From Gillisia sp. Hel_I_86 (GTDB taxonomy: Bacteria > Bacteroidota > Bacteroidia > Flavobacteriales > Flavobacteriaceae): 64,000 nt of DNA. The stretch is from positions 1,860,001 through 1,924,000 of the forward strand of contig NZ_VISE01000001.1 in the NCBI RefSeq assembly GCF_007827275.1, in the 5' to 3' direction. How positions within the stretch are numbered: position 1 is the stretch's first letter; every line of letters starts with the position of its first letter. A program made the translations under genes and the position numbers. The notes under the pieces were generated by a model. It saw nothing but the letters and a program-made list of their open reading frames with translations. It did not search any database and had not been told where the DNA came from. This document shows, piece after piece, positions 1 to 64,000 of the stretch.

Positions 1-2
1 GC

Positions 3-1859
3 TTCAACGAAGGTTTTGATACCGATATACTTCTTGAAAAGAAGAACGTCACTATTGGCGAAAATTATTTTGATGCCCTGGCCATCAACAGCGAACTGTG
101 CTTTGGCGAAAGTGTACAGAGCAGCAAGACCAACGAGAAATTCACTTCTGACGATTTTGTATTTCATCAAGGGTTTATTGATGGTCTAGGGCTTACGCTA
201 AATGAAAATCACATTGTCAACCAGATTCTCTACTTGGACGACAAACAGAAATGGCGCAAGCTGTTGGACAAGAAAATTGAGGAACTGAACAAGAGTTCCA
301 ATTTTGGGTCCCAGAACAAAGTGGTACTCGGAAAAATCCAAGATATCCTTGACCAGATCAATGCCGATGATAATGCACGGATTATCCGTGGTCATCTAAA
401 CATTGTGTATTGGTCAAAGGATGCCAAAGAACTGGATAAAATCACCTCAAAGATAAAGACCGAGTTTAAGGAATTGGATATTATTCCATACTATCCAAGA
501 GGGGAAGAACGCAAGAATTATATACTGAATAGTTACTGCTGCTTCTCGTCCAATTTCTCGAACAACGATTTATATGTAACCGATCTGAAACACGCACTCT
601 GCCTGTTCATCAACAATACCAACTACAAATCGGATGCTACCGGAATCATCTTCAATGATCGGGAACACAACATTCCAGTGCTTAAGGATGTTTGGGACGA
701 ACGAAAAAAACGCATCAAAGCGCGGAACTTTGCCATTTTTGCACCAACGGGCGAAGGAAAATCCTTTTTGGCCAATAATATCTTGCGTCAATATTTTGAA
801 AGCGGGGTTCGCTTGGTCATCATCGATTTGGGTGGTTCTTATACCAAATTCGCCAAACTCTACCCTGAAAAATATACCGTGCTCCGTTATGAGAGCGGAA
901 AGAATTTGGGTATTAACCCATTTTACATCAGCAACATCGATGACCTTACCCCTGAACGGCTGGAAGATTTATCGGTTTTTCTATTTGAACTGTTCGCTTC
1001 AGATTTGAAAGTAACCAAGGCACAATCAGTTTCGGTTAAAAAAATATTACGCCATTATTATAAAAGTACTTCAGAAGACCATTCTTTGGATGGCTTTTAC
1101 AGTTTTATAGAAAGGAATCAAGAAAAGCTTCTTGACACCCTAAAAATCCATCCCGACTACTTCAATGCTACGAGCTTCTTGCACGTAATGTCCGAATATG
1201 TCGGCGATGGTCTATATAGCTTCCTATTTGAAGTGAGTGAAGACCAGACCTATAAAATCGAGGACAAACGATTGATTGTTTTTGAACTGGATGAAGTCAA
1301 GGACAATAAGGAAATCCTGTCCGTAATGCTCAAGTTGATTAAATCGGCCATTCAAAGAACCATTTGGAAAAACAGAGCTGAAAAGGGCATCATTCTATTC
1401 GACGAGTTTGCCAAGCAGCTGAAGTTTGAGAATGTACTGGAAAGTGTGGAATTCTACTATCAGGCGATCCGTAAACAGAATGGTGCGATTGGCATCATCC
1501 TACAATCCATCAATCAACTGCCCAACAATTCCACCTCGGCAAGCATCCTTGAAAATACGCAGGTCATCTATAGCCTGAACAATGAAAAAGGCTATACCGA
1601 ACTGGTCAAACGCCTCAATCTGTCCAGCCACGACCTGAACCAGTTAAAATCCATCAAGAACAATCTAACCGGGCCTAGAAAGTACACAGAGATATTCATC
1701 AAGATCGGAAAGGAAAGCAACATTTTCAGGCTCGAAGTTCCCAAAGAAGTGTATGCAGCTTATCTGACCGATGGACAGGAAAACGAGGCCATAATGGCCA
1801 TTTATGAAAAGACCAATGATATGGAATTGGCAATAAAAGAATTCACATCTAAAACATAG
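3..1859 (+). CDS. traG: TraG, VirB4-type conjugation ATPase (5' end outside the window)
   Basis: This is the ATPase that powers assembly of the mating-pair apparatus and substrate transfer at the inner membrane. The frame is open from base 3, so the N-terminal part lies upstream of the window; an apparent start at 234 is only an internal TTG. A Walker A motif (APTGEGKS) is encoded near 741-766 and a Walker B motif (ILFDEF) near 1391-1408. About 618 residues of a protein that is usually above 800 are visible. It is first in a tight run of tra genes, with a 4-base gap to the next. Identity as the Bacteroidetes TraG/VirB4 family is confident. Confidence 0.93.
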   Translation, partial: FNEGFDTDILLEKKNVTIGENYFDALAINSELCFGESVQSSKTNEKFTSDDFVFHQGFIDGLGLTLNENHIVNQILYLDDKQKWRKLLDKKIEELNKSSNFGSQNKVVLGKIQDILDQINADDNARIIRGHLNIVYWSKDAKELDKITSKIKTEFKELDIIPYYPRGEERKNYILNSYCCFSSNFSNNDLYVTDLKHALCLFINNTNYKSDATGIIFNDREHNIPVLKDVWDERKKRIKARNFAIFAPTGEGKSFLANNILRQYFESGVRLVIIDLGGSYTKFAKLYPEKYTVLRYESGKNLGINPFYISNIDDLTPERLEDLSVFLFELFASDLKVTKAQSVSVKKILRHYYKSTSEDHSLDGFYSFIERNQEKLLDTLKIHPDYFNATSFLHVMSEYVGDGLYSFLFEVSEDQTYKIEDKRLIVFELDEVKDNKEILSVMLKLIKSAIQRTIWKNRAEKGIILFDEFAKQLKFENVLESVEFYYQAIRKQNGAIGIILQSINQLPNNSTSASILENTQVIYSLNNEKGYTELVKRLNLSSHDLNQLKSIKNNLTGPRKYTEIFIKIGKESNIFRLEVPKEVYAAYLTDGQENEAIMAIYEKTNDMELAIKEFTSKT

Positions 1860-1863
1860 TATT

Positions 1864-2451
1864 ATGAAATCGAAAATCAAAACAATTTTGTTGGGTTCAG
1901 TCCTTACGATTGCCTTTTTATCACCTGGCTGTGCTCCCGCCCAAGGAATGCCCACTTATGACAACACCAATTTTATCAGCTTGGTAAAGCAATTGGTGGA
2001 ATCAGGAAAACAGACCGCCCAACTTATCAAGTCCGTAAAATTCCTGAAGGATGCAAAGGAAAGCATCGAGAAAGTATCGAGCGTGGTACAACAGCTCAAT
2101 GCTGTCCAAGAAATTGCAAATAATAACCAACGCCTTATTAATGTAATGCAAAACGATTTACAGGATATTCTGAACTCGCCCTATATCAAACCTGATGAAG
2201 TGGCCAGGGTGTCCGAATCGTTTAGCACCATTGTCCAGAACTCCTTGGATACAATGGACTTCATTGACGAGATCCTGTCCAGCGACTATCTCAAAATGAG
2301 TGATGCCGAACGTGCAGAAATATTAAAACAAAAGGAAATTGAGTCCAAGGAAATGGTCTCCGATATCACAATCCGGACCAAACGCTATAGGGATATTATT
2401 TCTTTTCGAAAAATGCAGGATAAAATCAATAACCGCGAAACCGAATACTAA
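1864..2451 (+). CDS. TrbJ/VirB5-like conjugative transfer protein (TraI position)
   Basis: A 195-residue exported protein. Residues 1-27 form a signal peptide: a basic start, then a hydrophobic stretch ending FLSPGCAPAQG. The Cys does not sit in a good lipobox, so cleavage after the APAQ stretch is as likely as lipidation. The rest is strongly helical with coiled-coil-like heptads (residues about 60-130). This matches the helical periplasmic VirB5/TrbJ family, which in Bacteroidetes elements lies between traG and traJ. The assignment rests on position and general character; no diagnostic motif is visible. It probably acts in the periplasm at the pilus tip or assembly site. Confidence 0.7.
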   Translation: MKSKIKTILLGSVLTIAFLSPGCAPAQGMPTYDNTNFISLVKQLVESGKQTAQLIKSVKFLKDAKESIEKVSSVVQQLNAVQEIANNNQRLINVMQNDLQDILNSPYIKPDEVARVSESFSTIVQNSLDTMDFIDEILSSDYLKMSDAERAEILKQKEIESKEMVSDITIRTKRYRDIISFRKMQDKINNRETEY

Positions 2452-2453
2452 AG

Positions 2454-3296
2454 ATGACCGCAACCATCATTTTAGGGATAGGGCTCGAATATGTAGACAC
2501 GGTATTCCAGACCATTCAAAACAGCGACTTCTCGCAATATACCATTGTCGGAATGAAAACACTTGCTGTTTTGTTCTTTCTGGTCAATATCCTTAAAAAA
2601 TACAACGAAGGTGTTGCGGATAAGGACGGGTATACTTGGGGATTGAGTCCGGGAGAATTGGCCAAGAATTTTGCGGTCGTTCTCTTGGTCATTTTCTCGA
2701 CACAGGTCTTGGGCTTTTTTGATGCTATTCTGGTGGCCATCGAAGGACAATATCGAGGAACTGCCCCAGCCTTGTTGCCCTTACAGATGCAGGATATTCC
2801 CATAGAAGAAGACGTGAATCTAATTGATGTGGCAAAAAATGCAATGACCTTGCTCTACGAAGCTTTGGTGACCCCACTTTTTGGGTTTAAGATATTTACC
2901 TTTATCGTCAGCATTATACTTTGGATCCTGGATCTGTTCATCTATCCCTTGTTTTTGGCAGAACGCTTTTTCCTTTTGGGGATAATGCAGGCATTTTTTC
3001 CTTTGGTCATCAGTTTGGCGGTTTTTGAAAAGTTCCGCTCCTTGGCATATACCTTTTTTAAACTATATGCAGCGGTGTATATGCTCGTACCAGCATTTTT
3101 TCTGGTCAATGTTTTTGTCAATGCCCTCTACACGGAAATCAACACCAACTTTTGGAACAACCTTTTTGATACGGATATGGGCCAAGGTTTCTTTGCCCCA
3201 GTGGTGCAATTGGGTTCTGTTGGCTTTATCGTGTTCTTGAAATTCAAGCTGTATCGGCGCGCCACCTCCTTCACTTTAAGACTTTTCACCAACTAA
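2454..3296 (+). CDS. traJ: TraJ, VirB6/TrbL-like inner-membrane channel protein
   Basis: A polytopic membrane protein of 280 residues with at least five hydrophobic segments (about residues 25-45, 65-90, 140-165, 175-195 and 205-235). This fits the VirB6/TrbL-type core membrane component of the conjugation channel. It starts 2 bases after the stop of the TrbJ-like gene, so the two are probably translationally coupled. The motif YPLFLAERFFLLGIMQAFFP is typical of Bacteroidetes TraJ by recollection. The length is slightly short for the family, but there is no sign of truncation. Confidence 0.85.
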   Translation: MTATIILGIGLEYVDTVFQTIQNSDFSQYTIVGMKTLAVLFFLVNILKKYNEGVADKDGYTWGLSPGELAKNFAVVLLVIFSTQVLGFFDAILVAIEGQYRGTAPALLPLQMQDIPIEEDVNLIDVAKNAMTLLYEALVTPLFGFKIFTFIVSIILWILDLFIYPLFLAERFFLLGIMQAFFPLVISLAVFEKFRSLAYTFFKLYAAVYMLVPAFFLVNVFVNALYTEINTNFWNNLFDTDMGQGFFAPVVQLGSVGFIVFLKFKLYRRATSFTLRLFTN

Positions 3297-3306
3297 TTAA
3301 ATTTGA

Positions 3307-3915
3307 ATGAAAACACCCTATAAAAACATCTATACCATTCTAAAATTAAATAGGTTCATTATCCTGGCAGTGGTTATATGCGCAACGCTCTTGGGTATAT
3401 TTTCGGTTTATATGGCCTTCAATATCCACAAGAAAGCTTTGAACAGTGCCTTTGCCATCAACACCGATGGGAGTATTATTCCTTTAAAGCTAGTTACCCA
3501 AAAGGAAAATTTCAAGGTGGAGGCTTTGGCACATCTGGAACTGTTCCATACCTATTTCTATAATATCGATGCTAGCAATTATGAAAAAAACTTAAAAAAG
3601 GCGCTTTGGTTAGGGAATAGCTCCGTGGATAACCTCTATCGGCAAAAGAAAGCGGATGGCGTTTATAACCGTCTTTTGCAATATTCCTTGGTTCAAAAGG
3701 TATTGCGCATCGATTCCCAAATTGAAGAAAACAATGGGACATATAGTTTCAGAACGATTACCCTATTTGAAATCAATCGAGGGTCGATAATCGACACTTA
3801 TGAATTGGTTTCCACCGGGAATCTGATTACGGTTGACCGAAACTTTCCCAATAATCCGCACGGATTGTTGATTACAGATTACTTCGAGAACACGCTAAAA
3901 AAAAATATCCAATGA
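3307..3915 (+). CDS. traK: TraK, VirB8-like conjugation protein
   Basis: A 202-residue bitopic protein with a short cytoplasmic N-terminus, one membrane segment (residues about 17-37) and a periplasmic domain. This is the architecture of VirB8-like assembly factors, called TraK in Bacteroidetes conjugative transposons. The motif ALNSAFAINTDGSIIPLKL just after the membrane segment is typical of that family. Its stop overlaps the traM start by 4 bases (ATGA), so the two are translationally coupled. Confidence 0.88.
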   Translation: MKTPYKNIYTILKLNRFIILAVVICATLLGIFSVYMAFNIHKKALNSAFAINTDGSIIPLKLVTQKENFKVEALAHLELFHTYFYNIDASNYEKNLKKALWLGNSSVDNLYRQKKADGVYNRLLQYSLVQKVLRIDSQIEENNGTYSFRTITLFEINRGSIIDTYELVSTGNLITVDRNFPNNPHGLLITDYFENTLKKNIQ

Positions 3916-4841
3916 AAGTAGAAAAAAATAAAATAGTATTTGCTGCCGTACTTGCCGTACTGTTCATTTTCCTGATATCCTATTCTATTTTAATAATGGG
4001 CGATGATGAAAGTGAAAACGAGAACCTTGAACAGACCTTGATACCTGAATTGGAACAGGACCAAAAGGAATATGATTCAAAACTGGATGCCATCAACGAT
4101 CTAAAAGAAGTGAGGGAGACCAACGCACCGAGTATCTATGATGAAAAGATGATTGATTCGCTTGGCTTTTACAATCCGGATCGGCCCGAAATGGAAAAAG
4201 AGCGAATCGTTGACAGCATTTACGCTGCCGGAAAAATCAAGTATTCGGATAGATCCTATGAACATTTAGGCGAAAAAAGAACCGCTCTAAACAAAGTTCA
4301 GAAAATTGATTCCACGGAACTTAAAATGGAACAAAAGATTGCCGTCAAGGAACTGGGTCTGGAACATCAACTGTTCTTTGCAGCCAATCCCAAGAAAAAT
4401 GAGCTGTCGATTTTGGGAAGTACGGACGAAATGATATATGCGGTTGTTGATGGAAACCAAGTGGTCAAGACCAATTCCCGGTTGCGGATGCGTTTGGTTC
4501 AAGATGCGTTCATTAACAATAAAATGGTGCCAAAAAATACACCTGTTTATGGGTTTATCAGTTTTCAGCCCAATCGCGCCTTGATTACCATTGAAAATAT
4601 CCAACACCGTCCTACCAATTTAAAAGCCTTTGACCTCCAAGATGGCAGCGAGGGGGTTTATGTGGAAAACAATTTTCGTGCAGAAGCCACCAATGAGGTA
4701 ATGGATGATATCATAGGTGATATCAATATTCCAAGTGTACCCCAAGTAGGCGGAATCACCAAAGTACTAAAGCGCAACAACCGAAACGTAAAGGTGACCG
4801 TTCTCAATAATTACCAGCTACTATTAAAGCCCAAACTATAA
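3912..4841 (+). CDS. traM: TraM, VirB10-like conjugation protein
   Basis: A 309-residue protein with a cytoplasmic N-terminus, a membrane segment at about residues 9-28, a long charged helical linker (residues 35-150) and a C-terminal beta-rich domain. The C-terminal part includes NTPVYGFISFQPNRALITI, typical of the VirB10-like TraM C-terminal domain. VirB10 proteins span the periplasm and link the inner-membrane ATPases to the outer-membrane ring. It overlaps traK by 4 bases and is followed by traN after 30 bases. Confidence 0.88.
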   Translation: MKVEKNKIVFAAVLAVLFIFLISYSILIMGDDESENENLEQTLIPELEQDQKEYDSKLDAINDLKEVRETNAPSIYDEKMIDSLGFYNPDRPEMEKERIVDSIYAAGKIKYSDRSYEHLGEKRTALNKVQKIDSTELKMEQKIAVKELGLEHQLFFAANPKKNELSILGSTDEMIYAVVDGNQVVKTNSRLRMRLVQDAFINNKMVPKNTPVYGFISFQPNRALITIENIQHRPTNLKAFDLQDGSEGVYVENNFRAEATNEVMDDIIGDINIPSVPQVGGITKVLKRNNRNVKVTVLNNYQLLLKPKL

Positions 4842-4871
4842 GCTCATATTGGGCATTTAAAACATACTCTT

Positions 4872-5705
4872 ATGAAAAATCAGCTATTTATTTCCGCCTT
4901 TGTCCTGATGTCTACTTTCAGTAAAGCTCAGAATACTATTGTATTGGATACCATTTATGCCAATGACCAAAAAAATGTCGCGCTATTCTTTCCTGAACCC
5001 ATTCGCCAGGGCATAACCGGTTCGGATAATTTTGTTTTCACCTATAACAGGGAAAAAGAACAGTATTTGGGACTTTTGCAGGCAAAACCCGGAAAGGAAA
5101 GCAACCTGTTGGTGGTCAATAGGGATGGTTCGGTTTTCTCGTATATTATAAGATACAAGGAGCGGCTATCAAAGCTCAATTATTTTATCCAGATGTCAAA
5201 TAGCATCGGGAATGAAAGACCGATAGCCAATGATTTGATAAAACTTATCAATTCTGAACCCAAGATTGCAAACAAAGAGCATTATTATAAAAGATTCTGT
5301 TCTTACCTTCTTGATAGAAAACAACGTATTGGTCACCTCAAAAAACGTAAGGAAGGCGTTGCTTTGAGTGTTGAAAATATTGCTTCTGATAAAGATGAAC
5401 TCTATTTCGTAATCGAAATAACAAACAATTCCAGCTTGGATTACGATTTGAATTTCTTGAACCTCTCTATAGAAACGAGACAGAAAGGCAAAAAGAAATC
5501 ATTACAGAAATTGTATCAAGAACCTTTGTTCCAATATAATGTGCCTTCCAGAATTGGTAAAAACGAAACCATGAGATTGGTGTATGTTTTGCCTAAATTT
5601 TCACTATCCAGTGAACGTAAGGCTGTTTTGGATCTGAATGAGAAGGGTGGTGAACGTAATATCGAATTGAAATTATCGCACCGATATATCAATAACCCAA
5701 ATTAA
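4872..5705 (+). CDS. traN: TraN, VirB9-like conjugation protein
   Basis: A 277-residue exported protein with signal peptide residues 1-19 (ending STFSKAQ). The N-terminal half is the VirB9-like beta domain (IVLDTIYANDQKNVALFFPE), and the C-terminal half carries a second beta domain. VirB9 proteins form the periplasmic/outer-membrane ring with VirB10. It is the last tra gene visible. Its C-terminus (FSLSSERKAVLDLNEK) recurs in diverged form as a detached fragment at 14,742-14,867, so this gene end marks one side of a rearrangement. Confidence 0.88.
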   Translation: MKNQLFISAFVLMSTFSKAQNTIVLDTIYANDQKNVALFFPEPIRQGITGSDNFVFTYNREKEQYLGLLQAKPGKESNLLVVNRDGSVFSYIIRYKERLSKLNYFIQMSNSIGNERPIANDLIKLINSEPKIANKEHYYKRFCSYLLDRKQRIGHLKKRKEGVALSVENIASDKDELYFVIEITNNSSLDYDLNFLNLSIETRQKGKKKSLQKLYQEPLFQYNVPSRIGKNETMRLVYVLPKFSLSSERKAVLDLNEKGGERNIELKLSHRYINNPN

Positions 5706-5850
5706 TACTATTGGAAAAGGATCAATCAGTTAAGTAATCCTTCATCCCTCATATATTCCCATTTGACTACAAAAACCTGAAATTCGGTTATTTGTCCAAG
5801 TCAAAACATCTTCAATTTTGCCCCTATAAATCTTTAATACATCAAAAACC

Positions 5851-6750
5851 ATGAAAATTACCATTACAGGTTCATTGGGGCACATAGGAGAACCATTGGC
5901 AAAAACTCTAATCGAAAACGGGCATCAGCTTACAATCATTAGCAGCAATCCAGAGCGCAAGAAATCCATAACAGCAATGGGTGCAAAAGCGATTATCGGC
6001 AATTTGGCGGATGTGAATCTACTAATTGAAAGTTTTAAAGGGGCTGATTCCGTATTTACAATGGTTCCCCCCAACAATTATTTTGATCAGGATCTGGACC
6101 TGATAGCCTACTACAAAAGACTGGGGGAAGCTTATGCAAAGGGTATTTTGGAAGCAAATATCAAACGGGTTGTCAACTTAAGTACGATCGGCGGTCATTT
6201 GGATAAAGAGAATGGGATTTTAAGAGGAGCCCATAATGTCGAGCAAACATTGAATGTATTGCCTTCCCAAGTTTCAATTACCCATATGCGTCCCACTTCA
6301 TTCTATTACAATCTCTATGGTTATATGGAAACCATAAAATCGGACGGTACCATTTACGCCAACTACGGAAGCAGTCCCATTCCATGGGTATCACCCAAAG
6401 ATATTGCAAAGGCGGTAGCAGAAGAGCTTACCAATTTGGATTCCAAAAGAACAGTTCGCTATGTGGTCAGTGAGGAACTTACAGGCGAAGAGACCGCACA
6501 GATTTTGGGAAATGCCATAGGAAAACCGAATCTGAAATGGGAAATAGTCAGTGACGAAGCCATTGCGAGCAGTCTTAAGTCCATAGGAATGAACCCTGAA
6601 ATCGCCAAGGGACTCTCCGAAATGTATGCAGCGCTGCAATCAGGGCATTTGGCCGAGGATTATATAAAAAACAAACCCAAAATAATGGGAGAAGTCAAAT
6701 TAAGGGATTTTGCCGAAGAGTTTAATACGGTATATGAAAATAACCGCTAA
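5851..6750 (+). CDS. NmrA-type NAD(P)H-binding oxidoreductase
   Basis: A 299-residue atypical short-chain dehydrogenase. The N-terminus ITGSLGHIGEPLA is the TGxxGxxG dinucleotide-binding loop of the NmrA/HSCARG-QOR2 group, which includes E. coli YtfG quinone reductase and NAD(P) redox sensors. It is a close relative of the 12,064-12,966 product over the whole length. It sits 3 bases upstream of an AraC regulator, probably in one transcript, and opens the redox cargo just after traN. The substrate is unknown; quinone or other electrophile reduction is an inference from the family and from neighbouring HxlR, MDR and azoreductase genes. Confidence 0.82.
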   Translation: MKITITGSLGHIGEPLAKTLIENGHQLTIISSNPERKKSITAMGAKAIIGNLADVNLLIESFKGADSVFTMVPPNNYFDQDLDLIAYYKRLGEAYAKGILEANIKRVVNLSTIGGHLDKENGILRGAHNVEQTLNVLPSQVSITHMRPTSFYYNLYGYMETIKSDGTIYANYGSSPIPWVSPKDIAKAVAEELTNLDSKRTVRYVVSEELTGEETAQILGNAIGKPNLKWEIVSDEAIASSLKSIGMNPEIAKGLSEMYAALQSGHLAEDYIKNKPKIMGEVKLRDFAEEFNTVYENNR

Positions 6751-6753
6751 CTT

Positions 6754-7680
6754 ATGCGCATGATTACCAAGGCACCCTATAGATTCCATACCATCAGTGA
6801 ATATCATAGCTTCAGGGGATTACCGGCACCGGAACATCCCCTGGTCAGCGTGATCAATTTCGACGATATCGACCTAAACGCCGATGACCCAGAGCGTTTG
6901 GTTTTGGGATTTTATACCATTGCATTAAAACGACATCCGGATGCCAAATTAAAATACGGACAGCAAGAGTATGATTTCAATGAAGGTGTTATGCTCTTTA
7001 TGGCTCCAGAGCAAGTATTTGGCGTGAGTACAACTACGGAAGAAAAACCAACGGGCTGGATGTTAATGGTACATCCTGATTTTTTTTGGAATACCTCATT
7101 GGCTACCACCATAAAACAATATGAATACTTTGACTATACTGTCAATGAAGCCTTGTTCCTTTCCAAAAAGGAAGAAGAAGCAATTACCAATATTTTCACG
7201 ATTATCCGACAAGAGTACCATACCAATATCGATCGCTATAGCCATACTATTATTATTGCTCAATTGGAGCTGTTACTCTCCTATTCCGAGCGGTATTACA
7301 ATAGGCAATTCATTACAAGACGTATTGCCAATCATGAGATTGTAACACGATTGGAGACGCTTTTAAACGAATTTTTCGGTAAAGAATCCCTTATTGACAC
7401 GGGAATTCCGACGGTCCAGGAAGTAGCAGACCGATTGCATGTCTCCCCAAAGTATTTAAGCAGCCTTTTAAAAAGTATCACAGGGAGGTCCACCCAACAA
7501 CATATTCAGGACAAACTCATCGAAAAGGCCAAGGAAAAGCTGTCCACTACCGCGTTGTCTGTTAGTGAGATAGCCTTTGAACTAGGTTTTGAACACCCAC
7601 AGTCGTTTAGTAAACTGTTCAAGAGTAAGACCAAGCAATCGCCTTCCATCTTTCGTGCACGTTTTGAGTCTGCGAATTAG
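6754..7680 (+). CDS. AraC-family transcriptional regulator (copy 1 of 3)
   Basis: A 308-residue regulator. The C-terminal 100 residues hold the two helix-turn-helix motifs of AraC (VADRLHVSPKYLSSLLKSITG and a second ending FELGFEHPQSFSKLFKSKT). The N-terminal domain (HTISEYHSFRGLPAPEHPLV) is shared with the regulators at 13,748 and 29,787. Each of the three lies directly downstream of NAD(P)-dependent oxidoreductase genes, so the likely targets are those genes. The start at 6,754 gives a spacing of 3 bases from the NmrA gene; a second Met two codons later is possible. The effector is unknown. Confidence 0.88.
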   Translation: MRMITKAPYRFHTISEYHSFRGLPAPEHPLVSVINFDDIDLNADDPERLVLGFYTIALKRHPDAKLKYGQQEYDFNEGVMLFMAPEQVFGVSTTTEEKPTGWMLMVHPDFFWNTSLATTIKQYEYFDYTVNEALFLSKKEEEAITNIFTIIRQEYHTNIDRYSHTIIIAQLELLLSYSERYYNRQFITRRIANHEIVTRLETLLNEFFGKESLIDTGIPTVQEVADRLHVSPKYLSSLLKSITGRSTQQHIQDKLIEKAKEKLSTTALSVSEIAFELGFEHPQSFSKLFKSKTKQSPSIFRARFESAN

Positions 7681-7746
7681 CACTACATTTTCCAGCATTA
7701 TTTTATAAATACAGGAGTGTAACCTTATTTTTAATCTAAAATATTT

Positions 7747-7783
7747 AATTAAGGCTATCGCAACTTTTGAAATAGCCTTAATT
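7747..7783. terminator. Bidirectional terminator between convergent genes
   Basis: A perfect 12-base inverted repeat (AATTAAGGCTAT / ATAGCCTTAATT) with a 13-base loop lies between the AraC gene on the plus strand and the MDR gene on the minus strand. The AT-rich outer stem gives a U-tract in both directions. Confidence 0.75.
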
Positions 7784-7786
7784 GAA

Positions 7787-8791
7787 TTAGATAACTTTGA
7801 GCACAATCTTGCCCTGAATATGGCCAAGGGCCGCTCTTTGGTGTGCCTTTTGTGCATCAGCAAGCGAAAAAATGCTGTCGATGGCTATTTGGAGTGTTCC
7901 ATCATTTAGTAAACGAGCGACCTCTGCGAGTTGAGCTCCATTTGAGCGCACTTGAGTTGCCGAAACTATAACACCTAGTTTCTTAGCCTCATCCGTACCA
8001 TCAAAGCCCAATGGAAAAATCGGGAACAATGCACCTCCTGGTTTAAGCGTATGCAAGAAACGACCTGTTGTAGGACCGCCAACCGAATCAATAACGAGGT
8101 CAACACCAGAAATTATCTCATGCGCATGGGTTTTTGTGTAGTCAATGAATTCGTCGGCACCAAGATCGCGTAAAAATGCTTCCTGCTTTCCGGATGCTAC
8201 GGCAATTACTCTTGCTCCTTTCCATTTCGCTATTTGAACTGCAAAGTGTCCCACGCCACCTCCAGCGCCGTTCACCAGGACGGTTTTACCTTCAAGTGCT
8301 ACGGGTTCATGCTTATTAGGTTGGAGCGGATTCTGAACATTGTGCCCTAAATCAATCATAAACTGCCAAGCGGTAAGTAATGACATTGGAGCAGCAGCTG
8401 CATGTATATGATCAATTCGTTCTGGTTTAAGAGCGATTTGCGATGCAGGAACGCTTACATATTCTGCATAGGCCTTGCTTTCCCCAAAAACACCCTCGGG
8501 AAAACGAACCATACCATATACTTCGTCTCCAATGGAAAAATCCTTGACATCATCAGCGACCCTCTCTACTATGCCTGAAATATCCGTCCCCAAAATAATG
8601 GGGAAAGATCCTTCCGGTTGCCATTCCTTGGGAAGGGACTTGTATCCGTCACGAAGATACCAGTCAGGGGGATTCATTCCTATGGCGTGGACTTTTACGA
8701 GTACCTCACCTAGTTTCACTTCGGGTACCGGTGCATCTTCATATTGCAGCACTGAAGGACCACCGAACTCGTGCTGGCGTATTGCCTTCAT
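7787..8791 (-). CDS. Zinc-free MDR-family NADP-dependent (quinone) oxidoreductase
   Basis: A 334-residue medium-chain dehydrogenase/reductase of the zeta-crystallin/quinone oxidoreductase type. The GroES-like N-terminus (MKAIRQHEFGGPSVLQYED) is followed by the nucleotide-binding loop NGAGGGVGHFAVQIAK. The Cys and His ligands of zinc alcohol dehydrogenases are not apparent. The start at 8,791 is preferred because the family begins MKAI; an in-frame ATG at 8,827 would add 12 residues. It is divergent from the HxlR gene at 8,997, and the shared intergenic region contains candidate operators. Likely role: reduction of quinones or alpha,beta-unsaturated carbonyls. Confidence 0.85.
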   Translation of the reverse strand: MKAIRQHEFGGPSVLQYEDAPVPEVKLGEVLVKVHAIGMNPPDWYLRDGYKSLPKEWQPEGSFPIILGTDISGIVERVADDVKDFSIGDEVYGMVRFPEGVFGESKAYAEYVSVPASQIALKPERIDHIHAAAAPMSLLTAWQFMIDLGHNVQNPLQPNKHEPVALEGKTVLVNGAGGGVGHFAVQIAKWKGARVIAVASGKQEAFLRDLGADEFIDYTKTHAHEIISGVDLVIDSVGGPTTGRFLHTLKPGGALFPIFPLGFDGTDEAKKLGVIVSATQVRSNGAQLAEVARLLNDGTLQIAIDSIFSLADAQKAHQRAALGHIQGKIVLKVI

Positions 8792-8920
8792 TATGCTTGT
8801 CTTTTTACTTTTTTCTATTATCTCCATTTGGATAAGATTTTAAATCGTTAATGAACTCTATTGAGCTCTACTATTATTTGCAATGAATTGGCAAAGTTAG
8901 ATGCAATGTTTACTTTTGAC

Positions 8921-8962
8921 AAGTATGTACTTATTTGTATGCTACATACCAAAAAGTATGTA
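8921..8962. promoter_or_regulatory. Candidate HxlR operator, MDR/HxlR intergenic region
   Basis: Direct repeats AAGTATGTA at 8,921-8,929 and 8,954-8,962 flank an inverted repeat GTATG-CTA-CATAC at 8,937-8,949. All lie between the divergent MDR and HxlR genes, where MarR/HxlR redox regulators such as YodB and HypR normally bind. The assignment is inferred from symmetry and position. Confidence 0.55.
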
Positions 8963-8996
8963 TTACTGATTTTTAGATAATTAAAACCTAATAAAA

Positions 8997-9341
8997 GTGA
9001 AGAAAAAAGAAAAAGAATGTCCAGATGTTCCTACTTGCTCTGTTGATTATGCATTTAAACGTATCGGTGGAAAGTATAAGGGTAGGATCTTATGGTATTT
9101 GCACGAACATAAAATCCTACGATACGGAGAATTGGGCAGGACAGTGCCAGATATTACCACCAAAATGCTGACTCAAACACTTCGGGAATTGGAAAACGAC
9201 AATTTAGTCGACCGAAAAGTATATCACCAAGTACCGCCCAAAGTGGAATATTCCTTGACAGAGGTCGGTAAGGAGTTGATTCCATTTATCAGTTACCTAA
9301 AAGAATGGGGAGATAAACAAATTCAAAAAACCAACTCTTAA
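8997..9341 (+). CDS. HxlR-family redox-type regulator (1 of 3)
   Basis: A 114-residue winged-helix regulator of the HxlR/MarR class (FKRIGGKYKGRILWYL, then ITTKMLTQTLRELENDNLV and the wing VPPKVEYSLTEVGKEL). Cys8 and Cys14 precede the DNA-binding core, the position of the redox-sensing Cys in YodB/HypR/QorR-like proteins. The start codon is GTG; no ATG lies upstream in frame at a sensible distance. It is divergent from the MDR oxidoreductase and probably represses it and itself. The roughly 200 bases downstream, before the next gene, contain nothing I recognise. Confidence 0.85.
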   Translation: MKKKEKECPDVPTCSVDYAFKRIGGKYKGRILWYLHEHKILRYGELGRTVPDITTKMLTQTLRELENDNLVDRKVYHQVPPKVEYSLTEVGKELIPFISYLKEWGDKQIQKTNS

Positions 9342-9541
9342 AATATCCTAATCACAGTTAAGGGAACAGCATTAAAAAGTTTAAAAAACAAGGGCTTTAC
9401 ACTAGAGCTGGACCTTTAGAATACGAATCTTCTATAATTCTTATTCGGATTGATGAAGCCGCTATACTTATTGACGTTATTTCAATTTCTTTATGGACGT
9501 TGTAAAGCGATATTAGAAAAAAGATTTAGTTACACTTTTAA

Positions 9542-10318
9542 TTATAAGTCAATTGCTGCTAGGTCCATTTCCATTCGCTGTTTTTCTTCATCGGTATTCA
9601 TCTTTTTGAAACTAAACTTTGGAGCTATTCGAGACAGCAGTTTACCCAACTTTGACATTCCTATTACTATTTCATCTTGACCATTCACCAGACCTTTAAA
9701 CGCCTTTTGAGCGAAAAGTTCAGAAGTCATTAAGGATATATTTTTTCCTTTGTTCATTTGCGTATCAACCGCAGGAGGAATTATCTCTACTACACGGATC
9801 GATTTTTTTTGAAGGTTGAACCTTAAGCCTTGTGTTATAGCTCTTAGTGCTGTTTTACTTGCACTATAGGCCGATGATTGTGCCGATGGTATAAAGACAT
9901 AGCCCGTGGTAACATTTACAATAATAGCGTCAACATTTTTCTCTAAAACAGGCATTAATTCCTGGATCAAGGCCATTGGTGCCACTAAATTTGTCGTTAG
10001 TTGAGATTCCAAAATAGGGATATATTTGGGGTCCATAATATCTGTAATACTATAAATTCCTGCATTATTGACCAGAACATTTAGTTTAGGAAAATGATTC
10101 GCAATTTCTGTCTTCAAGGCTTTCCTCCCTTCTTTGGATGAAACATCCGCGACAATGGTATGTAACAAGGGAACTTTTTCTTGGGCTTTATCAAGGGTGG
10201 CCTTTGTCCTTCCACAGATGATTACTTCGTTTCCTTTATTTAAAAAAATTTCGGCCATGGCCAGACCAATTCCGGTACCACCTCCTGTTATAAGTACCGT
10301 ATTTCCATTTTGTTTCAT
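9542..10318 (-). CDS. Short-chain dehydrogenase/reductase (DltE-like SDR)
   Basis: A classical SDR of 258 residues. It has the cofactor loop TGGGTGIGLAMAE, NNAG (VLVNNAGIYS) and the active-site SAYSASKTAL (YxxxK). The start at 10,318 (MKQNGNTVLITGG) is chosen because the upstream 22 codons would run into the operator-like palindrome shared with the divergent HxlR gene. Its substrate cannot be read from the sequence. The divergent arrangement suggests control by the HxlR protein at 10,449. Confidence 0.87.
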   Translation of the reverse strand: MKQNGNTVLITGGGTGIGLAMAEIFLNKGNEVIICGRTKATLDKAQEKVPLLHTIVADVSSKEGRKALKTEIANHFPKLNVLVNNAGIYSITDIMDPKYIPILESQLTTNLVAPMALIQELMPVLEKNVDAIIVNVTTGYVFIPSAQSSAYSASKTALRAITQGLRFNLQKKSIRVVEIIPPAVDTQMNKGKNISLMTSELFAQKAFKGLVNGQDEIVIGMSKLGKLLSRIAPKFSFKKMNTDEEKQRMEMDLAAIDL

Positions 10319-10383
10319 TCTTAATATTTTAGAATTCAGTTGCAAAATTAATCCTAACACTATACTTTTGCAAGTAGTTACCA

Positions 10384-10405
10384 TTTAGTATATTAATATA
10401 CTAAA
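10384..10405. promoter_or_regulatory. 22-bp perfect palindrome, candidate HxlR operator
   Basis: A perfect 22-base palindrome (half-site TTTAGTATATT, centred between 10,394 and 10,395) lies between the divergent SDR and HxlR genes. Looser flanking symmetry (AGTTACC / GGTTACT) extends it. Position and symmetry suggest binding of the adjacent HxlR dimer. Confidence 0.65.
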
Positions 10406-10448
10406 GGTTACTTTAACTATAAACCAATGCTTTAATAAAATATAATAA

Positions 10449-10790
10449 ATGAAAAATGATGAAAATTGTGAGTTTGACTTATCGGATTTACATTTTATTC
10501 TAAAAGTTTTAGGTGGTAAATGGAAACTTCACATCCTGACAAGCTTATACATTGGCAAAAAAAGATTTAAAGAGCTGGAACGCGATGTGGTCGGCATTTC
10601 ACCGAAGATGCTGATCAAGGAACTAAAGGACCTTGAAGCTATTGGTATTGTAAACCGGCAAACCTTCAATACCGTCCCTATTACCGTTGAATATAGTTTA
10701 ACAGATGACGGACTTACTTTAAAACCAGTTTTGGATCACATGAGAGAATGGGCAAGTGAGTTTAAACAAAAAGTAAACTCAGTAGGATAA
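10449..10790 (+). CDS. HxlR-family regulator (2 of 3)
   Basis: A 113-residue HxlR winged-helix protein (ILKVLGGKWKLHILTSL, RFKELERDVVGISPKMLIKEL, wing VPITVEYSLTDDG). A single N-terminal Cys7 is placed where family members sense electrophiles by S-alkylation or disulfide formation. It is divergent from the SDR at 9,542-10,318 across a 22-bp palindrome and converges on the third HxlR gene. Confidence 0.87.
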   Translation: MKNDENCEFDLSDLHFILKVLGGKWKLHILTSLYIGKKRFKELERDVVGISPKMLIKELKDLEAIGIVNRQTFNTVPITVEYSLTDDGLTLKPVLDHMREWASEFKQKVNSVG

Positions 10791-10822
10791 ATTTTATAGA
10801 AAAGCCTTTAAAATTTAAAAAT

Positions 10823-11191
10823 CTAAATAGTTTTCCCTTTTACTTTGTTCCTATGATTTTCGCCCCAAGAACTTAATTCCTCCAAAACATTTTTAAGTGA
10901 ATGACTATACTCGGTAGCTTCATAAATAATACTTACCGGGGTGGTTGGATATACGTTCCGTTTAATTAGAAAATTCAACTCCAAATCCTTCAGTTCGTTG
11001 GCCAATACCTTGGGAGATATTCCTTTGACTTCCTTTTGAAGTTCATTAAACCGCTTTGAGGAATGCATTAAACAAAGCACCAATGGCAATTTCCATTTGC
11101 CATTCAAAACAAACATTGCATCGAATACATTTTTAAGTGACCCTGAACATTCTTCTTTAGTAGGAAGTGTTTTTTCTTCATGAATTTTCAT
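10823..11191 (-). CDS. HxlR-family regulator (3 of 3)
   Basis: A 122-residue HxlR regulator (AMFVLNGKWKLPLVLCLM, GISPKVLANELKDLE, wing TPVSIIYEATEYS). The start at 11,191 (MKIHEEKTLPTKEEC) is preferred. The longer open frame to 11,314 would run through the palindromic operator and overlap the divergent azoreductase. The conserved N-terminal Cys is Cys15 of this start. It is divergent from the azoreductase gene, which it probably represses. Confidence 0.85.
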   Translation of the reverse strand: MKIHEEKTLPTKEECSGSLKNVFDAMFVLNGKWKLPLVLCLMHSSKRFNELQKEVKGISPKVLANELKDLELNFLIKRNVYPTTPVSIIYEATEYSHSLKNVLEELSSWGENHRNKVKGKTI

Positions 11192-11215
11192 ACCGGTAAA
11201 GATAAAAACTTTCCT

Positions 11216-11235
11216 AAAGGAAAGCGCTTTCCTTT
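11216..11235. promoter_or_regulatory. 20-bp perfect palindrome, candidate HxlR/azoR operator
   Basis: AAAGGAAAGCGCTTTCCTTT is a perfect palindrome between the divergent HxlR and azoreductase genes. An additional half-site CTTTCCT at 11,209-11,215 pairs with AGGAAAG to form a second overlapping dyad. A TAgtTTTG element at 11,270-11,277 resembles the Bacteroidetes -7 box for the azoreductase promoter. Confidence 0.65.
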
Positions 11236-11304
11236 GGGTAACTACTATCTTTTGCATAGCTATTCCGGCTAGTTTTGTGTTTTCAAAGTTTAAAAAAATA
11301 CAAA

Positions 11305-11916
11305 ATGGATTCAAAACGCATCTTACAAATCAACTCCAGTATCATGGGAGATAAATCGTATAGCAGAAAATTAGGAAATGCTATCGTTGAAAAAATAAAA
11401 GTGAAATACCCTAATAGTACGGTTGAACAATTGGATTTAGTGGAAAGCAATATCCCGCACTTAACACCAGAAACTTTACAGGCAATGTTTACCCCAGAAG
11501 AGCATCAAACCGATGAAGTAAGGCAAGCACTTCAATTGTCGGATACATTGTTGAAACAATTATTTGAAAGTGATATACTAGTAATAGGTGCACCACTTAT
11601 CAACCTAACCATTCATTCTTCCCTTAAAGCATGGATAGACCATATAACACGTCGTGGAATTACATTTGGCTATAATGAAGCTGGTATTCCAATTGGATTC
11701 ATCACAGGAAAAAAAGTATATGTAGCCATGAGTTCCGGAGGTATCTATACCGATGAACAAGGCAAATCGAATGATTTTGTAGCACCTTACCTAAAATCAT
11801 TCTTAGGCTTTTTGGGTATGACCGACCTTACAGTGGTTAGAGCTGAAGGACTTCACATTCCCGTTATACAGGATACGGCATTGGAGAAAGGAGTTCATAG
11901 TATTGTAATTAATTAA
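11305..11916 (+). CDS. azoR: FMN-dependent NADH-azoreductase / quinone reductase
   Basis: A 203-residue flavodoxin-fold enzyme of the AzoR family. It has the N-terminal FMN loop (RILQINSSIMGDKSYSRKLG), the LVIGAPLINLTIHSSLKAWIDH segment and the SSGGIYTDEQG segment near the flavin. AzoR enzymes reduce quinones and azo compounds with two electrons from NADH. The start at 11,305 is chosen over an upstream ATG at 11,275 because the family begins a few residues before the beta strand. The gene is divergent from an HxlR regulator, the same layout as azoR1/yodB in Bacillus. Confidence 0.9.
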   Translation: MDSKRILQINSSIMGDKSYSRKLGNAIVEKIKVKYPNSTVEQLDLVESNIPHLTPETLQAMFTPEEHQTDEVRQALQLSDTLLKQLFESDILVIGAPLINLTIHSSLKAWIDHITRRGITFGYNEAGIPIGFITGKKVYVAMSSGGIYTDEQGKSNDFVAPYLKSFLGFLGMTDLTVVRAEGLHIPVIQDTALEKGVHSIVIN

Positions 11917-11940
11917 TATACTACTCTCGTCATTTGCTGA

Positions 11941-11969
11941 AAAAGCCATGAGTATTTCATGGCTTTTTT
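11941..11969 (+). terminator. Rho-independent terminator of azoR
   Basis: An 11-base perfect stem (AAAAGCCATGA / TCATGGCTTTT) with a 5-base loop followed by further T residues lies 24 bases after the azoreductase stop. Confidence 0.85.
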
Positions 11970-11990
11970 CATTATCCCCATTCCTGTTAT

Positions 11991-12030
11991 AAAATCCCTC
12001 ATTTAGGTTATATCCTCTTGTATCCGCTTA
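11991..12030 (+). promoter_or_regulatory. Candidate AraC-type operator upstream of second NmrA gene
   Basis: AAAATCCCTCATTT at 11,991-12,004 is followed by GGTTAT and a tandem TATCCTCTTG / TATCCGCTTA. AAAATCCCTTATTT occurs in the promoter of the SDR gene at 31,539 (positions 31,597-31,610, minus strand). A looser version with GGTTAT lies about 75 bases before the first NmrA gene. All three genes are followed by related AraC regulators, which suggests a shared site. Confidence 0.4.
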
Positions 12031-12063
12031 ATGATATTTGCATCATAAAAATAAAATATAAGT

Positions 12064-12966
12064 ATGAATATAGTAGTTACAGGTTCCTTAGGGAACATCA
12101 GCAAGCCACTCGCTACAGAATTGGTCCAAAAAGGTCATAACGTTACCGTCATCAGCAGCAAGGACGAAAGACAACGAGCCATCGAAGACATCGGGGCTAA
12201 AGCTGCCATTGGTTCTATCCAAGATGCCGAATTTCTTATAAACACTTTCAAAGGAGCAGATGTGGTTTACCTCATGGAAGCTTGGGAAGGTATCGGTAGC
12301 ATCTTTGATAAGGATGTGGATTTTGTTGCAGGATTTCATCGTATTGGCAACAATTACAAACAAGCCGTAGAAGTGTCAGGTGTGAAAAATATTGTCCATC
12401 TGAGCAGTGTAGGAGCTCACAGCAAAACAGGTTATGGCACGCTTACTGCCCATCACGATGTAGAAAACATTTTGAAACAACTGCCTGATGATGTTGCTAT
12501 CAAGTTTATGCGACCTGTAGGTTTTTATACCAATCTATACAGGTCTGTTCAAACGATCAAAGACAAAGCTGCTTTCATTTCCAATCACGGTGGCGACGTA
12601 AAGGAACCATTGGTTTCACCATTGGATATAGCTGCTGCCATTGTGGAAGAAATGGAATCTCCTTTTGAAGGAAGAAAAGTACGCTATATAGCCAGTGATG
12701 ATGTTTCGCCAAATGAAATTGCAAAAATTATAGGTGAGGCTATCGGAAAACCAGACTTACAATGGATAATGATTCCAGATGAACAGATGCTCGAAGGCAT
12801 GTTGGGCATGGGCGTAAATACAAAAATTGCAGAAGGTATGGTAGAAATGCAGGCCAGTCAGCGAAACGGAAAGCTATACGAAGATTTTTATGAAAACAAG
12901 CCTACTTATGGTAAGGTGAAATTCACTGATTTTGCCAAAGAATTTGCACTGGCATATAACAAATAA
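12064..12966 (+). CDS. NmrA-type NAD(P)H-binding oxidoreductase, second copy
   Basis: A 300-residue paralogue of the 5,851-6,750 product, beginning with the same dinucleotide-binding loop (VTGSLGNISKPLA) and colinear to the end. It is first in a three-gene unit with an SDR (11 bases downstream) and an AraC regulator. The two NmrA proteins differ at many positions, so this is an old duplication or separate acquisition, not a recent copy. Likely role: electrophile reduction or NAD(P)H sensing. Confidence 0.82.
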   Translation: MNIVVTGSLGNISKPLATELVQKGHNVTVISSKDERQRAIEDIGAKAAIGSIQDAEFLINTFKGADVVYLMEAWEGIGSIFDKDVDFVAGFHRIGNNYKQAVEVSGVKNIVHLSSVGAHSKTGYGTLTAHHDVENILKQLPDDVAIKFMRPVGFYTNLYRSVQTIKDKAAFISNHGGDVKEPLVSPLDIAAAIVEEMESPFEGRKVRYIASDDVSPNEIAKIIGEAIGKPDLQWIMIPDEQMLEGMLGMGVNTKIAEGMVEMQASQRNGKLYEDFYENKPTYGKVKFTDFAKEFALAYNK

Positions 12967-12977
12967 AAGAACGAAAA

Positions 12978-13715
12978 ATGAAGAAAGCATTAATAACAGG
13001 AGCCAACAAAAGTATTGGCTATGAAACCGCACGACAACTATTACAAAAAGGATATTACATTTTCTTGGGCAGTCGCAATCTGGAAAACGGAACAGCAGCT
13101 GTCGAAAAACTGAAAGCCGAAGGACTAACGAATGTTGAAGTCGTACAATTGGATGTTACCAATGACGATTCAGTAAAATCGGCAAGAATCGAAATTGGTA
13201 AAAAAACGGAAGTCCTGGATGTGCTCATCAACAATGCAGGTATCAATGGCGGTTGGCCCCAAGCTGCTTTAGAGGCAAGCATTGACCAGTTCAGACAAGT
13301 ATTCGAAACCAATGTATATGGTGTGGCAAGGGTTACACAGGCATTCATTGATATGTTGCGAAAATCGCCGCAACCACGAATAGTAAATGTGTCATCGAGT
13401 GGCTGTTCGCTAACTTTACATTGCGATCCTACTTGGAAATACTATTCACACAAAGCGGCTGTTTATCCGGCATCAAAAGCCGCTCTCAATATGTACACTA
13501 TCAATTTGGCATACGAATTAAGGGATACGCCATTTAAAGTAAATGCGGTATGTCCGGGATTTGTGGCAACGGACTTCAATGGCCATCGTGGAACGGGAAC
13601 CGTTCAAGAAGCAGGTACCCGAATTGCCAAATATGCAATGATTGGCGCGGATGGACCCACAGGAAAGTTTATCAGCGAAGAACACAATCCGGAAACTGGC
13701 GAATGCCCTTGGTAA
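12978..13715 (+). CDS. Carbonyl-reductase-like short-chain dehydrogenase
   Basis: A classical SDR of 245 residues: TGANKSIGYETARQL cofactor loop, LINNAGINGG, catalytic SSSG and YPASKAAL (YxxxK), and PG motif NAVCPGFVATDFNGHRG. The CBR1-like layout (TGANKxIG at the start, NAGI) points to a carbonyl reductase. It lies between an NmrA gene and an AraC gene on the same strand and is very probably cotranscribed with both. Confidence 0.88.
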   Translation: MKKALITGANKSIGYETARQLLQKGYYIFLGSRNLENGTAAVEKLKAEGLTNVEVVQLDVTNDDSVKSARIEIGKKTEVLDVLINNAGINGGWPQAALEASIDQFRQVFETNVYGVARVTQAFIDMLRKSPQPRIVNVSSSGCSLTLHCDPTWKYYSHKAAVYPASKAALNMYTINLAYELRDTPFKVNAVCPGFVATDFNGHRGTGTVQEAGTRIAKYAMIGADGPTGKFISEEHNPETGECPW

Positions 13716-13747
13716 AAATATTGCTTTTGAATTTTGTAAATTTGAGA

Positions 13748-14662
13748 ATGAAAAAGGAAGAGAATACACTTTATAAATTTGAATCATTAACGGACTTTCA
13801 TCGGGTGTTTGGATTACCAAAACCTATGCACCCGCTGATTAGTTTTGTAGATATAACGGACTTAGAAACTCTACCCTATGATTTTCCGAAATCTATGGCA
13901 ATGAACTTCTATAAGATTTCCTATAAAACGGGGATGTGTGGGCAAGCAAAATACGGACAAAGCTATTATGATTTTGGAGAAGGTGGCTTGGTGCTTACCT
14001 CGCCAAACCAAGTATTTGAAAGTCCCAGTGGCAATCATGCAAGTGGTCGTTTATTACTGGTCCACCCCGATTTCCTTTTAACCTATCCATTGGCAAAGAA
14101 GATTAAGGAATACGGTTTCTTTTCCTATGCCACTAATGAGGCACTGCATTTATCAGATAATGAAAGAAAAACAATCTTATCCATTTTTGAAATCATCGAC
14201 GACGAATTAAAAAGTAGGATTGATGATTTTAGTCAGGATGTCATGATAGCGCAACTTGAACTATTATTAAATTACTGTAACCGTTTCTACAAACGACAAT
14301 TCATAACTCGTAAGGTCGTAAACAACGATTTATTACAAAAAATAGAAGAAATTTTAGACAACTATTTTAATGACTCCACACCATTGAAGGAAGGAATTCC
14401 AACCGTGCAATTGCTATCTGAAAAATTAAATATTTCCCCCAGTTATTTAAGTGATATGTTAAGAACGCTTACCGGTCTAAGTGCACAGCACCATATACAC
14501 AATAAACTTGTGGAAAAGGCAAAAGAAATGCTCTCAATTTCCGAATTGACAGTTAATGAAATAGCCTACCAATTGGGTTTTGAATATCCACAAAGTTTTA
14601 GCCGATTGTTTAAAAGTAAAAGTGGGGTAAGTCCGATGGAGTTTAGGGCTAGTTTTAATTGA
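13748..14662 (+). CDS. AraC-family transcriptional regulator (copy 2 of 3)
   Basis: A 304-residue regulator with the same N-terminal domain as the products at 6,754 and 29,787 (FESLTDFHRVFGLPKPMHPLI). The C-terminal AraC DNA-binding domain has LSEKLNISPSYLSDMLRTLTG and YQLGFEYPQSFSRLFKSKSG. The start at 13,748 is chosen because a longer open frame to 13,550 lies inside the SDR gene and encodes unrelated sequence. It is the last gene of the NmrA-SDR-AraC unit. Confidence 0.9.
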   Translation: MKKEENTLYKFESLTDFHRVFGLPKPMHPLISFVDITDLETLPYDFPKSMAMNFYKISYKTGMCGQAKYGQSYYDFGEGGLVLTSPNQVFESPSGNHASGRLLLVHPDFLLTYPLAKKIKEYGFFSYATNEALHLSDNERKTILSIFEIIDDELKSRIDDFSQDVMIAQLELLLNYCNRFYKRQFITRKVVNNDLLQKIEEILDNYFNDSTPLKEGIPTVQLLSEKLNISPSYLSDMLRTLTGLSAQHHIHNKLVEKAKEMLSISELTVNEIAYQLGFEYPQSFSRLFKSKSGVSPMEFRASFN

Positions 14663-14741
14663 ATTAAAAATCGAAAAGGATAAATCCATCCTGAAGTATT
14701 AATTTTTGATATCAAGTCCCTATAAGTTTACGGGTTATTAT

Positions 14742-14867
14742 CCAGTATTTTCATTGTCCAATGAAAGCAGGGCTGTTTTGGAGCTGAATGAAAGGAAAAA
14801 GGAAAACTTAAAATTAAAAGTATTGCAGGACGGGGTGTATAAAATTACAGACAGAAAAATGTCTTAG
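14742..14867 (+). pseudogene. traN: Detached 3' fragment of a second traN gene
   Basis: The frame from 14,742 reads PVFSLSNESRAVLELNERKK and continues to a stop at 14,865. It aligns without gaps over about 20 residues with the TraN C-terminus (PKFSLSSERKAVLDLNEKGG), and the DNA is also recognisably related. No start or upstream TraN sequence precedes it. It is a diverged copy, not an exact duplicate, so the 9 kb of redox cargo between 5,706 and 14,741 is bounded by two different traN ends. Confidence 0.8.
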
Positions 14868-14880
14868 AACAGGCACCCTT

Positions 14881-17160
14881 TTAATTATAATAACTTTTGG
14901 GGTAGAGTTCATCGTAAACTCTTTTAATAGATTTTTTAAAAATATTGATTCTTTCATCTTCGTGGCCCTCAAGTTCATTAATAATTTCCGCGTAATGACT
15001 TTTAACTAACTTTAGTTTACGAATAGAAAGAGCATATAAAAACTCTATAATTGCTTCTCCCTGATACTCATTTATATGTTTGATAAAGGTTTTTATCAAA
15101 GTTAGCATATCGTTAGAGTGTTGCTGACTATAAGAGTAGTTAAGTTCTTCTTCCCTTGCGGCCCTGAGTATTGACGCCTGAATGATTCCATCATTAAATC
15201 TGTTGAAAATAAAAGGATCCAAAATATTCTTCACGAAACTAGTTTGATATAGACCGTCTTCTTTATTGTTTCGCATATTATTTAATACACAAGATATAGT
15301 GAAATAGACATCGGATTGAGTAACATTTTCATGATAATTATTATCATTGAAGAAAGCAGAATTTTTTCTAATTTTAAGTGGTTGTTTGTTTATATCAGTA
15401 TAGAATATGGATTCACTTCCTCCTCTTGTTTGAATATTTGCAAATTCACTTATTATCTTCAGTCTCTCTTCAATAAATTTTGGCGGTACGCCTGAATCTT
15501 GTTGAATCCATTGCAAATGCTCAATCTCTTTTTCCCAAGGTGTGTCAGAGCTTGAATTATCACATTGAATAGCTTCTATCTCAACAAAGGAACTATTTTC
15601 TTTACCATAAAGACCATATTTCACATTTGTCTTCAACTCACTATATTTAGACGAGTCACTTATTCTATTGATGCCAATGAAATATATTAACCTTAAGCTC
15701 TCATAGTTTCTGAAAAAGCGACTGAGGTAAAGAAGGTTTTTTCCATTTGAAATACAAGATCCAACGATTAAAATTGAACCAACCTCATTCTCCTCAATTA
15801 ACGATTCTGTCAATTCCGACTGATTAAAAATTAAAATCTCATCTCGAGTATCAGGTTTAATGCGGTTTCGAATATATTCAGATAGCTTAAATGATCCTTT
15901 GTCATTAAGATGCACAATATATTTTAGCGAAGCTGGAACATATTGCATTATATAGGCATCTAACTTTTTTTTATGGCTTTCGAAATGACTCTTTCCAATG
16001 TCATCGATGACATTCTCATAATCTATATACAAATTATATTTTTTTCTAGCTGCCGATTCTTCACTATATGAAACCTTTAAGGATGTTCTTTCTGTTTCCC
16101 CATTGTATTTAAATATTTCTACAAAATCTTTTATTGATTTAGTAATATATTTTGAGGCCGAAATATTTCTTGTATTTATTATTGGCTCATCCAAACTAAA
16201 TGAGTCCCCTTGAATGCTGATAGGAGTAGAATGATTTTTACAGTAAACACACTCCTCATTTCTTCTTGATTGATGGTATAGATCTATACCATAATTTAGT
16301 TTCTTATTTCTTTCCAAATTACATAACACACGTTCTAAAGCCACTTTAGAATTTTTGTCTATTGGCAAATAGAACAGAGTACAAATTTCTTCAGATCGAA
16401 TTTCTGGGTGAGTACTCTGTAAATAGTTGATTAAACCTCCTGATGTAGATGCGGAGATGAGAAATATTGCATTGTCATAGAAAATTGATTGTTTGTTATA
16501 AAGTCCATCATAGGATTTAAAGGATTCAATATTGATTTCTTTATCAGCGTGAAATCTTTTTACAAATTTGGTAATTGAGTATGCTACAACATTTATAGAT
16601 AACGTATCACAATAGATATTTTCAAACTCTATATTTTGGAAAAGATGAAGTGTATTTATAGCGATAAAATCTATCTCAGATTTATGCACTAAAACATTTG
16701 CGGTTCTCAAAAATTTAGTGGAGTGCTTGCCAGATGGAAAAACAAAATGGTGAGATATCCCATTACTTTCTATTAGACCTCCATTGCCAATAAAGATTTC
16801 TGCTAAACCTTGATTTAGAATTTCCTTTTTGTTTTTCTCTAAAAAACGTTTCTTTTTGAAATTAAATGATTTCCCGTCATAGGGAACGAAAAAGATATTT
16901 TTACGTAAGGAAGTTTCCTCCACTTTGGGTATGCTTTTGAAAATGGTATCAATATTCTCAAGTACTAAACCTTTTATGTTTTCTTCCTTCTTACAATGTA
17001 CAAATACCAATGCTGCTGTTTGATGATGAAATTTAAAATAATTAGTCAATTCATTTTTGAGCGTACTAAAATTAAAATTGGTGTCAGGGTTAAATATTAC
17101 TGTAACATTCTTAAAGTTGTCATCTTCAATTTTTGCGTTGTATATATAGTATTTTCCCAT
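14881..17160 (-). CDS. Unrecognised protein with two PRTase-like segments
   Basis: A 759-residue protein I cannot name. FPSGKHSTKF (residues 141-150) resembles the N-terminal SGxxS loop of orotate phosphoribosyltransferase-type folds. Two hydrophobic strands followed by Ser/Gly loops, FLISASTSGGLINYL (233-247) and ILIVGSCISNGKNLLYL (463-479), sit where the PRPP-binding loop (usually DDxxTTG) would be, but the acidic residues are missing. A CxxC (Cys304, Cys307) is followed by STPISIQGDSF. The C-terminal 200 residues are helical. It ends 3 bases before the GHKL ATPase gene begins its 3' end, so the two genes form one transcript with the ATPase first. No function is assigned; the PRTase reading is an inference from motifs. 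Confidence 0.5.
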   Translation of the reverse strand: MGKYYIYNAKIEDDNFKNVTVIFNPDTNFNFSTLKNELTNYFKFHHQTAALVFVHCKKEENIKGLVLENIDTIFKSIPKVEETSLRKNIFFVPYDGKSFNFKKKRFLEKNKKEILNQGLAEIFIGNGGLIESNGISHHFVFPSGKHSTKFLRTANVLVHKSEIDFIAINTLHLFQNIEFENIYCDTLSINVVAYSITKFVKRFHADKEINIESFKSYDGLYNKQSIFYDNAIFLISASTSGGLINYLQSTHPEIRSEEICTLFYLPIDKNSKVALERVLCNLERNKKLNYGIDLYHQSRRNEECVYCKNHSTPISIQGDSFSLDEPIINTRNISASKYITKSIKDFVEIFKYNGETERTSLKVSYSEESAARKKYNLYIDYENVIDDIGKSHFESHKKKLDAYIMQYVPASLKYIVHLNDKGSFKLSEYIRNRIKPDTRDEILIFNQSELTESLIEENEVGSILIVGSCISNGKNLLYLSRFFRNYESLRLIYFIGINRISDSSKYSELKTNVKYGLYGKENSSFVEIEAIQCDNSSSDTPWEKEIEHLQWIQQDSGVPPKFIEERLKIISEFANIQTRGGSESIFYTDINKQPLKIRKNSAFFNDNNYHENVTQSDVYFTISCVLNNMRNNKEDGLYQTSFVKNILDPFIFNRFNDGIIQASILRAAREEELNYSYSQQHSNDMLTLIKTFIKHINEYQGEAIIEFLYALSIRKLKLVKSHYAEIINELEGHEDERINIFKKSIKRVYDELYPKSYYN

Positions 17161-17163
17161 TAT

Positions 17164-18333
17164 TTAACTTTTAAAAGGGTATAAAATACTTATAAATGAC
17201 CCTTGTGACTTGATGGTATTCTGACCGTCGAGAAGATTATTGTTCCAATTTTGCAATACCAGATTGTCTAAATTGTTTTTGTCTACAGGTTCGTATTTAT
17301 TTTTTATAAGGTCTCGATATAGGCAGTATCTATCTGTGGTTATCCTTAAAAACCCTTTATCATCTAGAATATTTAAAATCCTGTCAAGCCCTTTACCCTT
17401 TTTCGTCTTCATATTGGTTTTTGAGGAAGTTTGATTTTTGATAAGACATTTTTTTATAATATCGATATCGCTAACTCGATCTTCTTTCCCAAACTTTTCT
17501 ACGAACCCAATACCAGAATCGAAAACTAGAATTTCTAGATAATAGATTTGTTGATTGTCATTTGTTGATTGTTGAAGTAGCTTAGGATGAGTAAAAAATT
17601 GCTCTAATGGAGTATCCTTGAACTCTTTTTCAATCTTTTCATCTTTACCGATATGAAACCTTATATAAGCACCCCTTATGCTTGGAGATAAATCGACATT
17701 ATTAGTATCGGTTCTTCCCCATTCCCATGTATTTTTCACAAGTTCAAATATAATGGCACCTATATCTTCAATAATAGGGTCTATCTCATTTAAGTTTTTT
17801 CTATTGAATGTGAGGATATAATCCTTTAGAATTTTTTTTACTTTTTTTACTATCTTATCCTCATCATCGTTAAACCCCTCAGGCCCCTCTAATAGCTTTA
17901 TTAAACCTTTATTTTTGGGAAGGTGATCTGTATTTACTAAAATATACTTGTTCCCTTTAAATTTGGAAAGCGAGTTCATTCTAAGAAAAAACTCATTTTG
18001 TTTTACCCTTAGCTTTTCCTTTATATCTATTCCATTTTTATCGATAAAGCTGGAAATATTCCATAACAAAGATATAATTGGATAACTATACTCTTGATCA
18101 TAAAACTTATCCAACTCACTTTCTTCTACATCTATTTTGACAAACTTTATATTGCTTTTGCTATTTAGATAAAATACAAGCTTTAAAATATCTGAAAGTA
18201 AACCGAATCTGTACTTAGTCAAATGTCCAGGCAAAATCAATGTAGTATCAACTAGGTGTTGCTCAATTATTTTATTATAGAGTTGCATCAGTTTTGCTGG
18301 TGTGGCAATTGTCGATATTTTAAATTCTGTCAT
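17164..18333 (-). CDS. GHKL-type ATPase of unknown function
   Basis: A 389-residue protein with a GHKL (Bergerat) ATP-binding domain: N-box IFELVKNTWEWG (Glu197, Asn201), G1 box FDSGIGF (Asp272-Gly276) and G2 box KKGKGLDRIL (Gly313-Gly315). Histidine-kinase H-box and MutL/gyrase transducer motifs are not apparent. The N-terminal 180 residues (TTLILPGHLTKYRFGLLSDIL) have a mixed alpha/beta pattern reminiscent of STAS-like modules. It is coupled to the PRTase-like gene downstream (3-base gap) and lies 5 bases after the AlbA-domain gene, inside a block that includes a type III R-M system. Confidence 0.65.
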   Translation of the reverse strand: MTEFKISTIATPAKLMQLYNKIIEQHLVDTTLILPGHLTKYRFGLLSDILKLVFYLNSKSNIKFVKIDVEESELDKFYDQEYSYPIISLLWNISSFIDKNGIDIKEKLRVKQNEFFLRMNSLSKFKGNKYILVNTDHLPKNKGLIKLLEGPEGFNDDEDKIVKKVKKILKDYILTFNRKNLNEIDPIIEDIGAIIFELVKNTWEWGRTDTNNVDLSPSIRGAYIRFHIGKDEKIEKEFKDTPLEQFFTHPKLLQQSTNDNQQIYYLEILVFDSGIGFVEKFGKEDRVSDIDIIKKCLIKNQTSSKTNMKTKKGKGLDRILNILDDKGFLRITTDRYCLYRDLIKNKYEPVDKNNLDNLVLQNWNNNLLDGQNTIKSQGSFISILYPFKS

Positions 18334-18338
18334 TAGCC

Positions 18339-19709
18339 TTATTTATTTTCTTTGAAATTAATTTCCCAATAACCCTGCGTACCACCTTGCCGCTTTAAAA
18401 ATCCTTTATTTTTAATAGCTGTGATATGTTTACCAACAGCAGATTCATTGATGCTTAAAGCTTCCGCTATTGCAGTATAGGTAATAGAAGTATTACCTGC
18501 AATAAGTTTAAGAACTTCTTTTTGTCTATTAGTTAGAGTGTCAGCTGCATCTATTGCACCACCTGTTACACCACCTGTTGCACCACCTATTACACCACCT
18601 TCTTTATCATCTGCCTTAAAAGTAGATTCATCAGCAACTTCTTTGGCAATAAAAGTCATCCTTAAGAAATTATCTGAAAAACTAAAACTCTCTTTCCCGT
18701 AATGTTCCAAAATACGAGGGATGCCAGAACCCAATTGCTCTACGAGTTCTAAGTCCTTGAAAATACGCATCAGTTCCTTGTTTCGTGGTACTGAAAAGCC
18801 CTCAAAAAATTCTTGTTTGCTCAATCCTTCTGGCAGACCACCTGCAGATGTGATTTCAATTCTGTCGGCAAAGATTTCAAACTTTGGGGGAATCTCATTG
18901 GTGTAGTCGTTATGCACAAATGAGTTAATAATCGCTTCGCGTAAGGCGATGGGATGCCAAAGATTAACTTGCTCCCTTTCTTTTGCTGTTATTTTTGTAC
19001 TGGTTCTGTTCTCTACGGCAATTTTATCTATTACTTGCTTTGTGGACTTGACCAAGCATTCGTGTCCGTACTCGTTACTTTCTATAAGATCTGTTCGGGT
19101 TTTGCCGGAATACTTGGCCACCTTTATAGAAGTATTATTCTTATCTGCCAAAAGATAACCAGCATAGTTGAAAGCACCATCTTCGGTAAGTAGTTCCAAG
19201 TTCTTTGCAAATGCTTTACCAAGGGAATAACCCGATTCCTCATAATAGATTTTCAACTGACTAAAGCTTAAATCCTGCCGACCCGCTTTAATCTTACTGA
19301 TGGAATTTCGGGTACGTTTAGCGAAGAGCTCGTCAATCATTTTTTGTGGCATCGGTTCAGCTGCTGAACCCAAACGAATAAAACAACCCCTTTCGCTCAT
19401 CCCGTATTTTTTAAGATGATAGGGCTTTTCGGGACCGCTCGCCACAATGATTTTCAGGATAATCTTGCCTTCTCTTTCCTCGCTCACAATATCAAACAAA
19501 CCCAATGCAGAAGGACGGATATTGTTCTTCAATCTATCCTTAATTTTCAATTGGTCACCATCTGCATCTGCCAAGCCATACGTGTTTCCGTCTTTATCAA
19601 TACCAATGTATAGAATACCTCCTTCACGGTAGTTCAGAAAAGCAATAACCTCTTTTTCAAGCCCATCGGACAGTTCTCTTTTGTATTCTATACGGTTTGT
19701 TTCCGTCAT
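18339..19709 (-). CDS. AlbA_2/Schlafen-domain ATP-binding regulator (RecG-like DUF)
   Basis: A 456-residue protein with an N-terminal AlbA_2 (Schlafen-type) domain (IEYKRELSDGLEKEVIAFLN, GGILYIGIDKDGNTYG), a middle HATPase_c_4-like region (ALREAIINSFVHNDY near residues 255-270) and a C-terminal winged helix (ITYTAIAEALSINESAVGKHI). A GGVI/GGAT/GGVT/GGAI linker separates the last two. Such proteins are common beside restriction systems and other mobile-element genes and are often annotated as transcriptional regulators or RecG-related. It lies 12 bases after the Res gene on the same strand. The biochemical role is not known. Confidence 0.8.
   Translation of the reverse strand: MTETNRIEYKRELSDGLEKEVIAFLNYREGGILYIGIDKDGNTYGLADADGDQLKIKDRLKNNIRPSALGLFDIVSEEREGKIILKIIVASGPEKPYHLKKYGMSERGCFIRLGSAAEPMPQKMIDELFAKRTRNSISKIKAGRQDLSFSQLKIYYEESGYSLGKAFAKNLELLTEDGAFNYAGYLLADKNNTSIKVAKYSGKTRTDLIESNEYGHECLVKSTKQVIDKIAVENRTSTKITAKEREQVNLWHPIALREAIINSFVHNDYTNEIPPKFEIFADRIEITSAGGLPEGLSKQEFFEGFSVPRNKELMRIFKDLELVEQLGSGIPRILEHYGKESFSFSDNFLRMTFIAKEVADESTFKADDKEGGVIGGATGGVTGGAIDAADTLTNRQKEVLKLIAGNTSITYTAIAEALSINESAVGKHITAIKNKGFLKRQGGTQGYWEINFKENK
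18553..18600 (-). repeat. Four in-frame 12-bp tandem repeats
   Basis: Four 12-base units, each GGTGGT plus two variable codons, encode the GGxx linker of the AlbA-domain protein. Unit gain or loss would keep the frame and change linker length. Confidence 0.85.
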
Positions 19710-19721
19710 TGTTTTTGTTTT

Positions 19722-22361
19722 TTACATTCCGCTAATTAATTCTTTTGCTTTGTCCAACGTAAATGCTCCCTTAACTTCTTTCTTGTCAAAAACCATAAAA
19801 TATGAAAAATCGTGTCCAGCTTGTCTTTCCCATTCATTTCCGAGTCTGCATTTTCCTTCGCTGTCAGAACCGTCCAAATGGTCACCTTTCGTTTCAATCA
19901 ATATTGTTTTTCCAGATTTCGTTCTCAAAATAAAGTCAGGATAATGATTGGCTTTAAATCCGTTAATGTAAAACCCTTTTCCTCTTTCTAAATTTCTATG
20001 CCAAAACACAATATTTGAAGAAGTTCCGATTTCCATTATCACTTTTTGCTCAAAATTATTCATTGTTCCCTCTCTTTCATACAATGAATTTCCAATTGAA
20101 GAGCCAATATTTCCAGGAACAATTTCCTTTCCTAATTTCCAGTTTTCTTTTGCAGTTATACGTTTTGATTTAATCAAATCCATAAATCGGGTTTCTGCAT
20201 AACTGTCTGACAGTTGTCTGATTTTAGCTTTTATTTTATCAGTGTAACTCCATTTCCTAACCAAAATATCTCGCATTTGTTCTGCGTTCATTCCTTTTAA
20301 GATTCTACCAACATAGACTTTTATTTCTTGATCAGGAATTGGATACATATTTCCAATAATTTGCATTATTTGGTGCGTAATATCACTTATTTGAGCATCT
20401 TTTGGTTTGGCCAAAATGTATTCCGCAATTGGGTCTTTTACTTGACTTTCCTCAATCTTTACCCAATCAGGTGTGTAATTATCCTTCACTGTTTCTGTCA
20501 AATCAACTTTGTATAAATCAGATGAGATTTGGTCAAAGTCTATTTTTATATCTTCATCTGAAAGTTTAAAGTCTTTTAATAAAGATTCTCGGTTTAACAA
20601 TTCTTCATCTGTTCCAAAGATGTCACTCGCTGTTACTTTTAGAAAAAATTGAGGAAAATCTATTTTTTCAATAATTTCTTTGTTTGCTTCTTTTACTCGA
20701 TAGCGTTTTACTTTATCTCCCATTTCTTGAAAAATAGTTGAGTCAACAGGTTGTTTTTCTTGTTCCTGTATTTGCTGTTCTAATTCTTTGTTTTGTTCTT
20801 CTGCCATTGTTTCTATTTCCACAATTACAGAAGTATCTTCAATGTCATCTTCTTTTGCATTTGGGTCAAAAGAAATTCGCTTTTTATCAATTGTTTCTTC
20901 TTCCGCTTCTTTTTGTTGTTCTGGAAACAGAAAGGACTCAACAGGATTTACAACTTCTGTTTGTTTTTCTTCTTCTGTCATATTATCTGAAACTCTGTGT
21001 TCATTTCCACTAAATCCAGAGGCTTTTAATCCTTCAACGATGCTTTGTAGAGTTTCATTGAATTTTGCCGAAGCTGTTAAAACATAAGAAAGATTTAATT
21101 GAAATGCTTTATGCTTTTGAACATAAGGTTGACGTAACACACGACCTAAAATTTGCTCAACATCTACTGCACTTGATCTGTCAGCCAATGAGGCTAAAAT
21201 ATATGCAAAAGGACAATCCCAACCTTCTTTCAAAGCGTTGATCGTAATGATGTAACGAACTTCGCAATCCTTACTTTGTAAATTTGCTATACCTTTAAGT
21301 TCGTCAATGTTGGCAGTTTTTATCTTTATTTGATTTTCCGGAATGCCTAAACCTAATAGTTGTTCTTTTAATTTTTCAAAAGTTGTATTATCATCTTTAG
21401 TTTTTGGTTGAGCTTGAAACAATACAATTGGTCTAATGTATTTTCCGCCATCTTCTTCTTGCTTTTTGGCTAAATTTTCCAATTTCCGTTGTAGATGCAA
21501 AGCATTGTTAATGACTTCTGTTTTATCGTGATTGCTGTAAACGATAACAGGAAGTTTAACCATATGTTCCTTTTTTAATTCTATTGCAGGAACTAAACTC
21601 ACAATATTACTATTGTCTTTTGGTGTTGCTGTTAAATCTAAAATGAATGAAGGATTTAAGTTTTTTAGCATATCTACGCTCAAATCACTTTCTGCATTAT
21701 GGCTTTCGTCAACTACTAAAACAGGATGTAAACTTCTAATTACGTTGATTAACGCTGTATCGTCAACATCTGTTAGAAGGTGATTTCTGTTTGCATATTG
21801 TGGAACGAAAGACTCCAACTGTCCGTTTTCTTGATATACTTTTCTGTCTTCTTTGTTTTTTGCTCTTAAACTGGCAAAACTCAACACAAAAATGCTCAAT
21901 TGTTCTTTTACAACTGTTGGGTTAAAATTTGAACCTTGTAGCAAATCTTCTTTTTGGTAAATCTCAACTTTATGATTAAAAAGTGCATTTAATTTTTGAC
22001 GATAAGGATGTTCGGGATTTGACAAAGCGCTTACGGTTTGTTGCAATAAATTACTCCAAGGAACTAACCAGATTACTGCTTTAGTTTTGCTCGTGTCATA
22101 AGCTGAAAAAATGGAATGCAAAGCATTTACAGCAATAAAGGTTTTTCCGCCAGCAGTTGGTACTTTTATACAAACATGTGCTGATTTTGGAATGTTATTT
22201 TTGTAAGGTTGCATTCCTGTATTATCCAAAGGATTATATGGTCCAATTTTATCTTCCCAATATTGATTGAATGCAGTAGATACATTTTTATGCTCTTGAA
22301 CATATTCCAAATATTCTTCAAGATTTTCTATTACTTTTTGTTGATAGCTTTTTAATTCCAT
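19722..22361 (-). CDS. res: Type III restriction enzyme, Res subunit
   Basis: An 879-residue superfamily 2 helicase-nuclease. Walker A PTAGGKT is at residues 68-74; it is followed by a DEAH-type box (VVDESHNAES), motif III (LDLTATPKD) and motif VI (QILGRVLRQPYV). A C-terminal PD-(D/E)XK nuclease is formed by PDFIL (Asp809) and IETKG (Glu823, Lys825). It translocates on DNA and cleaves unmodified sites when in complex with the Mod subunit, whose gene ends 3 bases upstream. All catalytic motifs are intact, so the enzyme is probably active. Confidence 0.92.
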   Translation of the reverse strand: MELKSYQQKVIENLEEYLEYVQEHKNVSTAFNQYWEDKIGPYNPLDNTGMQPYKNNIPKSAHVCIKVPTAGGKTFIAVNALHSIFSAYDTSKTKAVIWLVPWSNLLQQTVSALSNPEHPYRQKLNALFNHKVEIYQKEDLLQGSNFNPTVVKEQLSIFVLSFASLRAKNKEDRKVYQENGQLESFVPQYANRNHLLTDVDDTALINVIRSLHPVLVVDESHNAESDLSVDMLKNLNPSFILDLTATPKDNSNIVSLVPAIELKKEHMVKLPVIVYSNHDKTEVINNALHLQRKLENLAKKQEEDGGKYIRPIVLFQAQPKTKDDNTTFEKLKEQLLGLGIPENQIKIKTANIDELKGIANLQSKDCEVRYIITINALKEGWDCPFAYILASLADRSSAVDVEQILGRVLRQPYVQKHKAFQLNLSYVLTASAKFNETLQSIVEGLKASGFSGNEHRVSDNMTEEEKQTEVVNPVESFLFPEQQKEAEEETIDKKRISFDPNAKEDDIEDTSVIVEIETMAEEQNKELEQQIQEQEKQPVDSTIFQEMGDKVKRYRVKEANKEIIEKIDFPQFFLKVTASDIFGTDEELLNRESLLKDFKLSDEDIKIDFDQISSDLYKVDLTETVKDNYTPDWVKIEESQVKDPIAEYILAKPKDAQISDITHQIMQIIGNMYPIPDQEIKVYVGRILKGMNAEQMRDILVRKWSYTDKIKAKIRQLSDSYAETRFMDLIKSKRITAKENWKLGKEIVPGNIGSSIGNSLYEREGTMNNFEQKVIMEIGTSSNIVFWHRNLERGKGFYINGFKANHYPDFILRTKSGKTILIETKGDHLDGSDSEGKCRLGNEWERQAGHDFSYFMVFDKKEVKGAFTLDKAKELISGM

Positions 22362-22364
22362 AAT

Positions 22365-24068
22365 CTAAAATCTTGTAATGTCTCTAGGTATTTTTTTGAA
22401 AATGATGTTATTTTTTGACATAAATTCTTTTGGCAACAAGCAGTTATCTGCATAAATAACAAATTGCTCGCCTTTGGTTTTTATGAGTTCCAAAGCATCA
22501 TAATCTAAGGTGGTTAAGCGGTCTTTTTCGTAAATGAAGTAGTACGCTGATTCGTCTTTTTTTCCTAAAAAATAAGGTTCTTTGTTTGGTTCAGTAAAAG
22601 AAGTTCGGGTTTCTGAAAACCAAATGTACTCTCTGATTTTCGCCAAGCCAACTTTCTCATTTAGGTTTTGATTTTCATCAAATAATGGTAAACCGAGTTC
22701 GTAAAAGTCAAATGCTCCGCCTGTTCCTGCTACTGCTTTTGCCCCTGAACCATATCCTTTGGTTACACGTTTTACTCTTTCTGCAGTAATATTATTGGCG
22801 TAATCTTCCATTTCTACCAAAATGAACTTGCGATTACCACCGTCATGTTTATTTAGGTTTAAAACTGCGTGAGCAGTTGTGCCTGAACCTGCAAAAGAGT
22901 CGAGGATGATGCCTTCGGAAGTATCAATAGAATTAAGTAATGTCTCTATAAGACTTACGGGTTTGGGATAGTCGAAACTTTTTTCTGTTAATTCTTTCAA
23001 TGAAACACCACCTACACTCTTGGTACTAATTATTGACCTTAAAAGAAAATCCGAAACTTCATCCAAGTATTTTATTGAACTCGGTTGAGTGTTTTCATCC
23101 TTTGCAAACCAAATTTTACCACATATGAAACTTCCATTATGTAATTCCTTTACATTATCATAATCCAACATTGAATCAAAAGTTTCTTTCGTCCAACGCC
23201 AACCTCTATCTGGGACTTTGCAAGGTTGTTTTGTTTTTGGATGCAGAACATCATAACGAGGACCATATGTTTGACCATTTGGCCAACTTACATTGATTTT
23301 ACCCCAAAGTTTATAGTTCTCATCAAGTGAATTATACAAAGTTATTCCTCGGTCGTAAGCATTCTTTTTGTATAAATTTTTGATTTCAATTTCAGCTTTC
23401 GGAATAGAAGTTTTTTTTCTTTTTAATTGATTGAGAAGCTCGTTTATTTCTGGAATACCTTCTTTTCTTTGGATAAATTTATGCTCTCGGGATTTATTCT
23501 TAACGAAAAGCAGTACATACTCGTGAATGTTTCCAATAAACTTATCATTTTTTGGAACCCTTTTATTCCAAACTAATTGTTCTATGAAATTGCCAACTCC
23601 AAAAATTTCATCCATCATTAATTTAAGATTGGATATCTCATTTTCATCAATCGAAATAAAAATAGCTCCATCATCTGCCAACAATTTATGAAGCAATTTT
23701 AAGCGTGGATACATCATACACAGCCATTTGTCGTGTCGGGTGAGGTCTTCGCCATCTTTACCTACCACTTCGCCCAACCATTTTTTTATTTTGGGGTGGT
23801 TCACGTTGTCATTGTACACCCAACTTTCATTTCCTGTATTATAAGGTGGGTCAATGTAAATGCACTTTATTTTTCCTTCATATTCAGGTAGTAAACTTTT
23901 TAAGGCTTCAAGGTTGTCTCCGTGTATGATTTTATTTCCGCTGTTGGTCGGTTCGTTTTGTTCGCCCTTTTCTGCTGTAAATCCGTATTTGCGTTCCAAA
24001 ACTCTGTATGGCACATCTTGGTGGTGGCTCACCACTTTTTCTTTTCCTATCCAATTGAGTGTTGGCAT
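22365..24068 (-). CDS. mod: Type III DNA adenine methyltransferase, Mod subunit
   Basis: A 567-residue beta-class N6-adenine methyltransferase. The catalytic motif DPPY is at residues 73-76 (IYIDPPYNTGNESW), and the SAM-binding motif FAGSGTTAHAVL lies near residue 400, the order typical of type III Mod proteins. The stretch between holds the target-recognition domain (about 160-370) that sets specificity. It lies 3 bases upstream of res and 1 base after the XRE regulator, so all three form one operon. No simple-sequence tract that would suggest phase variation is visible in the gene. Confidence 0.93.
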   Translation of the reverse strand: MPTLNWIGKEKVVSHHQDVPYRVLERKYGFTAEKGEQNEPTNSGNKIIHGDNLEALKSLLPEYEGKIKCIYIDPPYNTGNESWVYNDNVNHPKIKKWLGEVVGKDGEDLTRHDKWLCMMYPRLKLLHKLLADDGAIFISIDENEISNLKLMMDEIFGVGNFIEQLVWNKRVPKNDKFIGNIHEYVLLFVKNKSREHKFIQRKEGIPEINELLNQLKRKKTSIPKAEIEIKNLYKKNAYDRGITLYNSLDENYKLWGKINVSWPNGQTYGPRYDVLHPKTKQPCKVPDRGWRWTKETFDSMLDYDNVKELHNGSFICGKIWFAKDENTQPSSIKYLDEVSDFLLRSIISTKSVGGVSLKELTEKSFDYPKPVSLIETLLNSIDTSEGIILDSFAGSGTTAHAVLNLNKHDGGNRKFILVEMEDYANNITAERVKRVTKGYGSGAKAVAGTGGAFDFYELGLPLFDENQNLNEKVGLAKIREYIWFSETRTSFTEPNKEPYFLGKKDESAYYFIYEKDRLTTLDYDALELIKTKGEQFVIYADNCLLPKEFMSKNNIIFKKIPRDITRF

Positions 24069-24069
24069 A

Positions 24070-24270
24070 CTATTTCTGTTCTTTATTTGATATTATCAAT
24101 TCTTTCACGTCAATGTCCAAAATTTCCGCTATTTCCATCAAGGTTTCCAAGCGTGGTTGCTGTCGGTTTTGGGCATAAGCGTTTACCATATTGTAGCTTT
24201 TCCCAAGTTTTTCAGCTAACCAAGTCTGCTTAATTCCTTTCTGTTCCAACACTTCCTTAATTCGGTTCAT
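24070..24270 (-). CDS. XRE-family regulator of the type III R-M operon
   Basis: A 66-residue helix-turn-helix protein of the Cro/C1 type (KQTWLAEKLGKSYNMVNAYAQ). It is first in the operon, directly before mod. Its size and position match controller (C) proteins that delay nuclease expression when a restriction system enters a new cell. A dyad 65 bases upstream (TTTAGT-CC-ACTAAA) is a plausible autoregulatory site. Confidence 0.88.
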   Translation of the reverse strand: MNRIKEVLEQKGIKQTWLAEKLGKSYNMVNAYAQNRQQPRLETLMEIAEILDIDVKELIISNKEQK

Positions 24271-24334
24271 TTAATTCGGTCTTTATTTTTTCCTTAAAAA
24301 TCTCATTGAATAGCTCCGCTGATTTCAAACGTAA

Positions 24335-24348
24335 TTTAGTCCACTAAA
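24335..24348. promoter_or_regulatory. Candidate operator of the XRE controller
   Basis: A six-base inverted repeat TTTAGT / ACTAAA with a CC centre lies upstream of the XRE-mod-res operon, in the promoter region. The size is right for a small XRE dimer. Not verified by any second copy. Confidence 0.4.
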
Positions 24349-24434
24349 ATAGTCAAGATTTTTTATTTATCTCAAAAAATGGTGTATAAAGTGTAAATAT
24401 TATGTTCAGGTGTGGTGGCAAAGGGCTAATTGTT

Positions 24435-26015
24435 CTATTTAAATATCGACCTCGCCTCCTCATAAACCCGCTCAAAATTTGACGCTAAATCAGCCTGAGA
24501 AAACTGCTTGGGTTCTAGAGGAAGCTCCCTTTTTATTCTTTGCAACTTAAACTGCACTTTATTATCCATTCCATCTGCATAGGTAATGAACTCGCCCTGT
24601 TTCAACCGAAAGAAAACATCCGCCCTTATCTTGGGAATTTCCTTTTCACCGGTAGTAATTCGCGTATCAAAATCGAGATTATGCCCACGACTGATACTTT
24701 TAGTAGGATCTTTTATAATCTCAAAAAAGCGTTCATAGTATTTTGCAGTGTCCGGGTCGTTGACCTTACCAAAAAACTGATAGGAAAGATTGCTCAATAT
24801 CGCCTTGCTTGCCTTATCGCCGTACATCATATCGTTCTGGATCTTGTCCTGCATCACATAGACCGTAGAAATATTATAGCTTCGTAACGTTGCCGGAATA
24901 CGGTGCATATTCAATAATCGAATGGTAGGCGCCTCTTCCATTAACAGGAAGGAAGGTTTGGAATTCCGCACACTCATTTGTTTGGTAATGGTATGGACAA
25001 TAGTAGCAATAACAGGCGAATAGGATGTTTCAAATTTTGGATTGTTCACGATTGAAATCACACAAGGATTTTCTTCGCTATTGATATTGAGCGGTACTTC
25101 ATCTGCGGACAACGCCATAAAAATCCGTTGTGTACTGATGCGTTTTAATGCATTGGCCAAGGTACTTTTTACACCAGCGGTTTGGCGTTCCGAATCCTTA
25201 CCACTTATAAAGGCATCTGCCATAGCCCTTGAGGTGGTATTGGTTTCCAAAAACTGTATCAGGCTGTCGGTGTCCAGATATTGATAAATGGCAATCAAAT
25301 GAGGAAGGGTACAGAATTGTGGATAGGTCGTTTTCAGTTTCCAAATCAATCCACCAATCAAACCTTCTGCAGCATCATTGAAAAATTTGGTCGTGCCAGT
25401 CGTTCCAGATTCCCGTTGCTCTAAAAGGTTCTCGATTAACACCCGGGAAACCTCATTTACGCTTTCCTCGTTCTCCAAATACCTTGGAGCAATGGGATTG
25501 ACCCGATGGATAATTTTATCAAAGGAAATCACCTTGAATGGAATATCTCCGTCCTTAAAAAGTGGATACGCCATTTCCGTTAGTTCAAAATCCTTGTAAT
25601 CGAGGATGATGCCACAAAAGCCTTCTTTCCGGAAATGTTTCAGGAATCCATACACTACACTTTCGGTCTTTCCACTTCCCGCAGAACCTATGATGGATGC
25701 GCCACGTTTGATATTGTCCAGTTTGAAGTTTCCCTTGGTAGTAGCAAAATTGATTTGATACCTATAGTCGCCATTTTTTGGCACCTCCTTTTTATGCAAG
25801 AAAACATACAATGCCGTATTGATCAACAAAAGCGGACAGACCACATTCAACAAAACTAAAACCAAATTGTTCCAAGGTTGTAAAAAATAAGCCAGGGCAA
25901 ACAACAAAAAGCCGTTTGCAATAAATGCATATTTGGAGACCTGATACGATCCATAAAATATAGCACTGGCCAGACCTATGGTTAAAAGAGCGGTAAAGAG
26001 ATTGTCTATTTGCAT
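24435..26015 (-). CDS. mobC: Type IV coupling protein (MobC/TraG-like)
   Basis: A 526-residue VirD4-type coupling protein that brings the relaxase-DNA complex to the secretion channel. Two to three N-terminal membrane segments (residues about 5-25, 30-47 and 51-73) precede Walker A GSAGSGKT (110-117) and Walker B FLLMEEAP. It is the third gene of a mobA-mobB-mobC unit on the minus strand, 9 bases after the relaxase gene. In Bacteroidetes elements this coupling protein is called MobC. Confidence 0.9.
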   Translation of the reverse strand: MQIDNLFTALLTIGLASAIFYGSYQVSKYAFIANGFLLFALAYFLQPWNNLVLVLLNVVCPLLLINTALYVFLHKKEVPKNGDYRYQINFATTKGNFKLDNIKRGASIIGSAGSGKTESVVYGFLKHFRKEGFCGIILDYKDFELTEMAYPLFKDGDIPFKVISFDKIIHRVNPIAPRYLENEESVNEVSRVLIENLLEQRESGTTGTTKFFNDAAEGLIGGLIWKLKTTYPQFCTLPHLIAIYQYLDTDSLIQFLETNTTSRAMADAFISGKDSERQTAGVKSTLANALKRISTQRIFMALSADEVPLNINSEENPCVISIVNNPKFETSYSPVIATIVHTITKQMSVRNSKPSFLLMEEAPTIRLLNMHRIPATLRSYNISTVYVMQDKIQNDMMYGDKASKAILSNLSYQFFGKVNDPDTAKYYERFFEIIKDPTKSISRGHNLDFDTRITTGEKEIPKIRADVFFRLKQGEFITYADGMDNKVQFKLQRIKRELPLEPKQFSQADLASNFERVYEEARSIFK

Positions 26016-26024
26016 ACGTTCGGA

Positions 26025-27056
26025 TTAAATACCTATGGAACTTGATTTAATGGCCACTTCCACGCCACGGCGCAGTCGGTTGAATACCTTCATTGCCAGT
26101 TGCGCCTGTGAAACCGGAATACTGGGCAGCATGGGAACACCACTTTCCTTCATCATTTTAAATGCGATTGCCTTTTCATTGGTGGGCAGTTTCATCAGCG
26201 ATGCAAAATAGATTTTGGGATTCTTGACAAAATCCTTTCGAGCTTTGTAGGTCTCGGCGAAGTTTCTTTGATAGCCAAAAGTCCTGTCAAAGGTCTTTTC
26301 CGCACGTTCAAAAAACTGGTCACGGTCAAAGCCCCGTTTTATGGTCTTACCGTGCATCTCCACTTCCGATGCCTTATGCTTGCTCCCCGGGGAAAGACTG
26401 AAGGTGTTGGAGGCATCCTTCCGGCTTACGATGATATGGATATGGCTTTGGTCTCCTGCCTTTGGCATCCCTTGGACAATCCGCTTCCCTTCCTGTTGGT
26501 GCGGGGCTTCCTTTTCCAATCGGTCAATTTTCTTCTGCAATAGTTTGCTATTGCCTTCAGCCCGCCCTTCTTCAATATTCCTGATTTCTGTTTTGAGCTG
26601 CAATATTTTGGTGGCATAAGGCTGATTCTCCTTTATCTGCCAATCCGTCCCCTTAAAGGTGCGTTGGTATTCGATTTTTGCGTAATATTTTATATCATCG
26701 ATGGTAATGGGTCTTCCGTTGATTTCACGATTAAATGATGCCACATAATCCTTCATCAGTTCACGGGTGTATCTTTTTAAATCTTCACTACTGTTCTGTA
26801 ATCGGCTCAGTTCGTATTTGGAAGGGCTCACCGTAATGGAATAGAATTTGGCTTCGGTCTTTTTGAGTTTGGCACCGTTGCCATCGATATCCTTCACCAC
26901 TTCTTCCGAGGAAATCTTATCTTCATACTGGTTGAAAAAGTGTTCCATTTCTTCCTGTTCCAGACCTTGGTTTTCTTTCTCCAGATAACCGACAAAATCG
27001 CCTGAACTTTGTGAATAATTCCCTCCCAGTTTTTGAGGTGTAATCGTGATATACAT
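26025..27056 (-). CDS. mobB: Relaxase MobB
   Basis: A 343-residue relaxase of the Bacteroidetes MobB type (DUF5712-like). The metal-binding histidines are seen in DQSHIHIIVSRKD (His205, His207). The N-terminus (MYITITPQKLGGNYSQSSGDFVGYL) carries candidate catalytic tyrosines. It nicks the origin of transfer and stays covalently attached to the transferred strand. The gene lies 10 bases after mobA and upstream of the coupling protein gene; the candidate oriT is on the far side of mobA. Confidence 0.88.
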   Translation of the reverse strand: MYITITPQKLGGNYSQSSGDFVGYLEKENQGLEQEEMEHFFNQYEDKISSEEVVKDIDGNGAKLKKTEAKFYSITVSPSKYELSRLQNSSEDLKRYTRELMKDYVASFNREINGRPITIDDIKYYAKIEYQRTFKGTDWQIKENQPYATKILQLKTEIRNIEEGRAEGNSKLLQKKIDRLEKEAPHQQEGKRIVQGMPKAGDQSHIHIIVSRKDASNTFSLSPGSKHKASEVEMHGKTIKRGFDRDQFFERAEKTFDRTFGYQRNFAETYKARKDFVKNPKIYFASLMKLPTNEKAIAFKMMKESGVPMLPSIPVSQAQLAMKVFNRLRRGVEVAIKSSSIGI

Positions 27057-27066
27057 AGTTCAAAGA

Positions 27067-27447
27067 TTAGGGTTCGTTAGTATAGTTTTGCTTTTCCTGA
27101 AATCTTACATTAGGTTTTTCTTCGACCATTTTCTTTTCCAAGATCAAGGGCTTCTTTTTGGGTTCTTCGGTTTGGAAAAGTAATTCCAACATTGCTACGG
27201 TGGGTTTGGTCTGGCTCTTTTCCATATCCCGCATTATGGCAATGGCCGCATTGATACGTTTCTTGATTGATGCTTCGATAGTCCTACCAGTAGGACCCAA
27301 TTTTTCCTTTGGGGAAATCTCGTTATAGAAGAAAAAGTCGAGCATTGTTTCCAATGCTTCGGTGTGTGATTTGAAGTGTGTCCTTGAAAATTCCTGAAAA
27401 CGTTTTGCCGTTTTCTTTTTGAACCTGATGCCGATAAATGAGTCCAT
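27067..27447 (-). CDS. mobA: Mobilisation accessory protein MobA (BfmA/BtgA type)
   Basis: A 126-residue basic protein whose N-terminal part (IGIRFKKKTAKRFQEFSRTH, then HTEALETMLDFFFYN) resembles the BfmA/BtgA mobilisation proteins. These bind the origin of transfer and help relaxosome assembly. The C-terminal 35 residues are rich in Lys, Glu and Pro. It is first in the mob operon; the intergenic region before it is full of inverted repeats, the expected place for oriT. Confidence 0.85.
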   Translation of the reverse strand: MDSFIGIRFKKKTAKRFQEFSRTHFKSHTEALETMLDFFFYNEISPKEKLGPTGRTIEASIKKRINAAIAIMRDMEKSQTKPTVAMLELLFQTEEPKKKPLILEKKMVEEKPNVRFQEKQNYTNEP

Positions 27448-27660
27448 AATTCGCCGATTTGTCGCAAATCCTTCCCTAAAAATGGGCGTTCACAGGGCAT
27501 TTGTCGCAAATTGTAGGGGGTCGGGAATTTTACTATTTTTCAAATTACTGAATATCAGTTATTTGAAAATTAAAAGGAGTGCTAAACATCGCATCGCGTG
27601 TTACCCTCTTGCTACTCCTTTTCGTCCCGCCCAGCGGGACAAAACTCCGTACAATTTGGC
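27448..27660. other. Candidate origin of transfer (oriT) region
   Basis: The non-coding stretch before mobA contains: two copies of ATTTGTCGCAAAT (27,457-27,469 and 27,500-27,512, 43 bases apart); a 15-base-arm hairpin with one mismatch (27,537-27,569, inner stem ACTGA-ATA-TCAGT); an inverted pair AAAAGGAGT (27,572-27,580) / ACTCCTTTT (27,614-27,622); and a perfect GTCCCGC-CCA-GCGGGAC hairpin (27,624-27,640). This density next to mobA/mobB is what an oriT looks like. The nick site itself cannot be named. The roughly 160 bases beyond, up to the terminator at 27,825, hold nothing I recognise. Confidence 0.6.
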
Positions 27661-27824
27661 TCAAAGCCAATTGCCAGTTTCAGGGAAATAATTTCCTGTT
27701 ATGTAATTTTTCGATGGGTACGGTTATCGGCGAAAGTAAAAAATGGATAACCCTACGTAAATTGAATGCTGAATTTCAGCGAAATAAAGATAGTGATTTT
27801 TATTGAATTGAAATCGGTGAAACA

Positions 27825-27852
27825 GAAAAACACCTCCAAGAATTTAGAGGTG
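27825..27852 (-). terminator. Terminator of the ssb-radC operon
   Basis: On the minus strand CACCTC and GAGGTG form a stem followed by TTTTT, about 20 bases after the stop of the small gene at 27,875. The stem is short but the U-tract is good. Confidence 0.6.
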
Positions 27853-27874
27853 CTTTACTATGCAGTTTATAAAA

Positions 27875-28072
27875 TCAGATGTTGAATACAAACGTATAGG
27901 AATACAAATTGCGTAATGCTTCTTCGGCTATCATCTTTTCAAAACTGGTGTGATTTTTTCTTACGTATCTGCGGATGTCCTCCCCAAATTTTCGTTCCAC
28001 GTCTTTTTTGGAATCCTCCAAAAGTCGGTTTTGAGCCTCTTCGCTCAAGTCTGTAAAATTTAGATAAACCAT
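27875..28072 (-). CDS. Small conserved-type hypothetical protein
   Basis: A 65-residue acidic/basic helical protein beginning MVYLNFTDLSEEAQ. The start at 28,072 is preferred, 10 bases after the radC-like stop. A longer open frame to 28,123 would overlap that gene in another frame. It is last in the ssb/radC-like run. I do not recognise a family; its size and place fit the small orphan genes that accompany radC-like genes in Bacteroidetes elements. Confidence 0.6.
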   Translation of the reverse strand: MVYLNFTDLSEEAQNRLLEDSKKDVERKFGEDIRRYVRKNHTSFEKMIAEEALRNLYSYTFVFNI

Positions 28073-28082
28073 AGCTTTCAGT

Positions 28083-28532
28083 TTAAAGGATTCCGTTATC
28101 CGCAAAACTGTAATAGTCGCCATCAGGGGTAAGTATCAAATGGTCCAAAACTTTTATATCAAAAAGCTCCCCGGCCTTTTTGATTTTATCGGTCAGGCTC
28201 TTGTCCGCTTCACTCGGTTTTAAGGTACCGCTCGGATGGTTGTGCAGCAAAATAACTGCCGTGGTCAAGCTCTTTAAGAGTACGGCAAACAGGATGCGGA
28301 CATCCACTAGAGTTCCTGTAATTCCACCGTTAGAGGCTTCGTAAATCCCCTTGACCCTATTGGCGTTGTTGAGCAACATTATCTTAAAGGTCTCGTTCAG
28401 TTCAATCGTTTCTTTGTTCCATTGGCTGAAGGCTAATTCTGCGGCACTTTCGGAACTTGTTATCTTGGGCAGTAAATTTGCTTTTACAGTTCCGCTATAA
28501 CTTATGGCTATTTCATTAACTTTGCTTTTCAT
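28083..28532 (-). CDS. RadC-like JAB-domain protein
   Basis: A 149-residue protein with the JAMM/JAB metal-binding signature LLHNHPSGTLKPSEADKSLT (HxHP(S)G...D). Family members are short RadC homologues that are frequent on mobile elements. They were once called DNA repair proteins, but their activity is unproven. The N-terminal helix-hairpin-helix of full-length RadC is absent, as is usual for the mobile-element form. Confidence 0.88.
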   Translation of the reverse strand: MKSKVNEIAISYSGTVKANLLPKITSSESAAELAFSQWNKETIELNETFKIMLLNNANRVKGIYEASNGGITGTLVDVRILFAVLLKSLTTAVILLHNHPSGTLKPSEADKSLTDKIKKAGELFDIKVLDHLILTPDGDYYSFADNGIL

Positions 28533-28560
28533 TGTTTTTCAATTATTTGTGAATGATGAA

Positions 28561-28596
28561 TAAGAGGGCGCTACTTTCCAAGGGAACGCCCTCTTA
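28561..28596 (-). terminator. Hairpin after ssb
   Basis: Ten-base perfect arms TAAGAGGGCG / CGCCCTCTTA with a 16-base loop lie 11 bases after the ssb stop and before the radC-like start. The T-tract is weak, so it may attenuate transcription or protect the ssb mRNA end rather than terminate fully. Confidence 0.6.
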
Positions 28597-28607
28597 AATT
28601 TTAAGGA

Positions 28608-28952
28608 TTACTTATCGCTTTTATTGCCAAGTAAAAGCACTTCCTTTGCTTCCACTTCGGTTACATAGCGTTGGTTTCCGTCATCGGTGGTATAGGTGCG
28701 GGTTCTCAATTTTCCCGTAAGGGCTATTTCCTTTCCCTTGCCTACATAGTTTTCGATAATTTCGGCTGTTTTGCCCCAAGCTACGACGGTGTGCCAGTCA
28801 GTGGACTGTACTTTTTCGCCCTTGTTGTTTTTGTAGTGTTCATTTGTGGCGATTGAAAAACGGGCAACTTTCTTACCGTTTTCAAGGTTGGTAATGGTTG
28901 GTTCTTGACCAACGTTTCCGATTAACTGAACGTGATTTTTTAAAGTACTCAT
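28608..28952 (-). CDS. ssb: Single-stranded DNA-binding protein
   Basis: A 114-residue SSB with the OB-fold signature: MSTLKNHVQLIGNVGQEPTI, RFSIATNE, TDWHTVVAWGKTAEI and GKLRTRTYTTDDGNQRYVTEV. It lacks the long acidic C-terminal tail of chromosomal SSB and ends LLLGNKSDK, which is usual for element-borne SSBs. It protects the transferred single strand in the recipient. Probably cotranscribed with the radC-like gene. Confidence 0.92.
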   Translation of the reverse strand: MSTLKNHVQLIGNVGQEPTITNLENGKKVARFSIATNEHYKNNKGEKVQSTDWHTVVAWGKTAEIIENYVGKGKEIALTGKLRTRTYTTDDGNQRYVTEVEAKEVLLLGNKSDK

Positions 28953-28962
28953 AATAAAATAT

Positions 28963-29136
28963 TTAAAGATTAATTAAAATGCTATCTGAACCATTCAGAC
29001 AGTTTGCGTTTCTATTTTTTTGAAGTGATTTACTTATTATATCTGGAGCGTTTTCCTTTTTTTGTTTTTTTGGTGCCGCTTCCTTTTTGATGTTTTTGTA
29101 CGATTTCATAAGCTTCATTTTAGATTTACTTCCCAT
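28963..29136 (-). CDS. Possible small basic protein upstream of ssb
   Basis: An open frame of 57 codons from ATG at 29,136 (MGSKSKMKLMKSYKNIKKE), very rich in Lys, Ser and Asn, ending 10 bases before the ssb start. An upstream in-frame ATG at 29,217 would give 84 residues. No family is recognised. The composition is biased, so it may not be translated. Confidence 0.35.
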   Translation of the reverse strand: MGSKSKMKLMKSYKNIKKEAAPKKQKKENAPDIISKSLQKNRNANCLNGSDSILINL

Positions 29137-29463
29137 AGCGCCCTCGCTGTTACCTTTTTTTGTTGCTGATACAGTTTCAATATTTGGAATTGATAAGGAA
29201 TTATAAAAGGGAGGCACGACCGGTTATGCAGTCCGTTCAACTTCCAAATGTTGGTATTTTGCTGTCAAAAAAAGGGAGGGACAGTGAGGGTGCGGGAGTA
29301 GGTCTAAAGGCTTTTGTGAAGTACCAATACATAGGAAGCGGTACCAAATGATTATATGGAATTCCAATGGAGCGGACTCCATTCACGATTTCGGATTGGG
29401 AATGGAGTGTTCCTTCCCAGAGTATCGGGAAGGGTTAACGGAATGGAAAGGAGAAATTGGGGA

Positions 29464-29550
29464 TGGTGTCCAAGACTTTTTTTAGGGAAGCTCTTTGTCT
29501 GGAATGGAGCTTTTCGCGAAATGAAAGGCAATGGGCTGAACGGATTATGA
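29464..29550 (+). repeat. Diverged 85-bp repeat, copy A
   Basis: The stretch containing GGTGTCCAAGACTTTTTTTA and GGAATGGAGCTTTTCGCGAA aligns with 31,629-31,717 over its full length, ending GCTGAACGG in both. The surrounding gap (29,218-29,786) has no convincing gene. It also holds a hairpin AATGGAG-CGGA-CTCCATT at 29,366-29,383. Confidence 0.75.
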
Positions 29551-29666
29551 GAACTGATTATCTATAAAGCATCATATGAGCGACTTAACTTTAGATATGT
29601 TGAATGGGAATAAAGTGTTTCAAACCATTTGTGGAATTAAAGCAATGGAAACTGGAAACTTGATAG

Positions 29667-29745
29667 TTGTACCCGGAACTTTTTAGTTAAGTTCTTTATC
29701 TGGGGTTAGCTTTTTCCGAAATGAAGAGTAATGTGCCGATTAAGT
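29667..29745 (+). repeat. Diverged 85-bp repeat, copy B
   Basis: A weaker copy of the same unit (TTTATCTGGGGTTAGCTTTT, CCGAAATGAAGAGTAATGTG), 200 bases downstream of copy A. It shares the order of blocks but has many substitutions. Confidence 0.55.
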
Positions 29746-29786
29746 TATGTAATTGGATTATTTTTTTGCATTGTTAGCGAAATTGT

Positions 29787-30698
29787 TTAATTGAATGACG
29801 CCCTATATTGCAATGGGGTTTTTTGGGTTTTCTTTTTGAACATCGTACTAAAGGATTGTGGATGCTCGAAACCTAAATCATAAGCTATTTCCTTCACGCT
29901 TAAATTGGTCGTTGAAAGAAGGTCTTTGGCTTTATCGATTACAAATTTCTGAATATAGGTCTGGGCATTTTGACCAGTAAGGCCTCGTAACATATCACTC
30001 AGATAATGAGGAGACACATTAAGCTTTTCCGATAAAAATTGAACTGTTGGTAAGCCTGAAAGTGCCGATTCGCTATTTAAGTAGTGGGTCAGCAGGCTTT
30101 CAATTTCGGTGAGCAGATCGTTATTTACCGCGCTTCGAGTAAGAAATTGCCTATTATGAAAACGATCCGCATAGTTAAGAAGTAGTTCAATATGTGAAAC
30201 AACAAGACCTTGGCTATAACCATCTATATTGTTTTTTAGTTCGTCCTGCATTTGCTGAAGAAGAGACATAATTATTTCGTCCTCTTTTTCCGAAAGATGT
30301 AGGGCTTCAGCTCTGGAATATGAAAAAAAGCCATAGTTTCCAATGACTTTTCCTAATCCATAATGGCGAATAAGATCAGGTTTAAATATTAGCATGTATC
30401 CCGATACAGGATCATCTGTAACATCTGTAACGGAAAAAATCTGTCCAGGTTTGGTAAAACTCATAATCCCCTCTTCAAAATCATAATCACGTTGCCCGTA
30501 TTTGAACTTACCCGAAGAACCTTTTTTACAGGCAACGCAATAAAAATCATAATAAAAATTTTTCCAGATTTCGCTATCTCCAAATTTCAAAAGTTCAAAA
30601 TTGATAACACTTACCAGTGGATGGTCTGGCTTTGGCAAACCGAATAAACGGTGGAGTTCAGAAATGGACCCGATTCTATATGGAGCAGCTTTTTTCAA
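29787..30698 (-). CDS. AraC-family transcriptional regulator (copy 3 of 3), TTG start
   Basis: A 303-residue AraC regulator of the same subfamily as those at 6,754 and 13,748: N-terminal YRIGSISELHRLFGLPKPDH, C-terminal LSEKLNVSPHYLSDMLRGLTG and YDLGFEHPQSFSTMFKKKT. The only in-frame ATG (30,764) lies inside the preceding SDR gene and adds 22 unmatched residues. A TTG at 30,698 gives LKKAAPYRIGS, which lines up with MITKAPYRF of copy 1, and sits 7 bases after the SDR stop. TTG is therefore the likely start. Confidence 0.87.
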   Translation of the reverse strand: MKKAAPYRIGSISELHRLFGLPKPDHPLVSVINFELLKFGDSEIWKNFYYDFYCVACKKGSSGKFKYGQRDYDFEEGIMSFTKPGQIFSVTDVTDDPVSGYMLIFKPDLIRHYGLGKVIGNYGFFSYSRAEALHLSEKEDEIIMSLLQQMQDELKNNIDGYSQGLVVSHIELLLNYADRFHNRQFLTRSAVNNDLLTEIESLLTHYLNSESALSGLPTVQFLSEKLNVSPHYLSDMLRGLTGQNAQTYIQKFVIDKAKDLLSTTNLSVKEIAYDLGFEHPQSFSTMFKKKTQKTPLQYRASFN

Positions 30699-30705
30699 TT
30701 TATAA

Positions 30706-31539
30706 TTATTTAAAATCAGTAGATAAAGATAGTTCTTTCCATTTTTCCATTTCTTCTTCCTCATTTTTGCGTACCTGTAAAATAGCGTTGTAGCTGTCGG
30801 AACCTAAAGGAAGATGTAAGGGTGGATTTGACATTTCGGTAATTTTAAGTAATACTTCCGCTAATTTTTTCGGATCGCCCAATTGTTTGCCATCAAAGCC
30901 CGTAAACTGTTCAACCTGTTCATCTAAATTATATGCGTCAATTTTATTTTTCGCCACATTGAGACTGTCCTCGCTCATAAAATTTGTACGAAATGTTCCC
31001 GGTGCAAGAATCGTCACTTTTATACCAAAAGGAGCAACTTCTTGGGCAAGAGCTTCCGATAGTCCTATAACAGCAAATTTGGATGCATTATAACTTCCAT
31101 TACCCGCATACCCCATATAGCCCATCATTGACGAAGTGTTAATGATATGCCCTGATTTTTGCCTGCGTAAATGCGGCAAGATTTTCCTGATGATATTGGC
31201 CAGTGCAAAGACATTTACGTTCATTGTTTCCCTAAACTCGGTATCACTTAGTTCCTCAATATTCCCCAACAGGTTATATCCTGCATTATTGACCACGACA
31301 TCTATTTGACCAAATTTTTCTATACCCTTGGAAATAGCTTCTTCAACGTCATGTTCTTTGGTGATGTCCAACTTTACGGGAAGTAGATTGCCCTTGTAAT
31401 CCGCGATTTTTTCTAAAAGCGTTTCCGTATTTCTGGAAGTTGCTATTACTTTACCTCCGTTGTTTAAAACCGCTTTTGTGATTTCTAGGCCCATACCTTT
31501 GGACGCTCCTGTAATAAACCAAACTTTTTGTGTGCTCAT
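30706..31539 (-). CDS. Short-chain dehydrogenase/reductase
   Basis: A 277-residue SDR: TGASKGMGLEITKAV cofactor loop, VNNAGYNLLG, catalytic SSMMGYMGYAGNGSYNASKF (YNASK). The start at 31,539 (MSTQKVWFITGAS) is chosen over an ATG 7 codons upstream. It is cotranscribed with the AraC gene behind it and repeats the oxidoreductase-AraC arrangement of the cargo near the tra genes. Substrate unknown. Confidence 0.88.
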   Translation of the reverse strand: MSTQKVWFITGASKGMGLEITKAVLNNGGKVIATSRNTETLLEKIADYKGNLLPVKLDITKEHDVEEAISKGIEKFGQIDVVVNNAGYNLLGNIEELSDTEFRETMNVNVFALANIIRKILPHLRRQKSGHIINTSSMMGYMGYAGNGSYNASKFAVIGLSEALAQEVAPFGIKVTILAPGTFRTNFMSEDSLNVAKNKIDAYNLDEQVEQFTGFDGKQLGDPKKLAEVLLKITEMSNPPLHLPLGSDSYNAILQVRKNEEEEMEKWKELSLSTDFK

Positions 31540-31589
31540 ATATATTGTTTTTTTATACACACAAACTTATTGAAGGCCTAAAAGTTAAA

Positions 31590-31621
31590 AGTATTCAAAT
31601 AAGGGATTTTAGTATTCAAAT
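31590..31621 (-). promoter_or_regulatory. Candidate AraC-type operator: 21-bp spaced direct repeats
   Basis: AGTATTCAAAT occurs at 31,590-31,600 and again at 31,611-31,621. The repeats start 21 bases apart, two helical turns, as expected for direct-repeat AraC half-sites. Between them lies the complement of AAAATCCCTTATTT, a motif also present upstream of the NmrA gene at 12,064. Confidence 0.55.
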
Positions 31622-31628
31622 TGAATCC

Positions 31629-31717
31629 TGAAGGGTGTCCAAGATTTCTCAAGGAAGGTCTTTGCCTGGAATGGAGCTTTTTGTGAAATGGAGGGAAATG
31701 TGCTGAACGGTTTTAGA
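31629..31717 (+). repeat. Diverged 85-bp repeat, copy C
   Basis: GGTGTCCAAGATTTCTCAAG, then CTGGAATGGAGCTTTTTGTG and GTGCTGAACGG, colinear with copy A at 29,464. Copies A/B and C flank the SDR-AraC pair in direct orientation, so the pair may have been inserted within, or duplicated together with, this repeat. Confidence 0.75.
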
Positions 31718-32470
31718 TTAACTATTATCAAGGATTTTCAGAAACCTCGTTGATACATCTTTTATTTTATGAATTGATACTTCATCTTTTACTGTTTCAA
31801 TAAGTGCCCAATATTTGGGCTCGTTCCAAATAAATTCCCTAGTCAGACCTGAACCACGTTGATTTATAAATCCCCAGAACCAAAGGTCATCCCAAACTTC
31901 CATTTCTTCAGAGGAATAATTTTCCTGTAAAAGTCTATTTACTTTATGGAAATTCCATTTTCTGGACGGATCAATACGATGAAAAATTGCTTCAATTACA
32001 GCATCTACAGGCAAGAAAAATTTTTCATTTGTTTCTATAACTTTCGGTGCATCCTCCCATATTGAACTTTTAAATCCATAGTTTCCATTATGTAAATGAT
32101 AAATGGTTTTGGTAAACAATGCAGAAGTTTTATTTCCCCAACCAGTTTGCCTCAACATACCATAGTACAGTGATTCATAATTATAGTCACAGTTATCCGT
32201 ATCTGTTAAAAATCTGATGAATGCCTTAAAACTTTGAAGGTGAGATTTATTTGAATATACTTTTTGAAAAAAGCACGAGAGTACATCAATTTTAGGCTGA
32301 CTTTGGGTATTCGCTACGTGGTAAAGAACTGAATACAATTTGTCTTCGAGCGAATCGAACGGAGTTAAAAATAGATTATAAGAATTTGATTGGACCTTTT
32401 TATTATAAGCTCTATTTTCATTCAAGAAATGAAATAACGTAGATAGCTTAGAATTCGTTGTTGTATTCAA
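31718..32470 (-). CDS. Hypothetical protein, possibly HhH-GPD DNA glycosylase-like
   Basis: A 250-residue protein with no certain family. GMLRQTGWGNKTSALFTKTI resembles the helix-hairpin-helix of base-excision glycosylases. It is followed 20-30 residues later by FLPVDAVIEAIFHRID, similar in place to the (L/V)PVDxHV segment before the catalytic region, and by WDDLWFWGF. This suggests an HhH-GPD-like fold, but the catalytic Lys/Asp pair cannot be confirmed by eye. It is coupled (6-base gap) to a small PD-(D/E)XK-like nuclease gene, so the pair may act on modified or damaged DNA. Confidence 0.45.
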   Translation of the reverse strand: MNTTTNSKLSTLFHFLNENRAYNKKVQSNSYNLFLTPFDSLEDKLYSVLYHVANTQSQPKIDVLSCFFQKVYSNKSHLQSFKAFIRFLTDTDNCDYNYESLYYGMLRQTGWGNKTSALFTKTIYHLHNGNYGFKSSIWEDAPKVIETNEKFFLPVDAVIEAIFHRIDPSRKWNFHKVNRLLQENYSSEEMEVWDDLWFWGFINQRGSGLTREFIWNEPKYWALIETVKDEVSIHKIKDVSTRFLKILDNS

Positions 32471-32476
32471 AATGAA

Positions 32477-32887
32477 TTATTTTTCAAGAGTAACCGTTCC
32501 ATTAGCATTAACCCAATAATGCTGTATCCCTATCTTATTCAGTTCAGGAATAATACTGGCTATTGCTTTTCTTATTTGTTCATCTTCGGGGTGTGCAATG
32601 GCAATTTTCGCATTTGGAAACGCAGCTTTAGTTTCTAAGCATTTAATAATTGCTTTACCTAAATGAGTCTTAATTTGTCCAGAGTTGAAATAATCTCGTC
32701 GCTTCGTTGGTGAATCTATATGTGCTTTTGCACCTTTAACTTCAATAAGTAATTTTTCTTCTTTTCTGTTCGCCACAATATCACACCCTCTTGTTTGGCC
32801 TAAACAATAACTCTCTATTTGATACCCTTGTTGAATCAAATGAGGCATCAGTAATTCAATGGTTCTATTTTCTGTCAGTTTTTCCAT
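32477..32887 (-). CDS. Small PD-(D/E)XK nuclease-like protein
   Basis: A 136-residue protein with the core of a restriction-endonuclease fold: RGCDIVANRKEEKLLIEVKG, giving Asp36, Glu49 and Lys51 as the D...ExK catalytic set, plus an N-terminal helix with a conserved-type Glu. It is the size of a minimal nuclease domain. It is upstream of the HhH-GPD-like gene with 6 bases between and is probably cotranscribed. Target and partner are unknown. Confidence 0.6.
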   Translation of the reverse strand: MEKLTENRTIELLMPHLIQQGYQIESYCLGQTRGCDIVANRKEEKLLIEVKGAKAHIDSPTKRRDYFNSGQIKTHLGKAIIKCLETKAAFPNAKIAIAHPEDEQIRKAIASIIPELNKIGIQHYWVNANGTVTLEK

Positions 32888-32936
32888 TTTAGCTAAAATT
32901 TAGCTTAATATAATTGAGTAAAAAATCAATATTCCG

Positions 32937-33728
32937 TCAATATTTTGGTTTCCATTTCCAATTACATTTTGGTGCAAACAATTCTGGTTGGAAATAAATA
33001 TCACTGATTAAGCCTAAAAATTTATTGCTTTTTAAAAGTCCGCCGCAATGTTCAGGTTCTGTTGCAATTGTGAAACCCTTTAGACGTTCAAAAACCCAGT
33101 TGATTAAAGTGTTGTCCTTATTCAACATTGTCCTTATTTCTTTTTCCTGTAGATATGTAAATTCAAATGAACCGTCGCTTAGACCATTCTTTAGCGAAAA
33201 GAAATCCAAGTCAATATCGAAAAACACAGATGTTTCCGAAGATTTAAATAATTCATCTTGTAAACCCTCATAAGTTTTGAACTTTTTGATTGTGTGCTTA
33301 TTTCCATAAGTATCAATCAATTCTTCATCTTTCCAAGCGCCAGGAAATGGTGCTTGTCTACAATGTACATATATATCTCCAATTAAATTAAGATAAGCTG
33401 CACACAAAATATGACCGTCATTATTGCCTGCAAGTTTTGCCCAGGAGAAAACAGAAACATCTGCATCGCTAGTCAAATCTAGCGCGTCTAGCCATTCTTT
33501 TTCTACATTTTCTGGATAACACAAATCCTGATGCCAGTCTAAAGAAACTAAACAGGGTGGATGTGCTCCATTGTTTTTCCGCATCCATTTGTTCCAATAG
33601 AAGAATGCATAGCGGTGTTCTTGAAATACTGCAAGTTCTATAGCTTCATTTTCATTTACTGGATGCGATAATATTTCGCGCAAAGCTCCTGGTGGCTCTA
33701 TATGGTGTGGGTTTCTGAAATTAATCAT
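32937..33728 (-). CDS. UPF0489-family protein with arginase-type metal motifs
   Basis: A 263-residue protein related to UPF0489 (C5orf22 family). SLDWHQDLC (Asp64, His66, Asp68) and FFDIDLDFF (Asp171, Asp173, Asp175) match the DxHxD and DxDxD manganese-binding pairs of ureohydrolases; PEHCGG (near 235-240) is also typical of the family. A peptide arginase from a cyanobacterial RiPP pathway (OspR) belongs to this family, so hydrolysis of an arginine guanidinium is one possibility. It overlaps the upstream membrane-protein gene by 8 bases, so the two are translationally coupled. No RiPP precursor is visible. Confidence 0.7.
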   Translation of the reverse strand: MINFRNPHHIEPPGALREILSHPVNENEAIELAVFQEHRYAFFYWNKWMRKNNGAHPPCLVSLDWHQDLCYPENVEKEWLDALDLTSDADVSVFSWAKLAGNNDGHILCAAYLNLIGDIYVHCRQAPFPGAWKDEELIDTYGNKHTIKKFKTYEGLQDELFKSSETSVFFDIDLDFFSLKNGLSDGSFEFTYLQEKEIRTMLNKDNTLINWVFERLKGFTIATEPEHCGGLLKSNKFLGLISDIYFQPELFAPKCNWKWKPKY

Positions 33729-35991
33729 CTTCTAGACTTTCAAAAGGTTCAATGTTATTCAAATCATCCTTAATTCCCTGTTCTTGGTAGGGGGAAACCA
33801 TATTAAGCTGAACAACATCTCTATTTACCTTCCAAATCAATTCTGAAGCAAAAGCCAAAGTGATTTGTACAGATTCACGTGGGTTCTCGTGCCTATCATC
33901 AATCCATTGTTCCCTGTAATTTGAATTTGCTTCCTGAGTTAAATCTATAACCGATGCATACAGCTTCTTTTCTTCGTCCATTAAATCTAATTTAAGTTCA
34001 TCAACATCATCCTGATTCAACGTATTATATTTTAATATTGGTAGGTCAGATTTAGGGATTATAAACAATACGTCTCTAAAGAATCTTGAAGGAAGATTGA
34101 TTATATTCTTTAAATAATCAAGGTCGGCCCTAATACTGTGACTTACAAAATTGACTCCAATTATAACGTGAGTAGAATTTTTATATTTCAACTGTTTAAG
34201 TGCAGCTGGGATCTCACTTCTTTCAATTAAATAACGACGTGTTCGGGCAGTAAGAAAAGAATTGGGTATATATCTATTAAGTACTTCTGAAACTATTAGC
34301 TCTCCGAATATGGTGTCATAATTCATATGAGGAATATCCCCTTCTGTAAATGCCTGCTTTTGCATTAATCTTTTAGTGCCTTGAAGACCTATCCTAAGTA
34401 TATCTTTTTCTTTTGTTGAAAAATCATTACTGTTAATGATTGGTTTGTAAACATCAAAAGCATTTGCAATTAATTGCGTAGAATTTATTTTAAAATTAGC
34501 GATCTTCTCAGGACTCAACTTTGCAGAAATTCGTTTATTAAGAATGGCCTCTTCAATATTCTGTGCCAATTCAACTGTGAAGTTATCGAATGTACCTTTA
34601 TGTTCTTTTGTTATTTCATAACCTAAAATTTTAAGAAGCTCTTGTTCTTCCAAAATTTTATCTAGACAAAACTCAAAATACTCTATAGAACCTTTCCATT
34701 TAAGTAATTCCGCAACAGTATCTGGCATTCTTGGTTGTTCTGTGCTTCCCCGATTGGTATAATTAATCTGAACAAAATATTGTCTAAGAAACAAAAGAGC
34801 AACGTATTTACATATCCAAAATGTTATTTGTCTGGATATTCCTAGATTGTCAACTTCTGGAAATCGATATTTAAAGTCAACAGGTGTTCTATCCTGTATA
34901 AACCCGTCTTTAAAATAAGCGAACCAATAAAACACTTCATACATAGAGTTAGGTAGCAGGTAATATTGGACAGGTTGACTTTGGGTATAGTTTAAAATTC
35001 TCTTTAGAGCCTCATAGTTATTTTTGTAAAGAAGTAACCCACCCAATGCAATATGAAACTCAAAAAATTCGATTTGCTCTCTTTTTCTGAAATCAATAGC
35101 ATCTTGATTATCATAACCACGAGTTTCTATATTATAATCTCCTTGTATGCTTTCTAAACGCATACTATAATATTGATGTGCCGTACCCCAATGCCGGACA
35201 ATCAATTTAGGTGAATCCGAAATTAATATGATATTTCCCCACATCCAGGAATAAGTGGTAGACGATATAGGTATTTCTTTAAAATCTTGACCAAGAAGCC
35301 ACCAGTTCGAAACCGAATTTAAGGTTACTGCATCTAACTCTTCTCGAGGTTTCCTAATCTGCTTTTTTATAATATTTCTATTAATAAGATAAAAATCTAT
35401 CGGGTATTCAATAGGTTTATTTGAAGGATTCTTATCTCTCATTTCTAAAAATTCTTGAGTATAAAAGCTACTCAGAGTCTCAAGTAAATGTTCATCTTCA
35501 TTTTCTACTGCAAACGTTGTGAACTCGTTGATAGTTTTTAATAAGTAAGTCTTATAAACACTATCTGTTTTCTTCGATTTATACTTTGAAATTAATCTGG
35601 TTAAAAGCCTTGTTGGTTTCCCTATGTATAATGCAACTTTATCCACCCAAATTATCAATGAAATAAGTAGAATTGTAGTCAATATAAAAACAAGCAATTG
35701 ATTACTGCTTGCTAACCAAGGAAACCAAGGCTCAAACTCAAATATTAAAAACAAAAAAGAAGAAAATGTTGCAAAAAGTAACCATTCAAAATAAGTAATA
35801 GGTCTTGAACGATACCAAAGTTTTGGACCCAAACTTATCTGTGGAAATTCTTTTTCAAATACCCTTGATAAATAATTTGATTTGTACTTACTGCCAATAT
35901 TAGATATTTTATCTAAAGTAATAGGATACGCCAAACCAATAATGGCAATATCAATTGCAACGCATATTTCGATAATGTATTTAAACTCCAT
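33721..35991 (-). CDS. Large membrane-anchored protein of unknown function
   Basis: A 756-residue protein with three N-terminal hydrophobic segments (residues about 5-26, 68-88 and 98-122) and a large soluble region with no motif I recognise. Two Trp/Tyr-rich stretches (TTYSWMWGNIILI, near residue 245, and SMYEVFYWFAYF, near 350) and an acidic C-terminus stand out. It lies 5 bases after abiEii and overlaps the UPF0489 gene by 8 bases, so it is part of a four-gene operon with the AbiE-like pair. A role as a membrane effector is only a guess from context. Confidence 0.6.
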   Translation of the reverse strand: MEFKYIIEICVAIDIAIIGLAYPITLDKISNIGSKYKSNYLSRVFEKEFPQISLGPKLWYRSRPITYFEWLLFATFSSFLFLIFEFEPWFPWLASSNQLLVFILTTILLISLIIWVDKVALYIGKPTRLLTRLISKYKSKKTDSVYKTYLLKTINEFTTFAVENEDEHLLETLSSFYTQEFLEMRDKNPSNKPIEYPIDFYLINRNIIKKQIRKPREELDAVTLNSVSNWWLLGQDFKEIPISSTTYSWMWGNIILISDSPKLIVRHWGTAHQYYSMRLESIQGDYNIETRGYDNQDAIDFRKREQIEFFEFHIALGGLLLYKNNYEALKRILNYTQSQPVQYYLLPNSMYEVFYWFAYFKDGFIQDRTPVDFKYRFPEVDNLGISRQITFWICKYVALLFLRQYFVQINYTNRGSTEQPRMPDTVAELLKWKGSIEYFEFCLDKILEEQELLKILGYEITKEHKGTFDNFTVELAQNIEEAILNKRISAKLSPEKIANFKINSTQLIANAFDVYKPIINSNDFSTKEKDILRIGLQGTKRLMQKQAFTEGDIPHMNYDTIFGELIVSEVLNRYIPNSFLTARTRRYLIERSEIPAALKQLKYKNSTHVIIGVNFVSHSIRADLDYLKNIINLPSRFFRDVLFIIPKSDLPILKYNTLNQDDVDELKLDLMDEEKKLYASVIDLTQEANSNYREQWIDDRHENPRESVQITLAFASELIWKVNRDVVQLNMVSPYQEQGIKDDLNNIEPFESLEDD

Positions 35992-35996
35992 CTGTA

Positions 35997-37106
35997 TTAA
36001 ATTATTAATAGTTCCACAGCTTTATACCAATAATAAAAGATGGTTTTATCTGGTTGTCGTTTCAATTTGTTCAAAAATGCCCAATCTGCTTTTTCGATAG
36101 CAAGTTTGCTTATATCTTGCCCTTCATAATATTCGATTTCTGTTATCTCATCTTGTAACAGTATCGCATTTAAATAAGCTACTCTTGATGAAGCTGCCAT
36201 TGCCTCTTCAATTCTGAAATTTCCTGTCATCAAAAATGCGCTACCAAAACTGCGAATACCCAAATTCAAATCAGCAAATTTCTTTTTTGCTTCGGTGGTT
36301 GAATTACTTTCTCTTCTGGCAATAACCGTACAGGTGTTTATAGAATCCCACAGTACGTCGGTTTCTGTAAGTTTCCTGCTGCTAAAATCTTTATCGGAAC
36401 TTCGATAGGATAGTTCTGCCTTAGCAAAGGCAGAAAAACTGGCCTTCACAATGGCGATATCTGTAATGCTCTCAAACAATTTAGCCAAGTCGAACAATTG
36501 TTTGCAGATTTCCATTGCAAAAGGTCGTCCTTGTTTGTAATATGGGATACCTATCGTTTCAGGGGCGAAAGCAGTTAGCTTATCTCCACAAATAGCATTT
36601 ATCGAAGGCGTTGTAATGGCTGTTAGAGTTTCATCGACCGAAAGCCACGGTGTGTCAATAGTAGATTCAATAAGTTCGGGATAATGTGGACTGTCAAAAA
36701 GGATATCCAGAAGAATTGTTCCTGGAACGTTAGGATTATATACTGAATCGAATTCAAAAGTGTAATGTGCCTTGGGCACCCCATCTTTATAGCTTCGACG
36801 CTCGTTCAGTATATGCCTTTTAAAGTGTGATCTGGAGACTACTGTATCAAGAATTTTTTCCAAGGGTTCACGCCCTACACTTGAAATAATATCGATGTCA
36901 ATTGAAAATCGGTTACCTTCCTCCAGTAAAAGCACAAGTGATGTTCCGCCTTTAAAGACAAAATCAAGTCCTGCTATCTTTAAATGTTCCAATAAAGAAA
37001 ATGCGTGAACCATTTTTTCCAAAATGGTCACATTAATCCCTTTATGTTCTTTTTGTGCCCGGAAAGTATCCAACCATTCTCTTGTAAAACTTTTGCTATT
37101 AATCAT
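35997..37106 (-). CDS. AbiEii-type nucleotidyltransferase toxin
   Basis: A 369-residue member of the AbiEii/AbiGii family (MNT-like nucleotidyltransferases). The catalytic motif reads FKGGTSLVLL (Gly53, Gly54, Ser56), followed by DIDI (Asp70, Asp72). Family toxins add nucleotides to tRNA acceptor ends and stop growth, causing abortive infection. Its start overlaps the end of the DUF6577-type antitoxin gene by 8 bases. All motif residues are present. Confidence 0.85.
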   Translation of the reverse strand: MINSKSFTREWLDTFRAQKEHKGINVTILEKMVHAFSLLEHLKIAGLDFVFKGGTSLVLLLEEGNRFSIDIDIISSVGREPLEKILDTVVSRSHFKRHILNERRSYKDGVPKAHYTFEFDSVYNPNVPGTILLDILFDSPHYPELIESTIDTPWLSVDETLTAITTPSINAICGDKLTAFAPETIGIPYYKQGRPFAMEICKQLFDLAKLFESITDIAIVKASFSAFAKAELSYRSSDKDFSSRKLTETDVLWDSINTCTVIARRESNSTTEAKKKFADLNLGIRSFGSAFLMTGNFRIEEAMAASSRVAYLNAILLQDEITEIEYYEGQDISKLAIEKADWAFLNKLKRQPDKTIFYYWYKAVELLII

Positions 37107-37866
37107 TAATTATGTCCTCTAGAATATTAGGTATATGGTTATTTATAAATTGCTTTATTTCTTCTTCTTTCTTCCGTCTTTTCGCATAGCTAAAGAGCTT
37201 TGTGAAATTAATACTGTATCGTTCCAATATCTTTTCATAAATATTTACGAGTTCAGAACCTTGGTAAAAATGAAACAGATTTTCATCTGCGAACAAATCC
37301 ACCATTATTTTTTCAAGTGTGGCAACAAGAACTGTATTTTTTTTGTCTCTCAATTTGTTTATGGGCGCTCTTGTAACAAGACGTTTTATGACTACAGGCA
37401 CTGTACTTTCTGAAATATAGAACTCGATTTCCTTTTCATCTGGATTCAAGAAAAAATCCATTCGCAAAGAATCATTGAGATAATAATAAAGTGATTCTGT
37501 AAATTCCTTTTCTACTTCCACAACAATCATTTGATTTGACACCTGGTGCTGTGTAAATTCATTAAGCCATTGGTTTTCCCATATGGCGTATTGGATTTCC
37601 GAAAACTTTTCATTGGTCTTACGTGCTATTTTTAGAACATTATCAGACAATACAGGCTTGTACTTGGGTTTATAGGATATAACATACAGCCCCCGCCCAA
37701 TAGTTTTTATAATGTCCTTTTTCTTTAGGTCATAAATTCGCCAACTAAACGTGCTTTCTTTCAGGTCTGGTTCAAATTCCAAATAGAAGTGAAATAGCTC
37801 ATCTCTATCGAAAGAACTCTGGTCCTTGAATGCTTCTATAATTCTGTTTTCTATAATCTTTGGCAT
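37099..37866 (-). CDS. AbiEi-like antitoxin (DUF6577-type)
   Basis: A 255-residue protein with an N-terminal winged-helix region (STFSWRIYDLKKKDIIKTIG, GRGLYVIS) and a C-terminal domain containing TLEKIMVDLFAD, as in AbiEi antitoxins that repress their own promoter. It is first in the operon and overlaps abiEii by 8 bases. Inverted repeats just upstream fit autoregulation. Confidence 0.75.
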   Translation of the reverse strand: MPKIIENRIIEAFKDQSSFDRDELFHFYLEFEPDLKESTFSWRIYDLKKKDIIKTIGRGLYVISYKPKYKPVLSDNVLKIARKTNEKFSEIQYAIWENQWLNEFTQHQVSNQMIVVEVEKEFTESLYYYLNDSLRMDFFLNPDEKEIEFYISESTVPVVIKRLVTRAPINKLRDKKNTVLVATLEKIMVDLFADENLFHFYQGSELVNIYEKILERYSINFTKLFSYAKRRKKEEEIKQFINNHIPNILEDIIND

Positions 37867-37901
37867 AACCTACAAATCAAAACTTTGCCAAATATACAAA
37901 A

Positions 37902-37951
37902 AAGTGGCTAATATTTGAAATCAAAATATTGCCACTTTCTAATATTAGTGG
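37902..37951. promoter_or_regulatory. Candidate AbiEi operator: overlapping inverted repeats
   Basis: AAGTGGCTAATATTT (from 37,902) and AAATATTGCCACTT (ending 37,937) form a near-perfect dyad. A second dyad CCACT...AGTGG spans 37,932-37,951 and shares its left arm with the first. They lie 35-85 bases before the antitoxin start. AbiEi proteins are known to bind paired inverted repeats in their promoters. Confidence 0.6.
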
Positions 37952-38049
37952 AGAATATTTGAAATAAATATTGTTATATTTAGATTCATTAAAAACTCCT
38001 ATCAGGATTTCCCTAGAAGAATTATATATGATTAAACCCAATTAATAAT

Positions 38050-38814
38050 ATGAATAACGAACTAAAACATATTGGCATACCTTATGCATTTAGATATAGA
38101 CCTGACAATGACTATGTACTAGACGAAATTCAAAACCATTACATCTATTTTGCAAATAGAGACCAACTTAATGATCCCTTTGATTCTAGTCCAAACTATC
38201 TCCACTTAACTCCATCGAAAGAAGAGCTAAATCTTCTAAAGCAAGAAATTCTAAAAGGCACTAAAGATCCTTTAGTTTATGATTACATAAAGAGAAAGGA
38301 TGGAGTGGAGTATGTTCAAAAAATCGCTACCGACAAATTAGGAGAATTTATTTTATCTTTTGGAATAGCTTGTTTCTCGATGCACCAGATTAATTATAAT
38401 TTATGGGCCAATTATGCCAACAATCACAAAGGATTGTGCCTCCAATATAATATAGATTATGATTTAAAATTTTTCCATAATCTTCTTCCCGTTTTCTATG
38501 TTCCTGAACTAACGAAAAGAGAATTTAAGCCAATAACTCAATCTAATGGAATCGTGGATTTACTTTACCACAAATTAGAGGATTGGAGTTCTGAAAAAGA
38601 ATTAAGATTGATAAAAGATAGAACAGGTAAAATATACCACGACAGACAAGCTCTAAGAAACATAATAATAGGCCAAAAAGCTGAACAGGGATACATTGAA
38701 AAAATCCTATCGATAGTTAAAAACAATTATACTAATATCGGTGTTTATCAAATGAAAAAACCAAAAGAAACACATAAGGCATCTTACATACTATTGAACA
38801 ACCCATCAAATTAA
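38050..38814 (+). CDS. DUF2971 protein
   Basis: A 254-residue protein of the DUF2971 family: early YRPDNDYVLDEI and ANRDQLNDPFDS, middle FGIACFSMHQINYNLWANYA (the family's CFS....LWxxYA signature), and EKELRLI with IIGQKA near the end. Family members are widespread near mobile-element ends and defence genes; their activity is not established, though a nucleotide- or RNA-processing role has been suggested. It is the last gene of the element and the only plus-strand gene in this part. Confidence 0.85.
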   Translation: MNNELKHIGIPYAFRYRPDNDYVLDEIQNHYIYFANRDQLNDPFDSSPNYLHLTPSKEELNLLKQEILKGTKDPLVYDYIKRKDGVEYVQKIATDKLGEFILSFGIACFSMHQINYNLWANYANNHKGLCLQYNIDYDLKFFHNLLPVFYVPELTKREFKPITQSNGIVDLLYHKLEDWSSEKELRLIKDRTGKIYHDRQALRNIIIGQKAEQGYIEKILSIVKNNYTNIGVYQMKKPKETHKASYILLNNPSN

Positions 38815-38878
38815 TTTGATTTGGAACGATTTATAATCAAAAGCTTATAAAACTTATGAGAGCCCTAAAAAAGTAAAA

Positions 38879-38900
38879 ATGTTGTACCTATGTTGTACCC
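38879..38900 (+). repeat. Tandem 11-bp repeat next to the att end
   Basis: Two head-to-tail copies of ATGTTGTACC(T/C), 60 bases from the tRNA 3' end and inside the element. Short repeated sites in this position often are arm-type sites for a tyrosine recombinase. Confidence 0.5.
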
Positions 38901-38930
38901 AAGAAAAAAAGTGGCGTAATTTTCAATAAA

Positions 38931-38958
38931 AAAAGCCGAAGAGAAATCTTCGGCTTTT
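38931..38958 (-). terminator. Terminator of tRNA-Leu
   Basis: Twelve-base perfect arms (AAAAGCCGAAGA / TCTTCGGCTTTT) with a four-base loop, then seven or more T residues on the minus strand, directly after the tRNA 3' end. Confidence 0.9.
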
Positions 38959-38959
38959 G

Positions 38960-39041
38960 TACGGGCGGGGAGACTCGAACTCCCACACCTCGCGGCACCA
39001 GATCCTAAGTCTGGCGTGTCTACCAATTCCACCACGCCCGC
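38960..39041 (-). tRNA. tRNA-Leu (anticodon UAG)
   Basis: An 82-nt class II tRNA without encoded CCA. The acceptor stem is GCGGGCG with CGCCCGT (a G-U closing pair), the D-arm carries AATTGGTAGA, the anticodon stem is CCAGA/TCTGG around loop CTTAGGA (anticodon TAG), a long variable arm follows, and the T-arm contains GTTCGAGTC. The 3' end faces the mobile element, as expected for an integration target. Confidence 0.93.
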
Positions 39042-39075
39042 ATTTTTGATATTTTAAGAACTTTTATTTGGTTTA

Positions 39076-39119
39076 ATCCTAAGTCTAGCGTGTCTACCAA
39101 TTCCACCACGCCCGCATTT
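39076..39119 (-). pseudogene. Duplicated 5' half of tRNA-Leu
   Basis: Forty-four bases match 39,002-39,045 with one difference (G to A in the anticodon stem). They cover the tRNA 5' end through the anticodon loop plus a few flanking bases, 74 bases upstream of the intact gene. There is no 3' half, so no functional tRNA. It may be a remnant of a tandem tRNA copy or of an earlier integration. Confidence 0.85.
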
Positions 39120-39231
39120 CCATTTTACAACACTTGGGACTCGCTGTAAAACTGCTTACCTAGATAAGCGGCTGCAAATATACATAAATGTTTCTATATT
39201 CAAATAGCCCAACAAAAAAATATCTATTTAT

Positions 39232-39239
39232 TACCTTTG
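39232..39239 (+). promoter_or_regulatory. Possible -7 promoter element of the dipeptidase gene
   Basis: TACCTTTG matches the Bacteroidetes -7 consensus TAnnTTTG, 21 bases before the ATG. A matching -33 TTTG box is not clear. Confidence 0.35.
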
Positions 39240-39260
39240 GGGGATTTCAAAAATATAAAC

Positions 39261-40652
39261 ATGAAGAATTTAGATAAATATGTTGAAGAAAATAAGGACC
39301 GCTTTATTTCAGAATTGATGGAATTATTGAAAATTCCTTCGGTAAGCGCCGATCCTACTTACAAAAAGGATGTTTTGAACACTGCCGAAGCCGTAAAAGA
39401 TGCTTTGAAAGAAGCAGGATGCGATTCTGTAGAAATTTGTGAGACCCCAGGATATCCAATTGTCTTCGGAGAAAAAATTATAGACAAAAACCTTCCTACA
39501 GTTTTGGTGTATGGACATTACGATGTGCAACCAGCAGACCCTATTGAACTTTGGGACAGTCCGCCATTCGAACCTGTGATCAAAAACACAAAGGTTCACC
39601 CAGAAGGAGCCATTTTTGCTCGTGGCGCTTGCGACGATAAAGGGCAAATGTACATGCACGTAAAAGCTTTGGAATACATGACCAAAACCGGAAACTTACC
39701 TTGTAATGTGAAATTCATGATCGAGGGGGAAGAGGAAGTTGGAAGTGAAAGCCTTGGATGGTTTATAGAAAGAAATAAAGAAAAATTGGCTAACGATGTG
39801 ATCCTGATCTCCGATACCGGAATGATCGCAAAAGACACACCATCTATCACAACAGGATTACGCGGATTGAGCTATGTTGAGGTGGAACTCACTGGCCCAA
39901 ATAGAGATTTGCACAGCGGATTGTACGGAGGAGCGGTTGCAAATCCTATAAATGTGCTTACCAAAATGATCGCTTCCTTGCACGATGAAAACAATCATAT
40001 CACCATTCCGGGATTTTATGATAAAGTAGATGAATTAAGTACAAAAGAACGCGAAAAAATGGCAGAGGCTCCATTTTCATTGGAAAAATATAAGGAAGCA
40101 CTGGATATTGAAGAGGTGTATGGCGAAAAAGGATATTCTACCAACGAACGTAATTCCATTAGACCAACCCTGGATGTAAATGGAATTTGGGGCGGCTATA
40201 TTGGTGAAGGCGCAAAAACTGTAATTGCCAGTAAGGCCTTTGCGAAGATCAGCATGCGATTAGTGCCAAATCAAGATTGGCAGGAGATCACCGAATTGTT
40301 CAAGAAGCACTTTGAAAGTATTGCCCCCAAAGGAACTCGGGTAAAAGTAAAACCTCACCATGGAGGACAAGCCTATGTTACGCCAATAGATACTGTAGCG
40401 TACCGGGCAGCAAGCAACGCCTATAAAGATTCTTTTGGAAAAGAGCCAATTCCGCAGCGCAGTGGGGGAAGTATCCCAATTGTGGCACTTTTCGAAAAAC
40501 AGCTAAAAAGTAAGACTATTTTAATGGGCTTTGGATTGGATAGTGATGCTATTCATTCTCCTAACGAGCATTTTGGGATTTGGAATTATTTAAAAGGAAT
40601 TAAGACGATTCCTCTGTTTTACAAGCATTTCACTGAAATGACTAAGAAGTAA
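39261..40652 (+). CDS. M20-family dipeptidase
   Basis: A 463-residue metallopeptidase of the M20 family (CNDP/PepV-like dipeptidase). Metal ligands are visible in LVYGHYDVQPADP (His86), RGACDDKGQM (Asp125), IEGEEEVGS (Glu157/158), ISDTGM (Asp185) and the late SPNEHFG (His). The inserted dimerisation domain lies at about residues 200-330. The start at 39,261 (MKNLDKYVEENKD) is preferred over an in-frame start 8 codons upstream that overlaps the promoter-like element. Cytoplasmic, with no signal peptide. It is the first chromosomal gene past the element. Confidence 0.93.
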   Translation: MKNLDKYVEENKDRFISELMELLKIPSVSADPTYKKDVLNTAEAVKDALKEAGCDSVEICETPGYPIVFGEKIIDKNLPTVLVYGHYDVQPADPIELWDSPPFEPVIKNTKVHPEGAIFARGACDDKGQMYMHVKALEYMTKTGNLPCNVKFMIEGEEEVGSESLGWFIERNKEKLANDVILISDTGMIAKDTPSITTGLRGLSYVEVELTGPNRDLHSGLYGGAVANPINVLTKMIASLHDENNHITIPGFYDKVDELSTKEREKMAEAPFSLEKYKEALDIEEVYGEKGYSTNERNSIRPTLDVNGIWGGYIGEGAKTVIASKAFAKISMRLVPNQDWQEITELFKKHFESIAPKGTRVKVKPHHGGQAYVTPIDTVAYRAASNAYKDSFGKEPIPQRSGGSIPIVALFEKQLKSKTILMGFGLDSDAIHSPNEHFGIWNYLKGIKTIPLFYKHFTEMTKK

Positions 40653-40679
40653 TTATCATAATGAATTTCGCTTGTCAAA

Positions 40680-40860
40680 CTGGGTTTGTCACATTGAGCC
40701 TGTCGAAATGTGAAATGAACTATTTGTAAAAGTATTCCCGCAGATCTCACAGATTTTCGCAGATTTATCCGTAATATGTCGAATTTTTTTGTCACTTCAA
40801 GCGGAGTCGAGAAGTTTTATTATACCCTTCACCTTCAGCTCCGCTCAGGGTAGTATTGGC
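40680..40860. repeat. Intergenic repeat elements
   Basis: The 228-base gap after the dipeptidase contains CATTGAGCCTGTCGAAATG, CACAGATTTTCGCAGATT and GCGGAGTCGAGAAG, followed by CAGCTCCGCTCAGGGTAG. These are short imperfect dyads of the kind scattered between flavobacterial genes. No coding potential seen. Confidence 0.6.
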
Positions 40861-40880
40861 ATTATTGTTTTATTGGGGGA

Positions 40881-41459
40881 TTAAAGTTTCTTCACATACT
40901 GAGTGATAATCACAATTTGCTGCTCATCTACCCGACCTTCAATATATTCTGCATTTTCATGGTCTAGAGTAATTCGGCGCACTGCGGTTCCTTGCTTGGC
41001 AACCATACTGCTGCCCTTCACTTTGAGATCCTTGATAAGCACTACGGAATCACCGGCTTCTAGGATCACTCCATTACTATCCCTATGAACTATACTTTTT
41101 GCTGCAGGATCTGCAACTTCAGTAGCTTTCGCCCATTCCTTTACATCCTCTTCCATATACATCATGTCCAAAAGGTCTTGTGGCCAGCCTTCAGCCTTCA
41201 ATTTATTTAGCATTCGCCAAGCTACCACCTGAACTGCAGGAACAGTGCTCCATATGCTATCGTTTAGACATCTCCAATGATTGGGTTCAATTTTTTCCGG
41301 ATCTTCAAGTTGTTCTTTACAAGTATTGCAAACAAGAATTGCGCTCTCGGTACCCTTGGTTGGGCTTTCCAGCACTTCGTAGATCTGTGGGTCTTCTGCA
41401 GAACTACATAATTCACATTTTGATCCGCTACGCTGAAATAATTCTTGCTCTAAACTCAT
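40881..41459 (-). CDS. PhnA-domain zinc-ribbon protein
   Basis: A 192-residue protein (start MSLEQELFQRSG at 41,459; an upstream ATG would add 7 residues). Two Cys pairs, CELC and CNTC, form a zinc ribbon in the N-terminal third. The C-terminal PhnA domain reads SNGVILEAGDSVVLIKDLKV and continues to ITQYVKKL. PhnA-domain proteins are unrelated to phosphonoacetate hydrolase despite the name, and their function is not known. Confidence 0.88.
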   Translation of the reverse strand: MSLEQELFQRSGSKCELCSSAEDPQIYEVLESPTKGTESAILVCNTCKEQLEDPEKIEPNHWRCLNDSIWSTVPAVQVVAWRMLNKLKAEGWPQDLLDMMYMEEDVKEWAKATEVADPAAKSIVHRDSNGVILEAGDSVVLIKDLKVKGSSMVAKQGTAVRRITLDHENAEYIEGRVDEQQIVIITQYVKKL

Positions 41460-41529
41460 TGTTTCTTTATTAGATCGCAAAGGTAAGCGAATCCTTAAAA
41501 TACAGAAGAAAGAAGCAGATGCTGTTTAA

Positions 41530-41635
41530 CATGTCATCTCGAACGTAGTGAGAGATCTCAATGGAATTGAATATTTCACATACAAAAGAGATTTCTCAGT
41601 CGCAAAAAAGCTCCTTCGCAATGACAATTGAACAA
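41530..41635. repeat. Intergenic repeat elements
   Basis: ATCTCGAACGTAGTGAGAGA and GAGATTTCTCAGTCGCAAAA: imperfect dyads typical of the repeats between genes in this chromosome. No gene. Confidence 0.55.
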
Positions 41636-41648
41636 AGTGAAAAGTTGA

Positions 41649-43367
41649 TTAATTCCCCTTCTTTTCAAGATAATTATTCACCAATTTCTCCATAATTGCC
41701 AAGGTTACTGTGCCCTGAGAAAGGATCACTTCATGAAAATCGCGGATATCGAAATTCGTTCCTAGTTCCTTTTCAGCCTTTTTTCGTAACTCCCGAATCT
41801 TTAATTCCCCTATTTTATAGGAAACCGCTTGTCCCGGCCAAGAAATATAGCGGTCCACTTCGGTATTGATCTCATGAAAAGATAGCGCGGTATTTTCTCG
41901 TAAAAAGTCAACTGCTTGTTCTTTTGTCCATCCCAAAGCATGAATCCCTGTGTCCACTACCAATCTACAGGCCCGCCATTGCTCGTACGTGAGTTTTCCA
42001 AACATCTCGTAAGGAGTGGTGTAAATGCCCATTTCTTCAGCTAGAAATTCTGAATACAATCCCCAACCTTCTCCATAAGCTGAAAGATAAAAGCGTCTTC
42101 TAAATTTTGGAATACTATCTCCTAATTCTGAATTTAAGGAAATCTGTAAATGATGCCCTGGCACCGCCTCATGCGCGGTAAGGGAGGGCAACACATAAAG
42201 TGGCCTGCTAGGCAGATCGTAGGTGTTTACCCAATAATAACCAGGCTGAGTGTCCTCTTGCGGAGAGATATACCTTCCCGTAGTATATTTCGGCGCGATC
42301 GCATCGGGCACCGGGGTAACTCCATAAGGTTTTCTAGGTAGTTTTTTGAAAAATCTCGGCAATTGTGCGTCTATTTTTTTTGAAATATTCCGGGCTTCTT
42401 TTAATAGTTCTTCGGGAGTATTCGCATAAAATTGAGGGTCGGTTCTTAGGAATTGAATGAATTCTTCGAAGGAACCTTCAAAATTCACCTTCTTGATAAT
42501 TTGCTTCATTTCAGTGTTGATACGGGAGACCTCATCTAAGCCGATTTGATGGATCTCTTCCGCCGTAAGTTCTAGTGTGGTATAATAATTCAGTCTGTTC
42601 TGATAAAATGCCCGCCCATTAGGGATTTCTGAAACTCCTAAGCTAGTGCGGGTTTTCGGCAGATACTCTTTGTCGAAGAATTTTTTGATCTTTTTAAACT
42701 CTGGTAATACCGATTGTTCAATAGCTTTTTCGGCAGCATCTAAAACGGAATCTTTTTGGGCTGTAGAGAGGGTGGCGGGCAAATCTTTAAATGGAGTATA
42801 GTAATAGCTGTCCGAATAATTTTTAACCAGCTGATCATTATACGTGCTTTCATAACCTTCAAAAATCACTTTGGGTTGGGTAATCCCTAATTTTAATCCT
42901 TTTCTAAGTAAAATGAGATGCTGATCTACATACTCTGGAATCGAATTTAGTTTATTGAGGTATGTTTTAACCTGCGAATAATCGGCAAGATGGGTAACGT
43001 TATATGGCAAGCTCAAATGAAACCCAGCATCGGAAAGCAACGGATTTAAATATAATTTATATTCAAAAGTATCGATGGTTTCCTGAAGTTTATATTTTAA
43101 AAGATCCAAAGAGATCATGTCTGTTTGGGACATTTTAGAAGTATTCAATAAATTCAATTTTTTTAATTGCTCACTCGCAAAAAGTGATTGTCTGCGATAG
43201 TGATCTTCTGTATATAGACCCAACGGAAACTCTTTGATTTCATAACTTTTATGATCCTGAACTTTTTCAATAATTTTATTGAGTTCTTCTGATCGTTCCT
43301 GACCAAAGTTTAATTGACAAGTAGTGCAGAGGAATAATAGAAGGAATAGGGTTCGGGATAAGTGCAT
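41649..43367 (-). CDS. DUF885-family metallohydrolase, exported
   Basis: A 572-residue protein with an N-terminal signal segment (FLLLFLCTTCQLNFGQ; a lipobox is possible at TTC). It has the DUF885 zinc signature TAHEAVPGHHLQ (HExxxGHH, near residue 399) and a downstream SAYGEGWGLYSEFLAEEMG providing the third ligand. The family is related to M32 carboxypeptidases and is thought to be peptidase-like; its substrate is unknown. Monocistronic, with repeat-rich gaps on both sides. Confidence 0.88.
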   Translation of the reverse strand: MHLSRTLFLLLFLCTTCQLNFGQERSEELNKIIEKVQDHKSYEIKEFPLGLYTEDHYRRQSLFASEQLKKLNLLNTSKMSQTDMISLDLLKYKLQETIDTFEYKLYLNPLLSDAGFHLSLPYNVTHLADYSQVKTYLNKLNSIPEYVDQHLILLRKGLKLGITQPKVIFEGYESTYNDQLVKNYSDSYYYTPFKDLPATLSTAQKDSVLDAAEKAIEQSVLPEFKKIKKFFDKEYLPKTRTSLGVSEIPNGRAFYQNRLNYYTTLELTAEEIHQIGLDEVSRINTEMKQIIKKVNFEGSFEEFIQFLRTDPQFYANTPEELLKEARNISKKIDAQLPRFFKKLPRKPYGVTPVPDAIAPKYTTGRYISPQEDTQPGYYWVNTYDLPSRPLYVLPSLTAHEAVPGHHLQISLNSELGDSIPKFRRRFYLSAYGEGWGLYSEFLAEEMGIYTTPYEMFGKLTYEQWRACRLVVDTGIHALGWTKEQAVDFLRENTALSFHEINTEVDRYISWPGQAVSYKIGELKIRELRKKAEKELGTNFDIRDFHEVILSQGTVTLAIMEKLVNNYLEKKGN

Positions 43368-43454
43368 AGATAAAAATTAAATATTGTGTCTTAAAGATAA
43401 GCTAACCATATTAATAGAGGAAATTTTGTTTGTACCTCCGTTTTATACTCAATA

Positions 43455-43560
43455 GTTGTTCCGTCACCCTGAATTTATTTCAGGGTCTCAATTTGCAGTA
43501 TGGATTCTTAGTGTTTCGAGATTCTGAAACAAGTTCAGAATGATGTTCTTGATTATTTTA
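43455..43560. repeat. Intergenic repeat with internal dyads
   Basis: CACCCTGAATTTATTTCAGG and GATTCTGAAACAAGTTCAGA are two hairpin-forming units of the family also found near 50.6, 53.5 and 56.5 kb. Confidence 0.65.
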
Positions 43561-43607
43561 TGATACTCTATGGAAATACCTTAATTCGTTTTTACACATA
43601 GAAGATT

Positions 43608-44609
43608 TTAATTCCCAATCATTCGATTTCCTAATTCCATTAAAAGTGCTTTTGCTTCTTCGGGATCTCTTGGTACTTCTTCCACAATTAATTCCCCATT
43701 TTCTTGTTTCAAGAGGTAACTAAATACAAATTTTGGGTTATCGGCATTGGGATCTAATGAGCCAAAACGCAGATCGTTAAAGTAAAGTTTTTCACCTCTT
43801 TTGGAAATGGCGTACCAGCCTTGGGAGATCGCAATTATTCGGTCTAAATTATTTTCATTTTTAAAAGAGTGGACTAAATAATGATTTTTAGGGATGCTTT
43901 TAAATGTTATTGGTTTGGAATCTAAAAATGAATAATCCCCAATTAAATAGGCATCTTCCAATTCTACATTGGCAGACCACATGATGGTGTTAAAAGGGCT
44001 GGGCCTAGTTTGGAGTTGCAGATAAGAAATATCCTGATCTTCTAATGCGTTCTTGAATTTATAATAAGTGATTCCTTTTAAACCGATCGTGCACAACATA
44101 TAGGCACTGCTAATAATGAGTCCCAGATTATTGTATTTCCTTCTTTTTATTGATCCGCGTTTGGACCGCATTGCCAAAATCAGGAAAATGAGAAAAGGGA
44201 GCGTGTAAAGCGGATCTATTACAAAGATGTTTTTATATGCCAGCCGAAGGTCGAATGGCCAAAAAAGCTGCGTTCCCCAGGTAGTGTGAGCATCCAATAA
44301 AGGATGGGTAAGCAGCCCCCAAAACATGAGCCACGACCAATCTTTCCAACTTACATTCGATTTTCTTTCAATTTTAGCGATAAGCCACCCAAAAATGGGA
44401 GCAAAAAGTAGAGAAAAAGCAATGGAATGGGTGAAACCTCGATGGATCTCTATGGCAGTGAGCGTATCGGTAAAGAGCGGAGCAAATGAATCCAGATCTG
44501 GAATGGTGCCGGCGATAGCCCCGTACAACATGGCTTTATTGCCAACTTTTCTTCCTAAAACAGCTTCCCCAACGGCAGCTCCTAAAACAATTTGAGTAAG
44601 GGAATCCAT
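43608..44609 (-). CDS. YdjM-like membrane metal-dependent hydrolase
   Basis: A 333-residue membrane protein of the PF04307/YdjM type. The start at 44,609 (MDSLTQIVLGAAVGEAVLG) is typical for the family; a longer frame adds 19 unrelated residues. Conserved motifs are AGTIPDLDSF, HRGFTHS and WGLLTHPLLDAHTTWG, with His and Asp residues that could bind metal, and four to five membrane segments. In E. coli YdjM is LexA-regulated; nothing here shows SOS control. It is 7 bases after the glycosyltransferase gene on the same strand. Confidence 0.88.
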   Translation of the reverse strand: MDSLTQIVLGAAVGEAVLGRKVGNKAMLYGAIAGTIPDLDSFAPLFTDTLTAIEIHRGFTHSIAFSLLFAPIFGWLIAKIERKSNVSWKDWSWLMFWGLLTHPLLDAHTTWGTQLFWPFDLRLAYKNIFVIDPLYTLPFLIFLILAMRSKRGSIKRRKYNNLGLIISSAYMLCTIGLKGITYYKFKNALEDQDISYLQLQTRPSPFNTIMWSANVELEDAYLIGDYSFLDSKPITFKSIPKNHYLVHSFKNENNLDRIIAISQGWYAISKRGEKLYFNDLRFGSLDPNADNPKFVFSYLLKQENGELIVEEVPRDPEEAKALLMELGNRMIGN

Positions 44610-44616
44610 CTGGAAA

Positions 44617-46089
44617 TTAAACTTTTGAGAGTAATGACTTGAAAACAACGTATCCGAAGCCTGCAAAAAGCATCAGATGAAATATAATAAGCCCAAAGTC
44701 TTTTAAGACAAAGGCGCTATAGATGGCAAATCCGAAATACAACCAAAGCAATCCTTCCACCATATTGCTTAGAGATAGTTTTCGGGATAAATATTTGTTG
44801 CCCTTCCAGGAATCTTTTAGATTATTAATGTTGAATTTTGGGGTACGGATGAATTCGCTCTTTTTTCCGAAGTGTCCCTCCAACACTGCAAGCGAGTTAT
44901 GCACAGAAAAGCCCATTGCGATGGAGAAAAAGGTAAGGAACATCCCAGTAAATTTAAAAAAACTTCCAATTCCTTTTCCATGTATTTTGGCGTAGGTAAC
45001 CCAATAGCAGATGAAAAAGATAAGTGTGCTTATTGCAAAAAATGCGATCACATTAAAATAGCTGCTGAATTGCGGATTGGTGTTTTTTATATATAGAACG
45101 GGAACGCTTAAAACGGCCAAAAGCAAGATCAATAGGAACATACTGGAATTTAACAAATGGAAGAATCCATGGAATTTTGTTCCTGCGGTTAACGTTTTGT
45201 CAAAAAGTAATTTGGCGTAATTCTTCTGAAAATTCTCTGCAGCTCCCTTGTTCCATCTGAATTGCTGAGATCTCGCAGCGCTAATAACTACTGGTAATTC
45301 AGCAGGCGTTTCTACATGTTCCAGATATTTGAACTTCCATTTTTTCATCTGTGCCCGGTAACTAAGATCTAGGTCTTCGGTTAGCGTATCCCCGCTCCAG
45401 TTGCCGGCATCCATAATGCACTCTTTTCGCCATATCCCGGCAGTACCATTAAAATTTATAAAATGATTTCCGAAATTTCTGCCTACTTGTTCCAGAATAA
45501 AATGAAAGTCCAAGGCAAAAGCCTGAATTTTGGTAAGCAAGGAGTAGTTCCTATTAATATGCCCCCATCTGGTTTGAACAACACCAATGTGAGAGTCTTT
45601 AAAAAAAGGAACTGTTTGAAGAAGCCAATCCGGTTTCGGCATAAAATCTGAATCGAAAATCGCAATAAATTCCCCTTTTGCAATTTTAAGTCCTTCTTTT
45701 AAGGCCCCCGCTTTAAATCCAGTTCTGTCTATTCGGGTAATATGTTGAATGTCGAGTCCGTTCTTTTGAAGTTCAAGGATTTGTTTTGCAGTAGCTGTCA
45801 TGGTTTCATCTGTAGAATCGTCTAAAACCTGAATTTCCAACTTATGTGATGGATAATCGATTTTGGAAATATTTTCCAGCAATCTTTCCACCACATACAT
45901 TTCATTATAAAGTGGCAATTGGATAGTAACTAGAGGAATTTCCGAAGGATTGGAAAAATTATATTTATCACTGGGGTCGTCCCTTTTTTTTGATCTAAGG
46001 TAATTTATAAGCAAACTCAATTGTGAGATGCTATATAATAAAATAAGCAAGAGCGCGAGTGTGTAGACTATTATAATCGCAAAATCCAT
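44617..46089 (-). CDS. GT2-family processive-type glycosyltransferase, membrane-bound
   Basis: A 490-residue cellulose-synthase-like GT2 enzyme. It has an N-terminal membrane helix, the GT-A domain with VQVLDDSTDET-like motif (EIQVLDDSTDETM), IFDSDFMPKPDWL (DxD), TEDLDLSYR and QQFRWNKG (the Q(Q/R)xRW motif), then four C-terminal membrane helices. Such enzymes make or export polysaccharide or glycolipid. It overlaps the next GT gene by 1 base (stop/start TAATG type), so both belong to one operon. Confidence 0.9.
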   Translation of the reverse strand: MDFAIIIVYTLALLLILLYSISQLSLLINYLRSKKRDDPSDKYNFSNPSEIPLVTIQLPLYNEMYVVERLLENISKIDYPSHKLEIQVLDDSTDETMTATAKQILELQKNGLDIQHITRIDRTGFKAGALKEGLKIAKGEFIAIFDSDFMPKPDWLLQTVPFFKDSHIGVVQTRWGHINRNYSLLTKIQAFALDFHFILEQVGRNFGNHFINFNGTAGIWRKECIMDAGNWSGDTLTEDLDLSYRAQMKKWKFKYLEHVETPAELPVVISAARSQQFRWNKGAAENFQKNYAKLLFDKTLTAGTKFHGFFHLLNSSMFLLILLLAVLSVPVLYIKNTNPQFSSYFNVIAFFAISTLIFFICYWVTYAKIHGKGIGSFFKFTGMFLTFFSIAMGFSVHNSLAVLEGHFGKKSEFIRTPKFNINNLKDSWKGNKYLSRKLSLSNMVEGLLWLYFGFAIYSAFVLKDFGLIIFHLMLFAGFGYVVFKSLLSKV

Positions 46090-46781
46090 TATTTAAAACT
46101 GTATTTAAAGATCCAAGTCAATATTTTAACCCCTGCAAAGATAGCTCCTTTAATAGTTCCTGAAACTTTTGAGACCCCAATCCTGTTCTTATAATGCACG
46201 GGGACTTCTATATACGTTAAATTTTGCTTTATGGCTTTTAATTGCATTTCCACGGTCCAGCCATACGTCTTATCCTGCATATTTAGCTGAAGTAATTTGC
46301 TGTATTTAATAGCCCTAAATGGTCCAAGATCTGTAAAATTGGCATTGAAGAATAACTTCATCAAGGAAGTTGCCAGCCAATTTCCAAATCGCTGAGGAAA
46401 AGTCATAGAGCCTTTTTCCCGCCATTTACTAACCCGGGATCCAATAACCATGTCTATATTATCCGAAAGTATTGGTTCAATAATTTTTGTCAATTCCTGA
46501 GGATAATCGCTGTAATCCCCATCCAGAAATACGATGATACCTGGTTTTTCCATTTTTTCAGAAATATATTTCATGCCTTTTAAACAAGCATAACCATAGC
46601 CTTTTTTTGTTTCAAAAAGAACGGTAGCCCCAGCTTTTTTCGCAACTTCTGCAGTGCGATCTGTAGAATTGTTGCTAACCACAATGATCTCTGAAACAAT
46701 TTTCGGGATTTCCTGAATCACCTTCCCTATGGAAGCTTCTTCATTAAAAGCCGGGATAATAACAATAATTTTTTCAGACAT
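46089..46781 (-). CDS. GT2-family glycosyltransferase, DPM1-like
   Basis: A 230-residue soluble GT2 of the dolichol-phosphate-mannose-synthase type: IIPAFNEEASIGKVIQEI, VVSNNSTDRTAEVAKKAGA, FLDGDYSDYPQEL (DxD) and GPFRAIKYS. There are no C-terminal membrane helices. It probably uses a nucleotide sugar and a lipid phosphate acceptor. Coupled to the processive-type GT gene. The donor and acceptor cannot be read from the sequence. Confidence 0.88.
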   Translation of the reverse strand: MSEKIIVIIPAFNEEASIGKVIQEIPKIVSEIIVVSNNSTDRTAEVAKKAGATVLFETKKGYGYACLKGMKYISEKMEKPGIIVFLDGDYSDYPQELTKIIEPILSDNIDMVIGSRVSKWREKGSMTFPQRFGNWLATSLMKLFFNANFTDLGPFRAIKYSKLLQLNMQDKTYGWTVEMQLKAIKQNLTYIEVPVHYKNRIGVSKVSGTIKGAIFAGVKILTWIFKYSFK

Positions 46782-46858
46782 TCTGTGGGGATCTTCTCAT
46801 GTAACTAAATACTGGAACAAGTATAGGTTCGATTGCAAAGGTAGTTACTTACAAAATA

Positions 46859-48439
46859 TTATTTCTGATTCAGTAGATCCATTAGATCCACATCGTTTCC
46901 CAATAGAATTTCATTGGCGTTTATTCTACCATTCATAGAATCGTTTTCCAACTTTAAAACTCCTCTTGGGCAAACCGCAGAACAGATTCCGCAGCCTACA
47001 CAGCTGGATCTTACGATGTTTTCGCCTTTTTGAGCATAGGCCCTAACATCTATTCCCATCTCGCAGTAGGTAGAACAATTCCCACAAGAGATACATTGCC
47101 CACCATTGGTGGTAATCCTGAACCTTGAAAACAAGCGTTGCTGGAAACCTAAGATCGCAGCGAATGGGCAACCAAACCTACACCACACCCTGTTCCCAAA
47201 AATGGGATAAAACCCGGTGCCTATTACCCCGCTAAAAATGGCACCTATTAAAAAACCATAAAACATCCGTAACTTTTCTGCTTCAAAGAGAAACACCTGT
47301 CCGTTCCCGCTTAAATAGTGAAAGCCAACAAGTGAAAGTATAATTGCCATATATCCAATGGCCCCGAATTTTGCGTCTTTCTTAAATTCATTTCTTTTAA
47401 AGATCATTACCAAGGCAAAAACAGCAGTTAACAGCACTACAACTCCAATTAAAAAACTGGTTCTATTCAACCAATACTTTCCATCTTCACCTAGATAGGA
47501 ATAAATAACAGCAGTTGTCATGAGCACCACAAAAACCACCACACTATGTACTACCCAACGTTCCACTTTCCAGGCAAATAGCCTTTTGTCGCTTAAATGC
47601 CGGAATGGGTCCCCAGCAGTTTCAGCCAAGCCCCCACAACCACAAACCCAGGAACAATACCACCTTTTTCCATATTTATAAGTAAGGATTGGGGTAATAA
47701 CGAATATGGAAAGCACCCCAAAAATGAGCATTGCTAGTCCTATATCCCCGGCACTTATCATGGAATCCACACGGTATTGTTCGAAATTATAATAATTGAG
47801 CGGCCAAATACTCTTGAGATCGTAATAGGGCAATGAAAAATTATCACTGTTTAAGCGTTGCATAAATTCTGGAATAAGAAAAGCAAAGCTCAACTGGAAG
47901 AACATGACCGAAAAGGTGCGCAAACGCTCATACTTATTATGACGGTATTTCCAAATGAATTTTATCCCGAAGGCAAGAATCGCAATAGTATAAAGGGTCC
48001 CATAAACAAACCATTGGCTGGCGGGAGTCCCGCCTAACAGCTTGCTTAACGGATCGAAAAGTGAAATAATCCCGGTATTTTGTCCTTCGGCACTTAAGCC
48101 TAACAGCTCCGGATAAAAATAGAGAACAATATAAAAACCTGTTAGCATCAAACCGGTGATCCAGCCCAACACGCCTCTGTTGGTTATGGATTTAAACCAA
48201 ATATGGTCATTTTTTATGCCCTCGGTTTTATGGGCATAGGTAGCTTGTGCGAACCATATCACGCCAATTCCTATTGCCGCAAGGGATGTGTACAACCAAA
48301 AAGTTTTGTTTGGAAAGTTAAAGTTGAAGGCCGCCAGCATTAAGATAAACACACCAGAAACACCCAAGAAAGTGGACAACTTTTGAGAAATACTTAGGGA
48401 TCTTGAAACATCGCCGGTCAAGGACATATTGTTTTCCAT
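46859..48439 (-). CDS. Membrane 4Fe-4S protein, NosR/NapH-like
   Basis: A 526-residue protein with about ten membrane helices and iron-sulfur sites. CSWVCGCGG and CRFGCPFAA are the CxxxC-type motifs of NosR/NapH/RdxA proteins; the C-terminus carries two ferredoxin clusters (CISCGNCSTYC, CVGCGICSAVC). It likely moves electrons from the quinone pool or from the flavoprotein encoded directly upstream. It is next to the arsenosugar genes and may serve them; that link is inference. Confidence 0.82.
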   Translation of the reverse strand: MENNMSLTGDVSRSLSISQKLSTFLGVSGVFILMLAAFNFNFPNKTFWLYTSLAAIGIGVIWFAQATYAHKTEGIKNDHIWFKSITNRGVLGWITGLMLTGFYIVLYFYPELLGLSAEGQNTGIISLFDPLSKLLGGTPASQWFVYGTLYTIAILAFGIKFIWKYRHNKYERLRTFSVMFFQLSFAFLIPEFMQRLNSDNFSLPYYDLKSIWPLNYYNFEQYRVDSMISAGDIGLAMLIFGVLSIFVITPILTYKYGKRWYCSWVCGCGGLAETAGDPFRHLSDKRLFAWKVERWVVHSVVVFVVLMTTAVIYSYLGEDGKYWLNRTSFLIGVVVLLTAVFALVMIFKRNEFKKDAKFGAIGYMAIILSLVGFHYLSGNGQVFLFEAEKLRMFYGFLIGAIFSGVIGTGFYPIFGNRVWCRFGCPFAAILGFQQRLFSRFRITTNGGQCISCGNCSTYCEMGIDVRAYAQKGENIVRSSCVGCGICSAVCPRGVLKLENDSMNGRINANEILLGNDVDLMDLLNQK

Positions 48440-48461
48440 ACTACTTGTAGTTTTTTAGGGT

Positions 48462-49754
48462 TTAGTGAGTTACTGGTTGATGTTTGTTGAAATTTTGCTG
48501 AATTTCAGTTTCGTATTTATCATAAAATTCTGGATCAAAATTGGCTTGTTTTAGGTTTTCTATCACAAAATCCACAGATCTTTCTTCGGTAAGCCATGTA
48601 TCGAAGGTTTCATGTCTCATTCTAATTCCGAAGGTATTGATACCTACAAATTTCCTGCCTTCTTCTTGATAATTTATGGTGATGCATTTTCTACCATCTT
48701 GATGCTTCCAATGAAAATGTGCTTCCCCTTTACGTGGCTCTGGAAAAACCCAGCCATAAGTTTGATATTCTATGTCGAAAAACTTGGCACTGTTGAACCA
48801 ATGACCGGGATTGTATTGCATTGGGTTTCCGCAGATTGTTTGAGCCACTACCTCCCCCATCATTCTACCGGTATACCAAACAGCCTCCACAGGTCTTCTA
48901 TCACCTATTCCTTCATGCTGTTCAGCACAATCTCCAATGGCATAGATGTTCCCGTAATTTGTTTGAAGCGATCTATTCACTTTTATACCTCTACCCAACT
49001 CAATTCCCGAATCTTTTAGAAAAGCAATATTAGGGGAAACCCCAGCTGCAAGCCCTACCAGCTCACATGCGATCTCTTCTCCATTTTCTTCTAGAGTTAC
49101 GCCCTTCACCCTGCCATTTTCGTCGGAAAGAATTTCCTTGAGATTAGAGTTCAACCTAAGGTCTATATGGTGTTCTTTAATATGATTGTTGATGATTTCT
49201 GACTCCCCCGGAGGAAGCACAATATTCCAGAAGCTAGTTTCCCTTACCAAGAATGTAACTGGAATTTTCCTTGTGGTCAGCATTTCGGCAAGTTCAGAGC
49301 CTATAAGTCCGCCACCAACAATAACTGCCCTTTTACAATTTTTGGTGTTTTCTTCCAGTAATTCGAGATCCTGTTTGGTGACCATTCCCTGCACGCCATC
49401 AAGATCCTGGCCTTTCCAACCGAATTTGTTATAACTGGAGCCAGAGGCGATGATCAATTTATCGTAGCTCATTTTTTCTCCGGAAGAAAAGCTAAGCTGA
49501 TTGTTTTCTGGTTGAACTTGGGAAACGTACGCGTTTTTAAGTTCTATCCTGTTCTTCTCCCAGAACCAATCCTCGTAAGGTTTTAAATGGTCCCATTTCA
49601 TATGGCCCATATATACGTACATAAGGGCAGTGCGGGAAAAGAAATGATCGCTTTCCGAAGAAATTACTGTGATCCTTTTGTCAGATTGTTTTCTAATGTG
49701 TCTGGCGGCGGTAATTCCAGAAATTCCATTGCCTATTATGACAACATGCTCCAT
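48462..49754 (-). CDS. FAD-dependent pyridine nucleotide oxidoreductase
   Basis: A 430-residue flavoprotein with VVIIGNGISGITAARHIR (first GxGxxG), a second dinucleotide fold (AVIVGGGLIGSELAEML) and IYAIGDCAEQ closing the FAD site. It resembles the NAD(P)H-nitrite reductase/rubredoxin reductase group. It lies 22 bases upstream of the 4Fe-4S membrane protein gene, forming an electron-transfer pair. Its C-terminal 120 residues are unlike the standard dimer domain and may bind a partner. Confidence 0.85.
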   Translation of the reverse strand: MEHVVIIGNGISGITAARHIRKQSDKRITVISSESDHFFSRTALMYVYMGHMKWDHLKPYEDWFWEKNRIELKNAYVSQVQPENNQLSFSSGEKMSYDKLIIASGSSYNKFGWKGQDLDGVQGMVTKQDLELLEENTKNCKRAVIVGGGLIGSELAEMLTTRKIPVTFLVRETSFWNIVLPPGESEIINNHIKEHHIDLRLNSNLKEILSDENGRVKGVTLEENGEEIACELVGLAAGVSPNIAFLKDSGIELGRGIKVNRSLQTNYGNIYAIGDCAEQHEGIGDRRPVEAVWYTGRMMGEVVAQTICGNPMQYNPGHWFNSAKFFDIEYQTYGWVFPEPRKGEAHFHWKHQDGRKCITINYQEEGRKFVGINTFGIRMRHETFDTWLTEERSVDFVIENLKQANFDPEFYDKYETEIQQNFNKHQPVTH

Positions 49755-49872
49755 ATAATTCCTTATTTTTAGAGGATTGGTGACAATCGGGTTAGTAATT
49801 TTTTAAAAATCCGACTCAGTTCTTATCCGTTTGGTCGCAGAATTGCTCGAAACCTTTTATAAATTCAATAAA

Positions 49873-50580
49873 ATGAAATATTTATTCTTTTTAACACTCC
49901 TTATTTCCAATTTTTCATTTGCTCAGGAACCTTCAAAATTCTTTGATGCTTCCGATGCGTTTTTTAAGCAATATGTTAGTAATGGCAGGGTAAAGTACGC
50001 AGAAATAAAGCAGAATCCCAACTCTTTGTACGAATTGTTGAGCCAAGCAAAACGGGTAAAAGTTTCTACTGAAGATCCGGATGTGTATAAGGCATTTTGG
50101 ATAAATGCGTACAATATTGGCGTGATAAATGGAATTGTTAAGCAGTTCCCGGTGAAATCCCCGATGGATATTGAAGGCTTCTTTAATGCCAAGACACATA
50201 GTTTGGGGCAAAAATCGGTAACCTTGGATGATATCGAGAAGAAATTTTTATTGGGAAATTATCCAGACGAAGCTAGATTTCATTTTGTCCTTATATGTGC
50301 CGCAAAAGGATGTCCTCCAATAATTGCTGAAGCCTATAGGCCAGAAACATTGGAAAAGCAATTGCAGCAGCAAACTGTTAAAACAATGAATTCTTCTGAC
50401 TTTATAAAAGTGCAAAAGGACAAGGTGTTGTTTTCGGAATTGATGAAATGGTACGAGCAAGATTTTACTAAAGGGAATGGAAGTTTGATAGATTATGTAA
50501 ACAAATACAGGAAAACAGCCATACCCGCAGGTTTGAAAATCGAATTTTATAATTATAACTGGGAATTGAATTCTTTTTGA
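49873..50580 (+). CDS. DUF547 protein, exported (copy 1)
   Basis: A 235-residue DUF547 protein with signal peptide (MKYLFFLTLLISNFSFAQE). The start at 49,873 is chosen over an ATG 14 codons upstream because the signal peptide begins here. Family motifs: FWINAYNIGVI, FVLICAAKGCPPI with a conserved Cys pair in CAAKGC, and the C-terminal FYNYNWELN. DUF547 genes recur near arsenosugar genes in Bacteroidota. Activity is unknown; a papain-like fold has been suggested for the family. Confidence 0.85.
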   Translation: MKYLFFLTLLISNFSFAQEPSKFFDASDAFFKQYVSNGRVKYAEIKQNPNSLYELLSQAKRVKVSTEDPDVYKAFWINAYNIGVINGIVKQFPVKSPMDIEGFFNAKTHSLGQKSVTLDDIEKKFLLGNYPDEARFHFVLICAAKGCPPIIAEAYRPETLEKQLQQQTVKTMNSSDFIKVQKDKVLFSELMKWYEQDFTKGNGSLIDYVNKYRKTAIPAGLKIEFYNYNWELNSF

Positions 50581-50599
50581 ACAACTTTTGGATATCTGT

Positions 50600-51215
50600 A
50601 AAGTCTCATAAAAGCATAAATAACGTTATTCTGAGACCCGTGAATTTTTTTTTATCTAGCGTAGGAAATTGACTTGGTTAAAAATTACCTCAAATGTAGC
50701 CTGTTGAAGGATCTTAGAGTAGATACCTCCTAGGTCGTGAAGACAATAAAAAAGGGATTGTCATTCTGAAGGAAACGTAGTGGACTGAAGAATCTCAATA
50801 AAACAGAAACAATGTAACCAGAGATCCCTGCTAACGTCGGGATGACAAAGTATTCAAAATACGTAAATAGTAACTCGTTTCAGAATCTCATAGCACCAAG
50901 AATCAATGTAGACTGAGACCCTGGAATAAATCACCAGTGACGGATTCGTAAAATATATCAATTTCCTATGCCATATATTTTTATTAAAAGTTTTAGGATG
51001 ACCAACAATATACAGAATCATGGGCCACGAATGCACGAATTATTGGTTTTAGAAATCCTGGAAAATTATTCGTGAATTCGTGGCAATAACCAGAGAACCA
51101 ATAAAACGCCGAACAATGCTGAACTGGTCTCAAAACCTTAAAAACCTGGAAATAAATTACCTTTAATAGAATTTTAAACACGTCAATTTCCTACGCTCAG
51201 GGTGACAATACAGCT
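50600..51215. repeat. Repeat-rich intergenic region
   Basis: The 675-base gap holds no credible gene. It has a partial copy of the 174-bp repeat (ATCTAGCGTAGGAAATTGAC near 50,655), GTCATTCTGAAGGAAACG with AGAATCTCAATAAAACAG, and a dyad CCACGAATGCACGAAT (51,025-51,040) / ATTCGTGAATTCGTGG (51,068-51,083) with one mismatch. It ends with TTTCCTACGCTCAGGGTGAC. Confidence 0.65.
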
Positions 51216-51255
51216 ATAGGATAAAAACGTAAATTCAAGAAAACTTTTAAGACCC

Positions 51256-52275
51256 ATGCCGCAAAACTTTTCTTTTCTAATTCTCTTATTGTACGTGGTT
51301 ACTTCCTGTCAAGGTCAAAAAGCGCAGGAAAAAATAAACGGAATAAGTTTAGTGGCTTCCCGAGAACCAATTTCAGCTTCCCACATTAAACCCATTTTAG
51401 ATGTAAATGCCAATGCGGTGGCAGTAATGCCATTTGGATTTATGGAAAGCCTTGCCAGTCCAGATCTTAAGTTCAATACAGATCGTCAATGGCAAGGCGA
51501 ACGTTTGGAAGGCGTGAGGGAAACTACACAATTACTGCATTCTCAGGGCTTAAAAGTGATGATAAAACCACAAATCTGGATTTGGAAAGGGGAATTTACC
51601 GGGAATATAAAAATGGCTTCTGAAGAAGATTGGAAGAAATTCGAATCCAACTATGAAGAATTTATAATGCTGTACGCGAAAATGGCTGCTGAAGAAAATG
51701 CAGCACTATTTTGCCTGGGCACAGAATTGTATGGATTCGCAAATGAGAGAAGGGAATTCTGGGAGCAACTAATCACCAAAGTTAGAAAGATCTATAAAGG
51801 GAAACTCACCTATGCCGAAAATTGGGACAAGGTTGAAAAAGTTAAGTTTTGGACCCAATTGGACTTTATTGGTGTTGACGCCTATTTCCCATTAAGTGAA
51901 GGAAAATCCCCAAATATTGAAGAATTAAGGGCTTCCTGGAAACCTCATAAAACTCGATTAAGAGCGCTGTCCAATAAATATGATAGAAAGGTCTTGTTTA
52001 CTGAATATGGCTATAGAAACACCGATTATGCCACTAAGCAGCCTTGGGATTCCTCAAGAAAAGAAACTTCTTTGAATTACGATCTACAATCGAATGCCTT
52101 GATGGCGCTATACCGGGAATTCTGGAGGGAAGAGTGGTTCTCTGGAGGGTTTTTGTGGAAATGGTTCCATAAGCATGAACAGGCAGGAGGAATGGAAAAC
52201 AATCAATTTACACCACAGAATAAACCGGCTCTAAAAGTGGTAAAAGGTTTTTATGGAGAAACGATCAGGGATTGA
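51256..52275 (+). CDS. GH113-like TIM-barrel glycoside hydrolase, lipoprotein
   Basis: A 339-residue protein with a lipoprotein signal (LLYVVTSCQG, Cys18) and a TIM-barrel similar to GH113 beta-mannanases. CLGTELYGF carries the likely acid/base Glu157, FIGVDAYFPLSEG is a family hallmark, and FTEYGYRNTDY carries the likely nucleophile Glu250. It is probably anchored to the outer membrane or periplasm. Related genes are often found near arsenosugar clusters, but the substrate here is unknown. Its 3' end overlaps the end of the broken glycosyltransferase gene by 11 bases on opposite strands. Confidence 0.82.
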   Translation: MPQNFSFLILLLYVVTSCQGQKAQEKINGISLVASREPISASHIKPILDVNANAVAVMPFGFMESLASPDLKFNTDRQWQGERLEGVRETTQLLHSQGLKVMIKPQIWIWKGEFTGNIKMASEEDWKKFESNYEEFIMLYAKMAAEENAALFCLGTELYGFANERREFWEQLITKVRKIYKGKLTYAENWDKVEKVKFWTQLDFIGVDAYFPLSEGKSPNIEELRASWKPHKTRLRALSNKYDRKVLFTEYGYRNTDYATKQPWDSSRKETSLNYDLQSNALMALYREFWREEWFSGGFLWKWFHKHEQAGGMENNQFTPQNKPALKVVKGFYGETIRD

Positions 52276-52815
52276 TCCTGCGCTTATAATATTGGTGCAG
52301 TTCTTCAGGCGAAGCCCCCATTGATCTTTTTAAATAAATAGAGGAAAAGCAAAATTGCAATTTCCAAACCCCTACTTCTTCGTATTTTCTCGCGGAAGTG
52401 GTAATGAACTTTGGAATTACTTTAAATTCCTTTTGTTTATAGAGTCTGCCAATAAATTCATTGTCCTCGTAAACCACATATGTTTCATTATAACCACCCA
52501 GCTCCTCAAATAAGTTTTTCGTGATAAATAAGGATTGGTCTCCACCCCTGCAAGCTTTATGATTGAATTTCGTGAACCAGCCCATTAAATTGAGCCACCA
52601 GTGATCCATATCAAACTTCATTTGAAAACAGCCGGCTTTATTACCAGCATTTATTTCGTTCAGAATTAATTGATCAAAATTGGGTGGAGGGAAACTATCT
52701 GCATGTAAAAAATAAAGAACCTCAAATCTTGCATTTTTCGCCCCTGTGTTTATTTGTATTGCCCTTCCTTTTTCAGAAGACTTTTGTTCGTTTAAACCCC
52801 AATTATAGTCCTTGT
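52265..52815 (-). pseudogene. TIGR04283-type glycosyltransferase, N-terminus lost
   Basis: The open frame reads GRAIQINTGAKNARFEVLYF, LHADSFPPPNFDQLI, then GCFQMKFDMDH, CRGGDQSLFITKNLF, YEDNEFIGRLYKQKEFKVIP, TSARKYEEVGVWKLQF and IYLKRSMGASPEELHQYY: the middle and end of the arsenosugar-associated GT2 family. The first roughly 50 residues, which carry the nucleotide-binding (I/V)VDGGSxD motif, are missing. Upstream the frame continues instead into KDYNWGLNEQK, the C-terminal motif of DUF547 proteins, then a stop. A deletion has therefore joined a DUF547 end to this gene. An internal ATG at 52,621 could yield a 118-residue stub only. Confidence 0.85.
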
Positions 52816-53336
52816 AAGCAACTGCTATTTTTTACATTAGAATATGTATTGATGTAACCTAAGAGAGTTTTACCGTCTTCAGTAAAGTCTTTTTTACCCC
52901 AGTCGAAAATAGTCACGATATCTTTGGTCCAATTTGCGTCGATATCTTTTATGCTTTTTGTGGGATAATTGGTTAAAATGAGCGCTACCGTATACGCATT
53001 ATAAATATTGAAATAATAAGCCAACTGTTCTTGAACAGACCAGTCTTTTGTTGGTTTCATTACTGAAAGTTTGGAGAGATGAGCATTCCATTGCTCCCTA
53101 TCTTGCATAAAACCTTTATAATCTACAAGACCCACATTGGAAACGTGTTTTTTAAGCAAGCTGTTCCATTCGCTGTGATCTACATTTACTTCAGAATTTG
53201 CTATTGTAGAAGCTAATTCTTTTGGAGCTTCGTTAGCTGGCAAACCTTTGCTCGAAAACCCTGCCGAAGAAATTAAATTACAACTGCTTAAAAACAATGC
53301 AGCAAGTATTGCTACATATAAAGGTTGTTTTTTCAT
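52803..53336 (-). CDS. DUF547 lipoprotein with frameshifted C-terminus (copy 2)
   Basis: A 177-residue product from ATG at 53,336 with a lipoprotein signal (ILAALFLSSCNLI). It has DUF547 motifs (YFNIYNAYTVALIL, FDWGKKDF, LLGYINTYSNVK). After SNVK the frame reads NSSCLQGL and stops. In the +1 frame the expected ending KIAVAYKDYNWGLN follows. One extra A in the run of six A's would account for this. The correct frame then runs on into the glycosyltransferase remnant. Either a recent frameshift or a sequencing error in the homopolymer; the gene is probably non-functional as written. Confidence 0.75.
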   Translation of the reverse strand: MKKQPLYVAILAALFLSSCNLISSAGFSSKGLPANEAPKELASTIANSEVNVDHSEWNSLLKKHVSNVGLVDYKGFMQDREQWNAHLSKLSVMKPTKDWSVQEQLAYYFNIYNAYTVALILTNYPTKSIKDIDANWTKDIVTIFDWGKKDFTEDGKTLLGYINTYSNVKNSSCLQGL

Positions 53337-53469
53337 AAAGTCTTGTATATTAAACCGATTGTTCGTTTCTGTACTAGTTATTACTTTCAACTACCAAACT
53401 TCAAGTTTTTTGTCATGCTGAACTCGTTTCAGCATCCCATGAAATCAGGATTAGACCCTGAAACAAGTT

Positions 53470-53642
53470 ACCATTGACGGATTTTTATTTATTTGTGAAT
53501 CCAAGACCCTGAAACCAGTTCAGGGTGACGATGCGGAACTGTCGTCATGCTGAACTTGTTTCAGCATCCCATCAGCTTATATAAAAATACGTCCGTTTCC
53601 TACGCTATATATTTTTTTTATTACGGGTCTCAGGGTGACGAG
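53470..53642. repeat. 174-bp inverted repeat, left arm
   Basis: It matches the reverse complement of 56,423-56,596 over its whole length with few differences (for example GGATTTTTATTTATTTGTGA and CAGTTCAGGGTGACGATGCG are exact). Each arm itself contains hairpins (GACCCTGAAACCAGTTCAGG, ATGCTGAACTTGTTTCAGCA). The arms enclose arsM, the phosphorylase and the TIGR04282 gene. Confidence 0.85.
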
Positions 53643-53913
53643 ATGACCAATGTTGTTTTTATTCAGGCATTTCGATAAGCTTAGTATAACAAGAATAATA
53701 AAATGTCATTCCACCTTGAAAGCTTTCGGGAAGAGGAATATATTTAAAACCAAAGATTCTTCACTCCAATTCATTGTGTTCAGAATGATAATTAATAGAG
53801 TGATGTCAGCCCGACGTCTGGAGGGATCTCCGGTAAGGATAATTATATTCCATAGAGATTCTTCAATCCACTTCGTTCCTTTCAGAATAACAAAAAAAGG
53901 ATGGCAAACTATT
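53643..53913. other. Intergenic region without a gene
   Basis: This stretch carries more short dyads (TCATTCCACCTTGAAAGC, TTCAGAATGATAATTAATAG, CCGACGTCTGGAGGGATCTC), all of the intergenic-repeat type. No coding sequence or RNA is recognised. Confidence 0.5.
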
Positions 53914-54882
53914 CTAACAACATCCGCCCCCATCATAGTGGAAGGTGGACTCGCTAAAGTAAATGTCTTTTCTCCCCAGCTCTTGTAACTGGGCAGCGGT
54001 TTTATCGCAAATTGCCAAAGGCTGGTTTTTAAGCAAGACATGCCCCTTTTTATCATCAAAAAAAGGTTGATCCCCATAATAGATCGCGGCTTTTCCGGTA
54101 AAAATACATGGCCCGTCTTCCGGCATGGGATCTTTAATGGCTGCAACTTCAATGGATTCTATATAGATCAATTCTTCTGTTGGATAATTTTTGGGATCTA
54201 AAATCCTGTATGGTTTACGAGCCCTAATTTCTATGGTTCCAAAACCAGCATCGGTAAGTGCTTTTACATATTCGGCAATTGGTAAGCTTCCGCTTAAACA
54301 TAAGGCCCTCAACCTGTCGTCGTTTCTTAATTCCTCGTTCATCGGTTGCTCGCAGGTAGGGTCGCTCATTACCAATTTCCCATGTGGCTTCAATACCCGG
54401 TACATTTCCTCAATAGCGTTTTTAAGATCTTCAGCCTTAAAAATATTGAACAAACAGTTTTGCGCCGCAACATCCACCGTATTGTCTTCCACAGGTAAAT
54501 TAAGGGCATCTCCTTTTTTAAGCGTTACAAATTCACTTTTAAACCAAGGGTTAACAGCTTCGGCTTCTATAAAGTTTTTGCGGGAAGCTTCCAACATTTC
54601 ATCTACCATATCGATCCCAATAACTCCGCCTTTTTCACGGTTGAAATATGCGAATTGAAGCAGTTCCATCCCGCCGCCAACACCTACATAAAGCATTTTT
54701 GGATTGTTGGAAAGATCCCTGGCGTGCACGGTACTGCCACAGCCATAGTTCATCTCCTGCATGATCTTGGGAATTTTAAGACCGGGCAATTCCCAAATTG
54801 GATTGGTCGTGCAGCACAACCCAACATCCGGGGTTAGGGCTGCATCTTTATAAACATCGTAGGTAGTATCGAGATAACTCAT
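53914..54882 (-). CDS. arsM: Arsenite methyltransferase ArsM, arsenosugar type
   Basis: A 322-residue SAM-dependent methyltransferase. The SAM loop is MLYVGVGGGMELLQF, followed by GIDMVDEMLEASRKN and AAQNCLFNIF. Candidate arsenic-binding Cys residues lie at GLCCTT, NYGCGSTVH, QNCLFN and DPTCEQP, and the protein ends HYDGGGCC. The enzyme methylates trivalent arsenic as the first step toward arsenosugars. It lies within a cluster with arsS, a nucleoside phosphorylase and TIGR04282/TIGR04283-type transferases. Confidence 0.88.
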   Translation of the reverse strand: MSYLDTTYDVYKDAALTPDVGLCCTTNPIWELPGLKIPKIMQEMNYGCGSTVHARDLSNNPKMLYVGVGGGMELLQFAYFNREKGGVIGIDMVDEMLEASRKNFIEAEAVNPWFKSEFVTLKKGDALNLPVEDNTVDVAAQNCLFNIFKAEDLKNAIEEMYRVLKPHGKLVMSDPTCEQPMNEELRNDDRLRALCLSGSLPIAEYVKALTDAGFGTIEIRARKPYRILDPKNYPTEELIYIESIEVAAIKDPMPEDGPCIFTGKAAIYYGDQPFFDDKKGHVLLKNQPLAICDKTAAQLQELGRKDIYFSESTFHYDGGGCC

Positions 54883-54945
54883 TTTTCTTTTTATTAGGGT
54901 GGCTCTATGTGCTAAGTAGAACTAAACGTAAAATAATTACAACAC

Positions 54946-55758
54946 TTAGATAATTTTAATCAATTCTTTGAACAACAAGATCATATCTGGTTCTGCTTTT
55001 TCGGCCATTGCGATGATCTCACTTATATCTACGGGCTTTAGGTCGTCCGGGTTTCCTTCATCTGTAATTACTGAAATAGCGGATACTGGAAGGTTTAAAT
55101 GCTTTGCCACAATTACTTCTGGTATCGTGCTCATTCCCACGGCATCGGCTCCAATTATCCTTAGGTAACGGTATTCTGCCCTGGTTTCCAGTTGTGGACC
55201 AAGCACTGAAGCATACACGCCTTTATTCAATTTAATGGAATGCTCTTTCGCAATTTTTTCCAATGCCGAGTTCATTTCAAGGTCATAGGGATCACACATA
55301 TCTATAAAACGTTCCCCTAGTTTTTCTACGCCTTTAAATGCCAACGGAGAGCCACCCAGCAAATTAATATGATCCACTATCAACATAAGTTCTCCATTTT
55401 TAAAGTCGAGGTTTGTAGCGCCTGCCGCATTGGAAACCAATAATTTTCGGATCCCTAGTTCTTTCATGACCCTTACCGGATATGTTACCTCTTCTGGGGC
55501 ATAGCCTTCATATAGGTGAAACCGGCCTTGCATTACAATTACCTTCTTCCCTTCCAAGTTTCCGAAGATCAATTTTCCTTTATGGAATTCTACGGTGGCG
55601 GTTGGAAAATGAGGGATCTCATTGTAGCTAACTTCAGCCAAAACCTCTATCTCACTAGGGAAGTTACTTAATCCGGTTCCTAAAATCACCCCTATTTCGG
55701 GAGCATTAAAACCTTTGTCTTTTAAATAATTTGAAGTTTCTTGTATTTTATTTATCAT
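54946..55758 (-). CDS. Purine-nucleoside phosphorylase
   Basis: A 270-residue trimeric-type PNP: GVILGTGLSNFPSEI phosphate loop, MQGRFHLYEGY, LLVSNAAGATNLDFKNGELM, GVYASVLGPQLETRAEYRYL and ADAVGMSTIPEV. It splits purine nucleosides with phosphate. In the arsenosugar context it may recycle adenine from the 5'-deoxyadenosyl-arsenic intermediate, giving a ribosyl group for the transferases. It lies 3 bases after the TIGR04282 gene, in the same operon. Confidence 0.9.
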   Translation of the reverse strand: MINKIQETSNYLKDKGFNAPEIGVILGTGLSNFPSEIEVLAEVSYNEIPHFPTATVEFHKGKLIFGNLEGKKVIVMQGRFHLYEGYAPEEVTYPVRVMKELGIRKLLVSNAAGATNLDFKNGELMLIVDHINLLGGSPLAFKGVEKLGERFIDMCDPYDLEMNSALEKIAKEHSIKLNKGVYASVLGPQLETRAEYRYLRIIGADAVGMSTIPEVIVAKHLNLPVSAISVITDEGNPDDLKPVDISEIIAMAEKAEPDMILLFKELIKII

Positions 55759-55761
55759 ATT

Positions 55762-56367
55762 CTATAGAAAAAATTGTTGAAAAGCTTTGTGTTCTTTGAT
55801 GTCGCTATAATAGTCCACATCATTTTTTACCTCTAAAATAGCTATATTTTCTCGATCTATATCTTGTAGCGTAGCTTTTAATACGCTTTGGGTTCCCCAT
55901 TCCTTATTTGCAAATATAGCAGGCTCCAATTTACGCATTCCCAATAAATAATAACCACCATCTTCTGCCGGTCCTATCACAAAATCTTTAGCATCCAGTT
56001 CTTTAAATGCATCCATTAATTCTTTGGAATTGATATCGTACATGTCGCTTCCAATAATTATAATATTGGAATAGCCATTTTTAAACCCTTCGATAAATGC
56101 ATTTTTCATTCTATCTCCAAGATCTTCTCCTACTTGTTGCTTTTTTTGGTATATGGAGGCATCCCAAATATCGTTTTCACGGATTGTTTCTGAATAATGA
56201 ACTTCCTTGGTAATTGGCAGCGATGAAGTAACTGCAACCGTATGATCCAATAGGAATTTATAAATATCCAATGCGGTTTGATCTCCAAGATCTTTGGCCA
56301 GTCTGGTTTTAACTTTGCCCAGCTCAGGATTTCGGGTAAAAATGAGAAGTAAATTTCTTGGTTTCAA
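55762..56367 (-). CDS. TIGR04282-type arsenosugar biosynthesis transferase
   Basis: A 201-residue nucleotidyl/glycosyltransferase-like protein of the TIGR04282 type: FTRNPELGKVKTRLAKDLGD at the N-terminus, IIIGSDMYDINSKEL and GPAEDGGYYLLGM. The fold is related to GT-A/CofC-type nucleotidyltransferases. It is adjacent to PNP and close to arsM/arsS, as in other arsenosugar loci. The exact reaction is not settled. Confidence 0.88.
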   Translation of the reverse strand: MKPRNLLLIFTRNPELGKVKTRLAKDLGDQTALDIYKFLLDHTVAVTSSLPITKEVHYSETIRENDIWDASIYQKKQQVGEDLGDRMKNAFIEGFKNGYSNIIIIGSDMYDINSKELMDAFKELDAKDFVIGPAEDGGYYLLGMRKLEPAIFANKEWGTQSVLKATLQDIDRENIAILEVKNDVDYYSDIKEHKAFQQFFL

Positions 56368-56422
56368 TTTTATAAAATTTTAAAGAATTAATGTAGAGCC
56401 GCTTTCTTGAAATATAGTTGTT

Positions 56423-56596
56423 TCGTCACCCTGAGACCTGTGATAAAAAAAATTATCTAGCGTAGGGAATTGACGTCCTTTTCATATAAGCTTATGAGAT
56501 GCTGAAACAAGTTCAGCATGACGACAATTCCGCATCGTCACCCTGAACTGGTTTCAGGGTCTTGGATTCACAAATAAATAAAAATCCGTCAATGGT
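56423..56596. repeat. 174-bp inverted repeat, right arm
   Basis: Reverse-complement partner of 53,470-53,642, located between the TIGR04282 gene and the rhodanese gene. Further hairpin units of the same family continue to about 56,670. Confidence 0.85.
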
Positions 56597-56676
56597 AGTT
56601 TATTTCAGGGTCTAATTTGTTGTATTGGTTATTAGTGTTGAGAGATTCTGAAACAAGTTCAGAATGACGTTCTTTA

Positions 56677-57183
56677 TCATTTGTAAACCTTTTCGCCTTT
56701 GGTTAAATATTTTGACCAATGCTTCGAAAAAGCATGGACCTTTTGGGTTTCTTTATTGGAAGCATCGTATACGCTATAGCCTTTGTTCTTCCATTCAAAA
56801 ATTCCGCCGTAGAGATTCTGTATGTTGGTGTATCCTGCGTGCTTCAGTTTTTCTGAAATATTCCCGGAGCGTATCCCCAAAGAGCAATACACCACTATTG
56901 CAGCGTTTTTATCCTTGATTTTTGAAGTAACATTAGCTACCGAAAAATTATGGTATCCCACAAAAATGGAATTTTTAAGGTGGCTCACTTCAAACTCTTC
57001 CATTTCCCGGGAATCCAAAATATAAACTTCTTCATTTTCACTTTGCATTTTTAATCCTTCCACAGAAATATAAGGAATACTGTGGGAGTTATATTTAGAT
57101 AATAATTTATCCAAAGGTTCTTGGGCCACAAGGGAGCTTAGGTTAAAAAGAAAAAATAGTAAAAAAGTGTGCTTTAGGCTCAT
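56677..57183 (-). CDS. Rhodanese-like protein, exported
   Basis: A 168-residue single-domain rhodanese with a signal peptide (residues 1-20, ending SSLVAQ). The active-site loop is VVYCSLGIRSG with Cys100, and YILDSREMEEFEVSHL marks the domain start. It probably handles sulfane sulfur in the periplasm. It lies 11 bases after arsS, in the same direction, and rhodanese genes commonly accompany arsenosugar genes. Its role there is not known. Confidence 0.88.
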   Translation of the reverse strand: MSLKHTFLLFFLFNLSSLVAQEPLDKLLSKYNSHSIPYISVEGLKMQSENEEVYILDSREMEEFEVSHLKNSIFVGYHNFSVANVTSKIKDKNAAIVVYCSLGIRSGNISEKLKHAGYTNIQNLYGGIFEWKNKGYSVYDASNKETQKVHAFSKHWSKYLTKGEKVYK

Positions 57184-57194
57184 TTAACTTGAGA

Positions 57195-58253
57195 TTATGC
57201 TACTGTTCCTTGGCAACTACTTCCCGCACCTGCCGTACAACCATAACAATGTTGGGAAACAATGATTTTTCTATCATTTAACAGGTCTTCATTATAGTTG
57301 CTAATATGTTGAACTTTACTCGCGACTTTTAGATCCAGCATCTGGTTGAAATCACAATCGTACAACCATCCATCCCAACTAATGGAAATGGTATTGGTGC
57401 ACATTACGTTTTCCACAGCGGTAGGATTGTAGGCTTCAACAAGGGCATACATATAATCTTCATAATTTTCTGAAGCAATTAGATATTCCAAGAACCTGCT
57501 TATAGGAAGGTTTGTAATTGCAAATAAACTATTGAAATCTATATTAAAATCCTCTTTTAACGCCACTTTAAAATCTTGCTCCAAGGCTTGTTGATTTGTG
57601 GGAAGAAAAGCACCTGATGGGTTGTAGACCAAGTCCAACTTTAAGCCGGTCCCTTCTTGAGCATATCCAACAGCGTTAAGCATTTGCAGTGCTTTAATGG
57701 ATTTATCGAAAACACCATTACCCCGTTGTTTATCTGTTTTTTCCCTTTTATAAAAAGGAAGGGAAGACGCAACATGGATTCTATGTTTTTTGAAAAATTC
57801 TGGGAGATCATGATATTTCTTGTTCGCTAAAATAATGGTAAGGTTGGAGCGCACAATAAAATCCTTGATCCCGGCTTTTGACGCTTCTTCTACGAACCAA
57901 CGAAAATTCGGGTTCATCTCTGGAGCTCCACCTGTAAGATCTAAAGTGTGGGCGCCGGTATTTCTAATTACTTCAAGGCATTGTTCCATGGTTTCCATGG
58001 TCATGATCTCTTTACGATCGGGGCCTGCATCTACATGGCAGTGGGAACATACTTGATTGCACATATACCCTAAATTCAATTGGAGAATTTCGAGTTTTTT
58101 AGGTTTTAAGGGGAAATGATCTGTTTCGGCGATTTTATCTTTAAACAAGGGTAATTTCCCCTTTTTGAAGATCCCATTGCTCAAAAATTCCAATTGGTTG
58201 GCGGGGCTCGAAAGATCGTCTTTTCTTGCTGCCAATGATTTTAATAAAGCCAT
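57195..58253 (-). CDS. arsS: Arsenosugar biosynthesis radical SAM protein ArsS
   Basis: A 352-residue radical SAM enzyme. The cluster-binding motif is CNQVCSHC (Cys65, Cys69, Cys72), followed by GGAPEMNPNFRWFVEEA. The Cys-rich C-terminal domain contains CTNTISISWDGWLYDCDFNQ and SQHCYGCTAGAGSSC. ArsS transfers a 5'-deoxyadenosyl group onto dimethylarsenic. The C-terminal domain probably holds a second iron-sulfur cluster. All motif cysteines are present. Confidence 0.92.
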   Translation of the reverse strand: MALLKSLAARKDDLSSPANQLEFLSNGIFKKGKLPLFKDKIAETDHFPLKPKKLEILQLNLGYMCNQVCSHCHVDAGPDRKEIMTMETMEQCLEVIRNTGAHTLDLTGGAPEMNPNFRWFVEEASKAGIKDFIVRSNLTIILANKKYHDLPEFFKKHRIHVASSLPFYKREKTDKQRGNGVFDKSIKALQMLNAVGYAQEGTGLKLDLVYNPSGAFLPTNQQALEQDFKVALKEDFNIDFNSLFAITNLPISRFLEYLIASENYEDYMYALVEAYNPTAVENVMCTNTISISWDGWLYDCDFNQMLDLKVASKVQHISNYNEDLLNDRKIIVSQHCYGCTAGAGSSCQGTVA

Positions 58254-58266
58254 ATGTTTTTTTAAT

Positions 58267-58351
58267 CCCTCATTGAGGGTTTAATTCCCGAGGCTTGCCT
58301 CGAATTTTTAAAAATATTTTCCAATATATACCTCGTGGGCTTGCCCCGAGG
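58267..58351. promoter_or_regulatory. Cluster of three short hairpins before arsS
   Basis: CCCTCATTGAGGG (58,267-58,279, perfect), CGAGGC-TT-GCCTCG (58,289-58,302) and CCTCGTGGGCTTGCCCCGAGG (58,331-58,351) lie in the 165-base gap between the AhpD-like gene and arsS. They may terminate or attenuate transcription into arsS, or be intergenic repeats. Confidence 0.45.
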
Positions 58352-58418
58352 TTCTTGATTTCAGTATTATAAAAAAGTAAACTGGTAAAATTAATTAATA
58401 TGCTGTACGCTCAGCATA

Positions 58419-58754
58419 TTACATGCTTAGTTTATCATATTTATTCATCATTTGCACTCCGTGCACTAGGGTAGCACCACTTTTAATTGCAGCCCCAACG
58501 TGTACAGCTTCCATCATTTCTTCTTTATCTATCCCTTTTTGCAGTCCATCCTTGGTGTATGCATCTATACAATAAGGACATTGTACCACATGGGAAACTG
58601 CCAATGCGATTAGAGACTTTTCACGTGCGGAAAGCGCGCCTTCTTCAAAAACTTTTCCATAATAATCGAAAAATTTGGAGCCCAATTCTTCGTTCCATTC
58701 GGTAATATTTCCAAATTTTCTTAAATCGGCGGGGTCATAATAGGTTTTAGACAT
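58419..58754 (-). CDS. AhpD/CMD-family arsenosugar-associated protein
   Basis: A 111-residue carboxymuconolactone-decarboxylase-fold protein with the redox motif CPYC (Cys59, Cys62 in VVQCPYCIDAYTKDG) and a nearby His in HVGAAIKSGA. It matches the arsenosugar biosynthesis-associated peroxidase-like family (TIGR04169-type). It probably forms trimers or hexamers in the cytoplasm. It is upstream of arsS on the same strand. Confidence 0.88.
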   Translation of the reverse strand: MSKTYYDPADLRKFGNITEWNEELGSKFFDYYGKVFEEGALSAREKSLIALAVSHVVQCPYCIDAYTKDGLQKGIDKEEMMEAVHVGAAIKSGATLVHGVQMMNKYDKLSM

Positions 58755-59490
58755 AATTATCTTTTATAGCATGTTTCTTTTATCGTAAAATCTACGAAAT
58801 ACTTACGTGTTTAAAGCAATTTTGGTTTTAAGGAAATGGGATTGGGATTTTATGGCTGCCCTAATCATTATAATTAATCGTGAAATAACCGTTATGGCAA
58901 TTTTTAAACTGAATTAATTTGAAGCCTCTGTTTGTCCAATCATTTATAAAAGGGATTTCGCTTAAAACTTGCGCAACAAGATATCTAAAAAAATAGAGTA
59001 TAAAAATATTTGGGAAAATAAGATTGCGAACCCATTAGGGCTGGTAATAAACATCGAATGGCGGGAAAAGATTTAGTTATTTTTACGAATAAAGAAAATT
59101 GTAAGAAAAACCACAAGCAAAATTTCCATAGCCAATAAAATAAGTATAACATCCATAGCAGCAATTTTAACTTAAAAGTTTCGCGGGGAGCTAAATAGAA
59201 TCTTTTAGAGAAAACAAATTTGATGATATTTTGGCAAAAATAGTACCGTTATTAAAGAAATCCTTAACACGAATACGACGATTCTTAACTAAAATTAACA
59301 ACTTAGTGTTTTAGACTAATAATTATTTCAATAACGTTATACGCATTTATGTTGCGGTTATTTACTATTATGATTGTATTATCTGTTTGGTTAACTTATT
59401 TTTGGTAGTGTTTTAAAGACTTGATTTCCCGGCAGGAAAGTTAAAGTTTATGTAAAACTAGTTTTGAAGCTTATAACAGAAATTTTGTTT
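58755..59490. other. Long intergenic region
   Basis: About 730 bases between divergent genes. Apart from one tiny membrane-type open frame (59,073-59,156, minus strand) and an AT-rich promoter-like stretch near 59,340-59,460, I see no gene or RNA. Confidence 0.5.
59073..59156 (-). CDS. Possible 27-residue membrane microprotein
   Basis: An ATG at 59,156 opens a 27-codon frame that encodes one strongly hydrophobic helix (MDVILILLAMEILLVVF...) followed by a basic end RKNN and a stop. The composition and the positive-inside end fit a KdpF-like single-pass microprotein. There is no Shine-Dalgarno, but these are rare in this phylum. It could be chance. Confidence 0.3.
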   Translation of the reverse strand: MDVILILLAMEILLVVFLTIFFIRKNN

Positions 59491-60510
59491 ATGAAAATTG
59501 CAGTTAAGACATTGCCCGTTAATGAAATTATTCAGGATATTTCAGAATATTTAAACGTACCTCTTGATAATGATGGCGGAGAACAAATATTAAAAATCCC
59601 AAATGAATTGGGGGAAGGAACTATAAATGCTTCGAATTTTGATTCTGGGATTGGGGTGATCTCCTATAATTGCAAATTTTATGAGGATGTGGAAATTCAT
59701 TTTACTTTAAATAGTATTCATCCTTTAAAATTCATTTTTTGTTCTGAAGGATCTGTTTCACACTCTTTTCAGGATTCTGAAGAAATGAATAAAATTGAAG
59801 CTTATCAAAATATTGTAGTTTCCAGTAGTGGTTATAATGGCCATGTACTATACTTTAAAGCAAATGTGCAAACCCATGTTTCTAGCTTGGAAATAATTCG
59901 CGCTACTTTTTCTCACAGATCAAACTATAATTTTCAGGACCTGGACGATACTTTAAAGGCCCTTTTTAAAGATGAGGTTTCTAAAAATCAATTTTTCTAC
60001 CAAGGGAATTATAGCATGAAGGCAGCCGATTTAATGGATGAAATGAACAATAAGGAGCACACAGGATTTTTAAGGTCCCTTTTCTTAGAAGGCAAGTCCT
60101 TCCAGATGCTGGTGGTTCAAATTGCGCAATATCAAGATGATGAGGCTGAAGACAAACTGCCTAAAATATTAAGAAAATCCGATATTCAAAAGGTAGATTA
60201 TGTTGCCAAAAGAATTGCAGGGGATTTAAGCAGTAATTTAACGGTGGAGAATTTGGCTAAGGAAGCGGGTACCAATGTTAACAAACTTCAAGAAGGTTTT
60301 AAGTATGTGTACGAGCTAACCGTGAATAAATATATTCAAAATATTAAGTTGGAAGCAGCTAAAGACATGTTGATGAATTCTGACAAAAATATTTCAGAGA
60401 TTGTGCTTGCCATTGGGTTAAATAATAGAAGTTATTTTTCTAAGATCTTTAAAGAAAAGTATGGAGTAAACCCTAAATATTTCTTGAAATCCTTAAAAAG
60501 TGATGCCTAA
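59491..60510 (+). CDS. AraC-family transcriptional regulator
   Basis: A 339-residue regulator with the AraC DNA-binding domain at the C-terminus (LTVENLAKEAGTNVNKLQEGF, ISEIVLAIGLNNRSYFSKIFK). The 220-residue N-terminal domain is not related to that of the three element-borne AraC proteins. The start at 59,491 (MKIAVKTLPVNEI) is chosen; a second ATG 9 codons upstream is possible. No target is evident; it precedes a histidine kinase gene by 150 bases. Confidence 0.87.
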   Translation: MKIAVKTLPVNEIIQDISEYLNVPLDNDGGEQILKIPNELGEGTINASNFDSGIGVISYNCKFYEDVEIHFTLNSIHPLKFIFCSEGSVSHSFQDSEEMNKIEAYQNIVVSSSGYNGHVLYFKANVQTHVSSLEIIRATFSHRSNYNFQDLDDTLKALFKDEVSKNQFFYQGNYSMKAADLMDEMNNKEHTGFLRSLFLEGKSFQMLVVQIAQYQDDEAEDKLPKILRKSDIQKVDYVAKRIAGDLSSNLTVENLAKEAGTNVNKLQEGFKYVYELTVNKYIQNIKLEAAKDMLMNSDKNISEIVLAIGLNNRSYFSKIFKEKYGVNPKYFLKSLKSDA

Positions 60511-60660
60511 ATAGGCCAGGTTGGGAAGGCACATGTCTATTAATCAATTATAATTAACATTTTTACACTTAAATTATATATATTTAATATATAATTAACA
60601 ATTATATGCCCAAATCATATATTTAAAAATAAATAAACTTCAACCTATATCTCCCCCAAA

Positions 60661-63015
60661 ATGAGCCGTAAAAAAGGTTCTAAATTACCCAAAAACCCTC
60701 TTTTTTCACGTCCAATTTGGGCAGGAATATTTTCGTTTGTATTTCTTTTTTTAGTGGGATCCTATCTGCTTTATCAGAGATATCAAATCATTAAAGAGAC
60801 CGAAGAACGGGGGATGGTAAATGTAATCAACCTTTTAGAGCAGAACCTCAATAGTTCATTAAAGGATAGTTATTCTGTTGCCCTAAGTATGGGCCTATTA
60901 ATAGATGATAAAGGCAATATCACAAATTTTGAAGAAAACGTTCCGCTTTTATTGGAACAACATCCCGTAATAGATGCCGTACAATTAGTTCCTGGCGGTG
61001 TAATACAAAAAGTATATCCTTATAAAAGGAACAAGGCGGTTTTAGGCTATGATATTTTACAGGATCCTAAAACACGGAATGAGGCGCTTAAGGCGATAGA
61101 GGCTAGAAAAATGTATTTTGCTGGTCCTTTAGATTTAAAACAAGGGGGTACTGCGGTTATTGGTCGACTTCCGGTTTTTAAAAATAGTAAATTTTGGGGT
61201 TTTTCTGCGGTAATTATAAAACTTGAAAGTTTATTGGAACAAGCTCAACTGGAAAAGCTGGCGGGGGATAAATACTTGTTTCAATTCTCCAAAATTGATC
61301 CTGAAACCAAAAAAGAACAATTTTTCCTTAAGAACGATCTGGATATAGAATATAACATTGCAGAAACCATTGTTCTACCAGATGGGGATTGGAAATTTTA
61401 TATAGCACTCAATAATCCTAAAGAAGCATTTTATGAGTTGATCCCACTTACTTTTTTTATACTTCTAATTGCAACTTGGTTAAGTTGGATGGTTGTTCTT
61501 TTATTTAAACAACCTGCCAGACTTCAAGCTTTGGTAAATTCTCAGGCCAGCGAATTGGCTACGAGCGAATTAAAATTCCGAAGTATTTTCAGCCAAGCCG
61601 CCATTGGGATGGTGCGCGTGGAAACAGCCACTGGCAAATTTTTGGAAACCAATAAGCGATTTGAAGAACTTTCGGGCTATACCCATGCAGAATTGAGGAA
61701 CATGAATTTTAAAGATATTTCAGATCCCTCTGAAATTGATGAAAATATTTCTTTAATGCAACAGCTTCTAAATGGGAAGCTTCGTGAGTATAGTTTGAAA
61801 AAACGTTTAATTCAGAAAAACGGAAATTTTTTGTGGATCAACCTTTCTGTTTCCCCATTGTGGAAAAAAGGATCTACAACTACTGCCCATATTGCGCTTA
61901 TTGAAGATATTACAGAAACGGTTTTAGCACAGGAAGAACTCACGCACAAAGAAAAAAGATATCGTGCACTTGTAGAAAATGGAGCAGAAGTGTTGACCAT
62001 TTTTTCTAAAGAAGGAAAGGCGATTTATACTTCTCCATCCAGTGAAAAGCTTTCGGGGTATTCTGAAGCTGAAATTAAATCCCTTAATTTAGGATCATTG
62101 GTTCACCCGGAAGATTTTAAGGTTTTTCAGCAACAAATACATACAGCTATTCAAAATCCCAAGCAGCCTATTGTGGGCAATCCGGTAAGGTTGATCAATA
62201 AGATGGGGGAATGGCGCTGGGCCGAATCTACCATAACAAGTTTATTGGAGGATCCCAACATTAATGGAATTGTGGGAAACTTTAGGGATGTGAGCGAGAA
62301 AAAAGAGGCGGAGATCAATTTAAATAAATCCTATCAAATGGTAATGGAACAAAATAGGAGGCTCTTGAATTTTTCCTACATAGTGTCCCACAATTTAAGG
62401 TCGCACTCCAGCAATATTCAGGCAATTTTAAGCCTATATAACACTACAGATATTGAAGACGAAAAGAGCAATTATATAGAGTTGCTTTCTAAAGTTGGAA
62501 ATGCATTGAACCTAACTTTGGATGATCTTAATGAAGTGGTTTCCATAGGGACAAATTTGGATTTAAAAGTGGAACCTTTAAATGTCAATGTCTTTTTAGA
62601 TAAAACGATAGAATTGTTGGAAGTACAGATTAACAGGAAAGCTGCTATTATTAGAAGGGATGTCCCAGATGAAATGGTGATAGATTTTAATCCCGCATAT
62701 TTAGAAAGTGTGCTCTTGAACTTTCTTACCAATGCACTTAGGTTTAGAGAACCTGAAAGAAAATTGGAAATATCAATTAAAGGAACACGAGAAAATGGGG
62801 CATGGATCCTCTTTGTCAAGGATAATGGGATAGGTATAGATATGGAGTGCCATGGAGATAAGCTTTTTGGGCTGTACAAAACTTTTACAACTGCTCCCAA
62901 CTCTCGCGGAATAGGTTTGTTTATTACTAGAAATCAGATAAATGCCATGGGTGGTGAAATTTTTGTTGAAAGTAAGGTTGGGGTGGGCACCACCTTTAAA
63001 GTGTGTTTTAAATGA
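60661..63015 (+). CDS. Membrane sensor histidine kinase (CHASE-PAS-PAS)
   Basis: A 784-residue kinase. The first membrane helix is at residues 19-41. A CHASE domain (about 45-245, PVIDAVQLVPGGVIQKVYP) is followed by a second membrane helix (about 258-285), PAS 1 (305-415, FSQAAIGMVRVETATGKFLE), PAS 2 (430-545) and an H-box IVSHNLRSH with His577. The HATPase domain has N-box FLTNALRF, G1 box VKDNGIGID and G2 box RGIGLF. It senses an extracytoplasmic ligand of unknown identity. It overlaps the receiver gene by 4 bases (ATGA), so the pair is coupled. Confidence 0.92.
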   Translation: MSRKKGSKLPKNPLFSRPIWAGIFSFVFLFLVGSYLLYQRYQIIKETEERGMVNVINLLEQNLNSSLKDSYSVALSMGLLIDDKGNITNFEENVPLLLEQHPVIDAVQLVPGGVIQKVYPYKRNKAVLGYDILQDPKTRNEALKAIEARKMYFAGPLDLKQGGTAVIGRLPVFKNSKFWGFSAVIIKLESLLEQAQLEKLAGDKYLFQFSKIDPETKKEQFFLKNDLDIEYNIAETIVLPDGDWKFYIALNNPKEAFYELIPLTFFILLIATWLSWMVVLLFKQPARLQALVNSQASELATSELKFRSIFSQAAIGMVRVETATGKFLETNKRFEELSGYTHAELRNMNFKDISDPSEIDENISLMQQLLNGKLREYSLKKRLIQKNGNFLWINLSVSPLWKKGSTTTAHIALIEDITETVLAQEELTHKEKRYRALVENGAEVLTIFSKEGKAIYTSPSSEKLSGYSEAEIKSLNLGSLVHPEDFKVFQQQIHTAIQNPKQPIVGNPVRLINKMGEWRWAESTITSLLEDPNINGIVGNFRDVSEKKEAEINLNKSYQMVMEQNRRLLNFSYIVSHNLRSHSSNIQAILSLYNTTDIEDEKSNYIELLSKVGNALNLTLDDLNEVVSIGTNLDLKVEPLNVNVFLDKTIELLEVQINRKAAIIRRDVPDEMVIDFNPAYLESVLLNFLTNALRFREPERKLEISIKGTRENGAWILFVKDNGIGIDMECHGDKLFGLYKTFTTAPNSRGIGLFITRNQINAMGGEIFVESKVGVGTTFKVCFK

Positions 63016-63401
63016 AAAAAGATATTTGCATAATAGATGACGATAAGATCTATCAGCTTATTATAAAAAAAGTGGTAGAACGTACTTCAGAGTTTGATTC
63101 TATGTGTTTTTATGATGATGGGATTGAGGCTATTGAGATATTCAAGTCGCCTGAATATGTACTGCCGGAAATCATTCTTCTGGACATTAATATGCCCCAA
63201 ATGGATGGATGGCAATTTTTGGACAATTTAATTGCGCTCAGGCCAAATTTTCATCTTCAAACCATTATTTATATAGTTACTTCTTCCATTGCACATTCAG
63301 ATAGGGACAAGGCCGAATCTTACAAAGAGGTCTCAGGTTTTTTGAGCAAACCTTTAAGCGTGGAGAAATTAAAGGAAATCGCTGTCAAGCATAGAAAATA
63401 G
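63012..63401 (+). CDS. Single-domain response regulator
   Basis: A 129-residue CheY-like receiver: acidic pair IIDDDK (Asp9-Asp11), phospho-acceptor Asp58 in ILLDINMPQMDG, switch residues in YIVTSS, and Lys in FLSKPLS. There is no output domain. It overlaps the kinase gene by 4 bases and is its obvious partner; downstream signalling must go through another protein. Confidence 0.92.
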   Translation: MKKDICIIDDDKIYQLIIKKVVERTSEFDSMCFYDDGIEAIEIFKSPEYVLPEIILLDINMPQMDGWQFLDNLIALRPNFHLQTIIYIVTSSIAHSDRDKAESYKEVSGFLSKPLSVEKLKEIAVKHRK

Positions 63402-63567
63402 GTTTCTAAGCTTAGACTTACTACTGTTTTTCAGCAATAATTACATTGGAAATTATGAATTTTCATGCTTTTTAAGTTGAAGGTTTTTCGGGAATCTAAA
63501 CACTTATCAACATCTGTATTTTTAAAATTAGAAAGCATAGCTGAATTTAGAAAATATCAGTAATTTT

Positions 63568-63597
63568 GGAATTATTCCATTTTATGGGAATTATTCC
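63568..63597 (+). promoter_or_regulatory. Twin palindromic operators before dinB
   Basis: GGAATTATTCC occurs at 63,568-63,578 and 63,587-63,597. The copies start 19 bases apart, each nearly self-complementary, and end 6 bases before the dinB ATG. This looks like a repressor site, perhaps for a LexA-like or S24/XRE SOS regulator. Confidence 0.6.
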
Positions 63598-63603
63598 AAA
63601 ATT

Positions 63604-64000
63604 ATGAAAACAAAATCCATTATCCACCTCGATCTAGATGCATTTTTTGTCTCTGTGGAGCGCCATATAAATTCTGAGTTGAAAAACAAGCCCTTGCTTG
63701 TTGGGGGAATGGGGGATCGTGGGGTAGTAGCGGCATGTAGTTATGAAACCCGTGGTTTTGGTGTTCGCTCTGGGATGGCTATGAAAGTTGCTCGACAACT
63801 TTGTCCTGAAGCAATTGTGATTAAAGGCAATGCTGGCACCTATACCCAACATTCCAAAATAGTTACAGATATTATTACAAGTAAAGTTCCAGCATTTGAA
63901 AAAGCAAGTGTAGATGAATTTTATGCCGATTTAAGCGGAATGGATAAATTTTTTGGAATACAGAAATTCGCACATGAGCTTCGGCAAACTATTATAAAGG
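63604..64000 (+). CDS. dinB: DNA polymerase IV, 5' part (runs off the window)
   Basis: The first 132 codons of a Y-family polymerase: IHLDLDAFFVSVE (catalytic Asp in LDxDxFF), KPLLVGG, ACSYETRGFGVRSGMAM, and the second catalytic motif KASVDEFYADLSG (SxDE). The frame is open at the window end. It does error-prone translesion synthesis. The twin palindromes immediately upstream suggest damage-inducible control. Confidence 0.93.
   Translation, partial: MKTKSIIHLDLDAFFVSVERHINSELKNKPLLVGGMGDRGVVAACSYETRGFGVRSGMAMKVARQLCPEAIVIKGNAGTYTQHSKIVTDIITSKVPAFEKASVDEFYADLSGMDKFFGIQKFAHELRQTIIK

Follow-up and report, generated by a model that had tools for sequence, protein, structure and literature searches.

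The two adjoining genes described here, located in a 64,000-nucleotide stretch of the Gillisia sp. Hel_I_86 genome (hereafter the window), encode a predicted GHKL ATPase (gene A) and a larger partner (gene B), the N-terminal half of which appears from profile comparisons to be a degenerate orotate phosphoribosyltransferase (OPRTase) of the TIGR01367 type. The pair is already catalogued in PADLOC-DB (2023) as the candidate defence pair PDC-M65A/B, without a system name; what is new relative to that entry is the link to OPRTases, the finding that the PRPP loops have no acidic pair, and the operon context with restriction-modification (R-M) genes. Our leading reading, which we advance tentatively, is that A and B might constitute a self-contained, mobile two-protein anti-parasite module, an ATP-gated sensor-effector built around non-catalytic PRTase pockets.

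Gene A (17164..18333, minus strand; 389 residues) lies upstream of gene B (14881..17160, minus strand; 759 residues), which encodes a tandem PRTase-like protein, and the reading frames are separated by exactly the 3 bases given in an earlier, sequence-only reading of this DNA. Together they probably form the end of a five-gene operon, Mod-Res-AlbA-A-B, with successive intergenic gaps of 3, 12, 5 and 3 bases, all on the minus strand. Its first gene would be that of the type III methyltransferase Mod (22365..24068; MTase_III, E 3e-194), followed by the type III restriction subunit Res (19722..22361; PF04851, E 2.7e-16; REase_III, E 4.1e-71) and, 5 bases upstream of A, an AlbA_2/Schlafen-type gene (18339..19709). 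The product of the latter matches the Pfam families PF04326 (E 8.5e-17) and HATPase_c_4 (PF13749, E 6.9e-16), and its C-terminus gave winged-helix matches that were all sub-threshold. The window's pair is carried on a Bacteroidetes conjugative element, in keeping with the R-M and AlbA context on such an element that had been noted from the sequence. Both PDC-M65 models of PADLOC-DB 2.0.0 match near full length and the genes are adjacent, as the definition of that candidate has it: A matches PDLC04764 over residues 1-388 of 389 (E 6.4e-141) and B matches PDLC04765 over residues 1-750 of 759 (E 0, 1014.9 bits). Neither the name PDC-M65 nor any description of the pair or of how it might work was found in the literature searched, and the PADLOC-DB copy carries no description of the candidate. 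The earlier characterization of the pair as undescribed and unnamed thus holds for that literature, but not for the catalogue.

The pairing and tight coupling of the two genes extend well beyond the window. In 79 of 82 related loci A immediately precedes B, and in the remaining three the start of B is no more than 310 bases from the end of the contig; wherever A forms one reading frame (77 loci), the gap between the genes is at most 11 bases, and A adjoins B in each of the 10 plasmid records examined (of 12 records). Strong matches to A and to B fall in the same 5 of 395 genomes of the phylum, the window's own included, so that the conserved pairing and co-occurrence called for by the sequence-only reading are both observed. 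The pair is spread over five phyla, as well as plasmids, and two IMG/VR contigs carry it; it was not found in the phage records searched, nor in E. coli genomes with one Pantoea query at the nucleotide level. Two weak additional matches to the A model (loci L027 and L028) look spurious from their reading frames. The gene thyX lies directly upstream of the pair in three Rhizobiaceae plasmid loci, with dgt beside one of these, and some loci, for example those on two Pantoea plasmids, are situated among ordinary genes.

The assignment of A to the GHKL ATPases is based on its conserved sequence boxes. In the 73 aligned A proteins, all of which match the PDC-M65A model, the N box E-L-x-x-N (residues 197-201; 17731..17745, minus strand) retains Glu197 and Asn201 without exception, as does the G1 box D-S-G-I-G (residues 272-276; 17506..17520, minus strand) its Asp272, Gly274 and Gly276, and the G2 box G-K-G-L (residues 313-316; 17386..17397, minus strand) its Gly313, Gly315 and Leu316. 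Gly378 is likewise invariant (73/73), and a motif test for the GHKL superfamily recovered the N, G1, G2 and G3 boxes, including the Glu and Asn of the N box. Comparison of the A profile with a profile of 30 histidine-kinase ATPase domains aligned the G1 and G2 boxes (E 9.4e-8). HATPase_c was the commonest Pfam family among the A homologues (12/73, best E 0.0075); the window protein itself had no Pfam match at E <= 1. A HisKA or DHp domain was absent from the best 25 of the 28 Pfam families found across the 73 proteins, the other three ranking below single-member matches at E 0.23. Both the clear boxes and the lack of histidine-kinase features, as originally read from the sequence, are therefore borne out. 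Searches of the PDB with the N-terminal part of A returned nothing credible, and a STAS fold for this part was unsupported (E 0.43). The sole PDB match of A, to TNF alpha-induced protein 8 (E 0.0088), was a scattered helical alignment and was rejected.

Searches with the whole A and B proteins against Pfam, NCBIfam and the PDB detected no confident domain, and PDB profile searches with whole B, its first domain (B1) or its second segment (B2) found no PRTase. A relationship emerged when B1 (residues ~105-345; 16126..16848, minus strand) was compared by hhalign with 29 OPRTases of the TIGR01367 type, yielding a score of 37.9 and an E-value of 5.1e-5 over the part that runs from GHF to SG-[KR]-HS. 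The same comparison with 29 OPRTases of the TIGR00336 type gave no match (E 0.28), and pooling the two types yielded E 0.019, the TIGR01367 type alone providing the clear match. The choice of TIGR01367 was not blind, because it was prompted by an earlier weak NCBIfam match, and two checks were made on it: in a reverse rank test 29 of 61 B proteins scored above all 400 decoy reading frames, and in an NCBIfam scan of 61 B proteins TIGR01367 was the only family matched by more than one protein (6/61 at E <= 1, best E 0.0063). At 12.9 bits against a curated cut-off of 150.25, the window's B is not an OPRTase member by score. In the 395 genomes, two weak extra matches to the PDC-M65B model overlap OPRTase-like reading frames, one of which is confirmed by TIGR01367. 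One B protein among 61 matched the Pfam PRTase family (E 0.063), and PRTase-CE (PF24390) was absent from the best 25 of the 37 Pfam families for these proteins, the rest ranking below E 0.13. In a forward rank test against 505 sequences (29 PyrE, 26 other PRTases and 450 decoys from 769), the top 53 for B1 held 9/29 PyrE and 11/26 other PRTases, and the two highest ranks went to decoys. On these comparisons we consider the PRTase relationship of the first domain to be good.

In a forced full-length alignment of B1 with the TIGR01367-type OPRTases (PyrE), the motifs are colinear. The conserved P-S-G-K-H-S of B (residues 142-147; 16720..16737, minus strand) is the counterpart of the OPRTase T-S-G-R-H-S, and LISASTSGG (residues 234-242; 16435..16461, minus strand) occupies the PRPP-loop position opposite EDVVTTGGS, with a one-residue gap. 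The C-x-x-C (residues 304-307; 16240..16251, minus strand), which retains Cys304 in 72 and Cys307 in 73 of 76 aligned B proteins, stands opposite the C-terminal CxxC of these OPRTases and therefore probably stems from OPRTase ancestry. B is set apart from them by its fusion to a second PRTase-like segment and a C-terminal domain, and by the absence of the acidic pair, which in PRPP loops holds the ribose of PRPP: Ser236 of the first loop is present in all 76 proteins, and acidic residues at -6/-5 in none of them.

The second PRTase-like segment (residues 375-580; 15421..16038, minus strand) has moderate support from profile ranks and decoy tests. In the rank test against the same 505 sequences its top 53 held 26/29 PyrE, but just 4/26 other PRTases. 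The B2 slices that exceeded the 99th percentile of 300 decoys numbered 19/76 with a mixed PRTase profile and 4/76 and 7/76 with narrower profiles, as against 1/76, 0/76 and 1/76 for slices from the C-terminal domain (B3); this amounts to an upward shift of B2 as a group, in which few single rows exceed the decoys. Tests for an internal repeat between B2 and the first domain were weak (E 0.0068 and 0.044) and are suggestive only. The second loop, LIVGSCISNGK (residues 464-474; 15739..15771, minus strand), retains Gly473 in 72/76 proteins and again has an acidic residue at -6/-5 in none. Hence, of the double PRTase-like architecture first proposed, the first domain stands and may be specified as OPRTase-like, with the second reaching just moderate strength; the two loops without an acidic pair, the SGKHS-type loop and the CxxC are all real and recur across the 76 proteins.

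The C-terminal domain (residues ~575-759; 14884..15438, minus strand) is marked by the pattern RFNDGIIQAS-LRAA ... E706, in which Arg654, Asp657, Ile660, Gln661, Ala662, Leu665, Arg666 and Glu706 are invariant in 76/76 proteins. Its fold was left unassigned by sequence searches of the PDB, which produced no credible relative (best E 0.041) and tied it to none of the known catalytic folds; nor did sequence comparison give credible evidence of a nuclease domain.

In the proposed module, ligand binding, an A-B complex, gating, output and defence are putative elements, and it is genomic context that argues for the last of these. Since both PRTase-like domains of B, the first of them apparently OPRTase-derived, have lost the acidic pair and kept Ser/Thr-Gly loops suited to a 5'-phosphate, their pockets may accommodate a nucleotide or a ribose-phosphate but not carry out the classical chemistry on PRPP; a first guess at the ligand would be a metabolite of the pyrimidine pathway. 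A, with its N-box Glu intact, would dimerise with ATP and restrain or load B. A change of ligand, resulting either from infection or from DNA cleavage by a neighbouring R-M enzyme, would then flip the complex, with the invariant R/D/Q/R/E cluster of the C-terminal domain serving as the output. A more specific version, in which the degenerate OPRTase gated by the GHKL ATPase monitors infection-disturbed orotate/OMP/UMP or PRPP and elicits growth arrest or DNA interference, is in our estimate doubtful as it stands. Tracing a domain of B to the OPRTases turns an 'unknown protein' into a testable proposal, in which an ATPase would govern a nucleotide-pathway sensor devoid of catalysis, and singles out Glu197 and Asn201 of A and Ser236, Cys304 and Arg654/Asp657 of B, along with candidate ligands. 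If true, it would tie pyrimidine metabolism, for which one study of a phage infection reports an early shutdown (PMC10986495), to a dedicated mobile immune module. The more specific version would represent a new sensing principle, whereby a pyrimidine-synthesis enzyme was recast as an immune sensor that travels from element to element, often with R-M systems.

Several known systems offer partial parallels. Type III retrons are reported to use PRTase effectors in phage defence (PMC12548924), and these effectors, likened to B by domain description alone, would have PRTase-like domains in common with it. Type III retrons, however, combine a winged-helix partner with a reverse transcriptase, whereas in the window a GHKL ATPase takes the place of the partner, and the five operon genes Mod, Res, AlbA, A and B include no reverse transcriptase. 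In VcSduA (Shedu), an N-terminal GHKL ATPase with conserved motifs is proposed to control the output domain, and an ATPase mutant loses defence (PMC12137116); VcSduA unites its ATPase with a PD-(D/E)xK nuclease in one protein, whereas A has the separate PRTase-like partner B. The next PADLOC number, PDC-M66 (HipA kinase and DUF3037), denotes proteins that differ by name. This two-gene candidate was later reported to act alone in phage defence (PMC12548924), and DUF3037 and HipA are given as newly validated in another study (PMC13092281), which sets a precedent only for candidates of this sort turning out to be genuine. In the DefensePredictor paper, figure legends name a PRTase as part of one validated system and a HATPase as part of one that is predicted, either of which may or may not be the present pair.

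A different interpretation of the conserved residues is that B is an active enzyme with altered chemistry, such as a nucleotide hydrolase, a transferase or a modifying effector, which A switches on with ATP. Its chemistry would reside in an invariant Ser/His/Asp/Arg set or in the C-terminal R-D-Q-R-E cluster, and the retention of H138, R152, D185, S216, S236, R654, D657, Q661, R666 and E706 in 76/76 proteins does seem beyond the needs of a purely structural pseudo-domain. The loss of the canonical PRPP acidic pair and the failure of the C-terminal domain to match any known catalytic fold both weigh against this idea, which we regard as rather unlikely.

OPRTase active sites are shared across the dimer, and B, with its OPRTase-like first domain, could conceivably act as a dominant-negative OPRTase that inserts into or titrates the host PyrE and so starves the phage of UMP. 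Strong down-regulation of UMP biosynthesis in infected Lactococcus, as reported in PMC10986495, would accord with such a role. However, a TIGR01367-type OPRTase exceeds the cut-off in one of the five pair-bearing genomes, with sub-cut-off matches in the other four, the window's among them; most of these five hosts therefore do not have the ancestor type as their resident enzyme, and this scheme, which also leaves the second PRTase-like domain and the ATPase unexplained, strikes us as improbable.

The gene neighbourhoods were tallied over 93 loci, from which the near-duplicates L051, L020, L030 and L095 had been removed beforehand and which still hold close pairs, e.g. L034/L038, L052/L067 and L105/L108. 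R-M genes occur in the flanks of 18 of these, 12 of the 93 having them in one same-strand chain with the pair; the other 75 have none by the seed set used, and R-M is therefore not an obligate partner. HsdR is found in 9/93 loci against an expected background of ~1%, a figure calculated from the 38 HSDR_N matches that 21 genomes (~66 Mb), the window's own and 20 relatives, contain, and hence drawn from window relatives alone; as L034, L035 and L038 are related, the nine loci are not independent. Among individual loci, L039 has the order hsdM, two genes, hsdS, A, B, hsdR, with B overlapping hsdR; in L036 HsdR follows B by 3 bases; and L058 reads HsdR-HsdM-HsdS-A-B. The Lamassu gene LmuB adjoins the pair in L008, and Qat does so in L016. 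PADLOC families that include defence were matched both by nearest neighbours (106 proteins, 60 of 90 loci) and by genes at distances above 5 kb (69 proteins), and the neighbourhood signal is therefore in part general island context; as the best 25 rows of each tally yield no clean enrichment figure, for the neighbourhood case we rely on the R-M counts in place of the PADLOC neighbour tallies.

PrrC acts as a second-line defence when a type I R-M enzyme is inhibited, and the pair could by analogy be an R-M accessory or guard that either controls restriction or sets off a second line of defence upon R-M inhibition. The probable five-gene operon of the window, the arrangements with hsd genes in L039 and L058 and the frequency of HsdR speak for this. 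The 75 loci devoid of a nearby R-M gene, together with the limits on independence and background that attach to the HsdR count, tell against it, and the variation of the R-M type (I or III) argues against a fixed physical partner, so that we accord it little likelihood. The anti-parasite module remains our preferred reading also over the least probable of the alternatives, a regulator of nucleotide pools, metabolic or stress-related, with no part in defence and hitch-hiking on mobile elements, to which the thyX- and dgt-linked loci and those amid ordinary genes lend some colour, but which is at odds with the patchy distribution (strong matches in 5/395 genomes of the phylum), the carriage on plasmids and a conjugative element, and the repeated R-M, Lamassu and Qat neighbours.

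In the window, genes A (the GHKL ATPase) and B (its PRTase-like partner) belong to a run of five successive minus-strand open reading frames, separated by intergenic gaps of 3, 12, 5 and 3 bases. Domain searches identify the first two as Mod (22365-24068) and Res (19722-22361) of a type III restriction-modification (R-M) system. These are followed by an AlbA/Schlafen-type gene (18339-19709; AlbA_2 plus HATPase_c_4, with sub-threshold winged-helix matches), and then, directly downstream, by A (17164-18333) and B (14881-17160), recognized as open reading frames and by their matches to PDC-M65A and PDC-M65B. The earlier, sequence-only reading of two adjoining genes 3 bases apart, in a block with AlbA and type III R-M genes, is thus confirmed. 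A promoter-like site lies upstream of Mod (24119-24092), but the 47 such sites in the region are not a strong excess over shuffled sequence (mean 37.6, sd 5.5), and a terminator-like site was sought 3' of B in the window and not found; hence, the operon inference rests on spacing. The claim of a conjugative carrier holds above cut-off for a MobB relaxase upstream of the operon. Its other parts are sub-threshold: a partial MobC match in an upstream coupling protein, and TraG-, TraK-, TraM- and TraN-like genes at the opposite window end, each under its curated cut-off, which by their sequences appear to be those of a Bacteroidetes conjugative transposon. The stretch between these tra-like genes and B (7787-14662) also holds a quinone-oxidoreductase-like gene (7787-8827) and, judged by sequence only, an SDR-like gene (12978-13715) whose frame is overlapped by that of an AraC-type regulator (13550-14662).

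A and B are a real unit. Strong matches, with E below 1e-100 for B and below 1e-60 for A, stand side by side in the same five of 395 genomes of the phylum, the window's own included. Co-occurring homologues, which the sequence-only reading had proposed to seek by profile searches, were recovered widely: among 82 loci, comprising the best 80 of 128 relatives found with the B profile in GTDB species genomes and two IMG/VR contigs, A lies immediately upstream of B in 79, a count that includes L045 and L110, where A is in two frames, and L047, where a contig end truncates A. In the three remaining loci (L036, L075 and L091) B starts 166-310 bases from a contig end. The A-B gap, measured on the longest frames, ranges from -176 to +11 bases in all 77 loci where A is a single frame. 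Relatives were also found on twelve plasmid records, with A upstream of B in all ten examined. The 76 B proteins placed in a tree come from Bacteroidota, Pseudomonadota, Acidobacteriota, Verrucomicrobiota and Planctomycetota, with a single metagenome bin standing for each of the latter three; families are mixed in the tree, as with Sphingobacterium within Flavobacteriaceae branches. Where A is split into two frames (L045:6696-7927 and L110:5302-6500), B keeps an open frame, and the split reflects either sequencing error or decay.

The GHKL boxes previously read in A contain residues identical in all 73 aligned proteins: Glu197, Asn201, Asp272, Gly274, Gly276, Gly313, Gly315, Leu316 and Gly378. 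No Pfam family matches the window's A protein at E <= 1. Across the 73 A proteins the most frequent family is HATPase_c, with 12 proteins matched (best E 0.0075); the families that come next reach 3. In a profile-profile comparison, 30 histidine-kinase ATPase domains match the A set with E 9.4e-8, aligning G1 and G2, and 50/73 single A proteins rank above all of 400 decoys bar two kinase-like ones. These features identify A as a predicted GHKL ATPase. A STAS fold was tried for its N-terminal ~180 residues and was not supported.

Five lines agree in predicting that B is related, through its N-terminal part, to orotate phosphoribosyltransferases (OPRTases). TIGR01367, an OPRTase family, matches 6/61 B proteins (best E 0.0063); no other NCBIfam family matches more than a single one. 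The PDC-M65B model also picks out two weak extra places among the 395 genomes, with E 2.4e-6 and 6.9e-4 (L006 and L007); both overlap OPRTase-like frames bearing GHFLLTSGRHS and EDVVTTGGS, and the second matches TIGR01367 with E 1.9e-66. Residues 105-345 of B match a profile of 29 TIGR01367-type OPRTases with E 5.1e-5 (28% identity over 57 columns). A forced full-length alignment, confident in its first part and positional in the remainder, is colinear, pairing HHFVFPSGKHS with GHFLLTSGRHS, ISASTSGG with EDVVTTGGS (one-residue gap) and CxxC with CxxC. With the OPRTase profile as query, 29/61 B proteins lie above all 400 decoy reading frames. The other OPRTase type (TIGR00336) gave no match to this slice (E 0.28), PF00156 matched 1/61 B proteins (E 0.063), and PDB profile searches with B found no PRTase.

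The PRPP loop of PRTases has an acidic pair, which is ED in the OPRTases aligned here. The corresponding residues of B are Ile/Val/Thr and Ser in the first loop (Ser236 in 76/76); in the second loop they are mostly Ala/Gly and Ser/Ala/Gly. None of the 76 is acidic in either loop, in line with the lack of the pair that the sequence-only reading saw in the window protein. The Ser/Thr-x-Gly part of the first loop, which would hold the 5'-phosphate, is largely kept (Ser240 75/76, Gly241 71/76). In a Spirosoma plasmid locus (L008, 5594-7920) the N-terminal part of B is encoded by a frame of its own that shares 4 bases with the rest; this region may therefore be a separable domain.

For the second segment (375-580), the evidence that it may be PRTase-like comes from rank tests only. 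Within the top 53 of 505 were 26/29 PyrE but 4/26 other PRTases, and 19/76 slices with a mixed PRTase profile, and 4/76 and 7/76 with two narrower ones, exceeded the 99th percentile of 300 decoys, where the C-terminal slice gave 1/76, 0/76 and 1/76, all rows being related sequences and the counts therefore not independent trials. The domain reading proves good, the first PRTase-like domain of B having a profile match and the second moderate support from these ranks. The C-terminal domain has R654, D657, I660, Q661, A662, L665, R666 and E706 invariant in 76/76, and sequence searches of the PDB gave it no credible relative.

We favour reading the pair, a candidate defence system, as a putative ATP-gated sensor-effector: A would be an ATP-driven dimer switch, and B would contribute a C-terminal output domain together with one or two pockets for a ribose-phosphate that lack catalysis. 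Parts of this proposal have precedents in VcSduA, in which a GHKL domain controls an output domain and an ATPase mutant abolishes defence (PMC12137116), and the PRTase-like effectors of type III retrons (PMC12548924). Early down-regulation of UMP synthesis in infected Lactococcus (PMC10986495) makes a pyrimidine-pathway signal plausible, and is no evidence for the A-B system. An alternative, that B acts as a dominant-negative OPRTase, is weakened because 4/5 host genomes with the pair, including the window's own, have no TIGR01367-type OPRTase above cut-off.

Both proteins match PADLOC-DB models nearly end to end, A with PDC-M65A (E 6.4e-141) and B with PDC-M65B (E 0); PDC-M65A is matched by all 73 scanned A proteins, and no second PADLOC model by any at E <= 0.01. 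The name PDC-M65 is absent from the literature searched, 5.39 million papers, whose coverage excludes preprints and most subscription journals. Among the matches and passages listed for PRTase, GHKL and OPRTase in phage defence, none describes the pair; a PRTase or HATPase system named in the DefensePredictor legends may correspond to it. The first claim, 'undescribed', therefore has to be narrowed: PADLOC already lists the pair as candidate PDC-M65, and beyond that no description appeared in the literature searched. What this analysis adds is the relationship of B to OPRTases, with the acidic pair lost in every aligned sequence, the strictness with which A and B occur together, and their operon context with R-M genes.

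Searched with a seed set of R-M proteins, 93 loci (four near-duplicates dropped) gave 18 whose retrieved flanks contain a type I or III R-M gene, 12 of them with such a gene in a same-strand chain with A and B. HsdR occurs in 9/93 loci, three of them related (L034, L035, L038), against about 1% predicted for flanks up to 16 kb from HSDR_N background density (38 matches in the ~66 Mb, from rounded sizes, of 21 genomes: that of the window plus 20 relatives), the loci spanning more phyla than this background. In one locus (L039) hsdM is followed by two genes and then by hsdS, A, B and hsdR, and B shares ~33 bases with the longest hsdR frame; in L036 hsdR begins 3 bases past B. As these seeds found no R-M gene in 75/93 loci, R-M is a recurrent companion rather than a required partner. 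Lamassu LmuB adjoins the pair in the Spirosoma plasmid locus, and Qat in L016. In three Rhizobiaceae plasmids thyX, encoding FAD-dependent thymidylate synthase, lies directly upstream on the same strand (L010:3475-4413, L011:3468-4406, L013:3528-4466), and in L013 dgt also follows B closely, on the opposite strand; this may indicate a nucleotide-metabolism link or merely shared lineage. An IMG/VR contig encodes a 1074-aa protein 10 bases past B (L109:4692-7916) with weak AAA_22 and NPHP3_N matches (E 6.6e-7 and 7.1e-6). The Agrobacterium plasmid among the thyX-bearing loci carries, ~4 kb from the pair (L010:11469-13719), genes for a ThiF-family adenylyltransferase and a multiubiquitin-domain protein, which are bacterial ubiquitin-like conjugation genes.
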